Of a stretch of DNA of 64,000 bases, positions 1 through 64,000 are shown piece after piece. The notes beneath the pieces are model-generated. The model did not search any database and had not been told where the DNA came from. It saw nothing but the letters and a program-made list of their open reading frames with translations. The translations under genes were made by a program, and so were the position numbers. This DNA comes from Anaerolinea sp. (GTDB taxonomy: Bacteria; Chloroflexota; Anaerolineae; Anaerolineales; Villigracilaceae): positions 1 through 64,000 of the forward strand of contig JAIFNG010000021.1 of NCBI GenBank assembly GCA_020047815.1, read 5' to 3'. Position 1 is the first letter of the stretch, and every line of letters begins with the position of its first letter.

Positions 1-2
1 TC

Positions 3-440
3 ATTGGGGCGATTGCCTTGTATGGCTTTCTAGGCTGGACACTAATGATCTTTTGGTGGGAAATACGCAGGCAGGGAACTTCCCTTGCCAGTCGTCGCGT
101 CCCAAGTGTCAACCTCACAATTCGCCATGGGCAAGCTCCTCCAATTATAAAAAATTTCTCCCAACCCAGCATCACCTTTGGGCGGGACCCCGGTTGCGAT
201 ATCCCGTTGATTGACGATACTGTATCTACCCGCCACGCACAACTGACCTACCATCACAACCAATGGTGGCTGGAAGACCTATCATCGACAAACGGTACGA
301 TGCTAAACCAGATCGCAATCACCATGCCCACGGTACTTACTGCCGGCGATGAGATAATTTGCGGAGATACACGCTTGATTGTAAATCTGTCTACAAATAC
401 CCTCGTTTCACCTACACAAAGGTTGGAGAAGAAAACATGA
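3..440 (+). CDS. FHA-domain membrane protein, 5' end outside the window
   Basis: The reading frame is open from the first bases of the window, so the gene begins upstream. The visible part starts inside a hydrophobic segment (IGAIALYGFLGWTLMIFWW) followed by a basic stretch, then a forkhead-associated domain. The FHA signature is clear: GRDPGCDI, then STRHA, then DLSSTNGTMLN. FHA domains bind phosphothreonine, usually on substrates of Ser/Thr kinases. The protein would be membrane-anchored with the FHA domain in the cytoplasm. Its stop codon overlaps the ATG of the next gene (ATGA). In Actinobacteria FHA proteins sit beside rodA and pbpA; here the SEDS-PBP fusion is two genes downstream, so a role in phospho-regulated wall growth is inferred. 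Confidence 0.85.
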   Translation: MGAIALYGFLGWTLMIFWWEIRRQGTSLASRRVPSVNLTIRHGQAPPIIKNFSQPSITFGRDPGCDIPLIDDTVSTRHAQLTYHHNQWWLEDLSSTNGTMLNQIAITMPTVLTAGDEIICGDTRLIVNLSTNTLVSPTQRLEKKT

Positions 441-1300
441 CAGAAAAAGTATCCATAGCGGTCATCGGCGGCTCCGGACTTTATCATATGGCTGGCCTAC
501 AGGACACGAAGGAATACAATATGGATACTCCTTTTGGGAGACCCAGCTCTCCAATTGTAGTCGGCACATTGGAGAACACACGTGTAGCGTTCCTTGCGCG
601 CCATGGATACGGGCATCACCTCACACCTAGCGAAGTACCATATCGTGCGAATATTTATGCCTTGAAGTCACTCGGCGTGGAGCGTATCATCAGCATTAGC
701 GCTTGTGGATCACTTCGGGAAGATTATGCACCAGGGCAGATTGTCATTCCTGATAATATCTTTGACAATACAAAAAACCGCGATCGCTCGTTTTTCGGCA
801 AGGGAATAGTGGCGCACATTGGTGTTGCTAATCCATTTTGTTATGACTTATCAACCATGATTCAAGAGGCGGTAGTCACAACGGGCGCAGTTACACATCG
901 CGGCGGCTCATTAATTGTGATTGAGGGTCCACGCTTTTCCACAAAGGCTGAATCGCAAGCCTTCCGTGCCTGGGGTATGTCAATCATTGGAATGACAACC
1001 GCCCCTGAGGCGTTTCTCGCCCGCGAGGCAGAAATATGTTATGCAACCATGGCACATGTCACCGACTACGATGTCTGGCATGAAAGCGCATCACCTGTTA
1101 CTGTAGAGATGGTCATCCAAATTCTTAACAAAAACACGCAAAAAGCGCAGGAAGCCATCCGTAACTTGGTGCGTGGCTTAACAATCGAACGCACCTGTGA
1201 CTGTAAAGATGCCCTGTCCACAGCCTTGATCACAGACCCCAAAGTTATCTCCTCTGAAACCCGCAACAAACTTAACCTTTTAACAGGCAAATACCTGTAA
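437..1300 (+). CDS. mtnP: S-methyl-5'-thioadenosine phosphorylase
   Basis: A 287-aa member of the MTA phosphorylase / purine nucleoside phosphorylase family, which cleaves 5'-methylthioadenosine with phosphate to adenine and methylthioribose-1-phosphate (methionine salvage and polyamine by-product removal). Visible motifs are GGSGLY near the N-terminus (phosphate site), RHGYGHHLTPSEVPYRAN, EGPRFSTKAES, and MTTAPEAFLAREAEICYA followed by TDYDVW, which favours MTAP over plain PNP. The start at 437 is set by GGAGAAG six bases upstream and the ATGA overlap with the FHA gene; an in-frame ATG at 359 would bury it in that gene. A 6-oxopurine nucleoside phosphorylase specificity remains possible. A strong hairpin follows the stop. 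Confidence 0.9.
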   Translation: MTEKVSIAVIGGSGLYHMAGLQDTKEYNMDTPFGRPSSPIVVGTLENTRVAFLARHGYGHHLTPSEVPYRANIYALKSLGVERIISISACGSLREDYAPGQIVIPDNIFDNTKNRDRSFFGKGIVAHIGVANPFCYDLSTMIQEAVVTTGAVTHRGGSLIVIEGPRFSTKAESQAFRAWGMSIIGMTTAPEAFLAREAEICYATMAHVTDYDVWHESASPVTVEMVIQILNKNTQKAQEAIRNLVRGLTIERTCDCKDALSTALITDPKVISSETRNKLNLLTGKYL

Positions 1301-1316
1301 TCAACATACACAAAAA

Positions 1317-1363
1317 AAATGTAACAGTCACTTTTTACAATCTGAAAAGTGACTGTTACATTT
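1317..1363. terminator. Perfect 19-bp hairpin after mtnP
   Basis: A perfect inverted repeat: arms 1317-1335 and 1345-1363 with a 9-base loop. The left arm is preceded by an A-run and the right arm ends in ATTTA, so it may act as a bidirectional intrinsic terminator. It separates mtnP from the SEDS-PBP gene, suggesting the latter has its own promoter. Confidence 0.7.
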
Positions 1364-1391
1364 AAATCCAAAAATGATGTACCATTGAAAC

Positions 1392-3815
1392 ATGTATGAC
1401 AGAACCCAGAGTCTCCTGTTGCGTTGGGCGGCATTCTTTCTTTTTATTCAATCCACGATCCTCACATTGTCACCCGCGGTACGCGAACGGACATGGGACG
1501 TGGATTACCGGCTTTCACATTGGCTGGGCTTTCTTGCATGGGTTGGACTAAACATCCTGGCCCATCGCGCAACAATCAAGCACCTGCCGGAACGCGACCC
1601 ATACTTATTACCAGCCGCATCCCTGCTGAGTGGCTGGGGTATATTAACCATCTGGCGGTTGGATGAAGAGTTTGGCATACGTCAGTCAATTTGGTTTGGC
1701 GTAAGCATTATTTTTTTTATTCTTGCGTTGTATTCCCGGCAAAAGATAATCCCCTTACTAAAACGCTATAAATACATTCTACTCAGCGGTGGATTACTCA
1801 TCACCGCTCTAACAATCGTGCTCGGCACAAATCCATTAGGCATAGGACCCCGCCTATGGCTTGGCTGTTGTGGCATTTACTTCCAACCTTCCGAGCCTCT
1901 CAAACTGCTATTGGTCATCTATCTTTCCGCTTATTTTGCAGACCGCATTAATATTCGTCTGACCTCACTTCCTCTTCTGGTACCAACATTGATTGTCACC
2001 GGTTTGGCCCTTTTGCTGTTGCTCGTTCAACGCGACCTCGGTACTGCATCCATTTTTGTTTGGATTTTCACAATCTCAATTTTTATTCATACTGGTAAAC
2101 GGCGTGTCTTATTAATTGCAGGTCTCTTCTTACTGGCAGTGTTAACCATTGGATATTTCTCCATTGATATCATTCATGTCCGCGTGGAGGGCTGGCTCAA
2201 TCCCTGGTCTGACCCCTCCGGGCAATCCTATCAGATTGTGCAATCGCTCCTTGCCGTTGCCAATGGAGGAATCGTCGGGCGCGGCATCGGGATTGGAAGT
2301 CCGCTTCTCGTCCCAGTCGCCATCTCTGATTTTATTTTTTCAGCAATGGCAGAGGAAACAGGACTGGTCGGGACGATTGGCTTGCTTGCTCTCGTCTGGT
2401 TGATCCTCGCCCGGGGTTTGGTTGCCTCCCTGAATGCAATGGACAAATTCCGCCGATACCTGGCGGCTGGAATCGTTGCCTATCTCGGTATACAAAGTTT
2501 GTTGATCATCGGTGGAAATTTACGTCTATTGCCATTGACTGGCGTAACCCTGCCTTTTGTTTCCTACGGCGGATCTTCTTTATTAACATCTTACATTGCC
2601 TTGTTTCTCCTTATTGTCATCAGCAGCCTGGAAGATAACGAACCGGCCTCTTTGCAGGATCCAAAACCGTACACACTTCTTGCTGGGATCATTGCCCTGG
2701 GTTTTGTGGCTGTTGCGCTGACCAGCGCATGGTGGGCAATTGTCCGCGCACCAGATTTGCTGGAACGCACAGACAACCCGCGCCGATCAATTGCAGATCG
2801 CTACGTACCGCGTGGCGAAATGCTTGACAGAAACAACCAGCCAATTAACATCACTCAGGGAAAAAGCGGAACATATCAACGCATCTATCTTTACCCTGAC
2901 CTAGCACCTGTCATTGGTTATACACACCCAGTTTATGGACAAGCAGGCTTGGAGGCAACACTTGATGATTACCTGCGCGGTTTACAGGGGAATCCATCCA
3001 GCCTAGTATGGTGGGATCACCTCCTTTACGGCACTCCTCCTCCCGGGCTGGATGTGCGCCTGAGCATTAGCCTTGCCTTGCAATCCAAAGCTGATCAACT
3101 ATTGGGGGGGCACGCGGGTGGAATTGTTTTGCTGAATGCTGAAACAGGCGAGATTCTTATCATGGCCTCCCATCCAACCTATGACCCAAATAAACTAAGC
3201 GAAGAAGGTGAAGCGCTGGCTCAAAACCCATCTGCACCACTTGTGAATCGCGCAACACAAGGCTTATACCCAATTGGTACTTCCACCCTGCCTCTAATTC
3301 GGGCAAAGTTTGGTATTACTCAGCCGACAGAACCTCAACTAAGTGCATACTATCAGCAACTTGGTTTAGATCGAACACCCGCAATAAACCTGCCAGCGGG
3401 GTTTGATGCCCTAAATACTTCCGCAGCAGATTTGAAAGTAAGTCCTTTGCAGGTTAGCCTCGCTGCAGCCTTATTAAGTCACAAAGGCATAATACCCACA
3501 CCGCGTATCGCTACTGCCGTAAACACGCCTGAACAGGGTTGGGTGATTCTGTCGACGCAGGATACACCTGTTGAGGTAATTGAGCCAGAAACAGCGAACA
3601 ATGCATCTGCAACATTCATTGTGGAAGGCAAATCGTACTGGTCTCATGTTGGTCAGGCAAGCGTAGATAACGAAATAACAACCTGGTTGCTAGCCGGCAC
3701 GCTGCCGGAGTGGAAAGGCACCCCGCTCGTGTTAGTTGTAACGTTGGAAGAAAACAACATTTTTCTTGCAAACTATATTGGAGATAAAATACTTGACGCA
3801 GCACTAAATCAATAA
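1392..3815 (+). CDS. SEDS (FtsW/RodA) glycosyltransferase fused to a degenerate PBP transpeptidase domain
   Basis: 807 aa. Residues about 1-430 form a multi-pass SEDS peptidoglycan polymerase, with QPSEPLKLLLVIYLSAYFAD, the WLNPWSDPSGQSYQ loop, SAMAEETGLVG and TLPFVSYGGSSLL, all typical of FtsW/RodA. From about residue 455 a class-B PBP-like extracytoplasmic domain follows (PRGEMLDRN, AGGIVLLNAETGEILIMASH, SPLQVSLAAALLSHKG). The catalytic motifs are lost. Where PBPs have YPPGST[FL]K, this has YPIGTSTL (residues 626-633), with no SxxK lysine, and the KTGTA region reads WSHVGQA. The domain is therefore predicted to be structural or regulatory. SEDS proteins normally pair with a separate bPBP; here the partner is covalent. 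No clear Shine-Dalgarno precedes the ATG. Confidence 0.9.
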   Translation: MYDRTQSLLLRWAAFFLFIQSTILTLSPAVRERTWDVDYRLSHWLGFLAWVGLNILAHRATIKHLPERDPYLLPAASLLSGWGILTIWRLDEEFGIRQSIWFGVSIIFFILALYSRQKIIPLLKRYKYILLSGGLLITALTIVLGTNPLGIGPRLWLGCCGIYFQPSEPLKLLLVIYLSAYFADRINIRLTSLPLLVPTLIVTGLALLLLLVQRDLGTASIFVWIFTISIFIHTGKRRVLLIAGLFLLAVLTIGYFSIDIIHVRVEGWLNPWSDPSGQSYQIVQSLLAVANGGIVGRGIGIGSPLLVPVAISDFIFSAMAEETGLVGTIGLLALVWLILARGLVASLNAMDKFRRYLAAGIVAYLGIQSLLIIGGNLRLLPLTGVTLPFVSYGGSSLLTSYIALFLLIVISSLEDNEPASLQDPKPYTLLAGIIALGFVAVALTSAWWAIVRAPDLLERTDNPRRSIADRYVPRGEMLDRNNQPINITQGKSGTYQRIYLYPDLAPVIGYTHPVYGQAGLEATLDDYLRGLQGNPSSLVWWDHLLYGTPPPGLDVRLSISLALQSKADQLLGGHAGGIVLLNAETGEILIMASHPTYDPNKLSEEGEALAQNPSAPLVNRATQGLYPIGTSTLPLIRAKFGITQPTEPQLSAYYQQLGLDRTPAINLPAGFDALNTSAADLKVSPLQVSLAAALLSHKGIIPTPRIATAVNTPEQGWVILSTQDTPVEVIEPETANNASATFIVEGKSYWSHVGQASVDNEITTWLLAGTLPEWKGTPLVLVVTLEENNIFLANYIGDKILDAALNQ

Positions 3816-3820
3816 ATCAA

Positions 3821-3854
3821 AAAAAAGGTCAGGACCCTAATCCTGACCTTTTTT
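3821..3854. terminator. Bidirectional intrinsic terminator between convergent genes
   Basis: A 14-bp perfect stem (arms 3821-3834 and 3841-3854) with a 6-base loop, A6 on the left and T6 on the right. It sits exactly between the convergent SEDS-PBP and ferredoxin genes and can serve both. Confidence 0.9.
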
Positions 3855-3867
3855 GAACGATATATTT

Positions 3868-4281
3868 TTATGAACCCTGGTCGTTGTCCTTTGCGGCGTA
3901 GCCGGGTCCAGACTTGAAGAAATCATTGTTGACTTGAATATCCAAAGTTAGATCGACGATTTCCCCCGCGGCAAGTTGCCGAGTGGTATCAAGTATAACT
4001 GCCTTCCCGTGATGATTCGTTCCTTCGTAATGTCCAGTAAGCCCAACCTTATTTATATATTCACCACCTTTAGCAGTATACCCGGCAGGGACTTCATCCT
4101 CTGGGAAGATTGCTGAAAAAGGACATTCCGGCACACAAGCTCCACAATCAATACATGTATCAGGGTCGATATACACCATAGACCACCCGTCTGCGGGTTG
4201 TCCTGGGACGATACACTCCACTGGACATACTTCAATGCAGCCTCGATCACGAACACATAAACTTGTTATCACGTGAGTCAT
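3868..4281 (-). CDS. 7Fe-like ferredoxin with C-terminal extension
   Basis: 137 aa. The N-terminal half is a two-cluster ferredoxin: C9-x5-C15-x3-C19P-x2-C23, then CIDCGACVPECP and the FdxA-like AIFPEDEVP. The first spacing is two residues shorter than in the Azotobacter/Thermus 7Fe ferredoxins (C-x7-C), so the type of the first cluster is not certain. A second half of roughly 75 residues with no recognised domain follows (KAVILDTTRQLAAGEIVDL). The start at 4281 has AAGGAG upstream; a longer in-frame start at 4317 lacks one. It would carry electrons in the cytoplasm; the partner is not shown by the neighbours. Confidence 0.85.
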   Translation of the reverse strand: MTHVITSLCVRDRGCIEVCPVECIVPGQPADGWSMVYIDPDTCIDCGACVPECPFSAIFPEDEVPAGYTAKGGEYINKVGLTGHYEGTNHHGKAVILDTTRQLAAGEIVDLTLDIQVNNDFFKSGPGYAAKDNDQGS

Positions 4282-4322
4282 GTTTTTTCTCCTTGTGAAA
4301 ATATCTATGAAATCCAAAGGAT

Positions 4323-4353
4323 AAAAAAATGACAGGATATTATTATCCTGTCA
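4323..4353 (-). terminator. Terminator of the superoxide dismutase gene
   Basis: A 10-bp perfect stem (4330-4339 with 4344-4353) and 4-base loop. On the minus strand it is followed by a run of seven T, as expected for a transcript coming from the SOD gene. Confidence 0.85.
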
Positions 4354-4359
4354 GATTAT

Positions 4360-4965
4360 CTACTTTGCTGAATAGCGCTCGGCAACTGCATCCCAGTTAA
4401 CTACATTCCACCAGGCAGAAATGTATTCGGGGCGCCGGTTTTGATATTTCAGGTAGTATGCATGTTCCCAAACATCCAATCCCAGGATCGGGGTGAGCCC
4501 CTCCGAAAGAGGGTTATCCTGGTTAGCAGTGGAAACTACAGCAAGACCGCTTCCCTTTTTAACAAGCCATGCCCAGCCAGAGCCAAAGCGGGTGGCGGCT
4601 GCTTTTTCAAATTCAACCTTAAAGGCATCAAATGAAGTAAATGAAGCGTCGATTGCCTTGGCTAATTCGTTTTTTGGAGCACCGCCCGCCTTGGGAGCCA
4701 TGAATTCCCAGAATAAATTGTGATTATAGGTCCCACCGCCATGATTGCGAACAACCATTCGCACGCCCTCAGGCACAGCACTCAAATCGCCAAGCATGGA
4801 TTCAAGTGATTTACCAGCAAGCTCCGGGGTTTTCTCCACTGCTCCGTTCAAATTTGTAATATAGGTATTGTGGTGTTTAGTATGGTGAATTTCCATTGTG
4901 CGCGCATCTATATGCGGCTCCAAAGCGTCATATGCATAAGCAAGTTTGGGAAGTTCGAAAGCCAT
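4360..4965 (-). CDS. sodA: Superoxide dismutase, Mn-type
   Basis: A 201-aa Fe/Mn-family superoxide dismutase that converts superoxide to peroxide and oxygen. All four metal ligands are present: H27 (EIHHTKHH), H82 (TYNHNLFWE), D164 and H168 (DVWEHAYY). The GGG before YNH together with TANQDNPL in the C-terminal half favour manganese over iron. No signal peptide is visible, so it acts in the cytoplasm. The start has AAGGAG upstream. It has its own terminator, separate from the ferredoxin next to it. Presence suggests exposure to oxygen. Confidence 0.95.
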
Positions 4966-5214
4966 GATTTTCTCTCCTTGAAAAATAGTGAATATATTAT
5001 TAAATTGATTTTACTCCGAACAGGTAATACTCGCAAGAATTTGGACAATTTTCATATAAATATCATACAATTCAGGAATGGAAGAATAATCTCGGAATAA
5101 TTGAGTTTATAAGGTCGTGGTAAGGGATACATGAAAAAACCCGATCATCTCCCCACACGCCACCCGAGGGCTCAACTTTTTATCGATAAATATATTAATC
5201 GATTCCATTGGCTT

Positions 5215-5220
5215 TATAAT
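5215..5220 (+). promoter_or_regulatory. Candidate -10 box of the thiolase operon
   Basis: A perfect TATAAT 26 bases before the start codon. I find no convincing -35 hexamer at 16-18 bases, so this is a weak call. Confidence 0.35.
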
Positions 5221-5245
5221 TGCTTATACTACCAACGGAGACAGG

Positions 5246-6448
5246 ATGAGCAAAGAAAATGAACCCGTGATTTTGAGCGCAGCTCGTACAGCTATTGGGA
5301 AATTCCAAGGAGGACTCAATAATATACCCACTGTAAGACTTGGCGCAGAGGTAATAAAAGCTGCGGTGGAACGTGCAGGAATTATTGACCCTAATGATGT
5401 GGAAGAAGTTTTAATGGGCAATGTGGTGCAGGCGGGCAACGGGCAAGCACCTGCACGTCAGTCGTCGATCATGGCTGGGCTCCCAGTCACAATTGGCGCA
5501 ACTACGATCAATAAAGTCTGCGGCTCAGGATTGAAAGCCATCATGCTATCAGCACAGGCCATCCGCGCTGGCGATGCCGCTCTCCTTGTTGCGGGTGGAA
5601 TGGAATCCATGAGTCGCGCGCCATTTCTTGTGAATGGACGTACAGGTGAGTTAAAGTTCGGTAATCAGGTGTTGACTGATGCCCTGCTCCACGATGGCTT
5701 GTGGGACCCATTTGAAAACTGGAGCATGGGCATGGCAGCAGAATTTATCGCCAATGAATATCAAGTTACGCGCGAGGAGATGGATAATTTCGCGGTTCAC
5801 TCTCACCTCAAAGCAGCTGATGCCCAGGAAAAAGGACGATTCAATCCTGAAATTGTCCCTTTCCATATCCCAGGGCGAAAGGGTGAAACAATCATCTTTG
5901 ACACCGATGAATGCCCGCGTAAGGACTCATCCCTTGAGAAACTGGCAAAATTAACGCCCGTCTTCAAATCCGATGGGAAAGTGACAGCTGGGAATGCTTC
6001 ATCCATGAATGATGGTGCGGCAGCGCTCGTAATTTCATCCCGCATGTATGCAGAAAAAAATAATATTAAACCTATTGCGCGAATAATTGACTATGCGCAA
6101 ATAGCATTAGAGCCTAAATATTTATTTGCCGCGCCCGCTCACGCCATGCTTAAGCTGTTGAATAAAGTCGGCTGGACATTACCCGAAGTAGATTTAATTG
6201 AACTCAATGAAGCATTCTCCGCTCAGGTTCTTGGAAACGGCCACATGTTAGCAGGTCAAGGCTGGGATTGGGATAAGGTCAATATCAATGGGGGGGCAAT
6301 CGCCTTGGGTCATCCGCTTGGCGCAAGCGGCGCCCGTGTACTGACAACCCTCATTTATGCCCTAAGAGAGCGTGGCTTAAAGCGTGGCATTGCGTCACTA
6401 TGCCTGGGCGGCGGTGAAGCTGTTGCCATGGCCGTGGAGGTTGATTAA
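5246..6448 (+). CDS. Acetyl-CoA acetyltransferase (thiolase)
   Basis: A 400-aa thiolase that condenses or cleaves acetoacetyl-CoA. The catalytic residues are visible: C92 in NKVCGSGLKA, H356 in ALGHPLGASGAR, and C386 in SLCLGGGEA. The start is fixed by GGAG seven bases upstream. The gene is followed after 69 bases by a 3-hydroxyacyl-CoA dehydrogenase, so the pair can interconvert acetyl-CoA and 3-hydroxybutyryl-CoA, either in short-chain oxidation or in reductive C4 formation. No crotonase or polyhydroxyalkanoate synthase is next to it, so direction is not decided. A perfect TATAAT lies 26 bases before the ATG. Confidence 0.93.
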   Translation: MSKENEPVILSAARTAIGKFQGGLNNIPTVRLGAEVIKAAVERAGIIDPNDVEEVLMGNVVQAGNGQAPARQSSIMAGLPVTIGATTINKVCGSGLKAIMLSAQAIRAGDAALLVAGGMESMSRAPFLVNGRTGELKFGNQVLTDALLHDGLWDPFENWSMGMAAEFIANEYQVTREEMDNFAVHSHLKAADAQEKGRFNPEIVPFHIPGRKGETIIFDTDECPRKDSSLEKLAKLTPVFKSDGKVTAGNASSMNDGAAALVISSRMYAEKNNIKPIARIIDYAQIALEPKYLFAAPAHAMLKLLNKVGWTLPEVDLIELNEAFSAQVLGNGHMLAGQGWDWDKVNINGGAIALGHPLGASGARVLTTLIYALRERGLKRGIASLCLGGGEAVAMAVEVD

Positions 6449-6517
6449 ATAACCGAAGAGCGATGAAGGGGAGAAAATATTCCATGTAAACTAGTGTTTC
6501 CATCCAAAGGAGGCAAT

Positions 6518-7363
6518 ATGACCATAAAAAACATCTTCATTATCGGCGCAGGAACCATGGGCAACGGCATCGCGCAAGTCGCAGCGACATCAGGTTTTAC
6601 AGTCACATGCATGGATGTTGACCCCGCCGGGCTCGAAAAGGCAAAAGCCACCATACACAGATCCTCTACCAAACTTCTTGAAAAAGGTGAGATCACTGCT
6701 GCGCAAAAAGCATCCACCGAAAACATCCACTTTGCTACAGACCTGAAACAAATTGCCAAAGCCGATCTTGTCATTGAAGCTGCGACCGAAAATCCGGAAT
6801 TGAAATTCGGGATTTTCCGCGACATGGATGAACATGCTCATAAAAATGCCATCCTCGCAACCAACACTTCTTCGATATCAATTACACGAATTGCTGCTGT
6901 TACAAAACGCCCTAAAAAAGTGATAGGCATGCATTTCATGAATCCCGTGCCAAGGATGAAATTGGTCGAAGTCATCCGTGGATTAACAACCTCAGAGGAT
7001 ACATTAACCTCAATTATTGAAGTCTGTAAAGGGATGGGCAAGGATCCTGTCCAGGCAAATGACTCACCGGGATTTATCTCAAATCGTATCCTTTGCCCAA
7101 TGATCAACGAAGCAGTATTCGCCTTACAGGAAAATGTCGGCACAGTTGAAGCCATTGACCAGGTCATGAAAACCGGCATGAATCACCCCATGGGACCACT
7201 TTCGCTTGCAGACCTGATTGGATTGGATGTTGTGTTATCTGTTATGGAGGTTTTACAAAGAGACTTGGGGGATGATAAATATCGCCCGGCATATCTTCTA
7301 AAAAAAATGGTGGCTGCGGGATATTTGGGAAGGAAGTCTGGGAGGGGGTTTTATCAATACTAA
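6518..7363 (+). CDS. 3-hydroxybutyryl-CoA dehydrogenase
   Basis: A 281-aa single-domain 3-hydroxyacyl-CoA dehydrogenase. The N-terminal Rossmann fold shows [12 protein letters not shown] for NAD(P), then the catalytic-histidine segment [27 protein letters not shown], and the C-terminal [17 protein letters not shown]. It oxidises 3-hydroxybutyryl-CoA to acetoacetyl-CoA or runs in reverse. The start at 6518 has a strong AAGGAGG; an in-frame ATG at 6494 has none. It is the second gene of an operon with the thiolase. Confidence 0.93.
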
Positions 7364-7429
7364 AAGACAGGATTAGAATTAATTTTCGATCCAGTCCTTA
7401 ACGATCACCCCCTCATATTCGCAGAATTT

Positions 7430-7459
7430 ATTTGTTGCGAGGGTACCCTCGCAACAAAT
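7430..7459. terminator. 30-base perfect palindrome between convergent genes
   Basis: A perfect 30-base palindrome centred on GGTACC, between the convergent dehydrogenase and ftcD genes. It can fold to a long stem from either strand. There is no strong T-run, so it may be a terminator or a protein-binding palindrome. Confidence 0.5.
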
Positions 7460-7473
7460 ATAACCACACAATC

Positions 7474-9015
7474 CTAGATACCTCCACGCTCCTTCATCAC
7501 AGCACGAATCGCGTTTTCGAGTTTATCAGCTTTGGACTCGAGTTCTGCTAGTTCACTCAGTGCCTTTTCCCCCACCGATTTATCATCCAGTGAATTTATA
7601 TTGATTTTTACATTGTATGCAGCGGCGGTGAGTGCAGCTCGGGACATGGCAAAGCCCGAAGCTGAATCACTGATGGCATTAAGATTGCCCCGTTCAGCGC
7701 ATTTTAGCGCGAGATCCATGACCTTGACGGCATCTTCACAAACGTGCAATGGAATATGTGCGGCATTCAATGTCGCTTGTATGATCGCTGCCTCTCGGGC
7801 TTTCTTTTCCTCGGTACTGTTCTTTGAGAGGCCATAAGCACCCATCACTGCCTCAAACGCGGCCGAATCATCTTCTACAGCCTGGGTCAACTCAGCGCGA
7901 AGATTTTCAGCTACTACGCGGATCGCCTGCATTTCAGCTTCAACTTCCGCATATTTCTTTTTACCAATGGTCAATCCTGCAACCATGGCAACCAATGCCG
8001 CACCCATAGAACCTGCGAAAGCACCCGCCGACCCGCCGCCCGGAGTTGGAGTCGAAGAGGCTAATTCATCAGGAAACGAGGCTTGGGAATCTGCAGAATG
8101 CGTATCAGAGGCGAGCGCAGAAAAAAGCCTGGATTCAAGAATCTGCTCTTTATCAAATTGATCCAACTGCGTATACCACACCGCTGCATCCACCAAGGCG
8201 TCCTGTGGAATTAATCCGACGAGTTCGCTGTGATGAATTCCAACTCCATAACGCTGAGCTTCACGTCGAATGAACTCAACAACGCGGGCTATGGGTGTTT
8301 CACGGAAATTGGTGAGGTTCATGGAAACTTGTGCACGCCCATCCACAAGCAAGCCAAGACCTTTTACATAACGCAGGCCGCCCGATGACTGACGTACAGC
8401 TTTAGCTATTTTTTTTGCAATATCCACATCGTCAGTGGTTAGATAAACATTGAAGGCGACCAGCGGATAACGTGCACCAATAACAGTCGCCCCAGCCTTG
8501 GGCAGGACGTTTGGACCGAAATCTGGTTTTCGGCTGAAGTCTTCCTCTCCAGCCAGGGCCAACTTAAGTCCCTCATATTGCCCCCTGCGTATGTTTTCAA
8601 GATTTGTGCGGTCAGGGCGGGTTGCCGCCGCTTCATACAAGTAGACAGGAATACCCAAGTCGCTCCCGACACGCAAACCAAGTCTTTGGGCAATGGCAAC
8701 ACACTCATCCATACTGGCGTTCAATAGCGGTACAAAAGGACAAACATCTGTTGCTCCTATCCGCGGGTGTGCGCCCGTATGCTGGTCCAGGTCTATCAAT
8801 TCCGCTGCAGTCTTAATGGCGCGGAAGGCAGCTTCTTCAACGCCTGCGGGTGAACCAGCAAAGGTTAGCACTGTACGGTTATGATCAAAATCGGAGGAAC
8901 GGTCGAGGAGTTTTACTTCGCTGACCGATTGGATGGCAGCAGCGATCTGATCAATAATTTCAGGTCGCCGCGCCTCTGAGAAATTGGGTATACATTCAAT
9001 GAGTTGGCTGGTCAT
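7474..9015 (-). CDS. ftcD: Formiminotransferase-cyclodeaminase (bifunctional)
   Basis: 513 aa, two domains as in the animal enzyme. Residues 1-300 are glutamate formiminotransferase (CIPNFSEARRPE, TGAHPRIGATDVCPFVP with the family's catalytic histidine). Residues about 320-513 are the cyclodeaminase (FTPTPGGGS-type STPTPGGGSAGAFAGSMGAA). It transfers the formimino group of formiminoglutamate to tetrahydrofolate and deaminates it to methenyl-THF, the end of histidine breakdown. No hut genes are near. In several bacteria the two activities are separate genes; here they are fused. The start at 9015 has only a weak AAGAGA. Confidence 0.92.
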   Translation of the reverse strand: MTSQLIECIPNFSEARRPEIIDQIAAAIQSVSEVKLLDRSSDFDHNRTVLTFAGSPAGVEEAAFRAIKTAAELIDLDQHTGAHPRIGATDVCPFVPLLNASMDECVAIAQRLGLRVGSDLGIPVYLYEAAATRPDRTNLENIRRGQYEGLKLALAGEEDFSRKPDFGPNVLPKAGATVIGARYPLVAFNVYLTTDDVDIAKKIAKAVRQSSGGLRYVKGLGLLVDGRAQVSMNLTNFRETPIARVVEFIRREAQRYGVGIHHSELVGLIPQDALVDAAVWYTQLDQFDKEQILESRLFSALASDTHSADSQASFPDELASSTPTPGGGSAGAFAGSMGAALVAMVAGLTIGKKKYAEVEAEMQAIRVVAENLRAELTQAVEDDSAAFEAVMGAYGLSKNSTEEKKAREAAIIQATLNAAHIPLHVCEDAVKVMDLALKCAERGNLNAISDSASGFAMSRAALTAAAYNVKININSLDDKSVGEKALSELAELESKADKLENAIRAVMKERGGI

Positions 9016-9171
9016 ATGGTCTCTTGGTTTAATATTCCGATATCTGGATTTTGGATTTTGGATTTATGATTACAGGGTAATTATAAGAGGAATCAAGAAT
9101 GTATGTGCCTTCCCACCCCTGGCTTTCGAGATCCGCTGAAATTTCAATCTGTGAATTATGGAGGATACATC

Positions 9172-9342
9172 ATGAAAATTGACCGCCGTAAACTATCTGG
9201 CTATTTACTTATTCTTGGTATGGTTTTTCTTTCCATCGGCATCACCACAAAAAACACTGCATTTTCGTGGGCAGCTGTTGCTTGTCTTATGATCTCACTC
9301 GTTATGGGTGGAAAATGGATAAATCCGGGAGGAAAAAAGTGA
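9172..9342 (+). CDS. Small two-helix membrane protein
   Basis: 56 aa with a basic N-terminus (MKIDRRKLSG) and two hydrophobic stretches (about 10-27 and 32-48), ending in a lysine tail. A good GGAGG lies nine bases before the ATG, which is why this start is chosen over one at 9103. I do not recognise the family. It is alone between ftcD and mltG, both on the other strand. Confidence 0.6.
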   Translation: MKIDRRKLSGYLLILGMVFLSIGITTKNTAFSWAAVACLMISLVMGGKWINPGGKK

Positions 9343-9343
9343 A

Positions 9344-10444
9344 TTAGGGACATCCATTCGCAAGATGTTCTTCAAAAGTCTTTGCGAAGGTGTGATAGCC
9401 AGGGTTATCACATGCAGCCTGAAAATAATAATAGGGCGAAACTTCAGGGAACGCGACCGCCCGCAGCGCTTCCAATCCAGGATTTGCTATGGGCGCAGGC
9501 GGTAAACCTGCATAAATATATGTGTTATACGGAGAGTCGATTTTTAGATCATCCAAGCCAAGCGGATTCGTCCACCATGTTTGATGGATCGAGTCGTAAC
9601 CAAGCGCGTATTGTACTGTGGGGTCGCTACCAAGAGTCATGCCGATATTCAAACGATTGATGAAAACAGATGCGATTAATGGCAACTCCTCATCATTGAT
9701 CGATTCGCGTTCGACTATCGACGCCAGTGTAACTGCCTGGTATACATCGAGGTTTTGCGCGGCAAAACCAGCCCGCATTTCATCACTCATATGCCAAACA
9801 AAGTTACGCGCAATAATTTCGAGAAGTTGATCGACTGTTGTGGAACGAGACAGGATATATGAGCCTGGCAATAAGAATCCTTCCATTGTGGAAGAAAAGG
9901 GTATATCGAGGACTGCAGGCGGTGCCTGCGAGGCAGTCACAAATATTTCAGGAGAAATATCCAGTCCCGATGTTGGTAGCGAAGCAGCGATCTCTTCCAT
10001 TCGCCAGCCCGGGAGAATTACGAAGCGGACATCGTCTGGAGTCGCATCCTGTAATTCATGGGCTGTATCGATGATCGACAAAGCAGGATTGAGGGTGTAA
10101 TCACCAGCCTGGATGGTAAGGTCAAGTCCTGTATAAACGACATAATCATAGAAAGCCTGTGCATCTGCAATGATTGAAGATTGCGCAAGTCTTGCAGCAA
10201 TAGAGGCGATTGATTCACCTTGCTCAATGCGAAAAGACAGGTCTACGCCATCTGGATAAAGCGACAAGGTAAGGACATCACCATGCAAAAGCAAACGCGC
10301 CGCATATTCAATACGTTCTGAAATGGAAAGTGAAGGCGCGGGAGGTCCATAAAGCAAGGATGCTCGGGAGGGAAAATGGATCAGCACAAGATAAATGCCT
10401 GCAAGAATAAAAAATGCAAGAAAAAAGAAGAAAATACGGCGCAT
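9344..10444 (-). CDS. mltG: Endolytic murein transglycosylase MltG
   Basis: 366 aa: a basic N-terminus and one membrane anchor (MRRIFFFFLAFFILAGIYL), then a LysM-like part and the YceG/MltG domain with ASIVERES (catalytic Glu), NRLNIGMTLGSDPTVQYALG and SPYNTYIYAGLPPAPIANPG. It cuts nascent glycan strands outside the membrane. It lies 57 bases after ruvX; mltG and ruvX are neighbours in many bacteria. A TTG 18 bases upstream could add six residues; neither start has a good Shine-Dalgarno. Confidence 0.92.
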   Translation of the reverse strand: MRRIFFFFLAFFILAGIYLVLIHFPSRASLLYGPPAPSLSISERIEYAARLLLHGDVLTLSLYPDGVDLSFRIEQGESIASIAARLAQSSIIADAQAFYDYVVYTGLDLTIQAGDYTLNPALSIIDTAHELQDATPDDVRFVILPGWRMEEIAASLPTSGLDISPEIFVTASQAPPAVLDIPFSSTMEGFLLPGSYILSRSTTVDQLLEIIARNFVWHMSDEMRAGFAAQNLDVYQAVTLASIVERESINDEELPLIASVFINRLNIGMTLGSDPTVQYALGYDSIHQTWWTNPLGLDDLKIDSPYNTYIYAGLPPAPIANPGLEALRAVAFPEVSPYYYFQAACDNPGYHTFAKTFEEHLANGCP

Positions 10445-10501
10445 AAGAGGAGGAATGACCAAGGGAATAAGAATGGGAAATTGTATGGATTATTGTCGAA
10501 T

Positions 10502-10924
10502 TTAATGATCCGTTTGTCTGCATTCTTCAAGATAGGATTGCAGGATTACTACGGCGGCGAATGCATCTTGATGGCCGGCGCGTTTTTTTCTTGACACGCC
10601 AAGCTGAATTCGTGCAGCACGCGCGTCCTGGGTACTAAAGGATTCGTCCCAGAGGACGATCGGAATATTGGTTTGCTTTTTCAATTCATCAGCGAAGCGA
10701 CCTGCACGACGGCCCGCAGGATTCGGATTTCCTTCATCGTCCAACGATTGCCCAATGATAATCAAAACCACATTGTTTTGGGCGGCAAGATCAGCCACCT
10801 GGGCGGCATCAATGGCACGCGAGATATGTTCAACTATCTTATGAGGCACGGCAATAGTTGCTGTTGCGTCACTAAGCGCAACACCAATTCGTTTTTCGCC
10901 GTGATCTACAGCAAGGATTCTCAT
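10502..10924 (-). CDS. ruvX: RuvX/YqgF Holliday-junction resolvase family
   Basis: A 140-aa RNase-H-fold protein of the YqgF family. MRILAVDHGEKRIGVALSD carries the first acidic residue, IIGQS the middle strand, DESFSTQDA the second, and RKKRAGHQDAFAAVVILQSYL the C-terminal motif with the last Asp. Members act as putative Holliday-junction resolvases or in rRNA 5'-end processing. Full length for the family. Probably co-transcribed with mltG. Confidence 0.93.
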   Translation of the reverse strand: MRILAVDHGEKRIGVALSDATATIAVPHKIVEHISRAIDAAQVADLAAQNNVVLIIIGQSLDDEGNPNPAGRRAGRFADELKKQTNIPIVLWDESFSTQDARAARIQLGVSRKKRAGHQDAFAAVVILQSYLEECRQTDH

Positions 10925-10995
10925 CAGTCTCCAGACCTATTCACACGAAGTAATATAATTAAGCACCAAGGACGCGGCCACATACCAAAATTGAC

Positions 10996-12480
10996 CTATT
11001 TCACCTGAACTGAAATATTAAAGGGGATTAATGGGAACCATTTCCACCACGCTGGGACAATGACAATTTTCGGCTTTTGGCGTAATGACAATTTGGATAC
11101 CAATTCGTCCTTAACTAACTCAGGTGTACGACCGCGCACGATGGAAAAGACTTGCATCTCATCCACCTCGCGAAGCAAGGTGCGCGTCACTTCCAACTCA
11201 AAATGGCTGATACCTGAATTATCAGTTGAGGGATCTGTGATGACTTTAAAGGATGGCAAAGCGGCTGCTTTAAAACCATTTTCCTCAGGTGCATTCAGCG
11301 TTGTAAGCGAAAGTTCTTTTAGATCATCATCCAAAACATAGCGCGCTGAAAATTCAACCTGCATAATTAAAACCAGTTTTTCCCCCCCCTCTCCAGGCGG
11401 CGGACTAAAAGTCTCTTCGATGATCTGCTTAACCTCCAACGTATCCATCAATAGCAGGTCAGTGGGATTAATCTGCGCTCTTAACTTGGCCTCCACTGTA
11501 TGGCGTAAATTATCCATGACCTCTTCACGTAATTTTGCACGGTCCTCATCATTTGGCCCGATGAGGCGCAAATGCCCCCCGCCTTTGAGGGGTTTTGGAT
11601 TTGTAACAGAAATAGTAAGTCCCAGCGAGCCCTCCACAATAGTGATCGTATCTGCCGCGACATTACCCTGCACACCCGCCTCCAGCGCTTCGGTGGGCAC
11701 GTCCACAAACTGATCAATACCTGCTGGCAGGCGTGTTTCATTCAAAGTTACAAAACGAGTGGAAGATTCGGTTGCAACCACTGTCCCAGCGGTAATAACC
11801 ACCTCATTCTGACTTAAATTCTTAAAACGCACGACGCCCTTTGCCTTGGATTTCGGCACGAAGATTTGACTCACAACGGTGAGCGACTGTTCCACGCTCG
11901 CATTCTCAGATATTGTATGTGCAGGAATCAAGCCAGTAACAGAGACAGACTCCGTCACTTCGCTTGCAGCGACTGGAATGACAACACTTTGATTCAGCGA
12001 TTCTGGATACAGAGTCAGCACCGCACGGGGAATAAAAAGACCTGCGATTGCCAAAACGGCTACGACTCCCACTGTAAAAGTGAACAAGCGTACAGGCAGC
12101 GAAGTACGCCAGGAGGATTCTTTTTGATAAATTGTTTCATGGATCCTTCTCAAATCACGACGTGGTTTTTTTGGGATCCGTCTGATTCTCGGGGCAGAAT
12201 CATTCCATTGGTCGCGTTGTGCCCTGGTTGTTGACACAAAGACCGGAATGCCCAGCGATTCTGCATCTCGTCTCACTTTTGCCCGGCGAGTGACGAGTCC
12301 AAGTTGAGCACCCAACGAGTCAGCATGGCGTTGCAGGACTTTTAAGTCCAGTATACGCAAAGTTACCTTTGCATATTTCGGCCAGACGAGCAATATACGC
12401 GGCGTCTTTGCCCACGATAATTTATCGCGGACAGAGATGAGATCATCGTGAGACTCAAGGGTGATGATTTGAGTTTTCAA
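10996..12480 (-). CDS. Baseplate-J/gp47-like membrane protein
   Basis: 494 aa. The first 120 residues are cytoplasmic and basic, one membrane helix lies at about 131-151, and the rest is extracytoplasmic. The outer part resembles baseplate J proteins (GVVRFKNLSQ, ITAGTVVATESSTRFVT, GVQGNVAADT, GLTISVTNPKPLKGG). Phage J proteins join in tail assembly, but this copy is membrane-anchored with no phage gene nearby, so its role is unknown. The start is TTG with AAGG seven bases upstream. It is followed by ruvX and mltG on the same strand. Confidence 0.7.
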   Translation of the reverse strand: MKTQIITLESHDDLISVRDKLSWAKTPRILLVWPKYAKVTLRILDLKVLQRHADSLGAQLGLVTRRAKVRRDAESLGIPVFVSTTRAQRDQWNDSAPRIRRIPKKPRRDLRRIHETIYQKESSWRTSLPVRLFTFTVGVVAVLAIAGLFIPRAVLTLYPESLNQSVVIPVAASEVTESVSVTGLIPAHTISENASVEQSLTVVSQIFVPKSKAKGVVRFKNLSQNEVVITAGTVVATESSTRFVTLNETRLPAGIDQFVDVPTEALEAGVQGNVAADTITIVEGSLGLTISVTNPKPLKGGGHLRLIGPNDEDRAKLREEVMDNLRHTVEAKLRAQINPTDLLLMDTLEVKQIIEETFSPPPGEGGEKLVLIMQVEFSARYVLDDDLKELSLTTLNAPEENGFKAAALPSFKVITDPSTDNSGISHFELEVTRTLLREVDEMQVFSIVRGRTPELVKDELVSKLSLRQKPKIVIVPAWWKWFPLIPFNISVQVK

Positions 12481-12534
12481 CCTTTAACCTTGATAAACAG
12501 AAAAACAGAGAAAAACTGACCTTTCATCCCTGGA

Positions 12535-13680
12535 TCAAAAGCCCCTGGCTTTTTGCACCAAACCAGGCAGTATTTTCAAAAATAAATCAACATGCTCGGG
12601 TATCGAATCAACTCCCAGGGTGATCCGTAAAGATCCCAATGCCCAATCTCGTGAATAACCAAGCGATGAAATCACTTCACTCGGTTCTGGGTTGCCTGTT
12701 TTGCATGCTGAGCCGGAGGAACAGGCGAAACCTGCTGAATCAAGCATTTGTATAAGCAGGTTGCCATCCACATTCTTGAAAACAAAAGAGGCGTGGTTGG
12801 GCAGCCGGTTTTCGGGATGACCAGTCAATTTTGAATCCGGAATATCTTCAAGCACGCGTCCAATGATATGATCGCGAAATGGCTTGACATGCGCTGTACG
12901 TTCTTCCCGTTCTTCGGCAGCAAGACGCAATGCTTCGGCAAATCCAACGATGTATGGAATATTTTGGGTGCCAGCCCGCAAGCCAAATTCCTGCCCCCCG
13001 CCTGTCAGATGTGGCATAAGTCCCACTCCCTTGCGAACATATAACACCCCAACTCCTTTAGGACCGTAAAATTTATGTCCGCCAAGTGACATCAAATCCA
13101 CACCCAATAATTCGACATTCACATCCAAATAAGCAGCAGCTTGGACAGCATCAGTATGGAATGGAATGTTACTACTGTGCGCGGTTACAGCAAGCTCTGT
13201 AATTGGGTTGATCGTACCGATTTCATTATTGGCGTACATCACAGAGACCAAAGCGGCGTCATTACAAACCGCCCTGGCCAAGGAATCGGAAGTGACTGCG
13301 CCATGCTCGTCCAAATCCAACCATTTAAGCAGAAACCCATATTCTTTTTCGAGCTGTGTGGCTGTTTTACTAACCGCATGATGCTCATTATTTGCCGTTA
13401 GAATCCACTTTTTTCCAAAATTTTTCCTTTTTTCAAACGCAGAACCGCGAAGCGCGAGGTTGTCTGATTCAGAACCACAGGATGTGAAGATGATTTCCTC
13501 TGGTCTGCAATGAAGCACATCAGCAACTTTCTCACGCGCATCATCCAACGCGGATTCGGCTTTCTGTCCGTAGCGGTGGATTGATGATGGATTACCATAT
13601 GATTCACGAAAGTACGGAATCATGGCATTCAGGACGCGTTTGTCTACTGGAGTAGTGGCGGCATAATCAAGATAAATCAT
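12535..13680 (-). CDS. Cysteine desulfurase (NifS/IscS family)
   Basis: A 381-aa PLP enzyme that moves sulfur from cysteine for iron-sulfur clusters or thio-modification. It begins MIYLDYAATTPV, typical for the family, and shows NNEIGTINPI, the PLP lysine in SLGGHKFYGPKGVG, and the catalytic cysteine in ACSSGSACKTG (the longer loop of the NifS/IscS group). An in-frame extension upstream to 13767 does not match the family start. No iscU or mnmA is adjacent. Confidence 0.93.
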   Translation of the reverse strand: MIYLDYAATTPVDKRVLNAMIPYFRESYGNPSSIHRYGQKAESALDDAREKVADVLHCRPEEIIFTSCGSESDNLALRGSAFEKRKNFGKKWILTANNEHHAVSKTATQLEKEYGFLLKWLDLDEHGAVTSDSLARAVCNDAALVSVMYANNEIGTINPITELAVTAHSSNIPFHTDAVQAAAYLDVNVELLGVDLMSLGGHKFYGPKGVGVLYVRKGVGLMPHLTGGGQEFGLRAGTQNIPYIVGFAEALRLAAEEREERTAHVKPFRDHIIGRVLEDIPDSKLTGHPENRLPNHASFVFKNVDGNLLIQMLDSAGFACSSGSACKTGNPEPSEVISSLGYSRDWALGSLRITLGVDSIPEHVDLFLKILPGLVQKARGF

Positions 13681-13829
13681 AACAGGGATTATAGCAAACA
13701 ATTTTGCTGGAGTGATAAAATAGGTATTGATAAAAAACTCAGCTAAAGTCAGTTTTGGGCAGTCCAAGCTTAAGGAATTGGCTGGAATAATGACCGATTC
13801 AAAAATTATTTATATACACAGGTGGCTTT

Positions 13830-14819
13830 ATGGACTCTTTTCTAAACTTCCTAAATACAGCAGAACTCGATATGCTAACAAAAACTCCTGGCATCACGCG
13901 AGTCATTGCAGGAAATATTATTGCGGCAAGGCCATTTGAATCAGTAGACGACTGCCTTAATGTGCATGGCATGGGAAAGAACCTGCTCACACGAATACAG
14001 GCCACTTTTGAAGACAGGGTAAAAGCACAAGGGACCAGAGCCATGATCCAAGTTGAACAGGAAATACCTCCCCCCATTGAAAAGAGTGCGCCTTTACAAG
14101 ACTCTCCTAAAAATCAGGATTCATTCCCATCGCGACTGGGTAAAGCATTCCTTTTTTTTATTAGAGCATTGTTTCGGCTGGTCGCAATTCTGATAGTTAT
14201 TGGTGGTATGGGAGCAGCGCTGTATTATGGTTTGCCATACATCAACCAAAAAGTACTGGTACCCCTCGAGCAAAATAGTGCAGATATCAGGAAAGTCGAA
14301 ACCGATATGAATGCAATAAGAGCGGATCTCGATGAAACAAAAACACGAGTGGATGCGCTGGAAAAATCTATTGAAGCTCACACCGCATCACTCACCAAGC
14401 TGGATGAAATACAGGTTGCACTCGAGAGTAAGATCCAAATAAGCCAGGATGACACTCTGCTGCAGTTAAAATCTGAAGTGATGTTAACACGCACATTGGA
14501 TATGATCGGACGTGCCCGGTTATACCTGGCACAAAGCAATTTTGGGTTGGCACGCGAAGATGTGAAAGCTGCGCACGACTTGCTGATCGAATTAAAAAGC
14601 AATCCGGACGATCAAATGTTAAGTCAGGCAATTGCTCGGTTGGATCTGGCACTTGACAACCTGCCTGCCTATCCGGTAATCGCCGCTGGTGACTTGGAGA
14701 TTGCATGGCAAATATTACTAAGTGGTGTGCACCCCATGACCTCAATGCCTGACCCAACAAATACAAGCCCACAAACTGCAGAGCCGCCCCTGAAAGCAAC
14801 TCCGACAGCGGTACCGTAA
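13830..14819 (+). CDS. HhH-domain membrane protein with coiled coil, unknown function
   Basis: 329 aa, not a named family that I recognise. Residues about 8-60 hold a ComEA-like helix-hairpin-helix pair (TPGITRVIAGNIIAARPF, LNVHGMGKNLLTRIQ), usually DNA-binding. One membrane helix is at about 108-133. Residues 140-190 are a predicted coiled coil with heptad charge patterns, followed by a helical part (TLDMIGRARLYLAQSNFGLAR) and a Pro/Thr-rich tail. The N-terminus is most likely cytoplasmic. AGGTGG precedes the start. It is just upstream of the phosphohexomutase. Confidence 0.65.
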   Translation: MDSFLNFLNTAELDMLTKTPGITRVIAGNIIAARPFESVDDCLNVHGMGKNLLTRIQATFEDRVKAQGTRAMIQVEQEIPPPIEKSAPLQDSPKNQDSFPSRLGKAFLFFIRALFRLVAILIVIGGMGAALYYGLPYINQKVLVPLEQNSADIRKVETDMNAIRADLDETKTRVDALEKSIEAHTASLTKLDEIQVALESKIQISQDDTLLQLKSEVMLTRTLDMIGRARLYLAQSNFGLAREDVKAAHDLLIELKSNPDDQMLSQAIARLDLALDNLPAYPVIAAGDLEIAWQILLSGVHPMTSMPDPTNTSPQTAEPPLKATPTAVP

Positions 14820-14856
14820 ATAAATAAGCCGGGTGGCGGGTCATATCTTTCTCGGA

Positions 14857-14865
14857 TGTTATAAT
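14857..14865 (+). promoter_or_regulatory. Extended -10 promoter of the phosphohexomutase gene
   Basis: TGT followed by a perfect TATAAT forms an extended -10 element 32 bases before the start codon; no -35 match is visible. Confidence 0.45.
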
Positions 14866-14897
14866 CCTTATGTAATTAATTTTCAGGAGAATATTCA

Positions 14898-16328
14898 ATG
14901 GCACAAAAAATTAAGTTTGGTACAGACGGCTGGCGCGGAGTTATTGCAGAGGATTACACATTCGATAATGTCCGGCGCTGCGCACAGGGCTTTGCAAACT
15001 ACATGCTGGCACAGGGTAAAAAAGGACAATTCGTCGTTGTTGGCCATGACATGCGGTTTGGCAGTGAGCATTTTGCCGCGGCCGTTGCCGAAGTACTTGC
15101 AGGCAACGACTTGAAGGTTTACTTGACCCAGGAGGCCACACCAACCCCTGTCATTGCTTATGCAGTTGTAAACAAGAAAGCCGCTGGCGCTGTGAATGTC
15201 ACCGCCAGCCACAATCCCCCAAGTGATAATGGATTCAAAGTGCGCAATGAAACCGGCGGCGCGATCGACCCTGAAGGATTGAATCAGATCGAAGCCTCCA
15301 TTCCTGATGATGTTTTAAATGTTAAAAGGATAAAGTTCAATGTTGGCGTTGAGCAAGGGATAATCGTTAAATTTGATGCCGCTACGCCATACATTGAACA
15401 TCTCACAAATGACAGACTTATCGATCTCCAACCGATCAAAGACGCCGGATTAACCGTCATGGTGGATTCCATGTGGGGGAATGGCATGGGTTGGTTCCCT
15501 CGTTTACTGGCTGGTGGAAAAACTCGTGTGATTGAAATCCATAACGAACGCAATCCATCATTTCCCGAAATGAAGCGCCCTGAACCCATCCGCCCTAATA
15601 TTGATGTTGGATTAAAAGCCACTGTCGAGAACAAAGCCGACGTACTCCTGATCCTGGATGGAGATGCTGACCGTTGTGGTATCGGAGATGAGAATGGTGA
15701 GTTTATTAACCAGCTACGTGTATTTGGTTTGCTGGCTTATTACATGCTTGATGTCCGCGGCGAACGCGGTGATATTGTGAAGACCCTCTCCACAACCAAC
15801 ATGCTCAATAAACTCGGTGAAGCCTACGGCGTACCTGTCCATGAGACAGGTGTGGGCTTTAAATTTGTTGCACCAAAAATGACCGAGACCAATGCTCTCA
15901 TTGGTGGAGAAGAATCGGGCGGATATGCCTTCCGTGGCAATGTGCCAGAGCGCGACGGCATCCTGGCTGGTTTGTATATACTCGATTTTATGGTCAAAAC
16001 TGGCAAGAAACCTACCGAGTTGCTCAAAGACCTTTTTGCCAAAGTCGGAGGTGAATATTTCTATGATCGTGTGGATAGTCCTTTTAGCGGTGATCCTGAT
16101 GTGCGCAAGAAGATCATCATGGACAACAACCCGAAAACTCTTGGCGGCTTGAAAGTGACCGAACTGATCACCGTGGATGGCTTTCAATTCAAACTTGAAG
16201 ATGGCGGTTGGATGTTGATTCGCTTCTCAGGCACAGAGCCCATCCTGCGCGTTTACACCGAAACCCGACACAAAGACAAGGTCAAGGCGATTTTAGATGA
16301 TGGCTTGAGGGTTGCCGGAATAAAGTAA
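14898..16328 (+). CDS. Phosphoglucomutase / phosphomannomutase
   Basis: A 476-aa alpha-D-phosphohexomutase. All four active-site loops are present: the phosphoserine loop [12 protein letters not shown], the metal loop DGDADRCG, the sugar loop [12 protein letters not shown], and the phosphate loop [12 protein letters not shown]. It interconverts hexose-1- and hexose-6-phosphates, feeding glycogen and wall precursors. The AGGAG upstream supports the start. Whether glucose, mannose or glucosamine phosphate is preferred cannot be read from the motifs; GEESGG is often a glucose/mannose marker. A strong terminator follows. Confidence 0.92.
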
Positions 16329-16388
16329 TTTATTTTTCGTTTGCAGATTGATTGCGCTTGTTCCATACGAACAAGTTGGCAAAACACA

Positions 16389-16439
16389 TGAACAAGGAAA
16401 ATCGCCGTCAGAAAAAATAACGGCGATTTTCCTTGTTCA
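16389..16439 (+). terminator. 20-bp perfect hairpin after the phosphohexomutase gene
   Basis: Arms 16389-16408 and 16420-16439 with an 11-base A-rich loop, perfectly complementary. It resembles the stem of the element at 20520-20607 (13 of 14 bases shared in one arm). Confidence 0.65.
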
Positions 16440-16513
16440 ACAACCAAATGGAAGCAAGCACATTTTATTTCAACGTGGACAATATAACATGTGATGCAAT
16501 TCATCCTTTTCCC

Positions 16514-17335
16514 ATGAAACTTACCGACACTCACTGCCATCTTGACTATCATAAATTCAATGAAGACCGCGATGCGGTGATTCAGCGCGCAACAGACTTG
16601 GGATTGATTCGGCTGCTTGTGCCAGGACTCGACGACAAATCAAGCGCGGCAGCAGTTCGGCTGGCAGAATCTAACCCAAGCGTATATGCAGCGGTAGGCT
16701 TCCACCCTACTGATTTGGAAAAATTCTCAGAAGAAACATTTCAAAAAGTAATTGAACTTGCTTGCCATCCAAAAGTAGTTGCCGTGGGAGAGATCGGTCT
16801 GGACTACTATTGGATAAGGGAAAGCGGAAAACGCGCCTTTCAGCGCGAATCCCTAAAAAAACAATTATTATTGGCAAAAGAAGTGAATAAACCTGTTATC
16901 ATCCACATGCGCGAAGAAAATGATGCGTGGCTTGGCGCAGCATCACAAGAACTACTCGAAATTTTGGAAGAATGGCAAAGTGGTTTGCGGGGCGGACTTG
17001 CTGAAAATCCTGGTGTACTTCATTCTTTCAATGGCAACCTTGATACCGCAAAAAAGGCATTGGCGCTGAATTTTTACATAGGCATCACCGGCCCCATAAC
17101 CTACAAAAATGCGGTGGAAAAACGCAACATGGTCAGGCAACTGCCGGTCGAAAAAATACTGATTGAAACCGACTCTCCCTTCCTGGCTCCTGTGCCATTT
17201 CGTGGCAAAAGAAACGAACCTGCCTATGTTCATCATATTGCTGATAAAATAGCAGAAATCCATTCCAAAAACCCTGCTGAGATCGCCGCCCTTACCACAA
17301 CCAATGCGGCTCATCTTTTTGCATGGGGAGACTGA
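16514..17335 (+). CDS. tatD: TatD-family metal-dependent hydrolase
   Basis: 273 aa. TIM-barrel amidohydrolase motifs are complete: TDTHCHLD, GEIGLDYYW, VIIHMRE, HSFNG, and ETDSPFLAPVPFRGKRNEP. TatD proteins are Mg-dependent DNA exonucleases or deacylases in the cytoplasm. The start at 16514 matches the family N-terminus MKLTDTHCH; longer in-frame starts do not. No Shine-Dalgarno is visible. The next gene starts two bases after the stop. Confidence 0.92.
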   Translation: MKLTDTHCHLDYHKFNEDRDAVIQRATDLGLIRLLVPGLDDKSSAAAVRLAESNPSVYAAVGFHPTDLEKFSEETFQKVIELACHPKVVAVGEIGLDYYWIRESGKRAFQRESLKKQLLLAKEVNKPVIIHMREENDAWLGAASQELLEILEEWQSGLRGGLAENPGVLHSFNGNLDTAKKALALNFYIGITGPITYKNAVEKRNMVRQLPVEKILIETDSPFLAPVPFRGKRNEPAYVHHIADKIAEIHSKNPAEIAALTTTNAAHLFAWGD

Positions 17336-17336
17336 T

Positions 17337-18302
17337 TTGAACGCGGTAACTTTTCTATCACCTGTAACAGAAGAAATAAAACTCGTTGAAGAACGAATGC
17401 GGAGCCAGGCGGATGAATCACATGCCGACCTGCGTGCTGCCCTGGAACATTTGCTCGCTGCGGGAGGCAAGCGTATCCGCCCCACCCTAAGCCTGCTTGT
17501 TGGAAACATGCTGGGCGCGCCCCTGGAAAAAGTCGTGACCCTTGGAGCGGCAGTGGAACTTTTACACACTGCAACCCTGGTGCATGACGACCTGATTGAC
17601 GGTTCATTACTTCGGCGCGGCATGGCTACATTGAATGCACGGTGGTCTCCACCTGCCACCGTTCTGACAGGAGACTTCCTGTTTGCGCGTGCAGCAAAAC
17701 TTGCCGCAGAAACAGACCATCTGCCCTTAATGAAATTATTCTCTGAAACGCTGGCAACCATCGTCAACGGAGAATTGACGCAAATGTTTACTTCGCGTGG
17801 TTTGATCAACCGTGATAATTACTATAAACGGATTTATGCCAAAACCGCCTCACTTTTTGAAATGACTTCGCGTGCAGCAGCCATGGTCAGCCCGGTGGAC
17901 GACACTGTGATTGAATCCATGCGCGATTTTGGATATCAGATCGGCATGGCATTTCAAATTGTAGATGACATCCTGGATTTCAACGGTGAACAGGCAGCGG
18001 TCGGCAAACCACTCGGTTCAGACCTGCATAATGGTCTCGTCACTCTCCCAGCCATTTACTTTGCCGAGGCTAATTCGAACGATCCAGACATCCAATCACT
18101 GCCCAGTGGGGGATGGACTCATACAGTGAACATGACGCGCCTCGTCGAAAGCATCCGCGCCAGTAATTCATCTAAGCAAGCCATGTGTGAAGCTGAACAA
18201 CACGTTGAGAAAGCCCTTGGGATACTCAACACCATGGAACCCTGTGCCGAACGTGACGCACTGGAAAACCTTGCAAAATATATTGTAGATAGAAAGGTTT
18301 AA
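17337..18302 (+). CDS. Polyprenyl diphosphate synthase
   Basis: A 321-aa trans-isoprenyl diphosphate synthase. Both aspartate-rich motifs are present: VHDDLIDGSLLRRG and QIVDDILDFNG, plus GGKRIRP near the N-terminus. It extends isoprenyl diphosphates to make the side chain of quinones. The start is TTG at 17337, chosen because GGGGAG lies six bases upstream and it directly follows the tatD stop; an ATG inside tatD is less likely. The menC gene at 49.6 kb suggests menaquinone as the end product. Confidence 0.9.
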   Translation: MNAVTFLSPVTEEIKLVEERMRSQADESHADLRAALEHLLAAGGKRIRPTLSLLVGNMLGAPLEKVVTLGAAVELLHTATLVHDDLIDGSLLRRGMATLNARWSPPATVLTGDFLFARAAKLAAETDHLPLMKLFSETLATIVNGELTQMFTSRGLINRDNYYKRIYAKTASLFEMTSRAAAMVSPVDDTVIESMRDFGYQIGMAFQIVDDILDFNGEQAAVGKPLGSDLHNGLVTLPAIYFAEANSNDPDIQSLPSGGWTHTVNMTRLVESIRASNSSKQAMCEAEQHVEKALGILNTMEPCAERDALENLAKYIVDRKV

Positions 18303-18361
18303 TGGGTTCCATTGTCACTTTACTGATTTCTTTCATCCTTCATAACTAATTCCTTCTCATT

Positions 18362-18868
18362 ATGACAAACCCACGCAAACCCTTCCGCATTAACGTCGGC
18401 TTTATCGTCCACGAGGAGATCGGACGCAATCATGATTTTCCATTTGCATTCGACAACATCACCCTTGGCGACGATCTTGAATTACGTAACTTTGATGGAA
18501 TAATAAATATTGGCAGAACGCCGCAAGGCTTGGTCGTCCAGGCGGATTTTTCTGCTGAATTGACTCTTGAATGTGTACGTTGCCTGACCGAGTACGAACA
18601 CGAACTCGACTGGTCATTCACCGAACTGTATGCATTTGATAATCGCTCCGAGACTGAATCGGGTCTGATTCTCCCCGAAGATGCACAAATTGACCTTGCA
18701 GACCTCCTGCGGGAATATGCCTTGCTCGAGGTGCCGATCAGCCCAATCTGTAAACCTGACTGTCAAGGACTGTGCGCTGAGTGTGGTCAGAATCTGAATG
18801 AGAAGGATTGCGGTCACAAGCCAATCGAACCTGATTTGCCATTTGATAAACTCAAAGACCTGCTTTAA
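18362..18868 (+). CDS. YceD/DUF177 family protein
   Basis: 168 aa with the YceD (DUF177) pattern: LECVRCLTEYEHEL in the middle and the C-terminal cysteine cluster CKPDCQGLCAECGQNLNEKDC. YceD is linked to 23S rRNA maturation and is usually followed by rpmF (ribosomal protein L32). Here the left end of a putative mobile element begins 10 bases after the stop, and no rpmF is found on the other side of it. Confidence 0.85.
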   Translation: MTNPRKPFRINVGFIVHEEIGRNHDFPFAFDNITLGDDLELRNFDGIINIGRTPQGLVVQADFSAELTLECVRCLTEYEHELDWSFTELYAFDNRSETESGLILPEDAQIDLADLLREYALLEVPISPICKPDCQGLCAECGQNLNEKDCGHKPIEPDLPFDKLKDLL

Positions 18869-18877
18869 AACCCGAAC

Positions 18878-18892
18878 AAAGTGACAAGTACC
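18878..18892 (+). repeat. Left terminal inverted repeat
   Basis: AAAGTGACAAGTACC; the right end read on the other strand is AAAGTGACAATAACC, so 13 of 15 bases match with the first ten identical. Confidence 0.55.
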
Positions 18893-18937
18893 ATTTAATA
18901 CCTAAAAAATGAAATGCTTGTACAAAAAGCAAGGAAG

Positions 18938-20455
18938 TTAAGCGGCATAAGCGAGGGTGGGGATCACGACTATCTCGCGCAACTTCAAAGCCATGGCAGC
19001 GGTCTGGCGCCCGAAGTCAGTCAGGTAGTATTTGTAGCGTTTGCCAACTTTTTTGATCACGCCATGCACACGCAGCCGTTTGAGGAGGCGTGTGACTTGA
19101 CTGGCGGATTTGTTAGAAAGGTATTGGGTGCGCAATTGCTTGTTGGTGAAGCCACTAATGCAGAACTCGCCCTGCAACAAGGTGCGGAACAAAAAGGTAT
19201 CCTCTTCTGAGAAGAGATTAAAGCCCTTGTGACGATGCTGGTCTTCGGTCTTGGTTTCAGCCAAACGGTGCAATTGTTCCACGCCTACTTGGGGAGTTGC
19301 AATGGAGGAGATGAATTTGAGGTAGCGTTGATTGGAGGCAGAGAGGACTTCACGCAAAGCAGGCAAGGAGTGGATAGTCTTCTTCATCGGAGCCCAACGC
19401 ATAGTGGTTGAACCATCACGATGCTGAACCTGACGATACTGCTTGAAGAAGGCCACATTGTTGACCGTCGTCTCAATCCGCAAGATCAGGTTGAACTTAT
19501 CGTACATTTTGATGGAGACAGGACCCATCTGGTGCTTGATGCGCGTGCCGATCCAGCGCTTGTTGAAGCGATTACCCATCTCACCCTGGTAGTTGCCATT
19601 CAGTTTACGTCCAAGAAAAGTGGCAATATCTGCGGGTTTGACCGCATGAGTAAGGGTTTCCAGGAGAAGTGGGTAGAAGGCTTGCAAAGGTTCTCGGCTC
19701 TTGAAGACCAGATCTGTTGCGTACTCAGTTTGCATCATGCTCCAGTAATAGGTGAGGTTCAGTTCTGTGACCACTGGACAATATTGTTGGGCGAACTCAT
19801 CCAGACGCTGGTGCAAGCTTTCAACATCGAACTCGTTTGCCAGTTGATTAGCTCTCGCATAATCGTCGATATGGACAAAAGCATTATCCAACATTTTGCA
19901 GGCAATGCCCTGTTGCTTCAATTGGTTTGCCAGCCAGTTGTGTCCGTTGAAATAGAACTGCAATCGAAAAGGACACCAAGTCGGAACACGCAAATAGCAC
20001 AATCCCAGTTGCTCGTCCATGAAGTAGAAATAGTAGGTCATACATTTGCTGCTGCCTGATTTCAAATATGTTTTGCCGGTTACTTTATCATGCCATGGAA
20101 GATATGAGGAGCAAGCCTCCATCGCACCGATAATATGCACCAAGCCTGGTTGCTGGCCACACTCTTTCAAAATTTGTTGGATCCGTGTCTCTTTGCGAAA
20201 ATCTTTCTTGCGCATAAATTCGATTTTGATCCCGTTCGCCTGTGCCAGGGTTTCCGCGTTTTCTCGAAGGCGTTCGCGTAATGGCTCCGCAAATTTGGCG
20301 TAATCAAAAACCCGTATTCCGTGTCGATACAGATAGGAGGTCATTCCTTGGGCATAACAAATTGGATACAAACTACCAGTGATCACGATCCGATCATAGC
20401 AACTCAATACTCCATCCAGTTCATTGCTGTATCTTTCAGAAAGCAGTTCGTCCAT
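18938..20455 (-). CDS. Putative mobile-element protein with C-terminal winged helix, unknown mechanism
   Basis: 505 aa. It opens MDELLSERYSNELDGVLSCY and has conserved-looking blocks CYDRIVITGSLYPICYAQGM, YYFYFMDEQLGLCYLRVPTW and CPFRLQFYFNGHNWL, and a SIKMYDKFNLILRIETT block that resembles the replication-initiator domain of filamentous phages. The last 100 residues look like a winged helix (SNKSASQVTRLLKRLRVHGVIKKVGKRYKYYLTDFGR). From memory, related proteins recur as multi-copy hypothetical proteins, often labelled MarR-like; this is unverified. GGAG precedes the ATG. The terminal repeats and single-gene layout suggest a transposition or replication role. Confidence 0.6.
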   Translation of the reverse strand: MDELLSERYSNELDGVLSCYDRIVITGSLYPICYAQGMTSYLYRHGIRVFDYAKFAEPLRERLRENAETLAQANGIKIEFMRKKDFRKETRIQQILKECGQQPGLVHIIGAMEACSSYLPWHDKVTGKTYLKSGSSKCMTYYFYFMDEQLGLCYLRVPTWCPFRLQFYFNGHNWLANQLKQQGIACKMLDNAFVHIDDYARANQLANEFDVESLHQRLDEFAQQYCPVVTELNLTYYWSMMQTEYATDLVFKSREPLQAFYPLLLETLTHAVKPADIATFLGRKLNGNYQGEMGNRFNKRWIGTRIKHQMGPVSIKMYDKFNLILRIETTVNNVAFFKQYRQVQHRDGSTTMRWAPMKKTIHSLPALREVLSASNQRYLKFISSIATPQVGVEQLHRLAETKTEDQHRHKGFNLFSEEDTFLFRTLLQGEFCISGFTNKQLRTQYLSNKSASQVTRLLKRLRVHGVIKKVGKRYKYYLTDFGRQTAAMALKLREIVVIPTLAYAA

Positions 20456-20519
20456 GGCTCAACTCCAGTTTTTGCAATTGGGTTGAACTATCTAACCACA
20501 CTCTGCTAAAATATGCACC

Positions 20520-20607
20520 AGGGAAAGTCGCCGTCGGGAACAGCCTCGCGCTTATCCCATTTCTCTTGCCTCTGGCAAGCCATACCTTGTGCGACTTTCC
20601 CTTTTTG
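20520..20607 (+). ncRNA. Structured RNA-like region inside the mobile element
   Basis: A perfect 12-bp stem (AGGGAAAGTCGC at 20520-20531 with 20591-20602) encloses 59 bases that hold a 6-bp hairpin (20565-20570 with 20574-20579). TTTTT follows the right arm on the plus strand, as at the end of an intrinsic terminator, so a short RNA divergent from the 505-aa gene is possible. Read on the minus strand it would be the leader of that gene. Confidence 0.4.
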
Positions 20608-20627
20608 GTTTCGGCTTGTCCGAGTTA

Positions 20628-20642
20628 GGTTATTGTCACTTT
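20628..20642 (-). repeat. Right terminal inverted repeat
   Basis: Partner of the repeat at 18878-18892; on the minus strand it reads AAAGTGACAATAACC. Confidence 0.55.
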
Positions 20643-20650
20643 CTTATTAA

Positions 20651-21856
20651 ATGAAAAATTCGATCCGAAATATTATTGGAAGTTTCATCACATTGATCTT
20701 GATCGGGGGAATGATAACTTTGCGCGCATGGATCAGCGCCAACAGCTTTGATTTTCAGAGTTCAAACTTTTCCTTCTTCTGGCTATCGGGACGGATGACA
20801 ATGGAAGGCGAAAACCCATATAATGAAAGTCAGTACCTTGCAGGCCATGAAACGTATGGAATCAAATGGCAGCCCAACAGAATATTTCCCTACCCATTAC
20901 CGCTGGCTGTATTTTGCGTCCCGTTTGGCCTGCTTTCACTTCCCGCCGCATATATTACGTGGCAAGTTATCACACTCTTAATAGTGGCAGGTACAATTTA
21001 CATCTTATTGGATCACTGGCCCGATTCCCCACCCAGACGCTTGCTTTTCCCTATATTTGCCGCAATGTTTTTCTTCGGTCCACTTTACCTGACACTGCAC
21101 ACAGGCTCAATTGGCGCACTTGCTTTGCTTGTGGTAATTGGAGCGATTTTGTTGTTTGAAAAAGACAAATCACTTCTTGCTGGATTACTTCTCTCGCTGA
21201 CCATGCTCAAACCACCGCAAGGATTGACGATCCTATTACTGTCAGGAATCTGGTTTCTAGCGCGACGCGATTGGAAGGCGATCTCCGGCGTTGCAATTGG
21301 CGGAATTGTGTTAGTTTTGATCGGAATAATTCTAGACCCACTATGGGTAATAAAATTTCGTGGCGCAAGTGAGGCAGTAATGGATCGGACATTGGGGATC
21401 CACTCCAATGTCTGGTCAATTGCCCACTTAACGTGTGGTGGAGCTTTACCCTGTTCCATGATTCTCGGCGGAGTATTGGGAATGATCCTGCTTGGCCTTG
21501 GTGGATATTTCCTGTGGCATAATCACTCCAAACTAACAGCATGGGAATCGTTCAACATCATACTCCCGGTCAGTTTTGTTTCAACCATTTATTTATGGTC
21601 GTATGACCAACTACCGTACATCATCCCAATTGTATGGATTTCCGGAACACTGGTTAAAAATACGAAAAGTTACTTATATACCATTGTTTTCTTAATTTCA
21701 CTTGACATATTTTCATTTTTTGCGCTAAATAAACAGGCTGATACATCAAAAGACTTGTGGAGTTTTGGAACGTCAATTCTTGTACTCGGCATGGTCCTGT
21801 GGTTATACACACGACCTACTGCAGTTGTCGGTCAAGATACTCCTGCAAGCGCTTGA
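20651..21856 (+). CDS. GT87/DUF2029-like membrane glycosyltransferase
   Basis: 401 aa with about ten membrane helices. FSFFWLSGRMTMEGENPYN followed by QPNRIFPYPLPLAVF matches the DUF2029 (GT87) layout, polyprenyl-phosphate-mannose-dependent mannosyltransferases. The donor and acceptor are not shown. No Shine-Dalgarno is present because the right end of the mobile element stops eight bases before the ATG, so the native promoter may have been displaced. The 3' end overlaps the convergent kinase gene by 41 bases. Confidence 0.7.
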   Translation: MKNSIRNIIGSFITLILIGGMITLRAWISANSFDFQSSNFSFFWLSGRMTMEGENPYNESQYLAGHETYGIKWQPNRIFPYPLPLAVFCVPFGLLSLPAAYITWQVITLLIVAGTIYILLDHWPDSPPRRLLFPIFAAMFFFGPLYLTLHTGSIGALALLVVIGAILLFEKDKSLLAGLLLSLTMLKPPQGLTILLLSGIWFLARRDWKAISGVAIGGIVLVLIGIILDPLWVIKFRGASEAVMDRTLGIHSNVWSIAHLTCGGALPCSMILGGVLGMILLGLGGYFLWHNHSKLTAWESFNIILPVSFVSTIYLWSYDQLPYIIPIVWISGTLVKNTKSYLYTIVFLISLDIFSFFALNKQADTSKDLWSFGTSILVLGMVLWLYTRPTAVVGQDTPASA

Positions 21857-24800
21857 TTTCCACCTCAACTTGCTGAATCAGGACAGGAGCCCTTGCCAGG
21901 TCTTCCTCCCTGCCGCATATTTCAAGATTCGCCGCAGCTTCAGTTAACGGTTCGGCATTAAAGTTCAAGCACACGCCTTTTAGGTTGTGCGCTAACCTGC
22001 CGATGGTTTTAATGTCACCCACTTGCATGGCAGAGTTAAATTCCTCCATGCGTGCGGGTAAATGGTCTTTAAATTCCCGGCACATTTCCTTCAAGAAGAC
22101 TCGATCTCCCCCGAAACGAAATAAAGCGGATTCAAGGTCTGCAGGTAATTTATTGTTGGATAAAGACACCGCGGGTATAGGTTCAGGGTTCAGAGTCGAA
22201 ATGGGCTCACTCTCGCCAAGCCAATCCCTGCCCAAGTCGCCTGAAATATCCAATGGAACATCAACAATCGAGTCTTCTGTGGCGATCTGATCAGGCGCTT
22301 TCTTAGGCTCCGTATTCATTATCCAACGGTCAATGGCGGCAAACAAGACACGCGGCTCAAGCGGCTTTGTAACGTAATCATCCATTCCTGCGTCAATACA
22401 GCGATCCCGGTCTCCGGCCATGGCATGCGCTGTCATGGCAATAATAGGCATATGCTGACCATTTTGTGTTTCCCAGGCGCGGATGAGTCGCGTGGACTCG
22501 AATCCATCCATCTCAGGCATTTGCACATCCATTAGTACGGCACTATAAGGATTGGTTGTAACTTTCTCAAAAGCCTCAACGCCTGTCTCCACTGCATCTA
22601 CAAGATAGCCCGCTTTCTGCAAAAGTATGACGGCCAATTTTTGATTGACTGGGTTATCTTCAGCCAATAAAAGGCGAATGCCTGCGTTTCGCTTCTCTGA
22701 TAATACATGACGTGTAATGAGGCTGGCGGTCTCATCTTCGTTACGCCCCAGCACAGCCAGCACTGCATCAAATAACATTTGCTGTTTTACAGGTTTAAGT
22801 AGGTAGCCAGAGCAGCCCACGGCTTCAAGACGGGATGCATCTCCGCGCTGCCCCATGGAGGTCAGGATTAGGATCTTGACATCCTTGATGGATGGATCAC
22901 TCTTAATGGCACGGGCTGTCTGTTCACCGTCCATACCAGGCATTTGCATGTCGAGTAAAACGACATGATAGGGATCACCTGTGCGGGATGCGTTACGCAG
23001 ACTCTCGATACCTTTTGCTCCACTGGGAACGGCATCCACCCTGGAACCAAGCGATTCAACATTCTTTATCAATACCATGCGGTTAGTCTGGTTATCGTCC
23101 ACAATCAGGACTCGTGCATGGGTGAGGTTTACCGGTCCCGAAGATATAAGCGGACCTGTAACACCGCGTTTTTCCTGGATGAGCTTCTCGAATTGAAGAT
23201 CGAACCAAAAAGTCGTCCCTATACCAGGTTTGCTTTCAAGCCCGATTGTTCCACCCATAGCCTCAACCAACTGTTTGGAGATGGTTAACCCCAGCCCTGT
23301 TCCGCCATATGTGCGTGTGGTAGTTCCATCCGCTTGTGTAAAGCGTTCAAAGACTGCAGCTTGTCTTTCGTATGGGATCCCTATACCTGTGTCCTGCACA
23401 GAAAAATGTACGGTAATTATTTGATCTGTTTCTTCCTTTGGCTCAGCCCGAATGACAACCTCGCCTTGATGAGTAAATTTTATTGCGTTGCCGACAAGGT
23501 TTACCAATATTTGTCTCAAACGACCAGGATCGCCGCGCAGAGAGGAAGCCAGATCAGGGTCAACAAGACAAGCCATCTCAAGTCCCTTGTCTTGTGCTCG
23601 TTTGGCAAGGGTGTACGCCACGTCTTCAACAGAATTTCTAAGGCTGAAATTAATTGCTTCAAGTTCAAGCCTCCCCGCTTCGATCTTGGAGAAATCAAGA
23701 ATGTCGTTAAGTAATGATAAGAGCGCTTCAGCACTGTGCAACGATGTTTGCAGGTAATCAGTCTGCTCGGAAGTGAGCTGTGTATCCAGAGCCAGCTCGA
23801 GCATGCCGATCACGCCATTCATGGGCGTGCGAATTTCGTGACTCATGTTCGCCAGGAATTCGCTCTTGGCACGATTGGACTCCTCGGCTTCCCGTTGCGC
23901 ACGGACCAATTCGGAAATGTCGTGATACATTGCCAGAGTACCGATCTTTTGCCCATCAACAAAAACCGGCACGCCGAAGATCTCCACAGCCACCAGGGAA
24001 TCATCCTTGCGCTTACGTTTTCCAATGGCATGAACCGATTGGGTTACAACGGTCTGTGTGTAACGTGCAGCTTCCTCACGCGTCTCCAAATTTGTGATAA
24101 GAGTATCCAGATTTTCACCCAAAATCTCCGTATTCAAATATCCAAATAATTGTTCAAACGCGGGATTACTGGATATGATTTTTTCGTCGTTATCAAGCAC
24201 CACGATCGCAACCGGGCTGTTTTGCACGAGTGCCTCAAAATACTGTTTTTGGCGATTGGTTTCCAATGCTATTTTCTTTTGTTCGGTAATATCGCGCCCA
24301 ACGCCTACAAGCCCCATGATCCGCCCATTCCCATCATGTAAAGGCACTTTGGTGGTCGAAACCCATATTGGGTTACCCTGGCAATCCCGTCCGGGTTCTT
24401 CACGGCTTACAATCGGTACTCCCGAATCAAGAACAGATTTATCATCAGCCCAAAATCTGGCGGCCAATTCGGGCGGAAATGTATCAAAATCTGTTTTCCC
24501 AATCACCTCTTCCATTGTTTGACCACCCGATCCATGCATATCGGCAATATTTGAAATGATCTTTCGCCCCTCCATATCCTTTACATAAATGAAATCAGGA
24601 ATATTGTTGATCAGGGTGGTTAATAAATTTCGCTCGACCGCCAAACTTTCTTCCGCCTGCTTACGGTCGGTTATATCCCGGGCTACCCAAATCACAGAAT
24701 CATTTGTCATTGGAGAAACCAGGGCTGAAAACCAAACCTGCTTTTCATCAATCATCAGTCGGTATTCCACACTGCTCATCTCTCCGGTCTTTAACGTCCG

Positions 24801-25946
24801 ATGAATATTCTCAAGGAAGAACGCTGCCTGGTCTGACGGGAACATTTCCGTTACAGTTTTTCCCAATAAATCAACCGGTGGCCGGGAAAGTTTTGCTTGA
24901 TTGGTCGGCGCGATCATTAGATACCGGCCTTCAGAATCATAAACGATAATCACATCCGTCATTGCAGAAAAGAAGGCTCGCATTTGTGCCTCTGAAGCAC
25001 TCAGAGCCTCCAAAGCCTCCTTCCTTGCAGTAATATCCTCCTTCACTGCCAGGAAGTGGGTTATTTTCCCACTTTCATTAAGTATCGGAGAAATAGTTGC
25101 GGACTCCCAATACAAATCACCATTTTTCTTTTTGTTGTGAAACTCACCACGCCACTCACCTCCAGCCAAAATTGTGTCCCACAATTTTTTATATTCGTCT
25201 GAAGAGGTGTATCCAGATTTTAAAACGCGTGGATTCCTTCCAATTGCTTCTTCAAGTGTATAACCTGTCGTCTCAGAAAATTTTTTATTTGCATATTCAA
25301 TATTGCCGTCAACATCCGAAATAACAATGGTTGAACCACTTTGCTCAACCGCACGCGATAGTTTGCGCAACTGCTCATTTGCCTGAACGCGTTCGGTAAT
25401 ATCATGTAGGATGCAGATTTCATTTTCAGATTCCCCGTAAATATTGATCGGGCAGATCGTCTTGTCGTAAATACGATTAAGCCAACAAAATTCACCACCA
25501 GCAGAACTCATTGTTTGATCTTTCTGCTCCTGCCCTATTGACAAAATTTCGGTTAATCTTTTTCCTATCACCGTCTGATAGGTTAAATTGCTCCTATCCA
25601 ATACCGCATGATTACAACGGATAATCACCCCATTCTTCTTAGTGACAAAAACAGGGTCAGTGAAGGCATCAAAGGTGGTTTCCCATTCTTTTTTCGCATG
25701 AGAAATAACTGACAAAAAACTGCGCTGTTGGCCCATTAACCCTGCCACGAAACCCAAAACCAGCGGAGCAAGTTCAATGATCCAAATTAAAGGCTGCGTC
25801 TGATGAAGATGCAAGAAAGCCTCAAGTGTAATAGGCTGTTGTCGCATATTAAATTCAACCAAAAATCCAAACAGGGGGAATAAAAATCCTGCAAAGAACC
25901 CTAATGCTGCATAATGAGTGATTGTTCGATTTTTATACCAAGCCAT
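21816..25946 (-). CDS. Hybrid sensor histidine kinase with five PAS, two receivers and Hpt
   Basis: 1376 aa. Two membrane helices (about 11-35 and 55-75) are followed by five PAS/PAC units between about 85 and 690, several closing with DITERVQ/DITARKE/DITDRKQ/DITEQKK-type junctions. Then come HisKA with phospho-accepting H703 (NMSHEIRTPMNG), a HATPase (NLVGNAIKFT, GTGLGLTISKQLVEAMGG), two receivers (D999 in LLDMQMPGMDG, D1140 in LMDVQMPEMDG), and a C-terminal Hpt with H1320 (AHNLKGV). It thus holds a whole BarA-like phosphorelay; the output regulator is not nearby. The ATG at 25946 is chosen because GGAGG lies six bases upstream; a TTG four codons earlier overlaps that site. The signal is unknown. 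Confidence 0.93.
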   Translation of the reverse strand: MAWYKNRTITHYAALGFFAGFLFPLFGFLVEFNMRQQPITLEAFLHLHQTQPLIWIIELAPLVLGFVAGLMGQQRSFLSVISHAKKEWETTFDAFTDPVFVTKKNGVIIRCNHAVLDRSNLTYQTVIGKRLTEILSIGQEQKDQTMSSAGGEFCWLNRIYDKTICPINIYGESENEICILHDITERVQANEQLRKLSRAVEQSGSTIVISDVDGNIEYANKKFSETTGYTLEEAIGRNPRVLKSGYTSSDEYKKLWDTILAGGEWRGEFHNKKKNGDLYWESATISPILNESGKITHFLAVKEDITARKEALEALSASEAQMRAFFSAMTDVIIVYDSEGRYLMIAPTNQAKLSRPPVDLLGKTVTEMFPSDQAAFFLENIHRTLKTGEMSSVEYRLMIDEKQVWFSALVSPMTNDSVIWVARDITDRKQAEESLAVERNLLTTLINNIPDFIYVKDMEGRKIISNIADMHGSGGQTMEEVIGKTDFDTFPPELAARFWADDKSVLDSGVPIVSREEPGRDCQGNPIWVSTTKVPLHDGNGRIMGLVGVGRDITEQKKIALETNRQKQYFEALVQNSPVAIVVLDNDEKIISSNPAFEQLFGYLNTEILGENLDTLITNLETREEAARYTQTVVTQSVHAIGKRKRKDDSLVAVEIFGVPVFVDGQKIGTLAMYHDISELVRAQREAEESNRAKSEFLANMSHEIRTPMNGVIGMLELALDTQLTSEQTDYLQTSLHSAEALLSLLNDILDFSKIEAGRLELEAINFSLRNSVEDVAYTLAKRAQDKGLEMACLVDPDLASSLRGDPGRLRQILVNLVGNAIKFTHQGEVVIRAEPKEETDQIITVHFSVQDTGIGIPYERQAAVFERFTQADGTTTRTYGGTGLGLTISKQLVEAMGGTIGLESKPGIGTTFWFDLQFEKLIQEKRGVTGPLISSGPVNLTHARVLIVDDNQTNRMVLIKNVESLGSRVDAVPSGAKGIESLRNASRTGDPYHVVLLDMQMPGMDGEQTARAIKSDPSIKDVKILILTSMGQRGDASRLEAVGCSGYLLKPVKQQMLFDAVLAVLGRNEDETASLITRHVLSEKRNAGIRLLLAEDNPVNQKLAVILLQKAGYLVDAVETGVEAFEKVTTNPYSAVLMDVQMPEMDGFESTRLIRAWETQNGQHMPIIAMTAHAMAGDRDRCIDAGMDDYVTKPLEPRVLFAAIDRWIMNTEPKKAPDQIATEDSIVDVPLDISGDLGRDWLGESEPISTLNPEPIPAVSLSNNKLPADLESALFRFGGDRVFLKEMCREFKDHLPARMEEFNSAMQVGDIKTIGRLAHNLKGVCLNFNAEPLTEAAANLEICGREEDLARAPVLIQQVEVEIKRLQEYLDRQLQ

Positions 25947-26137
25947 TGCTGCCTCCAAAAACTCAGAAAAGGGTTTAATACCTTTAATTATTTAGTTTAG
26001 CACACACTACCACGGTTAGTGTATTGCAGCCTTATTATGATTCCCGCAGGATGTATAATGCACAAATAGGATTATTCACATAAAAGGGAAGGTTATTTGC
26101 TTTTTTAATATTTGAATATTAATTTTTCCTGTCTTAA

Positions 26138-26164
26138 TAAAAAGGGATGGCATCGTTGCCACCC
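26138..26164 (-). terminator. Terminator after metG
   Basis: On the minus strand an imperfect 8-9 bp stem (26144-26152 with 26157-26164) is followed by TTTTTATTA, 33 bases after the metG stop. Confidence 0.7.
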
Positions 26165-26196
26165 CTCGCATAAAACACCATTCCCAATTTCACAAT

Positions 26197-28002
26197 CTAG
26201 TTATCCAACCTCGCCCGTTCTTCGGCAACTACAATTTCGTCCAGCTTCTTAAACAGCGGACCAGGCTGATTCAACTTCCTGCCAGGCTGTAAATTACTGG
26301 GTTTCCAATGGAATCCTTCCACGCCCTTGTATCTTAGAACCGTATGTTCACCGAGCGAGTCGCTTACCGTCTCAGTAAATTGTTCGCCAAATAGTGGAGT
26401 TTCATAACCAAAATACTTGTGAAGTTTCTCGCAGGTGAATGGCAGGAATGGGGCAAAAAGTACCTTGAGAGAATCGATAGCCTTGAGTGCAGTATAGACC
26501 GTCTTACCCGCTTCGACTTTATCCACTTTGATGGCTGACCAGGGTGCATTAACATCAAGGTATTGATTGACCACAGTGGCGAGTTTCATCGCTTCGCCCA
26601 AAGCAGAACGCAGGCGTACGGCTTCGAGTTCCGCGCCCACTGTTTTAAATCCGTTTTCAATAGTGGCGAGCAAGGAAAGATCAGCATCCCGCAGGGACGA
26701 AGTCTCCGCCCCATCAAAAGACGGGACACACCCATCCCAATTTTTATAACAAAAAGCCAGCACGCGGTTCGCAAGGTTACCCCATGTCGCCACCAATTCG
26801 TTATTATTGCGCGCTACAAACTCTGCCCAATCCCAATCACTATCCTTGGCTTCAGGCATATTCACAGTCAGGTAATAGCGGATGGCATCGGGATCAAAGC
26901 GGGTCAGGGCGTCACGTCCCCAAACAGCCCAGTTACGCGACCCGCTGATTTTCTTTCCTTCAAGATTCATGAATTGATTGGCCGGTACGTCATACGGGAG
27001 AATCAGCGGAACTTCCTCGCCCGCGAACAATTCCATAAAAGCGCTGCCAACCCCCATCAACTCGGCAGGCCAAAGTGATGTATGGAAAAAGATGTTATCC
27101 TTGCCGATAAAGTGGAATTGCTTCGCGCTGGGGTTCGTCCACCAATCGCGCCACGCATCCTTCTGACCCGTTATTTGCGCCCACTCAACCGGGGCAGAGA
27201 GGTAGCCAATGACTGCCTCAAACCAGACATAAAGTTTTTTTGTTTCCCAGCCAGCCTCGCTAACAGGGACAGGGATTCCCCAATCGAGGTCACGGGTGAT
27301 GGCGCGCGGCTTAAGTCCCTCGGCTTCCACCTTCCGCAGTGACTCTCCAAGTACGGTGTCGCGCATATAGCTGGAACGCGCCTGGAGGTAATTCTTGACA
27401 TCTGGCTCGAGCTTTGAGAGGTCAATGAAATAATGTTCCGTATCACGAAGTTCAGGCGAAGAAGTATCACCTTCGACCTTTGAACGCGGATTAATTAGCT
27501 TTGTGGGGTCAAGCACATTGCCACAGGCGTCGCATTGATCTGAACGTGCGCCTTCCGTGTTGCAGATATAACAGGTACCTTCAATGTAACGGTCTGGCAG
27601 GAAGCGCTTCAACCCAGGGGAGAACCATTGCGGCTCCACTTTTGTAAAAAGGAATCCATTCTTTTTCAACGCGAGAAACATGGTCTGGGAAACCTTGAAA
27701 TGATTCTCACTGTGGGTTGTAGTGTACAGGTCATACGAAATGCCTAGCTGTTTAAATAGCTCAATAAAACCTTCGTGATAAGACTTGTACACCTCTTCAA
27801 CCGGCTTGCCTAGTTTATCCGCGCTCATCGTAACCGGTGTGCCATGTGAGTCAGTACCGGTGATCATTAGCACCTTGTTTCCCTTCAGACGGTGATAACG
27901 TGCAACAATATCTCCCGGCAGGTGTGACCCGGTCAGGTTTCCAACATGAATTTCAGCATTGGCATATGGCCATGCGACAGCAATTAAAATATTTTCGGGC
28001 AT
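26197..28002 (-). CDS. metG: Methionyl-tRNA synthetase
   Basis: A 601-aa class-I aminoacyl-tRNA synthetase that charges tRNA-Met. The HIGH motif is HVGN (residues 19-22), KMSKS is KISGS (351-355), and a zinc knuckle is CYICNTEGARSDQCDACG. The C-terminal tRNA-binding (EMAP-like) domain of some MetG is absent, so it is the short form. The start at 28002 has GGAGG eight bases upstream and begins MPENILIAVAWPYANAEIH, typical for the family. About 105 bases upstream is an intrinsic terminator preceded by a Met-rich reading frame, so the gene is probably under attenuation control. Confidence 0.97.
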   Translation of the reverse strand: MPENILIAVAWPYANAEIHVGNLTGSHLPGDIVARYHRLKGNKVLMITGTDSHGTPVTMSADKLGKPVEEVYKSYHEGFIELFKQLGISYDLYTTTHSENHFKVSQTMFLALKKNGFLFTKVEPQWFSPGLKRFLPDRYIEGTCYICNTEGARSDQCDACGNVLDPTKLINPRSKVEGDTSSPELRDTEHYFIDLSKLEPDVKNYLQARSSYMRDTVLGESLRKVEAEGLKPRAITRDLDWGIPVPVSEAGWETKKLYVWFEAVIGYLSAPVEWAQITGQKDAWRDWWTNPSAKQFHFIGKDNIFFHTSLWPAELMGVGSAFMELFAGEEVPLILPYDVPANQFMNLEGKKISGSRNWAVWGRDALTRFDPDAIRYYLTVNMPEAKDSDWDWAEFVARNNNELVATWGNLANRVLAFCYKNWDGCVPSFDGAETSSLRDADLSLLATIENGFKTVGAELEAVRLRSALGEAMKLATVVNQYLDVNAPWSAIKVDKVEAGKTVYTALKAIDSLKVLFAPFLPFTCEKLHKYFGYETPLFGEQFTETVSDSLGEHTVLRYKGVEGFHWKPSNLQPGRKLNQPGPLFKKLDEIVVAEERARLDN

Positions 28003-28106
28003 TTGTGCCTCCGTAATTTTTTTTACCACAAAAGGCACGAAGAAACAACAAGGGGAAATGACAAAACCTTTATGCTCTTTTCATGTTTTATGGTTGCATT
28101 TACAAA

Positions 28107-28137
28107 CAAAAAAGCCGTCCGCGTAATGGACAGCCCG
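28107..28137 (-). terminator. Attenuator terminator in the metG leader
   Basis: On the minus strand GGGCTGTCC (28136 to 28128) pairs with GGACGGCTT (28120 to 28112), nine pairs including three wobbles, loop of seven, followed by T6 (28113 to 28108). It lies between the Met-rich leader peptide and metG. Confidence 0.75.
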
Positions 28138-28180
28138 TTTTAGTTCAGGTGTATAAACCTAACGTGCTTTCCATTCGGCG
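28120..28180 (-). promoter_or_regulatory. Candidate antiterminator of the metG attenuator
   Basis: Minus-strand segment 28180 to 28166 (CGCCGAATGGAAAGC), the last sense codons of the leader peptide, can pair with segment 28134 to 28120 (GCTGTCCATTACGCG) at 12 of 15 positions. The second segment contains the 5' arm and loop of the terminator, so the two structures exclude each other. A ribosome stalled on the Met codons upstream leaves the first segment free; one that reaches the stop codon covers it. Confidence 0.7.
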
Positions 28181-28260
28181 CAATAGGACATTCCCATTCG
28201 CATTTCACTGCGCATGGCCATGGTTATTGCCACCATTGGAAAAGCAGAGTTGGTCTTCAT
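28159..28260 (-). CDS. Methionine-rich leader peptide of metG
   Basis: A 33-aa reading frame ending in TAG, with Met at positions 1, 9, 14, 16, 20, 22 and 24; the stretch MAMRSEMRMGM has five Met in eleven residues. It lies on the same strand as metG, 156 bases upstream, and is followed 21 bases later by an intrinsic terminator. I read it as a leader peptide sensing Met-tRNA charging, comparable in logic to pheM of pheST or the trp and his leaders. No Shine-Dalgarno is seen; a predicted promoter would start the RNA at or next to the ATG, so translation may be leaderless. Alternatives: chance frame, or a short functional protein. Confidence 0.7.
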   Translation of the reverse strand: MKTNSAFPMVAITMAMRSEMRMGMSYCAEWKAR

Positions 28261-28267
28261 GACGTTT

Positions 28268-28296
28268 AGTTTACTATGTCCCGTGCTGTGGTGCAA
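28268..28296 (-). promoter_or_regulatory. Predicted promoter of the metG leader
   Basis: On the minus strand TTGCAC (28296-28291) and TAAACT (28273-28268) are 17 bases apart. Each is a partial match to the sigma-70-type boxes. The expected start is around 28261, right before the leader ATG at 28260. Confidence 0.45.
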
Positions 28297-28477
28297 GTCT
28301 TCATCATCCCCTTATCCCCCAGTGTCTTAACTACGCAGGCCTTTTTCAAGCATACCGCTTTAAGAACAAGATCCGCACTTTCAATCTTATCTACTATCAG
28401 AATTGTGAATGTTAAGGATTTCGCCAGGGAAAATTAGCGCTCCCACATACATCGTTACATGCGGTAAACTCTACGCC
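28274..28477. other. Divergent intergenic region between the metG leader and the EamA gene
   Basis: Apart from the predicted leader promoter, I see no gene or strong structure here. It must hold the promoter of the EamA gene on the plus strand, but no clear boxes stand out. Confidence 0.4.
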
Positions 28478-29407
28478 ATGTCCAATCAACGCGCACAACG
28501 GATGCTCCCTTTTGCAATTCTAATTGCCATTCTGACTGTCTCTACATCTAGCGTTTTCATCCGCTTCGCGCAAAATGACGGTGCACCTTCGCTCGTGGTT
28601 GCGGCTTTACGTCTAACATTTGCAACCCTGATCCTGGCACCCATTGCACTCACAAGGCATCGTGAAGAAATAAAACGCTTTACTCTAAAAGAAATACTGC
28701 CCGGCGCTTTCTCAGGAATTTTCCTCGCTTTACATTTTGCTACTTGGATATCCTCTCTCGAATATACCAGTGTGGCGAGCTCGGTCGTCTTCGTTAGCAC
28801 CGGCCCACTCTGGGTAGCGTTGCTCTCGCCTATCTTATTAAAGGAGAATCTCGCGCGGACTGCTGTCATCGGGTTGGGGTTGTCAATGATAGGAGGGACA
28901 ATTATCGGAATATCTGACGCGTGTACTTGGGATGCCGGTTTATCATGTCCAGCCTTGCAGAATGTCCTTCAGGGACGTGCAATGTTGGGCAATTTCCTAG
29001 CCTTGATCGGCGCATGGACAGTAACCGGATATCTGATCATCGGCAGAAAATTACGAGCGGACATTTCGCTCCTGCCATACATATTCATGGTATATGGCTT
29101 TGGCGCAGTAACGTTGATCATTATTATGTTTGCTTCAGGTAGTTCGCCATTTGGGTATGCACCAAAGACATATGGCTGGATACTTTTACTTGCCGCCCTT
29201 CCCCAATTAATTGGACACTCCACCTATAATTGGGCACTGAAATACCTGCCTGCTGCACTGGTAGCTGTCACCACACTTGGCGAACCGATTGGTTCGGCGA
29301 TTTTGGCATTTTTCATTTTAAGTGAAACTCCAACGTTTGCAACCATGATAGGGGGAGTTTTTATCTTGGCGGGAATTTATCTTGCATCATCCCGAACATC
29401 GAAATAA
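28478..29407 (+). CDS. EamA/DMT-family transporter
   Basis: 309 aa with about ten membrane helices in two EamA repeats (SSVFIRFAQNDGAPSLVVAA in the first, NWALKYLPAALVAVTTLGEP in the second). Such carriers export metabolites or amino acids; substrate unknown. The start at 28478 is chosen because the hydrophobic core begins soon after; an in-frame ATG at 28409 adds 23 residues of unlikely character. The next small membrane protein gene starts four bases after the stop. Confidence 0.85.
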   Translation: MSNQRAQRMLPFAILIAILTVSTSSVFIRFAQNDGAPSLVVAALRLTFATLILAPIALTRHREEIKRFTLKEILPGAFSGIFLALHFATWISSLEYTSVASSVVFVSTGPLWVALLSPILLKENLARTAVIGLGLSMIGGTIIGISDACTWDAGLSCPALQNVLQGRAMLGNFLALIGAWTVTGYLIIGRKLRADISLLPYIFMVYGFGAVTLIIIMFASGSSPFGYAPKTYGWILLLAALPQLIGHSTYNWALKYLPAALVAVTTLGEPIGSAILAFFILSETPTFATMIGGVFILAGIYLASSRTSK

Positions 29408-29411
29408 AGAG

Positions 29412-29738
29412 ATGCCGATGAATTGGATCATTCTTATTTTGATTACCCTCATCGTGAACATCCTCACATTTGCGATCTGTGGTTTTGGAGGAGGCTTCAT
29501 ATTGCTCGTTGCCATAAATGGATTCTCCGAAGCAGATGCAACATCCATTTTCGTAATATTCGCCCTCATGGTATTTGGTATCAGTTTTTTTCTTTCCACA
29601 GCAGCTTGTTGGGTATTTTTGAAAGCGCGTCGCGTCGAAAAAACAGTCCGATTTTGGCAAACAGCGGTAATCAACGTCGGCGTAAACGTAACCATAATTT
29701 TGGCAGTTACATCCTTTTTTGCGATCTTTCGTCTTTGA
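29412..29738 (+). CDS. Small membrane protein, unknown
   Basis: 108 aa with three hydrophobic segments (about 5-30, 42-68 and 82-105). I do not recognise the family. It lies in a tight run: EamA gene, this gene, gluconokinase, YbaK. An alternative ATG two codons later is possible. Confidence 0.65.
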   Translation: MPMNWIILILITLIVNILTFAICGFGGGFILLVAINGFSEADATSIFVIFALMVFGISFFLSTAACWVFLKARRVEKTVRFWQTAVINVGVNVTIILAVTSFFAIFRL

Positions 29739-29761
29739 CGGGAAAATCCCAATCAATAGTT

Positions 29762-30244
29762 ATGATAATCATCATTATGGGCGTGGCAGGTTCCGGAAAA
29801 ACCACTATCGGCTTGCTTCTGGCAAAGGAGCTTGGCTGGACTTTTTTTGATGCTGATGACTATCATTCAGAAGCGAACCGTGTAAAAATGTCAACAGGCT
29901 TAGCTTTGACAGACGATGATCGGGCAAATTGGTTACTAATGCTTAAAGAATTGATCACCCAAAATATCCGCAGGGGCAACCCCGCAGTACTTGCTTGTTC
30001 AGCACTAAAACATTCATACCGCAAAACGCTTGAAGTGAATGAGCAGGTAAAATTCATCCACCTCCGAGGAACATACGAACAGATCAAGGAACGCCTCGAT
30101 CGTCGTTCCGGCCATTTTATGCCGGCAGGAATGCTGGACAGTCAATTTCATACCCTTGAAGAACCTCAAAACACATTTACAGTTGATATCACAAACACAC
30201 CGCAGGACATTCTTGTCATCATTCGCAAAGGATTAAATATATGA
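29762..30244 (+). CDS. gntK: Gluconokinase
   Basis: 160 aa, full length for the P-loop gluconokinase family that makes 6-phosphogluconate from gluconate and ATP. Motifs: MGVAGSGKTTIG (Walker A), FFDADDYHSEANRVKMSTG, LTDDDRANWL, ACSALKHSYRKTL, HLRGTYEQIKERL and GHFMPAGMLDSQFHTLEEP. The reading frame is open much further upstream but the family starts at this ATG. Its stop overlaps the next start (ATGA). No gluconate transporter is adjacent. Confidence 0.9.
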   Translation: MIIIIMGVAGSGKTTIGLLLAKELGWTFFDADDYHSEANRVKMSTGLALTDDDRANWLLMLKELITQNIRRGNPAVLACSALKHSYRKTLEVNEQVKFIHLRGTYEQIKERLDRRSGHFMPAGMLDSQFHTLEEPQNTFTVDITNTPQDILVIIRKGLNI

Positions 30245-30726
30245 TACTCCAATCCCACCTTTATTTAGACAAATTAAACATCCCATATGAAACTCGCACG
30301 TTTTCACCTGACACGGAAAAGGGAGCAGCGAACGTTGCCCATGTGCTGGGCTTTTCTGAACGGCAAGCAGTGAAGACTCTCATCTTTCAAGTGGACACTG
30401 GTGAACGGGTGTTGGTCATGCTTGGAGGCGACCAAAATGCAATTTCTGGAAATTTAAAGAAGGCAATTGGGTCACGCAACATTCAGATGGCTTCCCCCGA
30501 AGTGGTGAAAGAAACAACGGGGTACATTATTGGCTCGATACCTGCCTTTAGCTGGCAGCCAGATAACTTCCGCTCATTCCTCGAATCAAGCCTTCTCAAC
30601 GAAACCATCCTTGGTACAGGTGGAGGTCAATGGGGCGTGGAGATCATGATCACACCGGAAAATTTGGTTAAGGCCAGCCATGCGATAGTGGTTAATTTGA
30701 CAGAAAGGGAAAAGACCTCAGGATAA
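30241..30726 (+). CDS. YbaK/EbsC-family aminoacyl-tRNA deacylase-like protein
   Basis: 161 aa, single YbaK domain (EKGAANVAHVLGFSERQAVKTLIF, ALGGDQNAISGNLKKAIG-type MLGGDQNAISGNLKKAIG, TGYIIGSIPAF). Such proteins remove mischarged amino acids, often Cys from tRNA-Pro, in trans. It overlaps gntK by four bases and is probably translationally coupled. Confidence 0.85.
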   Translation: MILQSHLYLDKLNIPYETRTFSPDTEKGAANVAHVLGFSERQAVKTLIFQVDTGERVLVMLGGDQNAISGNLKKAIGSRNIQMASPEVVKETTGYIIGSIPAFSWQPDNFRSFLESSLLNETILGTGGGQWGVEIMITPENLVKASHAIVVNLTEREKTSG

Positions 30727-30742
30727 AGAAACGTAAGTGATA

Positions 30743-30774
30743 AAAAACAGGACTGTGGAAACAGTCCTGTTTTT
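30743..30774. terminator. Bidirectional terminator between ybaK-like gene and malQ
   Basis: A 14-bp perfect stem (30743-30756 with 30761-30774), GGAA tetraloop, A-run on the left and T5 on the right, two bases before the malQ stop on the opposite strand. Confidence 0.9.
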
Positions 30775-30775
30775 C

Positions 30776-32281
30776 TTATCTCAAGTACATCCAATTCAGC
30801 TCATGTAGTTTCCCAGCCAGGTGATCATTAATATCTTCATCCTTCATGCGCCATTCCCAATTTCCGCCCAACCTGCTTGGGAAGTTCATACGCGCTTCAC
30901 CACCACAACCCAATACATCCTGCATGGGAGTAACAGCGATATTGGCGACCGAACCCCAGACTGCACGGATCAAATCCCACGCAAAATCACTTCCATCAAC
31001 ACGCAGGTAGCGCTGGGCAAATTCGCGTTCCTGCTGTTCGGCGGCGGCAAACCAACCAAGCGCCGTATCATTATCATGGGTGCCTGTGTATGCCACGCAG
31101 TTGGGAACATAATTGTGTGGCAGGAACGGGTTGTCAGGTCCTGAAAATCCGAACTGCAACACCTTCATGCCAGGCAGGTCAAAGGTTTCAAGTAATGCAA
31201 TGACATCCGGTGTCACCAAGCCCAAGTCCTCTGCAATAAAGGGCAAACCGATGCTTGAGGTGATCAAGCCATCGCCAAGATATTTATCAATGGCGCGGAA
31301 CAGCTCCTGGCCTGGTCCTGGTACCCAGCGGCCAAATTCTGCGGTTTTGTGATCAGCAGGAATTTCATAATACCCGGCAAATCCCCGGAAATGGTCAAAG
31401 CGCAGGATATCAAAAATTTTCAGGGAAGCTCGCACACGTGAAAGCCACCATGCATAGCCGTCTTTTTTGTGAACTTCCCAGTTATAGAGCGGGTTGCCCC
31501 ACAACTGTCCAAACGCGGAGAAAATATCAGGCGGGACGCCAGCAACAACCGTCGGATTCCCTGCTTTATCCAAATAAAATAATTCGGGGTGAGCCCAGAC
31601 ATCAGCTGAATCATTCGCCACAAAAATGGGAATATCACCAATAATCTGAATGTTACGGTCATTTGCATATAAACGCAACTTGTCCCACTGACGGAAGAAT
31701 AGGAATTGATAAAAAGCATGGCGCAGGACACTTGCCGAGAGTTCCTTCTGCGCTTTGCGCAATACAGTCTTTTTACGGGAGCGCAAGTCCTGAGGCCAGC
31801 CGCTCCATGCCCCGCCGCCATTGGATTCTTTTAACGCCATAAAGAGGGTGTAATCATCCAACCAGGAAGCATTCTCTGCACAAAAATAATCGAACGCCTG
31901 CTGCAGATATTCAGGCTTGGTTTGGTAGGTGGAAAAAGCCTTTTGTAACAGATCAAGTTTTCGGGGGATAACCATCCCAAAGTTTACGCGGGCGGCGGGC
32001 AGGTCTTTGATCGCATCCAAATCATCCTGTGTCAACAATCCATCCGCTAGCAAGGCATCAGGGCTGATCAGATATGGATTTCCAGCGAACGCCGAAAAAC
32101 ACTGGTAGGGCGAATCACCATATCCCGTGGGGCCAAGAGGAAGCACCTGCCAGAGTTTGCAACCAGTGGAAGCCAGCCAATCTATGAAACGATAGGCTTG
32201 CGGACCAAGATCACCTATTCCATAGGGACCCGGCAAACTGGATGGGTGAAGAAGAATACCTGAAGAACGTTTGAATTTCAT
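30776..32281 (-). CDS. malQ: 4-alpha-glucanotransferase
   Basis: A 501-aa GH77 amylomaltase that moves maltodextrin segments. It starts MKFKRSSGILLHPSSLPGPY, typical, and shows RFDHFRGFAGYYEIP (nucleophile Asp), FIAEDLGLVTPDV (acid/base Glu) and YTGTHDNDT (third Asp). Its ATG overlaps the glgA stop (ATGA), so the two are coupled. Together with glgA and the phosphohexomutase it indicates glycogen or maltodextrin metabolism; no glgC or glgB is in the window. Confidence 0.95.
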   Translation of the reverse strand: MKFKRSSGILLHPSSLPGPYGIGDLGPQAYRFIDWLASTGCKLWQVLPLGPTGYGDSPYQCFSAFAGNPYLISPDALLADGLLTQDDLDAIKDLPAARVNFGMVIPRKLDLLQKAFSTYQTKPEYLQQAFDYFCAENASWLDDYTLFMALKESNGGGAWSGWPQDLRSRKKTVLRKAQKELSASVLRHAFYQFLFFRQWDKLRLYANDRNIQIIGDIPIFVANDSADVWAHPELFYLDKAGNPTVVAGVPPDIFSAFGQLWGNPLYNWEVHKKDGYAWWLSRVRASLKIFDILRFDHFRGFAGYYEIPADHKTAEFGRWVPGPGQELFRAIDKYLGDGLITSSIGLPFIAEDLGLVTPDVIALLETFDLPGMKVLQFGFSGPDNPFLPHNYVPNCVAYTGTHDNDTALGWFAAAEQQEREFAQRYLRVDGSDFAWDLIRAVWGSVANIAVTPMQDVLGCGGEARMNFPSRLGGNWEWRMKDEDINDHLAGKLHELNWMYLR

Positions 32282-33705
32282 GATTTTTTGATAAGCAATA
32301 GATAGAGTTGGAGATATTTTTGGGCTGAGTTCTCCCAGGAGAAGTCCTGGGCCATGCCTGCACGTTGAATCGCCTGCCATCTTTCGTTTTCATTAAATAC
32401 TTTGAATGCAGATTTGATGGCGGCAACCAATGACATGTGATGGGCTTTTTCAAACACAAAACCAGTTACCCCATGTTTAACAGTATCATTCAACCCGCCC
32501 GCTGCGCGCACCACAGGCACGCAGCCGTAACGCATGGAAATCATTTGCGAAAGCCCGCAGGGTTCATAACGCGAAGGCATTAAAAACATATCAGATCCAG
32601 CATAAATCTGACGGGCAAGCCCGGCATCATAGCGGGTTTCAACTTTTACTCGATCAGGAAATAATTCCTGTACCTTCAATGCTGCTTCCTCAAGTTTGGG
32701 GTCACCCGTCCCTAAAATGACCGCCTGCCATTTAGAACGCTTCATCATCTTGAGCGCGGCAAAGACCATGTCAACGCCTTTTTGCACATCCATACGGGAT
32801 ACCATTGCCAGCAGGGGTATTTCGGGTTCCCGCGGCAGGCCAAGCCTGGCCTGGAGCAATGCTTTGTTGATGGTTCGTTTATCGAGCGAATTCAAATCAA
32901 AATTCCCACCCAGTGCCGGGTCATCTGCGGGATTGAATGAATCCGTATCTAATCCGTTCAATATCCCACTAACTGTTTCACTTCGGGAACGAAGAAATTC
33001 ATCCAACCCGCAGCCATATTCCTGAGTGAGAATTTCCCTGCCATAGGTCGGAGAGACTGCCACGATGGCGTCTGATGCCCACAATCCCAAAGGCAGAGGC
33101 ATCACACGAGCCCATTCGGGCAGATCTGTCTGGGCAAGTTTAAAGCCATAGCTTTCTATGATTGAACTTGCATCCGGGCCCATAAATGGGAGGTTATGCA
33201 GGGTGATGACGGATGCAACATGAGGTGCGCCTTCTTCCCAACGTTTTGTGAGAGAACCGTACATACTCAGCGCTGTATGCCAGTCATTGCCATGGATGAG
33301 ATTAGGCTGCCAGTTGATGTGGCGGGGCAGTTCCAGTGCTGCAAAGGAAAAGAAAGCATATTTTTCAGCATCCAACATCGCGTTCAACGAATAAACAGAA
33401 CCGCTCACACGTATCGGCTCACCGCCAATCAGGTAAACTGTCATTCCATTTAACGCTGTCTCAAATACCTCGACCTGGATCTCAGCGCCATTACGCATCA
33501 GCGAAAACATACCCATGGGTTTCAAATTCTCTGCTTTGACGGCAGGGTGGTACGGCAAAACAAGCCGAACATCCAGCTTTACATCATCATTGGAAAGAGC
33601 GCGCAGGGCACGCGGTAGTGAACCAGCCACATCACCCAATCCGCCAACCTTGATAAAAGGTTCGGCTTCTGCTGCCAGAAAAAGAACGTTGATTGTTTGG
33701 GACAT
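32278..33705 (-). CDS. glgA: Glycogen synthase (ADP-glucose type)
   Basis: A 475-aa GT5 enzyme that adds glucose from ADP-glucose to alpha-1,4-glucan. The N-terminal KVGGLGDVAGSLPRAL is the nucleotide-sugar-binding motif; NLIHGNDWHTAL, VSRMDVQKGVD and MPSRYEPCGLSQMISMRYG (catalytic Glu region) are all present. It is the first gene of the glgA-malQ pair. Confidence 0.95.
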   Translation of the reverse strand: MSQTINVLFLAAEAEPFIKVGGLGDVAGSLPRALRALSNDDVKLDVRLVLPYHPAVKAENLKPMGMFSLMRNGAEIQVEVFETALNGMTVYLIGGEPIRVSGSVYSLNAMLDAEKYAFFSFAALELPRHINWQPNLIHGNDWHTALSMYGSLTKRWEEGAPHVASVITLHNLPFMGPDASSIIESYGFKLAQTDLPEWARVMPLPLGLWASDAIVAVSPTYGREILTQEYGCGLDEFLRSRSETVSGILNGLDTDSFNPADDPALGGNFDLNSLDKRTINKALLQARLGLPREPEIPLLAMVSRMDVQKGVDMVFAALKMMKRSKWQAVILGTGDPKLEEAALKVQELFPDRVKVETRYDAGLARQIYAGSDMFLMPSRYEPCGLSQMISMRYGCVPVVRAAGGLNDTVKHGVTGFVFEKAHHMSLVAAIKSAFKVFNENERWQAIQRAGMAQDFSWENSAQKYLQLYLLLIKKS

Positions 33706-33967
33706 GCGGGCAATTGTACATCAAAACACCCAAGCTTACAGCAGGGTGTTTGAGGGAAATTTTCCCGATCTATGTCTGCGGATGGTGCAGACCGAGCCTT
33801 GTCTGCCCGTGAAAAGTCAGGAATAAATTGTATCCTTTGGCAATCAATCTCATGACTTTGCGCCATAATAAATTATCAACCTTCCGATTACAATTCATTA
33901 GTGAAATATAAGACAAACACTATCGTCAAGTCGGAAAAGAACAAAACCATATCGTAGGAGAACAAAC

Positions 33968-34390
33968 ATGAATCCACAAATACTCGCCCTGCTCACAGCC
34001 GCAGCCTGGGGCATTGGCGGCTACTATGAAAAAAAAGGACTACACCTGGGCGGCCTCTCCCCACAAATGGGCATCACAATTCGCACAGCAGTGGCTCTGA
34101 TCGTGCTTGGAGTTGTTTCCTTCCCACAGTGGAAAACAATTCCCCAGGCGGGTCCAAAAGCCCTGCTGATGATGGTCATTGGCGGCGGCATCGTCGCAGG
34201 TTCGGTTGGAATGCTTTGTTATTATGCTGCCATCAAAGGCGCTCCGCTCAACATGGTTATGCCGATCGCATTCACATCCCCTTTCTTCGGCGTACTTATG
34301 GGGATTATTGTCGGCGGGGAGCCACTAACCTGGAAAACTGCCATTGGTGCCTTATTGACCCTGGCCGGCATCATCACTCTGACCATCTAA
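33968..34390 (+). CDS. Half-size EamA-domain membrane protein
   Basis: 140 aa with one EamA repeat and about five helices (ALLTAAAWGIGGYYEKKGLHLG, ... TIAGALLTLAGIITL-like C-terminus). Such half-size transporters work as dimers. A good GTAGGAG precedes the start. Substrate unknown. Confidence 0.8.
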   Translation: MNPQILALLTAAAWGIGGYYEKKGLHLGGLSPQMGITIRTAVALIVLGVVSFPQWKTIPQAGPKALLMMVIGGGIVAGSVGMLCYYAAIKGAPLNMVMPIAFTSPFFGVLMGIIVGGEPLTWKTAIGALLTLAGIITLTI

Positions 34391-34424
34391 TTTCACCTCT
34401 GGCGATTTGTTTCTGCCAATCAGC

Positions 34425-34466
34425 CAAAAAAAACGCACCCAACCTTTTCTTCAAGTTGGGTGCGTT
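34425..34466 (-). terminator. Terminator of the radical-SAM unit
   Basis: A 12-bp perfect stem (34432-34443 with 34455-34466). On the minus strand a T-run of about eight bases follows, so it ends transcripts of the radical-SAM gene; on the plus strand no T-run is present. Confidence 0.75.
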
Positions 34467-34483
34467 GTGTGTATTAAATCGGC

Positions 34484-34621
34484 TCAACCCAACAGCTTAA
34501 CCCTGATAAATAAACGTTCCCTGGCTATTTTGGATATATCCTCCACATTCGGATGTTTATTTTCCATGCGAATGCCCTTGAGTTTCGCCGCCTGAGGCAC
34601 GTGGCAAAGATAATCAACCAC
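34484..34621 (-). CDS. Possible small gene after the radical-SAM gene
   Basis: A 45-aa frame from a GTG four bases after the radical-SAM stop to a TGA 17 bases before the terminator hairpin. It is hydrophilic (RMENKHPNVEDISKIARERL) with one Cys. Position within the transcript supports it, but it lacks a good ribosome site and could be the tail of a decayed gene. Confidence 0.4.
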   Translation of the reverse strand: MVDYLCHVPQAAKLKGIRMENKHPNVEDISKIARERLFIRVKLLG

Positions 34622-34625
34622 CCGC

Positions 34626-35489
34626 TCATTTCATCACCCCATACATCTGATCCGGATTAAGATATTGCGGAAAGCGCTCCCTCAGCGTGGTCCGCACTTC
34701 GTAGCACAAGTGGCAGGCATCAGCGTAACGCGCAGCATGCGGAAGATTGTATTCCCTCACCAGTGCAGCAGGCCCCCCTGCAATCAGAATCCCACATATT
34801 GGGTGAGAATCAGCATCATATTCCGCACAGATCCCATTAAGTGGTGCCTCGAATACGTTCCCGATCGAAACACCCTGGCAAATTTGGAGATTCCCCAGTG
34901 GATCAAGATGGACTCGGCCAGGCTCACGTAAATCTTCGTGTGGACAGGATTCAAACTCTTCCCAAGGATGGCTGACCGCCCTTTCAGAAAGTTTTTTCGC
35001 CGCCCTTCCTCGATACATAACTATCGCTTCTCCATCAACTTCAGGCTGGTCAATGCTGATCATCCCTGTAGGAATGTGCAGCCACTTCGCCGCGACAAGC
35101 GCATTTTGGGGACATTCACCCAGGCATTCGCCGCAATGATAAATATCACTGCTCACTGTCAGGTCAGAAAGACACCCCGCAATTGGACTCAACCACTCCA
35201 CAGCATCTGCAACTGAGATTGCCCAATAGGCATTGGAAACAATACCGACTTCAAACCCCATATCCGCCGCCTTGCGAACCGCCTTAACCAATATGGCATA
35301 ATACAGGAATGGTTCGCCGCCTTCAAAATAGATCGAGGTGACACCTGCCTGTTTAGCCTGCATAAGAATATTTTCAATTTGCTCAAATGTGAGTGTGCCG
35401 TTTTGCCGTGGACTACCCCACACGAAACAGTGATCACATTCAAATGTGCATTGATATGTGAGTAGAATATGAAGACCTGTAAGTTTCAT
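34626..35489 (-). CDS. Radical SAM protein
   Basis: 287 aa. The SAM cluster motif is CTFECDHC (CxxxCxxC) near residue 15-25, followed by SIYFEGGEPFLY. The middle holds HCGECLGECPQ, and the second half CPHEDLREPGRVHLDPLGNLQICQG plus CGILIAGG and CHLC, which suggest extra iron-sulfur ligation of the SPASM/twitch sort. Substrate unknown; the fold is that of peptide- or anaerobic-activase-type enzymes. The start at 35489 has AAGGAG; a TTG start at 35513 would add eight residues. Confidence 0.85.
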   Translation of the reverse strand: MKLTGLHILLTYQCTFECDHCFVWGSPRQNGTLTFEQIENILMQAKQAGVTSIYFEGGEPFLYYAILVKAVRKAADMGFEVGIVSNAYWAISVADAVEWLSPIAGCLSDLTVSSDIYHCGECLGECPQNALVAAKWLHIPTGMISIDQPEVDGEAIVMYRGRAAKKLSERAVSHPWEEFESCPHEDLREPGRVHLDPLGNLQICQGVSIGNVFEAPLNGICAEYDADSHPICGILIAGGPAALVREYNLPHAARYADACHLCYEVRTTLRERFPQYLNPDQMYGVMK

Positions 35490-35622
35490 TATGAACTCCT
35501 TGCTCACCTCCAATATACAAATTTATTAAGGGAAAGTCACGGGTCAAAAATCACATGACAAGCTTTACAAAGTAACCTATTAAATGTTGTGTATGCATTA
35601 TTTTTCCTTCGTCATAAGGCTG

Positions 35623-36355
35623 TTACTTCCCCGTCGAAAATGAATAGCGGATCGCTTTTTTTGTGCCATTATCCACACATGTGCCGCACAAGATACATTC
35701 GAGGTTTTTCATTTTTTTCAACCTGCACCATTGCGTTCACATCCAGGCTCATCGGGCAGGTTTTTGTACAAGATTTGCAGTCGCTGCACTCGGACGAATC
35801 TGCGGCAAGCCGAAGTGAATACCAGCCAAAGCGGTTGCGGATCCAGCGCCCGATCATCATGAAGGGAGCCATCCAGCAAATGGTGTGACATCCGGCACGA
35901 CGCCCTGAAAAAAACGCCAATCCCAGGAACAGGGCAACAACATAGTAGATAATCTAAGCGATAAAGATGGGGCGGTCTTCCGTTCCAGCTACTGAAATTC
36001 CATTTTGAGTGTGATAGAGCAAATCCACAGTTCTGTAGCTTCCCACTCTGAACGCGAACCAGACGATCAGCGCAAGCCATGGGACCCAGATCACCCATTT
36101 GACCCAGTCTATTTTTGAGTCGTTGACCGGCTTGTTGTTAACAGTCCCGACTATCTCCTGCAATCCACCGCCTGGGCAGACCCATCCGCACCACAGTCTG
36201 CCAAGAAAAAGAGATGAAAGTAACATCAATCCAAACATTACCAGAATACCATTCACAATACCATGCATCGCGCCATCAACAATGACGTAGGGCAATAAAT
36301 AGTTCATCGTGATCGGTAAGAACAAAAACGCAAGGGTCAGGCTGAAGAATCGTTC
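35623..36355 (-). pseudogene. Decayed 4Fe-4S membrane protein (NapH-like)
   Basis: On the minus strand the pieces read as one four-helix iron-sulfur membrane protein: [34 protein letters not shown], then GCHTICWMAPFM, ECSDCKSCTKTCPM and ECILCGTCVDN. It is broken by an in-frame TAG near 35956, by a +1 shift in an A7 run near 35718, and by loss of the last ligand (CVDNG instead of CVxxC). No start codon is found at its 5' end, which runs into the upp promoter region. Confidence 0.8.
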
Positions 36356-36361
36356 TCCGGC

Positions 36362-36367
36362 TATAAT
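36362..36367 (+). promoter_or_regulatory. Candidate -10 box of upp
   Basis: A perfect TATAAT 29 bases before the upp start, at the 5' edge of the decayed gene on the other strand. No clear -35. Confidence 0.35.
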
Positions 36368-36395
36368 AGGAGGACTTCAAACTGAGGAGTTATCC

Positions 36396-37022
36396 ATGTC
36401 AAACGTCTTTGCATCCCCGCACCCGCTGGTTGCCCATAAACTTTCGCGCATGCGCGATAAAAATACAGAACCCAAAAAGTTTCGTGAACTGGTTCGAGAG
36501 GTCGCCGCACTTCTCACGTACGAAGCCACTGCCGACCTGCTCACAACGCCACGTGAACTTGAAACCCCTCTCCAAAAGATGACAGGAGTTGAGCTTCAGG
36601 AAAAAATCGGTCTGGTACCGATCCTGCGCGCCGGATTGGGCATGGTGGAAGGGATATGGGAATTGATGCCTGTTGCGGAAGTCTGGCACATTGGCTTGTA
36701 TCGTGATGAACACACCCTGCGGCCTGTGGAATACTATAACAAACTTCCACTTGAGCCCACTGTTTCAGTCTGCTTGATCCTTGACCCCATGCTTGCAACT
36801 GGCGGCTCCGCCATTGCCACAGCAGATGTACTAAAACGCTGGGGTGTGAAGAAAATCAAATTTGTAGGTCTGATCGGCGCTCCCGAAGGCATTAAAGCCA
36901 TGCAAACGACGCACCCAGACATCCCCATACACCTGGCCGCCATTGACGACCATCTCAACGAGAGAGCTTATATCGTTCCCGGTCTGGGTGATGCAGGAGA
37001 CAGGCAGTTCGGAACAGGGTAG
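36396..37022 (+). CDS. upp: Uracil phosphoribosyltransferase
   Basis: A 208-aa enzyme that makes UMP from uracil and PRPP. Family motifs: [13 protein letters not shown] at the N-terminus, [13 protein letters not shown], and the PRPP loop [13 protein letters not shown]; the C-terminus has [23 protein letters not shown] precedes the ATG at 36396; an upstream in-frame ATG at 36309 has no support. Confidence 0.97.
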
Positions 37023-37070
37023 ATCTGTCATCAATAACCAGCAATTAATCACCTGTTAAGTGAGGGTAAG

Positions 37071-37622
37071 ATGTGGATTTCGGTCGTCTTTGTTTTTCTC
37101 ACTTTAATATTGATCTACATCTCTCGTAACTCGCTGCGTGCCCCGCAGTCACATGGATATTACCGATTCTTCGCATGGGAATGTATTCTGGGACTTTTTT
37201 TGCTCAATGTAAAATTTTGGTTTATTCAGCCGCTTGCATGGCATCAACTTATCGCATGGTTCCTGCTGTTTGTATCTCTGATTCCGCTTGGCTCCGGCAT
37301 ACACATCCTGCGGTCTCAGGGTAGACAGGTTGACAAAAGGAAAGGCGACACATCACTTTTAGCGTTTGAGAAAACCACGAACCTGATCACAAGCGGAATT
37401 TATAAATACATTCGCCACCCGATGTATTGCTCACTTCTGCTGCTGACATGGGGTATCTTTTTTAAGCGCCCCAACTTGACGGCTGTGACGCTCGCCACAA
37501 CCGCAACCGTATTTCTGATCTTCACTGCCAAGGCAGATGAAGCCGAATGCACTCGTTTTTTCGGCGATCAATATCGGGAATATTTGAAGCATACCAAAAT
37601 GTTCATTCCTTTCTTTTTTTGA
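37071..37622 (+). CDS. Isoprenylcysteine/phospholipid methyltransferase-like membrane protein
   Basis: 183 aa with about five helices. The C-terminal block GIYKYIRHPMYCSLLLLTWG and the following EAECTRFFGDQYREYLKHT are the SAM-binding signature of the ICMT/PEMT superfamily. The methylated lipid or protein is unknown. GAGGGTAAG lies before the start. 48 bases after upp. Confidence 0.85.
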   Translation: MWISVVFVFLTLILIYISRNSLRAPQSHGYYRFFAWECILGLFLLNVKFWFIQPLAWHQLIAWFLLFVSLIPLGSGIHILRSQGRQVDKRKGDTSLLAFEKTTNLITSGIYKYIRHPMYCSLLLLTWGIFFKRPNLTAVTLATTATVFLIFTAKADEAECTRFFGDQYREYLKHTKMFIPFFF

Positions 37623-37670
37623 AATGGCACCGGTCCATGGAGATGCATCGAAGGGCATAAGGATCTAATA

Positions 37671-39359
37671 ATGGAAAACAAAAAGGTCTACGATCTGATG
37701 TCCATCAAAATGCCCTATCTTTCGGGCAGATTATTGCGCCTGTTCGCTGCGCTTGTTGAAAGTCCGCTGGGAGGGCTGTTAATCCCAAACCTGCTGCAAA
37801 GCGCAGGCATTGAATGGCTGCGAAAGCAGGTCATTGACGAAGCGCCGACACATCACCCAATTCACTTTTCCGGCGCGCCAGCCACACAGAATTCAGCCAT
37901 TCCGGAAAAGGAATTTCCACGCACTGCGGCTGCAGAATCTCGCGGATTTCACTTTGCCACTGTTTTCGATTACGCCAAGGCCTATCGCGACGGCAAAACC
38001 ACTCCCGAAGAAGTGGCAACAAAATTATTGGCTGCCATCGAGGATAGCAACGCTGCCACACCTGCGTTACGCGCCGTGATAACCGTCAACCGTGAAGAAG
38101 TGATGCGGCAGGCGCGCGAAGCCACACAAAGGATCAAAGCAGGCAAGCCGCTTAGTATTTTCGATGGCGTACCGGTTGCAGTGAAGGATGAACTGGACTT
38201 GACACCATATCCCACGACCGTCGGCACTTCATTCCTGGGTAAATCACCTTCAAAAGAAGATGCCACCGTGGTCGCACGAATGCGCGCGGCCGGAGCACTG
38301 CTGGTCGGTAAGACCAACATGCATGAGATCGGCATCAACGTGACGGGCTTGAATCCACATCACGGGACGGCACGCAACCCGTATAACACGGGTCATTTCA
38401 CAGGCGGAAGTTCCAGCGGCTCGGCAGCCGCAGTTGCGGCGGGATTGGTACCCATTGCCCTGGGCGCAGACGGCGGCGGTTCGATCCGCATCCCCGCATC
38501 GTTCTGCGGCGTATTTGGATTGAAAGCCACCTTTGGGCGGGTGAGCGAGTTGGGAGCCGCGCCGTTATGCTGGAGCGTGGCTCACGTCGGACCTTTGGCT
38601 GGTACAGCCTCAGATATGGCCCTGGCATACGCTGTGATCTGTGGTCCCGACCTGCGTGACCCAAATTCACTTCATCAGCCTTTGCCCACGATCGAAGGCT
38701 GGGATCAACTCAACCTGCGCGGCGTCAAACTTGGGTTTTACAAGGAATGGTTCCAGCACGCCGACCCGGAAGTGGTGGCGGCTTGCGAAAACATGCTCAA
38801 GCGCTTTAGCGATATGGGTGCCGAGATCCGTGAGATTGTCATCCCTGACCTGGAATTAAACCGTATCGCGCATACAGTGACCATCCTCAGCGAGATGGTA
38901 CAGGCGATGAGCTACACCTACCCCGCTCATCACCGCGAGCATGGCCTGGATGTTCGCCTCAACCTTGCCTTAGGCCGTGCTTTCAACGCACAGGATTATC
39001 TCCTGGCACAGCGCGCCCGCACACGCATTATCAACAACTTTAACCACGCTCTTGAAGGGGTAGATATGATCCTCACCCCCACCACCGCCATTCCCGCACC
39101 AGAGATCAAGAAAGGCGCCTTGCCTGACGGAGAGTCTGACCTCTCAACCACCGCCGAGATCATGCGCTTTGTCACCTCTGCCAACATGACAGGTTTGCCA
39201 GCCGCCTCCTTCCCCGTTGGCTACACGACAAAGGGCCTACCCATCGGAATGCAAGCCATCGGGCGTGCCTGGCAGGAAAGCAACCTACTGCGGCTGGCCG
39301 TCAATGCTGAACAGGCACTTGAACGCCAAAAGCCGCAGGTGCATTACAAGATTTTGTAA
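37671..39359 (+). CDS. Amidase-signature family hydrolase
   Basis: 562 aa. Catalytic Lys172 (VAVKDELDL), the cis-serine in [10 protein letters not shown] (S247-S248) and the nucleophile S271 ([13 protein letters not shown]) form the Ser-cisSer-Lys triad. A roughly 90-residue N-terminal helical extension precedes the domain, as in fatty-acid-amide-hydrolase-like members. Substrate unknown. AAGGA precedes the ATG. A terminator follows. Confidence 0.9.
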
Positions 39360-39387
39360 GAATTTTTTTGCGGGAAACATCCAAAAC

Positions 39388-39427
39388 AAAGGGCGAATAG
39401 AATGTCTTCTTTTCGCCCTTTATTTTT
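39388..39427 (+). terminator. Terminator after the amidase gene
   Basis: A 10-bp perfect stem (39388-39397 with 39412-39421), followed by ATTTTTT. Confidence 0.85.
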
Positions 39428-39460
39428 TATTGGCGTAACAAATTTTAACAGGAGTCTCCA

Positions 39461-39880
39461 ATGGCAGAATTAAAAACTAAACTCAATAATGCAAGTGTGA
39501 CCGATTTTCTGAATGGAATCAAAGATGAGCAAAATCGGGTGGATAGTTTTGAGATATTGAGGTTAATGCAGCAGGTCACCAAATTGGAGCCAAAGATGTG
39601 GGGATCGAACATCATTGGTTTTGGAAATGCGCACTACAAATACGAAAGCGGACGCGAGATCGATTGGTTTCTGGTGGGATTTTCTCCCCGCAAACAAAAC
39701 CTGACGGTATATGTGATGGGAAGTCTCGAGCCACATGCCGACCTGTTCAAAAAGCTTGGCAGACATAAAACAGGTGTCGGGTGTTTATATATCTCAAAAT
39801 TACAAGACATCGACACCAAAGTATTGAAAGAACTGATCAAGCGATCAGTTAAAGCTGCAAAAAGTCTTCAAACAGCATAA
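39461..39880 (+). CDS. DUF1801-family protein
   Basis: 139 aa matching the DUF1801 (YdhG-like) pattern: SVTDFLNGIKDEQNRVDSF, MWGSNIIGFGNAHYKYESG, DWFLVGFSPRKQNLTVYVM and KTGVGCLYISKLQDID. The function is not established. AGGAG precedes the start. Confidence 0.85.
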   Translation: MAELKTKLNNASVTDFLNGIKDEQNRVDSFEILRLMQQVTKLEPKMWGSNIIGFGNAHYKYESGREIDWFLVGFSPRKQNLTVYVMGSLEPHADLFKKLGRHKTGVGCLYISKLQDIDTKVLKELIKRSVKAAKSLQTA

Positions 39881-40168
39881 AGATCTTGACCGTGCAAAAA
39901 GCGAATACATCAGCCCAGGGCAAGCCCCACCCATTTATCATTACAAACCTTTGACATAACAATACTCGCCGGTTACTCGGATTAATGCCACATCCGTGCA
40001 TGATTTATGCTGTAAATGAGAGGCATGTGGTACTCAAACCAGGAGACCCTCGACAAAAATTTCGAGACTGGTCTCCTAAAAACCAGATTACTTTGGGTAA
40101 TCGCAAAAACGGATGTCTGTGTTGCATACATGTAATTATGCTGATTAAATTCTGGGAGAAATGGTGGA
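39881..40168. other. Intergenic region with a nested hairpin
   Basis: No gene is seen. The main feature is a nested inverted repeat at 40041-40077: outer arms AGGAGACC and GGTCTCCT, inner arms CTCGA and TCGAG around an A/T-rich loop. It may be a terminator or a small structured RNA. Confidence 0.4.
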
Positions 40169-40197
40169 GTTACAATTAGGCAATTTTGGTCTATAAT
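40169..40197 (+). promoter_or_regulatory. Promoter of the SH3 lipoprotein gene
   Basis: GTTACA and a perfect TATAAT at 17-base spacing, 32 bases before the ATG. Confidence 0.5.
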
Positions 40198-40228
40198 GTA
40201 AGAATTAATTCTCACAAAGGAGGATCCA

Positions 40229-40825
40229 ATGCTCGCAAAAAACGCACCCGTTCTGTTGTCCGTCATTTTTATCTCCCTTGCGGCGCTTGCCTGTAATATG
40301 CCGGGAAGTACACCCACCATCGAGGAAACTACACAGACAAATACAGTTACTTCCACAGTTACTGCAGCTGCAATGGCGACTGAAACACCCAGCCCCATTG
40401 CAACAGTGTCGGCATGTAAGCCAATCGTCACAGCCAACACGAATGCCAATGTCCGCAGCGGACCTGGTCAGGCATATGCCATTCTTGGTTCAATTCCACA
40501 AGGCGGTACAGCCAGCGTGGCAGGCAAAAACTATGACGGCACGTGGTGGTACATCGAGTTTGCTGGCGGCGATGCCGGTTTTGCATGGATCGCAGGATCC
40601 GTTACTTCCGCTGTTTGTATTCCCGATACGCTTGCATCAATTGTTGCGCCGCCAACGGCTGTTATTCCAACAGCCGCACCAACGAACACAACCATGGCAA
40701 CGGCGCCGCCTTCTGCAACACCAACCAGCGGCGGGGGCATTATTATCCTTCCACCCATCTTTATATTTCCAACAGCAACACCAACATTTTTTATTATTTT
40801 CCCCATATTCACCATCGGCCCGTAA
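40229..40825 (+). CDS. SH3-domain lipoprotein
   Basis: 198 aa. A lipobox LAALAC (Cys22) ends the signal peptide, then a Thr-rich linker, a bacterial SH3 domain (NANVRSGPGQAYAILGSIPQ, WWYIEFAGGDAGFAWIAG), and a Pro/Thr-rich tail with a very hydrophobic end (IIILPPIFIFP). Such domains bind wall peptides. The strong AAAGGAGG sits before the start. A terminator follows. Confidence 0.88.
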   Translation: MLAKNAPVLLSVIFISLAALACNMPGSTPTIEETTQTNTVTSTVTAAAMATETPSPIATVSACKPIVTANTNANVRSGPGQAYAILGSIPQGGTASVAGKNYDGTWWYIEFAGGDAGFAWIAGSVTSAVCIPDTLASIVAPPTAVIPTAAPTNTTMATAPPSATPTSGGGIIILPPIFIFPTATPTFFIIFPIFTIGP

Positions 40826-40838
40826 AGAATTACAGACC

Positions 40839-40880
40839 AAACAGGTATTCCAATATAAATTTGTTGGAATACCTGTTTTT
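40839..40880 (+). terminator. Terminator after the SH3 lipoprotein gene
   Basis: A 15-bp perfect stem (40839-40853 with 40864-40878), followed by T's (tract of five). Confidence 0.9.
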
Positions 40881-40903
40881 ATATTCTGGCAATGATCAAA
40901 TAA

Positions 40904-42277
40904 TTAGGATGGAATGCCGGGGCTATTCACCAGATCGTGAATCCATTTCCTTGACGTATAACGCCATCCACTTACGAAGGCTTTCGCTAGTTCTTCGAGC
41001 ATGACCATGAGATAGACCAGGTACACGGGAAGATGCAGCACGAACGCACCAACATACGCGGCTGGAACACCGATCAGCCAGATGGAACATATTTCCATCA
41101 AGAGGGCAAACCGGGTGTCTCCACCAGCACGCAAGGCGCCAATAAAAACAGAAAAATTGAACATACGGATCCACAACGTCCCTGCCATGACCGTCAACAG
41201 CCAGCGCACATTGTTTTCTCCGGCCGGGGACAGCTCATAAAGCCCGACAACAGCGCTTCGCAGGAACATGATCAGCACTCCAACCCCGATGGCAAATAAG
41301 ACACCCAGAATGATGACACGTCGCACGATTTCATGGGCTTCCTCTTTACGGCCTGCGCCAATGCGGTTACCAACCAGAACTGAGCAGGCGTTTCCAAGCC
41401 CAATAAATACTACAAAACCAAGTTCTTCGATCGTGGCGTTGATATTGATCGCGGCGATCGCATCGGTGCCAATGTGGGCATAAATGGCGTTGTAGGTGGT
41501 AATACCCAGCGACCAGAATAATTCATTAGCAACAGCTGGCAAAGCGGTCTTTAATACACGGGAAAAGAAAGGCATATCAAAAGAAAAGAAGGTTAACGGA
41601 TTGGCGGCAAGCGGAGTCTTTTGAGTGTAGATCAGGATCAGGAGCAGGACCAGCTCCAAAGACCAGCCTGCGGCAGTGCCGATCGCCGCGCCGCGTACTC
41701 CGAGGGCGGGAAGCCCCCCTATGCCAAAGATCAATCCGTATCCCAGGATCGTCTTGAAGGCCAGCGCGGCAACAGTGGCGATGACCGTCATCCGGATCAG
41801 TTGAATGCTGCGCAGGACCGCAATGTAGGCTGTGGCGATGGCAACCGGTATATAGGTGAAACCGACAATGCGCAGGTAACTGCTTCCAAGCTCGATCACC
41901 TCGGTATCCTGGGTGTAAAAGCCAAGCACGGTTTCCGGCATCAGAACCGCAATCAATGTAAAAATGGATGCAACCGATACCGACACAATGAGACTCATTC
42001 CCAGTACTTTGCGAATTGGCTCCATCTCCTGCTTACCCCAATATTGGGCGGTAAAAATCGCCATGCCGCTGGTGGCACCAAATAAGATCAGGATCAACAC
42101 AAAAAAAACCTGGTTGGATAGGCCCAGTGCCGCAATGGCAGTTTCACCCAACTGCCCAACCATGATAACGTCGATCATATTGAGCGAGGCGCTGAGCAAT
42201 TGTTGGAAAGAAATGGGGATCGCGATAACAAGCAACTCGCGCAAAAAGGAACGGTCACGCAGGAAAGAGAGGTTCAT
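40904..42277 (-). CDS. MATE-family efflux transporter
   Basis: 457 aa, twelve predicted helices in two MatE halves. It starts with the typical IAIPISFQQLLSASLNMIDVIMVGQLG and has GTAAGWSLELVL and ...NACSVLVGNRIGAGRKEEA in the second half. It exports drugs or metabolites using Na or H gradients; substrate unknown. No Shine-Dalgarno is visible. Confidence 0.92.
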   Translation of the reverse strand: MNLSFLRDRSFLRELLVIAIPISFQQLLSASLNMIDVIMVGQLGETAIAALGLSNQVFFVLILILFGATSGMAIFTAQYWGKQEMEPIRKVLGMSLIVSVSVASIFTLIAVLMPETVLGFYTQDTEVIELGSSYLRIVGFTYIPVAIATAYIAVLRSIQLIRMTVIATVAALAFKTILGYGLIFGIGGLPALGVRGAAIGTAAGWSLELVLLLILIYTQKTPLAANPLTFFSFDMPFFSRVLKTALPAVANELFWSLGITTYNAIYAHIGTDAIAAININATIEELGFVVFIGLGNACSVLVGNRIGAGRKEEAHEIVRRVIILGVLFAIGVGVLIMFLRSAVVGLYELSPAGENNVRWLLTVMAGTLWIRMFNFSVFIGALRAGGDTRFALLMEICSIWLIGVPAAYVGAFVLHLPVYLVYLMVMLEELAKAFVSGWRYTSRKWIHDLVNSPGIPS

Positions 42278-42306
42278 AGGAAAGGTATTGTATCAAAAGG
42301 ATTGGT

Positions 42307-42341
42307 AAAAAAGTGACTACCGCCCTCAAGGCAATAGTCAC
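42307..42341 (-). terminator. Terminator after the histidine phosphatase gene
   Basis: Arms 42313-42319 and 42335-42341 (GTGACTA/TAGTCAC); on the minus strand a T-run (42312 to 42307) follows. Confidence 0.75.
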
Positions 42342-42415
42342 CCGGTTATTCCTCAAATATTCCCACCCTTAATGTTTATTTATATAAGAATCGGGATACG
42401 GCAGCATCACCATAT

Positions 42416-43099
42416 TTATGTCTGTTCCGCATCCCACCATTTGGACAGACGACCACCAGAACGCTTGGGCTGGTCGGTATAATGCGACACATCATTGAAC
42501 AACATCAGCCGCGCACGGACGGGATCTTTGAAATCGAGCACGTTCAGGCAGGCTGGGGATTGGTCGAGTCGGTCACGGTATCCCCGGGCATCAAACCCAA
42601 GCAAGCTGCTGATAAGCAGACGCAGGGTGGCTTTGTGTGATACTACCAATACATTTTGTCCACGATGCTCCAGCACGATCTCACGGATGACAGGCAGGGC
42701 GCGGGCAATTACATTGACCCCGGCTTCCCCGCCCTCAGGAGCAAATGTGAAAGGATCTTCCTCCCATGCGGCATACTCCTCGGGGAACTGCGATTCAACA
42801 TCCGCCCGGCGCATCCCCTCCCAATGCCCATGGTGGATTTCTCGTAAACCTTCCCGATGAATCACAGGAATTTTATGCGAAACTGCAAGAATAGTCGCCG
42901 TCTGGACGGTACGTGTCATCGGACTGCAATAGACCGCCGCAATAGAATCATCCGCCAGTCGTTCAGCCAATTGTCCTGCTTGAGATTTTCCTTCGTCAGA
43001 AAGATGAACATCCACCGCGCCTGCAAATCTGTCTTCGGCGCTGAGCTGGGTCGCCCCATGGCGAACCATGTAGATTCGGGTTGTTTTTTGTTTGGACAT
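42416..43099 (-). CDS. Histidine phosphatase family protein
   Basis: 227 aa. The RHG motif is VRHGATQ with catalytic H14; other family blocks are GLREIHHGHWEGM (catalytic Glu region) and VLVVSHKATLRLLI (second His). It is phosphoglycerate-mutase-like or alpha-ribazole-phosphatase-like; the substrate cannot be assigned. No operon partner. Confidence 0.88.
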   Translation of the reverse strand: MSKQKTTRIYMVRHGATQLSAEDRFAGAVDVHLSDEGKSQAGQLAERLADDSIAAVYCSPMTRTVQTATILAVSHKIPVIHREGLREIHHGHWEGMRRADVESQFPEEYAAWEEDPFTFAPEGGEAGVNVIARALPVIREIVLEHRGQNVLVVSHKATLRLLISSLLGFDARGYRDRLDQSPACLNVLDFKDPVRARLMLFNDVSHYTDQPKRSGGRLSKWWDAEQT

Positions 43100-43459
43100 C
43101 GGTTATCTGATTCTCCCATAAAGAGTCTCCACCGGATCATTTGAACTGGTTGGTCGATTTATATCTGGAATGGCATATAAAATACCTCGCTGACAGGTCA
43201 CAGGAGTGATTTCATTGCCAACCCAAGTTCTTTTATGAAAGCGGATGATTTTCACGATTTGCATATACTTATCTTATGTGAATTACCCGTCAATGCTTGA
43301 TGATCAAGATCATCTTTCCTCAAATTACTGACAACAAAATTATACTATTTCCACGATAATCAGATGCGTGTTTTGGAAGTCGCAAATATAAAAAAGGATC
43401 GGGCATCAATCAAAAAGGATTAAAGCCCCATTGGATCAAGCAAATCAAATTTTTATCAA
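43100..43459. other. Intergenic region, no gene seen
   Basis: AT-rich stretch between two minus-strand genes. I see a small palindrome (43299-43314, GATGATC AA GATCATC) and no convincing reading frame. It likely carries the promoter of the histidine phosphatase gene. Confidence 0.35.
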
Positions 43460-44389
43460 CTACTCATCGGGCGCATCACGGACAATATATAGCGGTCTTC
43501 CTTTTGCCTCATCATATAGGCGGCCAACGTATTCGCCAAGAATGCCAAGCGAGATTAGCTGCACTCCCCCGAGGAACAACACCGCGATCAAGGTTGTTGC
43601 CTGACCGAAGAATGCGCCTGACCCCATCATACGCATATAGACCACAACAGGGATTGCTAAAATGGAAACACCCGCCGAGAAGAAACCAAAATAAGTCGCC
43701 ACCTGCAAAGGGAAATAAGAAAAACCCGTGATCGCATTCAGCGCCAACTTGAGCATCTTGCGGAAAGGGTATTTCGTAACCCCTGCTACACGTGCAGCAC
43801 GCCTGTACGTGACCCCGATCTGCTTGAAGCCCACCCAGGCAGACATGCCGCGTGGAAAGCGGTGACGTTCCTTCATTTGCTTGAGTACATTCACCACCTT
43901 GCGGTCCATCAGACGGAAGTCGCCTGTATCGACAGGGATTTTTACATCAGTGATACTGTAGATCAAACGATAGAACATGGCGGCAGTAAATTTCTTAAAC
44001 CATGATTCACCCTCTCGTTCGCCACGAACCGCATAGACAACCTCATATCCTTCCTTCCACTTCTTTGCAAGTTCAAGAATCGTTTCGGGGGGGTCCTGCA
44101 AATCTGCATCGATAATGACAATCGCATCGCCGCGAGCAAAATCCCATCCTGCAGTAATGGCAACCTGATGCCCAAAATTACGGGCAAATATCACGGGACG
44201 CACGGACCGGTCCGCGAGTGCCAATTGGCGGATTTTTTCTGTTGAGCCATCTGTTGAACCATCATCTACAAGGATAAGTTCCCAGGTCTCCCCTGAAGAG
44301 TCCATCACCTGCTTAACGCGGCGGTATAACTCGGGAAGATTCTCGATCTCGTTATAAATGGGCGCAATGATCGAATAGGTAATTTTCAT
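43460..44389 (-). CDS. GT2 glycosyltransferase, DPM1/GtrB-like
   Basis: 309 aa. The N-terminal GT-A domain has VDDGSTDGS and DADLQDPPE (metal site), and the C-terminus two membrane helices (about 230-250 and 265-285). This matches undecaprenyl-phosphate sugar transferases of the GtrB type. It overlaps the AI-2E-like gene by four bases and ends the thrC operon. Confidence 0.9.
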   Translation of the reverse strand: MKITYSIIAPIYNEIENLPELYRRVKQVMDSSGETWELILVDDGSTDGSTEKIRQLALADRSVRPVIFARNFGHQVAITAGWDFARGDAIVIIDADLQDPPETILELAKKWKEGYEVVYAVRGEREGESWFKKFTAAMFYRLIYSITDVKIPVDTGDFRLMDRKVVNVLKQMKERHRFPRGMSAWVGFKQIGVTYRRAARVAGVTKYPFRKMLKLALNAITGFSYFPLQVATYFGFFSAGVSILAIPVVVYMRMMGSGAFFGQATTLIAVLFLGGVQLISLGILGEYVGRLYDEAKGRPLYIVRDAPDE

Positions 44390-45549
44390 AATGCCTTTTT
44401 TCTTTTTTCACTTGTGGAAATCCGAGGTCCGCGCCGGGCAGCCGGTCTTTCAACAGAAACCAGGGGGGATTCTTCTTCATCATTCTCAAAGGCCGGCAAT
44501 CCCAGGATCCGGCGGCGCAGGTACTCGATTATCACTGCAACAGAAGCCAAAACAGGAACAACCAACAATGCCCCCATAATGCCTTCCAAAATAGTGGCGA
44601 TCATGATCGCAATAAAGATGAGCGCCTCATTCATGCGCAGGCTGCGTCCCATAATGATCGGGCGCAGAAAAAAATTCTTCAGGTTGATCAACACCAAATA
44701 GGCCGCTGCTACGATCCCCGCCACCCAGAAATTCGAGAGTGGGATCCAATTTGATCCCTCAAGCAGTGCAACCCCAAAAGCCAGTGCCACCGCCAGGAAA
44801 GGTCCAACATCTGGGATCAGCGTAAACAACCCGGCAAGCGCACCAAGCACCAGTGCTCCGGGGATGCCTATGATCGCCCATGCAATGGTAAACACCACCC
44901 CAACCACCAACATCAACACGATCTGCCCTCGCAAGTATGCCATCCACACATTCCGAAGCCGTCTATATAACTCCCGCAATTCTTCACGATAGGCTTGCGG
45001 GGCAAGATCAACCAGCCAATCACGCATATGAGGCCATTCGCTCATAAATAAATGCACACTGACAAGAATTACCAGAAACCACAGGGTATTGATGGATGTG
45101 GATTCGATCAATGCCAAGGCTTCCTCGGGCAATGGTGTAAGGATCGATTCCTGCAGCTGACCCAGGCTTTCGCCCACCTGTTCAAAATGAAAGACCATGT
45201 TGCCAAATTGTTTGGGCTGTGTAAGCCATTCACTGGTTTGGTTCGAAAGGTCAAGCAGATCACTTGCTACAAGTTTAATTTCATCAAAAAAGATGGGGGT
45301 CAAGGCAGCCGGCACACCGACCATCACAATCAATGCGGAAAAATACACAATATTAACAGCAGCCTTACGGGTGAGTTTTGTATTCTGCACCAACATCGTC
45401 ACGGCAGGGCTGATCAAATATGCTGCAAAAGCAGATATTACCAGCATCTTCACAGCCTCCCGTGCATAAATTAACAGGGCAACCACTGTGATAAATACAA
45501 TAATTCCCGCCACATAACGGGCAGAAGTATTCCACTGCTCATTTTTCAT
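44386..45549 (-). CDS. AI-2E-family transporter
   Basis: 387 aa with seven to eight helices. The AI-2E signature is seen in LVLGALAGLFTLIPDVGPFLA and the C-terminal LRPIIMGRSLRMNEALIFIAIMIA. Family members export autoinducer-2 or move Na+; the substrate here is unknown. Starts and stops overlap with both neighbours by four bases. The last 40 residues are charged and cytoplasmic. Confidence 0.88.
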   Translation of the reverse strand: MKNEQWNTSARYVAGIIVFITVVALLIYAREAVKMLVISAFAAYLISPAVTMLVQNTKLTRKAAVNIVYFSALIVMVGVPAALTPIFFDEIKLVASDLLDLSNQTSEWLTQPKQFGNMVFHFEQVGESLGQLQESILTPLPEEALALIESTSINTLWFLVILVSVHLFMSEWPHMRDWLVDLAPQAYREELRELYRRLRNVWMAYLRGQIVLMLVVGVVFTIAWAIIGIPGALVLGALAGLFTLIPDVGPFLAVALAFGVALLEGSNWIPLSNFWVAGIVAAAYLVLINLKNFFLRPIIMGRSLRMNEALIFIAIMIATILEGIMGALLVVPVLASVAVIIEYLRRRILGLPAFENDEEESPLVSVERPAARRGPRISTSEKRKKAL

Positions 45550-46823
45550 AAAACTCTTTTGACTGCCTCTAATGTAGGTTCAATAATGGGAGCGGATTGA
45601 ACAGCCTGCATAGCCGCACGGACGTCCTTAAGCCCGCTTCCAGTATTCATCACCAAAATTGGGTCATCTCTCCCGACCACACCCAAACCCATCGCCTTGA
45701 CCAGCCCAGCATAAGCAGTTGCTCCTGCTGGCTCAGGGAAGACACCCATTTTTCCAAGGTCTGCGATTGCTGTGATTATCTCCTCGTCAGACACAGTTAT
45801 ATATGTACCGCCTGTTTCCTTCGCGGCACGCACAGCACGAACACCGTCACGAGGCAGGTCCACAGAAATGCTGTCGGCAATGGTCGTGGCGGAGACAGGG
45901 GTAATGATCTCTGTATTTGCGCGGAAGGCATTAGCGATCGCAGCAGAACCCTCCGCCTGCACACCGATAATACGCGGCATATTCGGGATCCAGCCAAGGG
46001 CAAGCAGGTCCTTGAAGCCTTTATGGATGCCTGAGATGATGTTGCCATCACCCACGGAAACAAAAATTGCCAGTGGAGAATGGTTATCCAATGGACTGTC
46101 CTTCTTGTGCCAGTCACGATGTGCTGCCAACCACCATTCCCAAATTTCAAAGGCGGCGGTCTTCTTGCCCTCCAATGTAAACGGGTTATAACCTGTATTC
46201 CGGCAATACCATCCGAATTCCTCTGCCGCCTTAACAGTCAGGTCAAAGGCATCATCATACGTGCCGTCCACTAAAATAACTTTGGCGCCAAAGATCAGCA
46301 ATTGCGCCACTTTCGCTTGCGGAGCCGATTTGGGCGCGAAGATGACAGCCTTCTGGTCCACCGCAGCAGACATACCCGCCAACGCTGCTCCAGCATTACC
46401 TGTGGAGGCAGTCACGATCACCTCCGCTTTGAGTTCACGCGCACGAGTTACAACAACTGCACTGGCGCGATCCTTGAATGAAGCGGTTGGGTTGCGAGAT
46501 TCATCCTTGAGCCAAAGATGCCTAAGTCCCAATTTATCTGCCAGGCGGGGCAGGGCGAAGACGGGCGTCCAACCTGCGGCGTGTAAGGGCGTGGAACCAC
46601 CTGCGGGTTCATTGACGGTTAACAGAGGCAGGTAGCGCCAAAGCGAAGCTTCAGTCCGCGAGGTAATATCCTCAGGATGAAATTTCTTTTTGATGTAACC
46701 ATAATCAGGGATAACGTCAAGATTGCCGCCATCCTTGGGACAAGTATATGTAACCTGACCAGGCAGGTATTCAGATCCGCACAGTGAACAGCGATAGCCG
46801 GTGAATTTATTCATGTTTATCAT
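45546..46823 (-). CDS. thrC: Threonine synthase
   Basis: A 425-aa PLP enzyme that makes threonine from O-phosphohomoserine. An N-terminal zinc-ribbon-like part (CSLCGSEY...CPKDGG) precedes the catalytic domain with the PLP lysine in TASFKDRASAVVV and TASTGNAGAALAGMSAA. Start chosen at 46823 (AGGA close by); 46814 is the alternative. First gene of the thrC-AI2E-GT2 operon. Confidence 0.92.
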   Translation of the reverse strand: MINMNKFTGYRCSLCGSEYLPGQVTYTCPKDGGNLDVIPDYGYIKKKFHPEDITSRTEASLWRYLPLLTVNEPAGGSTPLHAAGWTPVFALPRLADKLGLRHLWLKDESRNPTASFKDRASAVVVTRARELKAEVIVTASTGNAGAALAGMSAAVDQKAVIFAPKSAPQAKVAQLLIFGAKVILVDGTYDDAFDLTVKAAEEFGWYCRNTGYNPFTLEGKKTAAFEIWEWWLAAHRDWHKKDSPLDNHSPLAIFVSVGDGNIISGIHKGFKDLLALGWIPNMPRIIGVQAEGSAAIANAFRANTEIITPVSATTIADSISVDLPRDGVRAVRAAKETGGTYITVSDEEIITAIADLGKMGVFPEPAGATAYAGLVKAMGLGVVGRDDPILVMNTGSGLKDVRAAMQAVQSAPIIEPTLEAVKRVL

Positions 46824-46877
46824 TTTTCCTGCCCCAATTTTACCCGATATACGGACAGGCATACTTAACCACATACA

Positions 46878-47594
46878 TCACGTTGACGGATCTTCCGATT
46901 GGGAATCAACCTTTTCATGGATTCGAAGCCGTACCAGTATTACCAGGACACCCGCCACCAGCAAAGCTAGTAAAACCAATACGACGATCAGAGTGGTTTG
47001 GGAATGGAGGCGTGAAATGGGGGGCGAATGCAGGGTCGCGGTTGGTGTCGAAACAGGTATTTTGGTTGTTATTGGGGTAACAGTATCAGGTGATCTTCCA
47101 TTCATTGAAAAAACAAAAAGGGCGATGGCTTGATATTCTTCGTTCTCCAAAATTCCCGGGCTTTGCGGTGGATGAGTGGCTTTGAGGAAATCGGCAAAAC
47201 TTTGAATGGAAGGGAACTGCACCAGGTGATCCTTGCTCACAACCGCAGGGACAATGGTCGGGATGGGGAATCCCAGATCATCACGCCGTCCGGTATGACA
47301 ACCCCTCGCCCAACAATTTTGATGTTCTGGTTCCCAGATGCCGCGGAACTCGTCAGTTAATCCCTGGCCCTTGTCACCATGACAGGTCATGCACCAGTGC
47401 CAATAGAGATTTTCTCCCAGATCCAATTCAGTCGGGTTGGCAGGAAGCGGCGGCTCAACCAATGGATCGTATGTTGGGGCGGGAGAGAGAAAAATATGCC
47501 GGATAATTGGCGGTTGAAATCGAAAGGAGGAAATAACGAAGAAAACCAGTATCAAAAAAATAATCAGGGTTATTTTGGGTAATTTGGTTCGCAT
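46878..47594 (-). CDS. Membrane-anchored c-type cytochrome
   Basis: 238 aa. A membrane helix at about 8-25 is followed by a canonical heme site CMTCHGDKGQG and a second possible site CWARGCHTG, which has four residues between the cysteines (CX4CH) instead of two. A second helix lies at about 200-220 with a short cytoplasmic tail, so the heme part faces outside. Start at 47594 chosen since the helix follows at once; the longer frame to 47675 overlaps the CapA gene. Confidence 0.8.
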   Translation of the reverse strand: MRTKLPKITLIIFLILVFFVISSFRFQPPIIRHIFLSPAPTYDPLVEPPLPANPTELDLGENLYWHWCMTCHGDKGQGLTDEFRGIWEPEHQNCWARGCHTGRRDDLGFPIPTIVPAVVSKDHLVQFPSIQSFADFLKATHPPQSPGILENEEYQAIALFVFSMNGRSPDTVTPITTKIPVSTPTATLHSPPISRLHSQTTLIVVLVLLALLVAGVLVILVRLRIHEKVDSQSEDPST

Positions 47595-47647
47595 AAGATT
47601 TGTAAAGTATACCCCAGCAAAAAAATGTCTGACACCTGTGGGAATAC

Positions 47648-49420
47648 TTACCTTTCTGCCTGCTGAAAGTTCCAACCGCTTTCATTAAAATACATCGTTA
47701 AAAGTTTTTTACGCTCGATAGGCGTCATGTATCGCGGACGGGCATAATCGATCAGTTTCATGGTGAACAATTCCACGCCCAGGTAATGTCCATCGTAAAA
47801 AACATGACGGTCAATGAATTCATTCTCGGTCAGGTGCGGACCACGTTTTGCTATCTGGTCAAAAAATAAATTTCCCAATCCGTAATGTACAAACGCACCG
47901 TTGTAAAACTCCATCACTTGTGGCACATGTGCCTGGCTGCCGCTTACGATCAACGCACCCGCATCTGCCATCCTGCGGAAATCCACCAACTGCTGGGGAC
48001 GGGCTGCGAGCGAGTCGAATTCGTGGTATTGAAAGGTGGAGATCGGCATATAGCCTTGTGAGCGGTAATATTTGATCTGGTCAGTCATGTATTTGAAATC
48101 GCAAGGAACAGCACCCGGCACAGTGTCTGTGGCGCTGGCATAAATGGTTTTGTAATTACAACCGATAAACATGATCTTATTCCCTTTCACATCCATTAAC
48201 AGCGGCTTGCGTCCATCCTCCAGGTTGTAACCACCACCATAATACGGGAGATTATATTCCTTGTAAATTTCAAGCGTTTCGTACATGGCAACATCATTGT
48301 AGTCAGCAAAATGATCACCAGATAGTTCGATCACATCCGTCCCCATATCGATCAGCAATTCAATGTAACGGGGAGCGCTGCAAAATACCTGATCAGATTG
48401 ATTCGGGTCGGGCTGTGGACAGCCGGTAAAAAAAGGGACTTCATTGTTGATATGAGTAACATCTGCCTCACGCAGCAAGTCACGTATCCCTTCACCTGGA
48501 TACGTAATTCCTTTTGAATTCATTGTTTTTGCAGTGGCGCGTACCATCGCGGTGACACCTGTCATGATCACGGTTGCCATTTTTTCAGGGTCACGATTTT
48601 GGAAGGAAAAATCCATTTCACCGGGCACCTGGCAGGAATCAACACACATCAAACGGTAATTGACGGTCAATGGATAAACAATTGGGTCAAATTTCTTTTG
48701 AATCGGCGATTGTCCATCGATCGTCATCACTTTCCATCTTGGTTCGATCTGTTCAAAAGGAATAATCGCCCATGAAGGCATTTGATTCCACGCAGTATCC
48801 AGCAGGTAATCTGCCGCAACGACTTGAACAGCACCATCCACGGGAGGCCCCCACAGCGAGGTAAACGTTGCAAGAGTGGCTTCTTCCATCAGAAGAGGAA
48901 TCCCCAAAAAAGGTCCGAAGGAGGAACCGCTCCATGCAGCAAGCAATTCCTGCGACGCGACATCATCGATCAAAGTCGGGAAGGGCGCAACAAGTGCGTA
49001 GGCCCAGGTGGAAACGTGCTTTGCACCTGCGGCAGTCTGCGCCACATCAATGTATAAATTTGCAGATGCCTGTTCGGTGGCTAATATCTGGAAGCCCCAA
49101 TTTTGGAATTTTTCACGCAAAGCGAGCGGGATCGCTGGACTCGCCCAGATCTGCGCGGCATTCAGCACAACCGGGGTTGGCACTTCAATGGGAGGCATGG
49201 GTGTGATGGTCGGGGCAAGCGTTGGGATTTCCACAGTTGTCAAAACAATGGACGGGGAAGTAGCAGAGGCTGTCGGGATCGTAAACGTGGGGGGCGGAGG
49301 AGGTGCGCCCCACAAGGAAGGCTGACACGCCACGAGGGAAAGAATGTTGATAAGAATAAAACCAAAACGGGTGATCTTATGTCTGCATTGTTTTGATTTC
49401 TGAGTGTTATGAATAGGCAT
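47648..49420 (-). CDS. CapA-family lipoprotein
   Basis: 590 aa. A lipobox LSLVAC precedes a Pro/Thr-rich linker, an N-terminal domain of about 200 residues that I do not recognise, and a C-terminal CapA (poly-gamma-glutamate biosynthesis type) metallophosphatase-like domain with HINNEVPFF, LSGDHFADYN, VSGSQAHVPQ and GLGNLFFDQ. The first motif, usually GD, reads TGVTAM, so one metal ligand may be missing. The start at 49420 puts the signal helix close to the N-terminus. Confidence 0.82.
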   Translation of the reverse strand: MPIHNTQKSKQCRHKITRFGFILINILSLVACQPSLWGAPPPPPTFTIPTASATSPSIVLTTVEIPTLAPTITPMPPIEVPTPVVLNAAQIWASPAIPLALREKFQNWGFQILATEQASANLYIDVAQTAAGAKHVSTWAYALVAPFPTLIDDVASQELLAAWSGSSFGPFLGIPLLMEEATLATFTSLWGPPVDGAVQVVAADYLLDTAWNQMPSWAIIPFEQIEPRWKVMTIDGQSPIQKKFDPIVYPLTVNYRLMCVDSCQVPGEMDFSFQNRDPEKMATVIMTGVTAMVRATAKTMNSKGITYPGEGIRDLLREADVTHINNEVPFFTGCPQPDPNQSDQVFCSAPRYIELLIDMGTDVIELSGDHFADYNDVAMYETLEIYKEYNLPYYGGGYNLEDGRKPLLMDVKGNKIMFIGCNYKTIYASATDTVPGAVPCDFKYMTDQIKYYRSQGYMPISTFQYHEFDSLAARPQQLVDFRRMADAGALIVSGSQAHVPQVMEFYNGAFVHYGLGNLFFDQIAKRGPHLTENEFIDRHVFYDGHYLGVELFTMKLIDYARPRYMTPIERKKLLTMYFNESGWNFQQAER

Positions 49421-49599
49421 TTTTTGCACAAGGGTAAATATAAAAAATAGGTGGCAAGTTAAAAATATAATGCGGGCAGCTTTGCACCGCATTATATGAA
49501 GATTGTACCTGTTAAATCAAAATAACTTCAATACAGAATTTTTTGACAATGGAGTTGCAACAAATGACATTCTCTTCCAGTCACCTGGAAGTTCCATTT

Positions 49600-50703
49600 T
49601 TACGTGTTGATCTTGTTAAGGGAATAGTCCTTCAACGCTTTTTCATCAATGGTTACACCAAGTCCTGCCCCGCGCGGAACATCCATGGTTGAATCTGAAT
49701 TCAACACAAAACACTCATTGGTGATATCACGTACATAATAACGATCTGAAGCGGAAATATCGCCAGGCAGAACAAAGTTTGGCAGCGAGGCCAGTGCCAC
49801 ATTCGATGCACGCCCAATGCCTGTTTCCAACATGCCTCCACACCAGACCGGCATCGAGACTTTCCTGCAAAGATCATGTACCATCACCGCCTGACTTAAT
49901 CCACCAAGCCTGCCCGCCTTGATATTGATCACACGGCAGGCATCCATCTCGATCGCATAACGGGCATGGCGCGGCGAGACAATACTCTCATCAAGGCAGA
50001 TCGGTGTTTCAAATTGTTCCTGTAATTTATGATGATCCCAGATATCATCTTCAAATAAAGGTTGTTCGATCAGTAGTAAATTTAACATATCAAGCGGTTT
50101 AAGGATTTTTATATCATCCAGGGAATAAGCCGAATTTGCATCCACTTGCAGGCGCAGGTTTGGAAATTCACTGCGGACCGCAGATGCATCTTCGACATCC
50201 CTGCCCGGTTTGATCTTGATCTTAACCCGTGCATAGCCCTGGCTAACATAGCCCGCCACAGTTCGAAGCAAACTCTGCGCTGATTCCTGAATTCCAACCG
50301 ATACCCCCACTTCAATTTTTTCCCGCACACCACCCAGCAAATCTCGCAGGGATTTATTCTCACGCTTTCCAAGCAGATCCCAGAGTGCCATTTCCACGCC
50401 AGCTTTCGCCAGATAATGACCACGAATACCAGAGACAAGAGTTTGAAAATCCATGGCATCTTTAACATCCCTGCCAAGCATTATCGGGATAATGAAATCC
50501 TTAAGAATATGAATGGCCGTGCCGGTGGTTTCGTAGTTATAGCCAGGGTCACGGGTGGCAACACACTCGCCATATCCCGTAATTCCTTCGGATTTAATTT
50601 CGATCAAAACACATTCACGGTCTACCTCTCGTCCGAACGAAGTTTCAAACGGGGCGACAAGTGGCATACACAAGTGATGCAGTGTAATGGAATCAATTTT
50701 CAT
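49600..50703 (-). CDS. menC: o-Succinylbenzoate synthase / N-acylamino-acid racemase
   Basis: A 367-aa enolase-superfamily enzyme of the muconate-lactonizing subgroup. Catalytic Lys (VKIKIKPG), metal ligands (LQVDANSAY, LIEQPL, CLDES) and the second Lys (NIKAGRLGG) are all present, plus GGMLETGIGRA. Members make o-succinylbenzoate for menaquinone; some racemise N-acyl amino acids. AAGGA before the ATG supports the start. No other men genes are near. Confidence 0.85.
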   Translation of the reverse strand: MKIDSITLHHLCMPLVAPFETSFGREVDRECVLIEIKSEGITGYGECVATRDPGYNYETTGTAIHILKDFIIPIMLGRDVKDAMDFQTLVSGIRGHYLAKAGVEMALWDLLGKRENKSLRDLLGGVREKIEVGVSVGIQESAQSLLRTVAGYVSQGYARVKIKIKPGRDVEDASAVRSEFPNLRLQVDANSAYSLDDIKILKPLDMLNLLLIEQPLFEDDIWDHHKLQEQFETPICLDESIVSPRHARYAIEMDACRVINIKAGRLGGLSQAVMVHDLCRKVSMPVWCGGMLETGIGRASNVALASLPNFVLPGDISASDRYYVRDITNECFVLNSDSTMDVPRGAGLGVTIDEKALKDYSLNKINT

Positions 50704-50739
50704 GGTTTTCCTTCAAAAGGATCCGCCTTTCGCCTGTTA

Positions 50740-51270
50740 TCAGGACGAAGGATCAACTTTTACATCTGATTGTTCATCGTCCATTTTCAAACCCCGCAAG
50801 GCATCGTCCAGGCTGGAGGATTCCAGGCGCATTCCGGGCGCAGGCGTCCCACAGAACGGACAAATATTCCAGGGAAGTTCCATATACTTCGCACAATGGC
50901 TGCAGGTTTTCTTTAGTTTGGTATGACAATTTGGACAGACCTGCCATTCTTCCTTCACACGTCGTTCACAACCTGGGCAAAGAGGAAGGTCTTCCAGCGC
51001 CTGAAGCAAGGCTTCCTCTTCGAGGGTGCGTTGATATTCCTCTTCCAAAGTGCGCGGCGGGCGCAAAATTAGATAAACAAGAACGCCAGGAAAATTCAAG
51101 ACTGCCACAAGCAAAGCTGCCAACATTTGAACCAACGGATCACGCGCACGAGCGCGAATATCGCGGTATGTCCACACAACCAGACTGATCCACAATGCGG
51201 CAAGGAATGCGCCGCCAAACGCTGTCAGCACGAGGGTAAGACTGCTAAGAAAAACCGGGTCAAAGGTCAT
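50740..51270 (-). CDS. Double zinc-ribbon membrane protein
   Basis: 176 aa. Two helices (about 8-35 and 45-70) are followed by a charged linker and a double zinc ribbon with four knuckles: CPGC, CPNC, CSHC and CPFC. The tail is acidic and Ser-rich. Function unknown; probably a cytoplasmic zinc-ribbon anchored in the membrane. GCAGGAG precedes the ATG. Confidence 0.8.
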   Translation of the reverse strand: MTFDPVFLSSLTLVLTAFGGAFLAALWISLVVWTYRDIRARARDPLVQMLAALLVAVLNFPGVLVYLILRPPRTLEEEYQRTLEEEALLQALEDLPLCPGCERRVKEEWQVCPNCHTKLKKTCSHCAKYMELPWNICPFCGTPAPGMRLESSSLDDALRGLKMDDEQSDVKVDPSS

Positions 51271-51342
51271 GGAAACTCCTGCAATACATTTTAATCCATT
51301 ATTGTATGTTGTACCGATGAAACCACGAAGAACACAAATAAA

Positions 51343-52644
51343 TTAAGGGGTTTGGAAAACAAAACGCCAGTCTGTGCCGCTTTGAGTGTAAGTGGAGGTG
51401 ACGCCCATTACTTCATAGAATGTTTGTCCTGGGCGTAGATAGATGGGATTCCCTGTCAGAGAAGTCAGCAGCAGGGGTTGATTTTCATCAGTACGGTTCC
51501 AAATGGCAGGGATTGCCAGACCGTCACGAAACACATAAGCAGTCCCGGAATCCACCAGATCAATGTGGTAGACCTCATCATGGGCATCATATTGATTTTC
51601 AAAGGTGTGCGGCACAAATAATACAACCACATTATCCGCTGTCACAGGCAATCCTGTCTGCGCATCAGTAAGAGGAATGTAAGCTTCCACCTTTTTACCA
51701 ACCAAGTCATTGGCTTCCTGATAACGGAAATACTTATGAATGGTGGCATCGTAGCCCCAGTAGTTATAACTGTATTTCGAGAATAAGGAGTAAATACGGG
51801 TGGCATCCACTATGCCCTCCGCCACATGTTCAGTAAAAAAACCACCTCGCAAGGTTTGCTTTGAATTATCCACTCCTCGCGCGGCAATACATTTTGCCCA
51901 CCTGGTGGTATTAAAAAAGAAATTATTATAATCATCACGTTTTTCAGGGCCAAGCATAAATGGCGGGCAGGAGCCATTACCAGGGACCACTAAAAACTCA
52001 TTCAAAGTGGACTCCAACAGGTAGGAATACTCACGCGGGTCGGCGAATTTAAACACAAGGAAAGCGTTGTACATGCGTGCAACATGTTCATCAAAATAAC
52101 GTCCTGAACGCACAGGGCCCACCATCGGCGAATCATTTCCGTACATGACAGCAATAAAGCGTGTATCTCCCCACTCAATGTAATATTCATAGACCACATC
52201 AGCCAGAGTCAACCCGGATTGTGGGCGAATATAATCCGGCGAATTGGCAACTTTAATGACCATGGGCCTGCGGTCAAGCAGGGAGGGATCACTGACGGGC
52301 AAGCCTGTCAGTGGATTATTTATATTGAGCAGACTGAAATCCGGCACTTCTCCGTCTGGGGTTGGAATGACGAGGACAGGCGTGGGTAAATTTTCAGCTA
52401 CAACATATTTTGTCGAGTAGGGAGTATACGTCGGCCTAACCTGGGGTGTCGCCGGCTTAAGTGCGGGGTTTACAGGAATTTCGAGCTGGGGTTGGAAAGG
52501 TGTCAGGGTTACAATCGACGATACTTCTTGTGGCGCTAAATCAGGTTTTGGGTTCGGGGCAGAAGTACAGGAAACGATCAACAAGGCAGTCAAAGCCCCA
52601 AAGATCATTTTTAGTATCGTGGGATTGTGTTGTCGGAAAATCAT
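51343..52644 (-). CDS. DUF3048-family lipoprotein
   Basis: 433 aa. The lipobox LLIVSC is followed by a Pro/Thr-rich linker and the DUF3048 domain, recognised by NPLTGLPV, RPMVIKVANSPDYIRPQSGL, ADVVYEYYIEWGDTRF and VGPVRSGRYFD (as in YerB). The function is unknown. Starts at 52644 or 11 codons later are both possible. Confidence 0.85.
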   Translation of the reverse strand: MIFRQHNPTILKMIFGALTALLIVSCTSAPNPKPDLAPQEVSSIVTLTPFQPQLEIPVNPALKPATPQVRPTYTPYSTKYVVAENLPTPVLVIPTPDGEVPDFSLLNINNPLTGLPVSDPSLLDRRPMVIKVANSPDYIRPQSGLTLADVVYEYYIEWGDTRFIAVMYGNDSPMVGPVRSGRYFDEHVARMYNAFLVFKFADPREYSYLLESTLNEFLVVPGNGSCPPFMLGPEKRDDYNNFFFNTTRWAKCIAARGVDNSKQTLRGGFFTEHVAEGIVDATRIYSLFSKYSYNYWGYDATIHKYFRYQEANDLVGKKVEAYIPLTDAQTGLPVTADNVVVLFVPHTFENQYDAHDEVYHIDLVDSGTAYVFRDGLAIPAIWNRTDENQPLLLTSLTGNPIYLRPGQTFYEVMGVTSTYTQSGTDWRFVFQTP

Positions 52645-52713
52645 AACCGTGATTGTACCAAAAGCAAAAAGCCAAAGTAGCACAGCAATAAAACTGATAC
52701 AATTGTTTATCCC

Positions 52714-54264
52714 ATGTTGATCTTAATTTCCTGTCTCCTCCTTTTTGTCACTGCGCTGGCATTGATTGTATTACAAGTTCTCCAACCAAACGCACGTTAT
52801 GCATGGCTTGTGGCAGTGGGTGGTGCATCACTGGCGCTGGTCAGTGTATTCACCTGGTTCACTCAAATTCCGTTCAACCTAACCCTGCCTGCTTGGCAAC
52901 CACACACTGTATTCACGATCCCGATCTTATTTCATGCAGACCGGCTGGCCCTGCCCTTTTCTTTGAGCATTACCGCCCTCACCTTAACGGTCCTACTCAC
53001 TGCCATTACCCGTTCTGCCATCACAAATTCCTTTACATGGGCAGGCACACTTGCCCTGGGTGGGATCGGACTACTGGCAGTTACGGCGGATAATCCCCTC
53101 ACATTGTTGCTGGTCTGGAGCGCACTGGATCTAACCGAACTTGTCACTCAATTACGATCTGTTAACGGCCCCGCTAACAACGAAAAAGTTGTGATCGCCT
53201 TCTCATCGCGTGCGATTGGCAGCGGCCTCTTATTGTGGGCGAATATCTTAAGCACAGCAAGGGGAAACATATTTGATTTCCAATCCATCGCACCTGACTC
53301 GGGTTTATTCCTGATCGCAGCAGCTGGACTGCGCCTGGGCGTGCTGCCCCTTCACTTACCCTATTCATCTGAGTCTACGCTGAGGCGCGGCTTTGGCACA
53401 TCGCTTCGATTGGTTTCGGCCGTGGCTAGTCTCGTATTATTGGCACATATCCCAGCCGGAAGCTTAACCTCTACGCTTACTCCATTTTTAACGGGTCTTG
53501 CTGTCGTCGCCGCGCTTTATGGTGGTTGGATGTGGTTGCGCGCCCCTGACGAATTAACAGGACGCCCGCACTGGGTCATCAGTTTAGCTGCGCTATCAAT
53601 TATTTCAGCATTGAGCGGCAACCCACTTGGCGTAGTGGCTTGGGGATGCGCGCTGGTCTTGATTGGAGGCGCGCTATTCCTGGCGGCAGCGCAACTGGTA
53701 TGGGTTGATTATGCATTGCTGGTCGGCGTGTGGAGTCTTTCATCTCTGCCTTTTTCACTGACCGCCAGTGCGTGGCTCGGAAACCTCGGCTTCTTCATGC
53801 CGTTTGTTGTTGTGGCGCAAGCCCTGCTCATGGCCGGTTTTGCGCGCCAGGCACTTCGTTCAGCAGGACGCATAGCTCTTGAATCGCAGCCGGGCTGGGC
53901 AAATAAAATTTATCCCGCCGGAATTATCCTGCTGGTATTTTTCCAACTCCTTTTAGGCTTGATGGGATGGGATGGCGCCCTCCAGGTCGGCGCATGGCTG
54001 CAAGCTTTGATCACTTCACTTATAGCCTTCGGGTTGATTTGGGCTACACCGCGTTTGCGCGTCCTCAACCCGGTTCGCGCGCATTGGGTTAACGCCACAA
54101 CATCAGGCCTGGGCACTGTATATGGCGGTTTTTGGGTTATCTACCGCCTGCTGGGAAGAATTAGCAATGCCATAACCGTTACTCTCGAAGGAGAAGGCGG
54201 CGTTATGTGGACACTGCTCATTTTGATTCTCTTTGTTTCATTCCTGACACAGGGGACTCCCTAA
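52714..54264 (+). CDS. Complex-I-like antiporter subunit (NuoM/NuoL-like)
   Basis: 516 aa with about 14 helices and the proton-antiporter layout (TADNPLTLLLVWSALDLTEL, AAAGLRLGVLPLHLPYSSES). The conserved residues of pumping subunits are altered: at the FWE position there is VWS, and the TM7 Lys before PLH reads GLRLG. It is the first of three genes that would form a membrane module. No NADH-, F420- or hydrogenase-type peripheral subunits are next to it. Confidence 0.7.
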   Translation: MLILISCLLLFVTALALIVLQVLQPNARYAWLVAVGGASLALVSVFTWFTQIPFNLTLPAWQPHTVFTIPILFHADRLALPFSLSITALTLTVLLTAITRSAITNSFTWAGTLALGGIGLLAVTADNPLTLLLVWSALDLTELVTQLRSVNGPANNEKVVIAFSSRAIGSGLLLWANILSTARGNIFDFQSIAPDSGLFLIAAAGLRLGVLPLHLPYSSESTLRRGFGTSLRLVSAVASLVLLAHIPAGSLTSTLTPFLTGLAVVAALYGGWMWLRAPDELTGRPHWVISLAALSIISALSGNPLGVVAWGCALVLIGGALFLAAAQLVWVDYALLVGVWSLSSLPFSLTASAWLGNLGFFMPFVVVAQALLMAGFARQALRSAGRIALESQPGWANKIYPAGIILLVFFQLLLGLMGWDGALQVGAWLQALITSLIAFGLIWATPRLRVLNPVRAHWVNATTSGLGTVYGGFWVIYRLLGRISNAITVTLEGEGGVMWTLLILILFVSFLTQGTP

Positions 54265-54265
54265 A

Positions 54266-54880
54266 ATGTTCATTGATATTACTCCGTGGATAGCAGTGGG
54301 ATTGATCCTGATAACCTCTACTGCCATATTGGGAAATCTCGATTGGCGCATCAGCCTTGGTGCACTGGCCGTGCAATATGTCGCAGCATTCTGGCTGGTA
54401 ACACGACACCTTCCTTTTGTAATGGGTTCAGCAAAATTAATTACCGGCTGGATGGTCGTTGCCGCACTTGGCATGACCTGCCTCGGGTTGTCAACCGCAG
54501 AGGAATATAAGAAAGGGGAATCTGCCTTACCGAGAGGTCGACTTTTTCAACTGGTGCTAATTTTTATTGTAGCAATGGGTACGGCAGGAGCAACGCCGCG
54601 TATCGAATCGGCAATTCCGGGACTTGGTTACCCTGTGATCGCGGGAAGCTTGCTGCTGATTGGTCTGGGAGCAGTGCACCTTGGATTGACATCCGACACA
54701 TTAAATGTAATCCTCGGTCTACTCACCATATTGACAGGTTTTGAAGTTTTGTATGCAGCGATCGAAAGCTCGATCCTTGTAACAGGCTTGCTGGCTGCCA
54801 CTAATTTGGGGATGGGCATCACAGGATCCTATTTATTGATTGCCGGGACAATGCCAGCTGAAATGGAGGATGAACTATGA
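54266..54880 (+). CDS. Membrane protein, NuoK/MrpC-like position in the module
   Basis: 204 aa with six to seven helices (VGLILITSTAILGN, GYPVIAGSLLLIGLGAVHLGL, GFEVLYAAIESS). The C-terminal half, with its GFEVLYAA and EDEL tail, suggests a NuoK-like subunit, larger than NuoK (about 100 aa). It starts one base after the first subunit and overlaps the third by four bases. Confidence 0.55.
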   Translation: MFIDITPWIAVGLILITSTAILGNLDWRISLGALAVQYVAAFWLVTRHLPFVMGSAKLITGWMVVAALGMTCLGLSTAEEYKKGESALPRGRLFQLVLIFIVAMGTAGATPRIESAIPGLGYPVIAGSLLLIGLGAVHLGLTSDTLNVILGLLTILTGFEVLYAAIESSILVTGLLAATNLGMGITGSYLLIAGTMPAEMEDEL

Positions 54881-56274
54881 ATGCCCCATTGATCTGGATA
54901 TTGACCCCTTTTCTGTCGGGGTTCTTAATTCTATTTTTCCTTCACAGACGCTTTTCACCATTGATCGGGGGCGCTATATCAATGGCGCTTGCACTCACTG
55001 CGCTGATCTTCCCCATTGACACAGCGCTTTTGCTCGGTTCGATCTCCATAAAGATATCATCCTCTGTTCAATTCTTTGGACGAAGTTTTTCGCTAAACAC
55101 AGCAGATGGCCCTCTGATCGCCATCATTTATGGCCTGGCAGCGTTATGGTTCTTCGGCACAGAAGCATCAGGTTCAGCCAACCGATTTGTTTCGCTCGGA
55201 TTAATGATTGTCGCACTATTAACCGCCTCGATAGCCGTTGAGCCATTCCTATTTGCCGCACTCCTGCTGGTTATGGCGGCAATGCTGGTGATTCCATTGC
55301 TTGTTCCGCTTTATCAAAAACCAGGAAAGGGCGCGATTCGTTTTCTGATCTATCAGACCATCGCCATGCCATTCATTCTTTTTTCTGGGTGGATGCTTGC
55401 AGGTGTGGAGGCCAGTCCAGGCGACCTTGGTTCAACGATTCAGGCTGGCACCATCCTCGGACTGGGGTTTGCCTTCCTGTTAGGCATCTTTCCCCTTTAC
55501 AACTGGATACCCATGTTAATGGAGGAAGCCTCGCCCTACGTGACAGGTTTTCTACTCTGGGCACTGCCTACCTTCACAGCCATTTTTGCACTCGGATTTT
55601 TGGACCGTTACACTTGGTTACGTACTTCGCCGCAGCTTTCTTACACCATTCAATTTGCAGGGGTCATCATGGTGGTTAGCGGCGGATTATTCGCATCTCA
55701 ACAAAAACATATTGGCCGTATTATGGGTTACGCCGCCATCGTCGAGACTGGGTTGTTCGTGCTGGCGTTGGGATTAGGATCATTGGAAGTCGTGAACATC
55801 ACATTCCTGCTGCTCATCCCGCGCGGCCTTGAATTGGCGGTCTGGGCTTTGGCGCTATCCATCATAAAACGCAAAGCCTACACCCTCCGTTTTAATGAAG
55901 TTCAGGGTTTGGCACGTAGTTATCCCATCGCAGTTGGCGCTCTGATTCTGGCGCACCTTTCCATGACAGGCTTTCCTTTACTTGCAGGTTTTCCACCACG
56001 ACTCGCATTGTGGCAGGAATTGGCGAGACAGTCGCTGGCAACTGCCTTCTGGGTTTTTGTGGGACTGCTGGGATTACTGATAGCGGCGCTCCGAACCATG
56101 GCAGTATTCGTCATGGCAAAGGAAAACAAATCCTGGGAGTGGAACGAATCCTGGGTGCAGGCAGCCATGCTTGGCGTGGGCGTGATCGGATTGTTTATTT
56201 TGGGCATGTTTCCCCAAGTCCTTCAGCCTTTTATCATTAACCTGCCTGCCCTGTTTGAGCACCTTGGCCAGTAG
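54877..56274 (+). CDS. Complex-I-like antiporter subunit (NuoN/NuoM-like)
   Basis: 465 aa, about 13 helices, with FLLGIFPLYNWIPMLMEEASPYVTG matching the NuoN/NuoM core. The TM7 lysine expected before PLY/PLH is replaced (FLLGIF), and the following helix lacks Lys as well. It ends the three-gene module; 160 bases separate it from the coiled-coil gene. Confidence 0.7.
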   Translation: MNAPLIWILTPFLSGFLILFFLHRRFSPLIGGAISMALALTALIFPIDTALLLGSISIKISSSVQFFGRSFSLNTADGPLIAIIYGLAALWFFGTEASGSANRFVSLGLMIVALLTASIAVEPFLFAALLLVMAAMLVIPLLVPLYQKPGKGAIRFLIYQTIAMPFILFSGWMLAGVEASPGDLGSTIQAGTILGLGFAFLLGIFPLYNWIPMLMEEASPYVTGFLLWALPTFTAIFALGFLDRYTWLRTSPQLSYTIQFAGVIMVVSGGLFASQQKHIGRIMGYAAIVETGLFVLALGLGSLEVVNITFLLLIPRGLELAVWALALSIIKRKAYTLRFNEVQGLARSYPIAVGALILAHLSMTGFPLLAGFPPRLALWQELARQSLATAFWVFVGLLGLLIAALRTMAVFVMAKENKSWEWNESWVQAAMLGVGVIGLFILGMFPQVLQPFIINLPALFEHLGQ

Positions 56275-56434
56275 GGTTATGCAAAACCGGTATGAGCCAT
56301 CAGCAATCATGTATAATTTAATTCGTCTTACACAGTCCAAAGCCCCGAAGGGGTGATATGCTTTATGCTTTGGAGTTTTTTCCACGGTACACCAGTAATG
56401 TGGTTTGTTCCTCAATAAAAATCGGAGATATAAA

Positions 56435-57628
56435 ATGGAATTTGAACAAATTATCAAACAACTCGAATTTCTGGATAAACAACAACGTGAAAATAAGGAG
56501 ATCCTTGCTGCATTAAGCGAGCGTTTAAATTCCTTTGAATCCTCGGTCAGTGTCGTTTCCAAACAGATTAAACCGCTTGGAAAGCAAATTGCAGAATTAA
56601 CACCTGTCACCAAACGAGTGGATCAATACGAGACAATGTTGGGAAAACAGCGAACCGACATCATCAAAATGATCGAGGAAAATGACAAGGTTCATACCCA
56701 TGCCGAGCATGAGATTGCCAAACAATTTCGACCTGAGTTTATCGAGATACAAAAAACCCTCTCACAGCTTAAAACCACCACCACCGCCAGCCTCCAGGAA
56801 ATGAAAAGGGAACTCAAAGAGCGCACAAATGAAATCCAGCGCATTTTGACAAATATCAGCGACTTCAAGACACACGTTGACCAGGCTGCACGTTCGAATG
56901 AAGATGTGCTTCATTCCCTGAAAGCAATGGATGAAACCCGCAAGAATGACCTGAAGCAAATTACCGACATTCAGGGAGAACTGGTTGCCATCCGGAAACG
57001 TGTGGATGAGAACCGCGATAAATACACCATGACCGCTGACAGTGTGCGCAATGTTGAAAACCGTTTCAAGGACCTCATCGCCTCTGAACTGGAACGTAAA
57101 CAGGCACAAACAGCCTTTCTTGAACAACAAACCATCGCTCAAATTGCCCGTGACCGCGCCTGGAAGGATTGGAAGGAAAAATTTGAGACATTCCAAAAAG
57201 AATCAGCCGGGCTCGATGGTCACATCCAACGGCTGGATGATGCACTGCGTGGCGCAAAAAAAGCTCAGGAAACCTACCTCGAACTAAACACAAAACTCGA
57301 ACGCCGCATCAATGAAGTAACCGAAATGCAGCGTCTGGCCGAAGATCGTTTGCGGCAGGAATGGGTCAGCTTCAAAGTGGATGACCAAAAACGCTGGATG
57401 GGTTACAGCCTTTCCAATGAAGAGTCATTCCGCGATATACGCAAAGACCTGACAAAAACGGATGAACGCATCTCGCCTTTGAATGACATTACACAGGTTT
57501 TGCAGGACCAACTGCACCAGATCACCGACGCGACAGAAAAGGACCTTCAGGAAATTATGAATTCAGTACATGAGTGGATGACCTCTTATCAACGCATCAT
57601 GGGTCACGGCAAGAAAACAACAAAATAA
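56435..57628 (+). CDS. Long coiled-coil protein, unknown
   Basis: 397 aa, almost entirely charged heptad-like helix (KQLEFLDKQQRENKEILAAL, LTKTDERISPLNDITQVLQ), no signal peptide or membrane helix. It resembles cytoplasmic structural coiled coils but I do not recognise a family. CGGAG precedes the ATG at 56435. selB starts 14 bases after its stop. Confidence 0.7.
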   Translation: MEFEQIIKQLEFLDKQQRENKEILAALSERLNSFESSVSVVSKQIKPLGKQIAELTPVTKRVDQYETMLGKQRTDIIKMIEENDKVHTHAEHEIAKQFRPEFIEIQKTLSQLKTTTTASLQEMKRELKERTNEIQRILTNISDFKTHVDQAARSNEDVLHSLKAMDETRKNDLKQITDIQGELVAIRKRVDENRDKYTMTADSVRNVENRFKDLIASELERKQAQTAFLEQQTIAQIARDRAWKDWKEKFETFQKESAGLDGHIQRLDDALRGAKKAQETYLELNTKLERRINEVTEMQRLAEDRLRQEWVSFKVDDQKRWMGYSLSNEESFRDIRKDLTKTDERISPLNDITQVLQDQLHQITDATEKDLQEIMNSVHEWMTSYQRIMGHGKKTTK

Positions 57629-57642
57629 ATTCAGGAAGCATC

Positions 57643-59538
57643 ATGCGAGTTATCGGCACAGCAGGTCATGTAGATCACGGAAAATCCACACTCATTGCAG
57701 CTCTGACAGGCACGCACCCTGACCGTCTTAAGGAGGAGCAGGCTCGCGAGATGACCATCGAACTCGGCTTTGGCTGGATGATACTGCCCAATGGCGAAGA
57801 GGTCGGTATTGTGGACGTCCCGGGTCATCGTGATTTCATTGAAAATATGCTTTCTGGCATTGGCGGCATTGACGCGGCGCTGCTGGTCATTGCCGCAGAC
57901 GAAGGCGTAATGCCTCAGACAAAGGAACACCTGGCAATATTGGACCTATTACAAATCCCCAGTGGCGTGATCGTGCTGACCAAGATCGACCTTGCCCCCG
58001 ACCTTGAATGGCTCGACCTGCTGGAAATGGACATCCACGCTGCTATCAGCGAAACCACTCTGCGTAACGCGCCTATTGTGCGTGTTTCTGCCAGGACCAG
58101 AACGGGATTGGATGCACTCCTGGATACTCTCGGAAAAATTTTGGCGGAAAAGCCGGAGCGGCTAGACTTGAATCGTCCACGCCTGCCAATTGACCGGGTC
58201 TTCAGCATGAGTGGCTTCGGCACGGTGGTCACAGGTACACTCAGTGACGGGCATTTCTCTGTCGGAGATGAAGTGGAGATTTTGCCGGGCGGAATGAAGG
58301 GCAGGATTAGGGGCTTGCAAACGCATAAGAAAAAAGAGGAGAGCGCCGCACTGGGCTCTCGGACAGCTGTGAATATTTCGGGCATCAACACTGAGTTGAT
58401 TCAACGCGGTGAAGTAGTTGTCCACCCAAATCAATACCAACCTACCCGCAGGTTGGACGCGCGTTTTCGCCTGCTCAAAGATGCATCGGCAGCGATCAAG
58501 CATGGCGACGAAGTCAAGTTTTTTGTGGGTGCCAGTGAAACCATTGCAAACCTGCGCCTGCTGGGAACTGAGGAACTCCTGCCTGGCAAAGAGGGCTGGA
58601 TTCAACTTGAACTGCGTGACCCCGTTGTCACGGTCCGCGGCGACAAATATATCCTGCGCCGACCGTCTCCCAGCGAAACGCTCGGCGGCGGCATCATAGT
58701 AGACCATCAGCCAAAAGGCAGGCACAAACGCTTCAATGAAGACACACTTAGATCCCTTGAATCGCTGGCGCAAGGCTCACCAGCAGATATCCTATTTGAA
58801 GCAGCACTGGCATTGAACACCGCACCCCTGAAAGAGATGGTCACAAAATCGCGCCTGGAATCGTCTGCAGCAGAAACCGCTCTTCAGGAATTGATCACCA
58901 ATGGACAACTTATCCTTTTAGAGGATGGCGCCCGGACATGTACAAGCAGCACTCTTGCCATTGCCCTGCCTCACTGGAACACCTTAAGTGGGAAAATTTT
59001 ACAAACCATTGAGACACACCATTTGCAGTACCCTCTGCGACGCGGTATCCCTCGCGAAGAATTAAAGAGCAAACTGAAACTTATACCCCGCGTATTCAAC
59101 GTCATCATAAACCGTCTGATCGCGGAACATACCATCACTGATCACTCCATCTGGCTCGCCAAGCCCGGGCATGAGATTAAGTTAAACGGACCAGACCAGG
59201 TTAAGGCGAAGGACTTGCTGCAAATGTTCGAAAAGAATCCTTATGCCACTCCAAGTCTCAAGGAATGCCAGACCGAAGCGGGCGAGGAGGTGGTCAACGC
59301 GCTGATTGAACTCGGCGAACTTACAGCTGTCGCGCAGGATGTGCTTTTCCGTAAAAAAGATTACGACACCCTGGTGTCAAAAATCCGGACTGCGATCGAG
59401 GCAAACGGGGAAATCACCCTGGCGGAGGCACGGGATTCGATGAGTACAACCCGAAAATACGCGCAAGCTTTGCTGGAGCACTTGGATTCGATTGGAGTCA
59501 CCGTGCGAATGGGGGATGCGCGCAGGCTGAAAAAGTGA
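57643..59538 (+). CDS. selB: Selenocysteine-specific elongation factor
   Basis: 631 aa. A SelB GTPase with GTAGHVDHGKST (P-loop), DVPGHRDFIENMLSG, VLTKIDLAPD, then beta-barrels and the C-terminal winged helices (PLRRGIPREELKSKL, TPSLKECQTEAGEEV). It brings selenocysteyl-tRNA to UGA codons at SECIS elements. No selA, selD or tRNA-Sec is in the window, and no obvious UGA-containing selenoprotein gene. AGGAAGC precedes the ATG. Confidence 0.93.
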   Translation: MRVIGTAGHVDHGKSTLIAALTGTHPDRLKEEQAREMTIELGFGWMILPNGEEVGIVDVPGHRDFIENMLSGIGGIDAALLVIAADEGVMPQTKEHLAILDLLQIPSGVIVLTKIDLAPDLEWLDLLEMDIHAAISETTLRNAPIVRVSARTRTGLDALLDTLGKILAEKPERLDLNRPRLPIDRVFSMSGFGTVVTGTLSDGHFSVGDEVEILPGGMKGRIRGLQTHKKKEESAALGSRTAVNISGINTELIQRGEVVVHPNQYQPTRRLDARFRLLKDASAAIKHGDEVKFFVGASETIANLRLLGTEELLPGKEGWIQLELRDPVVTVRGDKYILRRPSPSETLGGGIIVDHQPKGRHKRFNEDTLRSLESLAQGSPADILFEAALALNTAPLKEMVTKSRLESSAAETALQELITNGQLILLEDGARTCTSSTLAIALPHWNTLSGKILQTIETHHLQYPLRRGIPREELKSKLKLIPRVFNVIINRLIAEHTITDHSIWLAKPGHEIKLNGPDQVKAKDLLQMFEKNPYATPSLKECQTEAGEEVVNALIELGELTAVAQDVLFRKKDYDTLVSKIRTAIEANGEITLAEARDSMSTTRKYAQALLEHLDSIGVTVRMGDARRLKK

Positions 59539-59625
59539 GTGGACATTTCTGGAAAAAGATGCCCTGGCTGGAAATATCCAAAAATTTTAGGATGATATTA
59601 ACGCATCGAGCATGCAACCCTGATA

Positions 59626-59845
59626 ATGCAGGCACTATTGAATGACCAATTACAGCTTTCGCGCATTGGGCTTTTAATGAATCCACCAGGTGATCCGCTT
59701 TTCACTGTACTTGTGCAAGACGCAATGGCTTGGTACGTGGACAAATTGATGCTAATAATGTACAGAAGTCCACAAGGGGAGCATCGGGTTGGAATCAGAA
59801 CTGGGAAAAGGTACAACATTTTATTTCCCGTTACCTGGGAAGTGA
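59626..59845 (+). pseudogene. Remnant of a histidine-kinase C-terminus
   Basis: The first part reads FTVLVQDAMAWYVDKLMLIM, recalling the VQDTGIGIP...DKL of HATPase domains; after a frame change the end reads HKGSIGLESELGKGTTFYF and stops, the classic end of a histidine kinase. The piece is too short and shifted to code for a working kinase. It ends 20 bases before the SRAP gene. Confidence 0.65.
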
Positions 59846-59864
59846 CAGGTTTTTAGGAGACCTC

Positions 59865-60536
59865 ATGTGCGGACGATTTACACTTACCATTGACCCTGCA
59901 AAATTGTTGGAAGTTTTTGGAAATTTCATCTTTCCCTCCCGCTTTGCGCCTCGTTATAACATATCCCCTTCACAACCTGTCCTCGCCATTCCCAACGATA
60001 AAAAAGGCCAGGCGGATTTTTTCCTGTGGGGCTTGATCCCGTCCTGGGCAAAAGACCCTTCCATCGCAAACAAACTCATCAATGCGCGTGGTGAAACTGT
60101 CGCCGAGAAACCTTCCTTTCGCGGGGCATTTAAGTACAAACGCTGTCTCATTCCGGCCGATGGCTTTTACGAGTGGCAGGCGCAGACCGGGCAGAAAACA
60201 AAAACGCCGTACTACATCCATATGAAAGACCGCCAGCCATTTGCCTTCGCGGGTTTATGGGATGAATGGCATTCACCCGAAGGGAACACACTCCGCACCT
60301 GCACCATCATTACCACTGCACCCAATGAACTGATGTCCAACCTGCACAATCGTATGCCCGTGATCTTGGAAAAAGAGAATTTTGCCGCCTGGCTGGATCC
60401 TGCACCCCAAAAAGGTGAAGCCCTGCTTCACCTCATTCGACCTCTCGCGGCTGACAGGATGTCTGCATACCCTGTTTCAACCCTGGTCAACACCCCCATG
60501 AACGACCGACCTGAATTAATTATGCCACTGGAGTAA
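59865..60536 (+). CDS. SRAP/HMCES-family peptidase-like protein
   Basis: 223 aa beginning MCGRFTLT; Cys2 is the catalytic residue that covalently captures abasic sites in single-stranded DNA. Other residues of the site are in LINARGETV, DGFYEW and LHNRMPVIL. It protects genomes during repair (YedK in E. coli). The start is fixed by AGGAG six bases upstream and by the need for Cys2. Confidence 0.93.
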   Translation: MCGRFTLTIDPAKLLEVFGNFIFPSRFAPRYNISPSQPVLAIPNDKKGQADFFLWGLIPSWAKDPSIANKLINARGETVAEKPSFRGAFKYKRCLIPADGFYEWQAQTGQKTKTPYYIHMKDRQPFAFAGLWDEWHSPEGNTLRTCTIITTAPNELMSNLHNRMPVILEKENFAAWLDPAPQKGEALLHLIRPLAADRMSAYPVSTLVNTPMNDRPELIMPLE

Positions 60537-60587
60537 TAAACGAATGGAAAATGCCTTTCGATTTCGGCATTCCACAAGCTCCCCCTG

Positions 60588-61841
60588 ATGAACTCACTTA
60601 CCCGTCGTTTCCCCGCACTTGAATCACGTGATTTTGCCATCTTCTGGGTTGGACACCTGCTTTCACTTATTGGCACGTCCATGCAAAACACAGCACTGCC
60701 CCTGCTGGCATATCGACTCAGCGGACGTCCCTTTGATCTGGGATTGATCGGCTTTGCGGTTTCGCTTCCCACCTTTTTCCTCGCCATTCCCGGCGGCGTG
60801 TTGATCGAACATGTGGACAAACGGAAAGCCATCATTGTCCTGCAAACCGTAATGATGTTGGATACTTTTGCCCTCGCATACCTGACCCTGAGTGGGCGGA
60901 TCCAAATTGAACACATTCTTGCCATTTCCCTGATCCTGGGCATCGCTTCTGCATTCGAGATCACCGCGCGTCAGTCCATGCTGATCGAATTGGTGGGCCG
61001 AGAATCCCTGCCCAATGCCATCGCCTTGCAGTCCACCGCATTCAATATCTCCCGCGTTCTGGGACCCTCCCTGATCGTACCTGTGTTTTTGCTTTTTCCA
61101 AATAACAGCGAAGGTTGGGTTTTCCTGCTGAACAGCTTTAGCTTTGTAGCCATTGTTACTGGCTTGTTTTTTGTTCACACCCGCTACAAGACGCCTCTCA
61201 AACCGCGAACACGCTCCATCATGACCGAACTACGCGAGGGAACCCATTACCTTTTCAACACACCCGCTGTTGGAATGCTTATCGTGATCGCCGCCACATT
61301 GGGCATCTTCGGCTTTCCCATTGTTCAGCAATTGCCTGTCATCTCCAAGGACCTGCTCGGACAGGCTGGCGACACAAAAGCGATAGTGGATATGCGAAAT
61401 AGCTTTTTATATACAGCACAGGGAGCAGGCGCATTGATCGCGGCTTTTTCGATTGCTATGAATAACAGTGAACGACGGCGCGGATTGCGTCTCCTGCTGG
61501 GAGAAGCGGCTTTCATTTTCGGCATGATCGCCATCCCCCTTTCAAGCTCGTTATGGATTGCCGTCGTTATTATTGCACTCATGGGTTGGGGCTCTGTGAC
61601 TCAACTCGCGACGATGAATACTTTGGTTCAAACCCAGGTTCCAGATGATCTGCGCGGGCGTGTATTCAGCATTTACCTTTGGGCTGTGCAGGGCGTCACT
61701 CCATTTGGAAGCCTGCTAATCGGCTGGATGACACAGGAATTCAGCCTGGCCACCACCACTCTGATATGTGGATTTATTTCGCTGGCGGTGATCGGCGGGA
61801 TTCAAGTCTTTCGTCCGATCATCCGCCAGACCACGGGTTAA
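60588..61841 (+). CDS. MFS transporter, enterobactin-exporter-like
   Basis: 417 aa, twelve helices, of the MFS_3 (EntS-like) group: FWVGHLLSLIGTSMQNTALP at helix 1, PGGVLIEHVDKRKAII for the loop 2-3 signature, and a C-terminal half with VPDDLRGRVFSIYLWAVQG. Substrate unknown. No Shine-Dalgarno is clear. Confidence 0.88.
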   Translation: MNSLTRRFPALESRDFAIFWVGHLLSLIGTSMQNTALPLLAYRLSGRPFDLGLIGFAVSLPTFFLAIPGGVLIEHVDKRKAIIVLQTVMMLDTFALAYLTLSGRIQIEHILAISLILGIASAFEITARQSMLIELVGRESLPNAIALQSTAFNISRVLGPSLIVPVFLLFPNNSEGWVFLLNSFSFVAIVTGLFFVHTRYKTPLKPRTRSIMTELREGTHYLFNTPAVGMLIVIAATLGIFGFPIVQQLPVISKDLLGQAGDTKAIVDMRNSFLYTAQGAGALIAAFSIAMNNSERRRGLRLLLGEAAFIFGMIAIPLSSSLWIAVVIIALMGWGSVTQLATMNTLVQTQVPDDLRGRVFSIYLWAVQGVTPFGSLLIGWMTQEFSLATTTLICGFISLAVIGGIQVFRPIIRQTTG

Positions 61842-61892
61842 CACAGGATTAGCGTTTAATATGCAGCTTGACTTTGATTTTTTGCCCGTGTT

Positions 61893-63122
61893 ATGATGAA
61901 CAACATGCAAAATAATTTTGATGAATCAGCATCCGGTCCAAGCGGATCGGATAAAGATAAAAATGGGACAAATGCCTCTCCATCCTTACCCAGAAAACCC
62001 GGCTTGATCGTCCGTTGGATGAACAACCTTATTCAAATGGGCTTGGGCGAGTCCCTGATGCGGATTGGCACAAACCTGTTTTCGATTGCGGCTATCCTGG
62101 TCGTGATCCTGCTTGCACAAGCCTATTATCGTCAGACACCTCGCCAGCCGTCAGGAAACACCACACAGGGTTCAAATCCCGTCCCAACCATTGAGGTGGA
62201 CATCAACTCGATCCCATCGCTGGACATACCCATTATTTCCGGGATTGCGCGCGCAGCCCAGCTTCACACTAACGTCCCTTCCCGTCCCCGCCAGGAAATA
62301 TCAATGTACACCGTTCAGGATGGCGATACAGTCTTCGGCATCGGGGATAAATTCGGGCTTGAACCGCAAACGATTCTTTGGGGTAACTACAACATCCTGC
62401 TGGATGACCCACATTCGTTGAAACCCGGTCAGGAGTTGGCCATTCTGCCAGTGAATGGTGTTTACTGGGAATGGCTGGGCGGAATCCCATTTGGGGAATG
62501 GGCTGAATTCTACGGAGTGACTGCTGCGGATGTGATTGAATTTCCCGGCAATCATATTGACTCCAATACGGTTGGTGACTACAACAACGCAAATATTAAA
62601 ACCGGCACCTGGCTGATCATCCCCAACGGCTCAAGAGAGTTTGTCAACTGGAGCGCGCCGCTTGGTGTGACCCGTGAAAATCCCGCCTCAGCCCGTGTGC
62701 TTGGACAGGGCGCCTGTGACCCTGTCAGCGGCGGCGCAGTGGGCTATGGAACCTACGTCTATCCGACCAATAAACATTTTCTTTCAGGTTTTGATTATTC
62801 CGAGAAAACCAATCATCGCGGCATTGACCTGGCAGGCAGTGAAGGCGAGGGCGTGTATGCCACAGACGCAGGTGTGGTCGTTTATTCCGGTTGGAATGAT
62901 TACGGTTATGGGAATATGGTGATGATCGATCACGGCAATGGATTCCAGTCTTTGTACGCACACCTCAGTGCGATCTACCGTGGTTGCGGTCAGAGTGTTG
63001 GCCAGGGTGAAGGCATTGGCGCAGTCGGCAGCACAGGCCGCTCCTCCGGTCCGCACCTGCATTTTGAGATCATGACCGCAACCTGGAAAGTAAACCCTTG
63101 GGATTATTTGCCACCTCCTTAA
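61893..63122 (+). CDS. LysM-M23 peptidoglycan endopeptidase
   Basis: 409 aa. One membrane helix (about 60-78), a low-complexity linker, a LysM-like domain (YTVQDGDTVFGIGDKFGLEPQ), then a zinc M23 peptidase with HRGIDLAG and GPHLHFEI. The catalytic part is outside. Members cut peptide cross-bridges and often need activators. Divergent sites are not seen. Confidence 0.88.
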   Translation: MMNNMQNNFDESASGPSGSDKDKNGTNASPSLPRKPGLIVRWMNNLIQMGLGESLMRIGTNLFSIAAILVVILLAQAYYRQTPRQPSGNTTQGSNPVPTIEVDINSIPSLDIPIISGIARAAQLHTNVPSRPRQEISMYTVQDGDTVFGIGDKFGLEPQTILWGNYNILLDDPHSLKPGQELAILPVNGVYWEWLGGIPFGEWAEFYGVTAADVIEFPGNHIDSNTVGDYNNANIKTGTWLIIPNGSREFVNWSAPLGVTRENPASARVLGQGACDPVSGGAVGYGTYVYPTNKHFLSGFDYSEKTNHRGIDLAGSEGEGVYATDAGVVVYSGWNDYGYGNMVMIDHGNGFQSLYAHLSAIYRGCGQSVGQGEGIGAVGSTGRSSGPHLHFEIMTATWKVNPWDYLPPP

Positions 63123-63171
63123 ATGCTTGCAAAAGTGGAAAGCCTATACTATAATCGCGGTCGCTTCTTCA

Positions 63172-63212
63172 GGTGCATAACTCAGTTGGATCGAGCGCAT
63201 AGTCCACACACA
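63172..63212 (+). pseudogene. Truncated tRNA (5' half)
   Basis: Reads like the 5' half of a tRNA, with ATAACTCAGTTGGATCGAGC resembling a D-arm and a following anticodon-stem-like part, but the 3' half is missing. It stands immediately before the intact tRNA-Val. No tRNA can fold here. Confidence 0.45.
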
Positions 63213-63215
63213 AGA

Positions 63216-63289
63216 GGTCTCATAGTTCAGTTGGTTAGAACATTCGGTTCACATCCGAAAGGTCACTGGTTCGAGCCCAGTTGAGACCA
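63216..63289 (+). tRNA. tRNA-Val (CAC anticodon)
   Basis: 74 bases folding as a normal tRNA: acceptor GGTCTCA/TGAGACC, D-arm with AGTTGG, anticodon stem TTCGG/CCGAA with loop TTCACAT (anticodon CAC), and T-arm CTGG...TTCGAGC...CCAG. The CCA tail is not encoded. A terminator-like hairpin follows at 63307-63345. Confidence 0.9.
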
Positions 63290-63306
63290 CAATAAACAAA
63301 AGTCCA

Positions 63307-63346
63307 AAAATCATGCCCCCATACCAAATATGGGAGCATGATTTTT
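63307..63346 (+). terminator. Hairpin after tRNA-Val
   Basis: A 17-bp stem with one mismatch (63307-63323 with 63329-63345), loop of five and T5 at the end. Confidence 0.8.
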
Positions 63347-63380
63347 AAATTGAAAACGTATTTTCGAATACAATTCTGCA

Positions 63381-64000
63381 ATGGTCATCCACCTCACCAG
63401 CCATTCGGCTTACTCACTGCAGGAAGGTCTCGCCACCCCTGCAGAACTTGTGCAGACTGCGCAGGGTTACGGCATGACTGCACTAGGCCTTACCGACCAC
63501 AACCTGCTGACAGGCGTGCTGGAATTTGCCACGGCTTGCAAGCGGGCTGAAATCCAGCCCATCCTCGGTTTGGAAGTGGACTTCGAAGGAATGCCCCTGC
63601 ACATACTGGCAACCAGCTGCGAGGGGTGGTCAAATCTCTGCCGGCTGAGCAGTGCCATTGCCCTGCATGATTCACCGCTTTCGTTTGATCTGCTCGCTTC
63701 CCACTCCAAAGACTTGATCGCGCTTTCGGGGAATCCCCGATCGTTGCAGGAACTTTTCAGCGATCGGTTGTTTTTCGCCTTGCAAGACCCGTCAAAAGAC
63801 GTTCCTGACTTTGTGCGCGCTGTCGCCGTCCATCCCATCTACTATCTCAAACCAGAACAAGCCGCCTTGCAGCGTACCCTGACTGCAATTCGCCTCAATA
63901 AAACCGTTAATTCCCTATCCGTAAAATCGGGGTTGCACTTCCCAAGTCCGCAGGAGATGGAACGCCGCTTTGCCAATTTTCCCGATGCACTATCCGCCGC
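63381..64000 (+). CDS. DNA polymerase III alpha-like protein, 3' end outside the window
   Basis: The reading frame is open to the window end, so only the first 206 codons are seen. It begins MVIHLTSHSAYSLQEGLATP and has ALGLTDHNLLTG and LGLEVDFEG: the PHP domain at the N-terminus of bacterial replicative/repair polymerase alpha subunits. The His ligands (SHS, TDHN) are present. It is too incomplete to tell DnaE1, DnaE2/ImuC or a shorter PHP protein. Confidence 0.75.
   Translation, partial: MVIHLTSHSAYSLQEGLATPAELVQTAQGYGMTALGLTDHNLLTGVLEFATACKRAEIQPILGLEVDFEGMPLHILATSCEGWSNLCRLSSAIALHDSPLSFDLLASHSKDLIALSGNPRSLQELFSDRLFFALQDPSKDVPDFVRAVAVHPIYYLKPEQAALQRTLTAIRLNKTVNSLSVKSGLHFPSPQEMERRFANFPDALSA

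Follow-up and report, generated by a model that had tools for sequence, protein, structure and literature searches.

How does a bacterium of the Anaerolineales adjust the synthesis of its methionyl-tRNA synthetase? The question is raised by a window of 64,000 nucleotides of Anaerolinea sp. (GCA_020047815.1, contig JAIFNG010000021.1), in which metG lies on the minus strand at 26197-28002. Its product is a class I methionyl-tRNA synthetase (Pfam PF09334, E = 1.2e-133); the gene starts with ATG at 28002, preceded by GGAGG at 28012-28008, and is presumed to be the controlled gene. A first-pass annotation had read the region upstream as a leader-peptide attenuator. Comparison with relatives supports this reading: the frame, its Met codons and the alternative pairing are kept in the genus, the family and most sampled families of the order. 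We consider it very likely that the metG leader works by ribosome-mediated transcription attenuation and responds to elongator Met-tRNA.

The frame of 33 codons with seven Met that had been claimed on the metG strand is indeed there. Read directly on the minus strand, it occupies 28260-28159, from ATG at 28260 to TAG at 28161-28159, encodes MKTNSAFPMVAITMAMRSEMRMGMSYCAEWKAR and is conserved among relatives. Six of its seven Met residues are internal; their codons start at 28236, 28221, 28215, 28203, 28197 and 28191. Since the upstream neighbour, a frame at 28409-29407 on the plus strand, is divergent, the leader requires a promoter of its own. The sequence offers one on the minus strand: a -35 box TTGCAC at 28296-28291 (TTGACA or TTGCAA in many relatives of the genus), 17 nt, a -10 box TAAACT at 28273-28268, 7 nt, and the ATG. 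By program, 33 of 36 genus leaders have 7 nt from -10 box to ATG and two have 6 nt (L048 and L062); in L008, where the program placed the box wrongly, the distance is 7 nt by eye. Transcription is expected to start 7-8 nt past a -10 box. This point falls at the ATG, and the leader frame of the window is therefore probably read from a leaderless mRNA, the start site being deduced from the promoter. Several leaders outside the family (L058, L085, L086, L088) have a Shine-Dalgarno-like or GA-rich stretch before the ATG; judging from these, a leaderless start is not universal among metG leaders.

Is the Met richness more than chance? A single rule was applied to all metG upstream regions: a frame of 8-65 codons had to stop just before a terminator and was scored by its internal Met. 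Such terminator-linked frames with at least three internal Met were found in 35 of 36 loci of the genus as compared to 2 of 360 dinucleotide shuffles, in 6/6 loci of other genera of the family (shuffles 1/60), in 13/24 of other families of the order (1/240) and in 12/62 of the rest of the class (3/620). Outside the class, none of 15 loci had one, versus 3 of 150 shuffles. Within the chosen frames of genus and family, 251 ATG triplets are in frame and 1 and 10 are in the other two frames; in other families of the order the figures are 60, 3 and 1. The frames were picked for their Met count, which makes the shuffles the fairer control. Met accounts for 19.5% of the residues after the start in the genus peptides versus 1.7% in MetG. 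Short frames with at least five internal Met are in themselves no rarity: if the terminator is left out of the rule, the minus strand of the window yields eight others of 8-65 codons, all of them longer (at least 46 amino acids). As a control, the upstream regions of other synthetase genes were scored; 2 of 22 reach two internal Met, none more.

Between the frame and metG, the intrinsic terminator with T6 of the first-pass annotation was recovered at 28136-28108 (minus strand). Its stem spans 28136-28112, the T6 28113-28108. That it serves the upstream gene could be ruled out, since the upstream frame of the window is divergent and the upstream sequences differ among relatives. Pairing tests and folding delimit three further segments on the same strand. 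Segment 1, GCTTTTCCA at 28245-28237, is the partner of segment 2. The latter comprises the last codons of the frame, 28180-28166, with the core AATGGAAAGC at 28175-28166, and is the 5' side of the putative antiterminator. Segment 3, GCTGTCCATTACGCG at 28134-28120, is the 5' arm and loop of the terminator and at the same time the 3' side of the antiterminator. The pairing of 28180-28166 with 28134-28120 at 12 positions, as had been proposed, holds for the leader of the window (row L002). Taken alone, however, this 2:3 duplex is not clearly above chance (p = 0.060 versus shuffles); it is conservation that carries the case.

The whole leader is predicted to fold into the terminator and a long hairpin in which early codons pair with late ones, with -50.8 kcal/mol and a z score of -3.33; none of 200 shuffles folded as well. 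For the individual states, the ribosome was assumed to cover the RNA as far as 12 nt beyond position 1 of the A-site codon. With the ribosome placed at each of the six internal Met codons, segment 2 is predicted to pair with segment 3 (-20.3 to -33.9). The RNA used for these folds ended with the terminator loop, the 3' arm being omitted; with the 3' arm included, which was done for the last Met codon only, the 2:3 pairing is still the predicted minimum (-22.3). With the ribosome at the stop codon, the downstream RNA folds as the terminator (-13.0, predicted). Both states of the claimed mutual exclusion were therefore obtained by folding: the antiterminator excludes the terminator and takes up a stretch that would be covered by a ribosome standing at the stop codon. 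A third pairing, of segment 1 in the early codons with segment 2 in the last ones, would complete the classic three-state set; it is a prediction from folding. In 31 of the 42 leaders of genus and family, the last Met codon comes 27 or 30 nt ahead of the stop, and in 30 of them it comes 9-12 nt ahead of segment 2.

The frame, the Met bias, the terminator and the conserved alternative pairings are known from sequence, and we infer from there to start site, translation, stalling and readthrough. Transcription would begin at or beside the ATG of the Met-rich frame. With ample Met-tRNA, the ribosome would reach the stop codon and cover segment 2; the terminator (3:4) would form and metG would be off. 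With scarce Met-tRNA, it would stall at one of the six internal Met codons and leave segment 2 free to pair with the 5' arm of the terminator (2:3), and the polymerase would read through into metG. If the leader were not translated at all, 1:2 would pair and termination would be the default. One consideration counts against the model: low Met-tRNA implies low fMet-tRNA as well, hence less initiation at the leader and a push toward termination.

How far does the arrangement extend? Counted by the rule and, for a few loci, by eye, it is present in 36 of 36 readable leaders of the genus, in 6/6 loci of other genera of the family, in 17/24 of other families of the order, in 17/62 elsewhere in the class and in 0/15 outside the class. 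The first-pass annotation had set conservation among relatives beforehand as the refuting test; the arrangement persists in genus, family and most sampled families of the order, and it is missing from some of the class and from the loci beyond it. The arrangement is absent from 7 of the 24 other-family loci of the order and from most class loci. The program alone, at a threshold of at least two internal Met, yielded 36 loci for the genus, 6 for the family, 16 for the order, 21 for the class and none outside the class. For the order, L033 was added by eye; for the class, five spurious or other-type loci (L076, L084, L153, L158, L162) were removed and L170 was added by eye. The genus set comprised 37 genomes, of which G031, G034 and G035 were unreadable (no metG start was obtained for G031 and G034); two more genus genomes came from other sets. 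Rows with too little upstream sequence were dropped: from the first sets L025, with 27 nt, and the short L068, and likewise L238, with 27 nt, from a second, named set. The latter consists mostly of bacteria named Anaerolineales, Anaerolineae or Chloroflexi and includes Herpetosiphon sp. (L205) and OLB14 (L253). It contributed 80 loci, 79 usable and 51 new, and 49 of the 51 new ones have at least two internal Met. Within the genus, L012 has kept only two.

While the peptide sequences diverge, their Met richness, the terminator and the pairing of the last codons with its 5' arm persist. This pattern bears on the possibility that a small, functional protein rich in Met is made from the frame, which would have a terminator of its own, metG being transcribed from a different promoter. 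The in-frame bias of ATG indeed indicates a coding frame, and within the genus its last codons show conservation. Yet the peptides of other families have little in common except Met, the conserved end doubles as a strand of the antiterminator, and the peptide belongs to no Pfam or NCBIfam family. Nor did a scan of the window reveal a promoter-like site between terminator and metG, although the promoter of the leader itself escaped the same scan. A small protein is very unlikely, we think.

The last codons are better conserved than the Met positions. This would suit a variant in which the same three-state RNA answers any slowing of leader translation and the Met codons matter little; so would the fact that nothing but the position of the ribosome decides whether segment 2 is covered. 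It is hard to see, however, why Met richness should then be retained while the peptide sequences change, or why metG should be the downstream gene at all 20 sites where the genus terminator was found; we regard a general sensor of slow translation as quite unlikely. These sites stem from a search with the genus terminator sequence (up to three mismatches): 20 of 37 genus genomes have a single copy, always just upstream of metG, and the 14 genomes of other families searched have none.

Some leaders carry insertions. A repeat of 27 aligned nt lies within the leader frames of L024, L063, L064 and L182, and a similar stretch in L224 and L267; all six frames remain open despite the repeat among their Met codons. 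It has CTTGCACC...GCAAGTGCAGGTG arms, and a similar repeat occurs also in spacers (e.g., L182, L090). In relatives, the spacer between terminator and metG contains inverted-repeat elements that differ between species (e.g., L014, L015, L023).

To return to the attenuator and its pairings: in the 42 leaders of genus and family, the terminator is paired in 100% of cells, the antiterminator 2:3 in 95.8% and 1:2 in 87.9%. Covariation of 1:2 is above shuffles (7/500 reach the score). That of the antiterminator is not in these 42 leaders (151/500), and their consensus fold displays the terminator and not the antiterminator. A wider set comprised 83 leaders whose arm is of the GGCTGTCC type; 70 of them keep to a fixed register. 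In these 70, register positions 8 and 9 covary, with 1 and 0 among 5000 shuffles matching their scores (relatedness uncorrected); both connect segment 2 with the terminator loop and are in no terminator stem. Positions 7 and 10 of the same 70 leaders do not stand out (672 and 806 of 5000). Once identical combinations are collapsed, 34 distinct ones remain; of 10000 shuffles, 155 and 862 then match positions 8 and 9, and 613 match both together. By these counts the covariation support is real, although weaker when identical combinations are collapsed and not corrected for the tree.

In 123 leaders of all types (L076, L084, L153, L158, L162 and L271 omitted), the leaders' own terminator arms beat swapped ones once row and column means are removed; none of 10000 permutations was as good. 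There are exceptions: where the arm is TGCTGGC, as in 10 leaders, the end of the leader has a better fit to GGCTGTCC arms than to its own (raw energy -15.1 versus -11.4). Duplex tests on single leaders gave p values of at most 0.05 in 13/36 loci of the genus, 0/6 of the family, 3/16 of the order and 5/16 of the class; the pooled p values of this test are uncorrected for relatedness.

A strongly folded leader (z -3.33) could, of course, also be a metabolite-binding riboswitch or a T-box that overlaps a reading frame by accident. The first-pass annotation had seen neither a T-box nor a SAM riboswitch at metG, and the Rfam scans agree. In the window, 20000-36000 yielded only three matches at E up to 5, all of them by chance and to families from eukaryotes or archaea. 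In the metG loci of 20 relatives, nothing matched at the gathering score, a threshold that misses four of the five T-boxes of the window's own genome. Neither the T-box (RF00230) nor SAM riboswitch families were matched at metG in either scan. In this genome, T-boxes were detected at five synthetase genes other than metG: at thrS above the gathering score and at ileS, valS, serS and leuS below it, with E values from 1.1e-17 to 9.5e-11; the synthetase identity of each Pfam match is our own reading. At proS (L139) of this genome, Rfam gave no match. A T-box, a SAM riboswitch or any other Rfam family at metG is thus rejected on the scans of window and relatives; with the ATG bias confined to one frame in addition, an accidental overlap is extremely unlikely.

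Short frames occur also behind T-boxes. In five of seven leuS loci examined (L103, L104, L105, L106, L107), a frame with WKQGPLLAGLL or similar and a good Shine-Dalgarno sequence lies past the T-box region; this Leu-rich frame is possibly a second control. Three of seven thrS loci (L120, L121, L124) have a short frame starting MTxHTRRRLGG between T-box and thrS.

Other leaders of metG look different. In other orders of the class, nine of 62 class loci (L084, L149, L151, L153, L163, L167, L169, L171, L172) have a motif with a single Met codon, such as RQASAAKGNMGA, before metG, followed by a GC-rich hairpin; in L167 and L171 it lies within a longer frame that resembles the end of the upstream gene. 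A strict DNA pattern of the motif, which misses seven of the nine loci, matches in 5 of 120 class genomes, all five times just upstream of metG. Rfam, at E up to 0.1, had no match for five loci of this type and four of a Chloroflexia type. The RQASAAKGNMGA-type motif may be a second, translation-based sensor. Outside the class, four of seven metG loci of one family (L189, L191, L193, L194) have frames that end with LRLTARGFMAG or similar; a hairpin spans the stop codon in three of the four, and Rfam found no match.

Why should metG dispense with a T-box? The CAU anticodon is common to both tRNA-Met species, initiator and elongator, and internal AUG codons read the elongator only, which suggests an answer; it is an idea and not a result. 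It can be extended, with more doubt than confidence: bacteria which use T-boxes for other tRNAs may sense Met-tRNA by translation, since only a ribosome at an internal AUG reads the elongator alone. This need would have been met at least twice, once by runs of Met codons with an attenuator, and once by the single-Met motif AAKGNMGG before metG in other orders of the class, which may act as an arrest peptide.

The mechanism is known. In the part of the open literature that was searched, neither a Met-specific leader-peptide attenuator nor any at metG was found; the Met specificity may be new, although a paper by Lopatovskaya from 2010 is, by its title, a comparative one on the same subject. If the present reading is true, Met joins the amino acids, and Chloroflexota the phyla, for which leader-peptide attenuation is known, the control frame being apparently leaderless; the locus would then be a natural test of how the supply of elongator Met-tRNA is sensed apart from an initiator with the same anticodon.

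How does the metG leader compare with known systems? With the T-box leaders (RF00230) at thrS, ileS, valS, serS and leuS it shares the task, the sensing of tRNA charging; unlike these, it has no T-box match and would sense via the translating ribosome. Mycobacteria reportedly have leaderless polycysteine frames, short frames rich in one codon that control genes for the respective amino acid. The metG leader resembles them, being short, apparently leaderless and rich in one codon, but it has a plain intrinsic terminator and alternative pairings, and its codon doubles as the start codon. Amino acid attenuators are listed for Ile/Val and Phe besides those in Rfam, which are for His, Leu, Thr and Trp (PMC3766115), and Met T-boxes are reported in Firmicutes as well as T-boxes in Chloroflexi (PMC2494555); leader-gene statistics include Chloroflexi and are termed insignificant for such small groups (PMC4833913). 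In bacilli, hisZ and hisS* have His leader peptides (PMC2965389). As there, a leader peptide precedes a synthetase-family gene where relatives use a T-box; here, in contrast, five other synthetase genes of the genome retain their T-boxes, and among those examined only metG has a Met leader. Also close are the attenuators of pheST, trpS2 and leuS in gamma-proteobacteria and Streptomyces (trpS2 and leuS in the latter), for which control by leader peptides is described (PMC1262725). They share with metG a leader peptide with cognate codons, a terminator and an antiterminator before a synthetase gene; they differ in that here the codon is Met, the phylum is Chloroflexota and the leader of the window is apparently leaderless.
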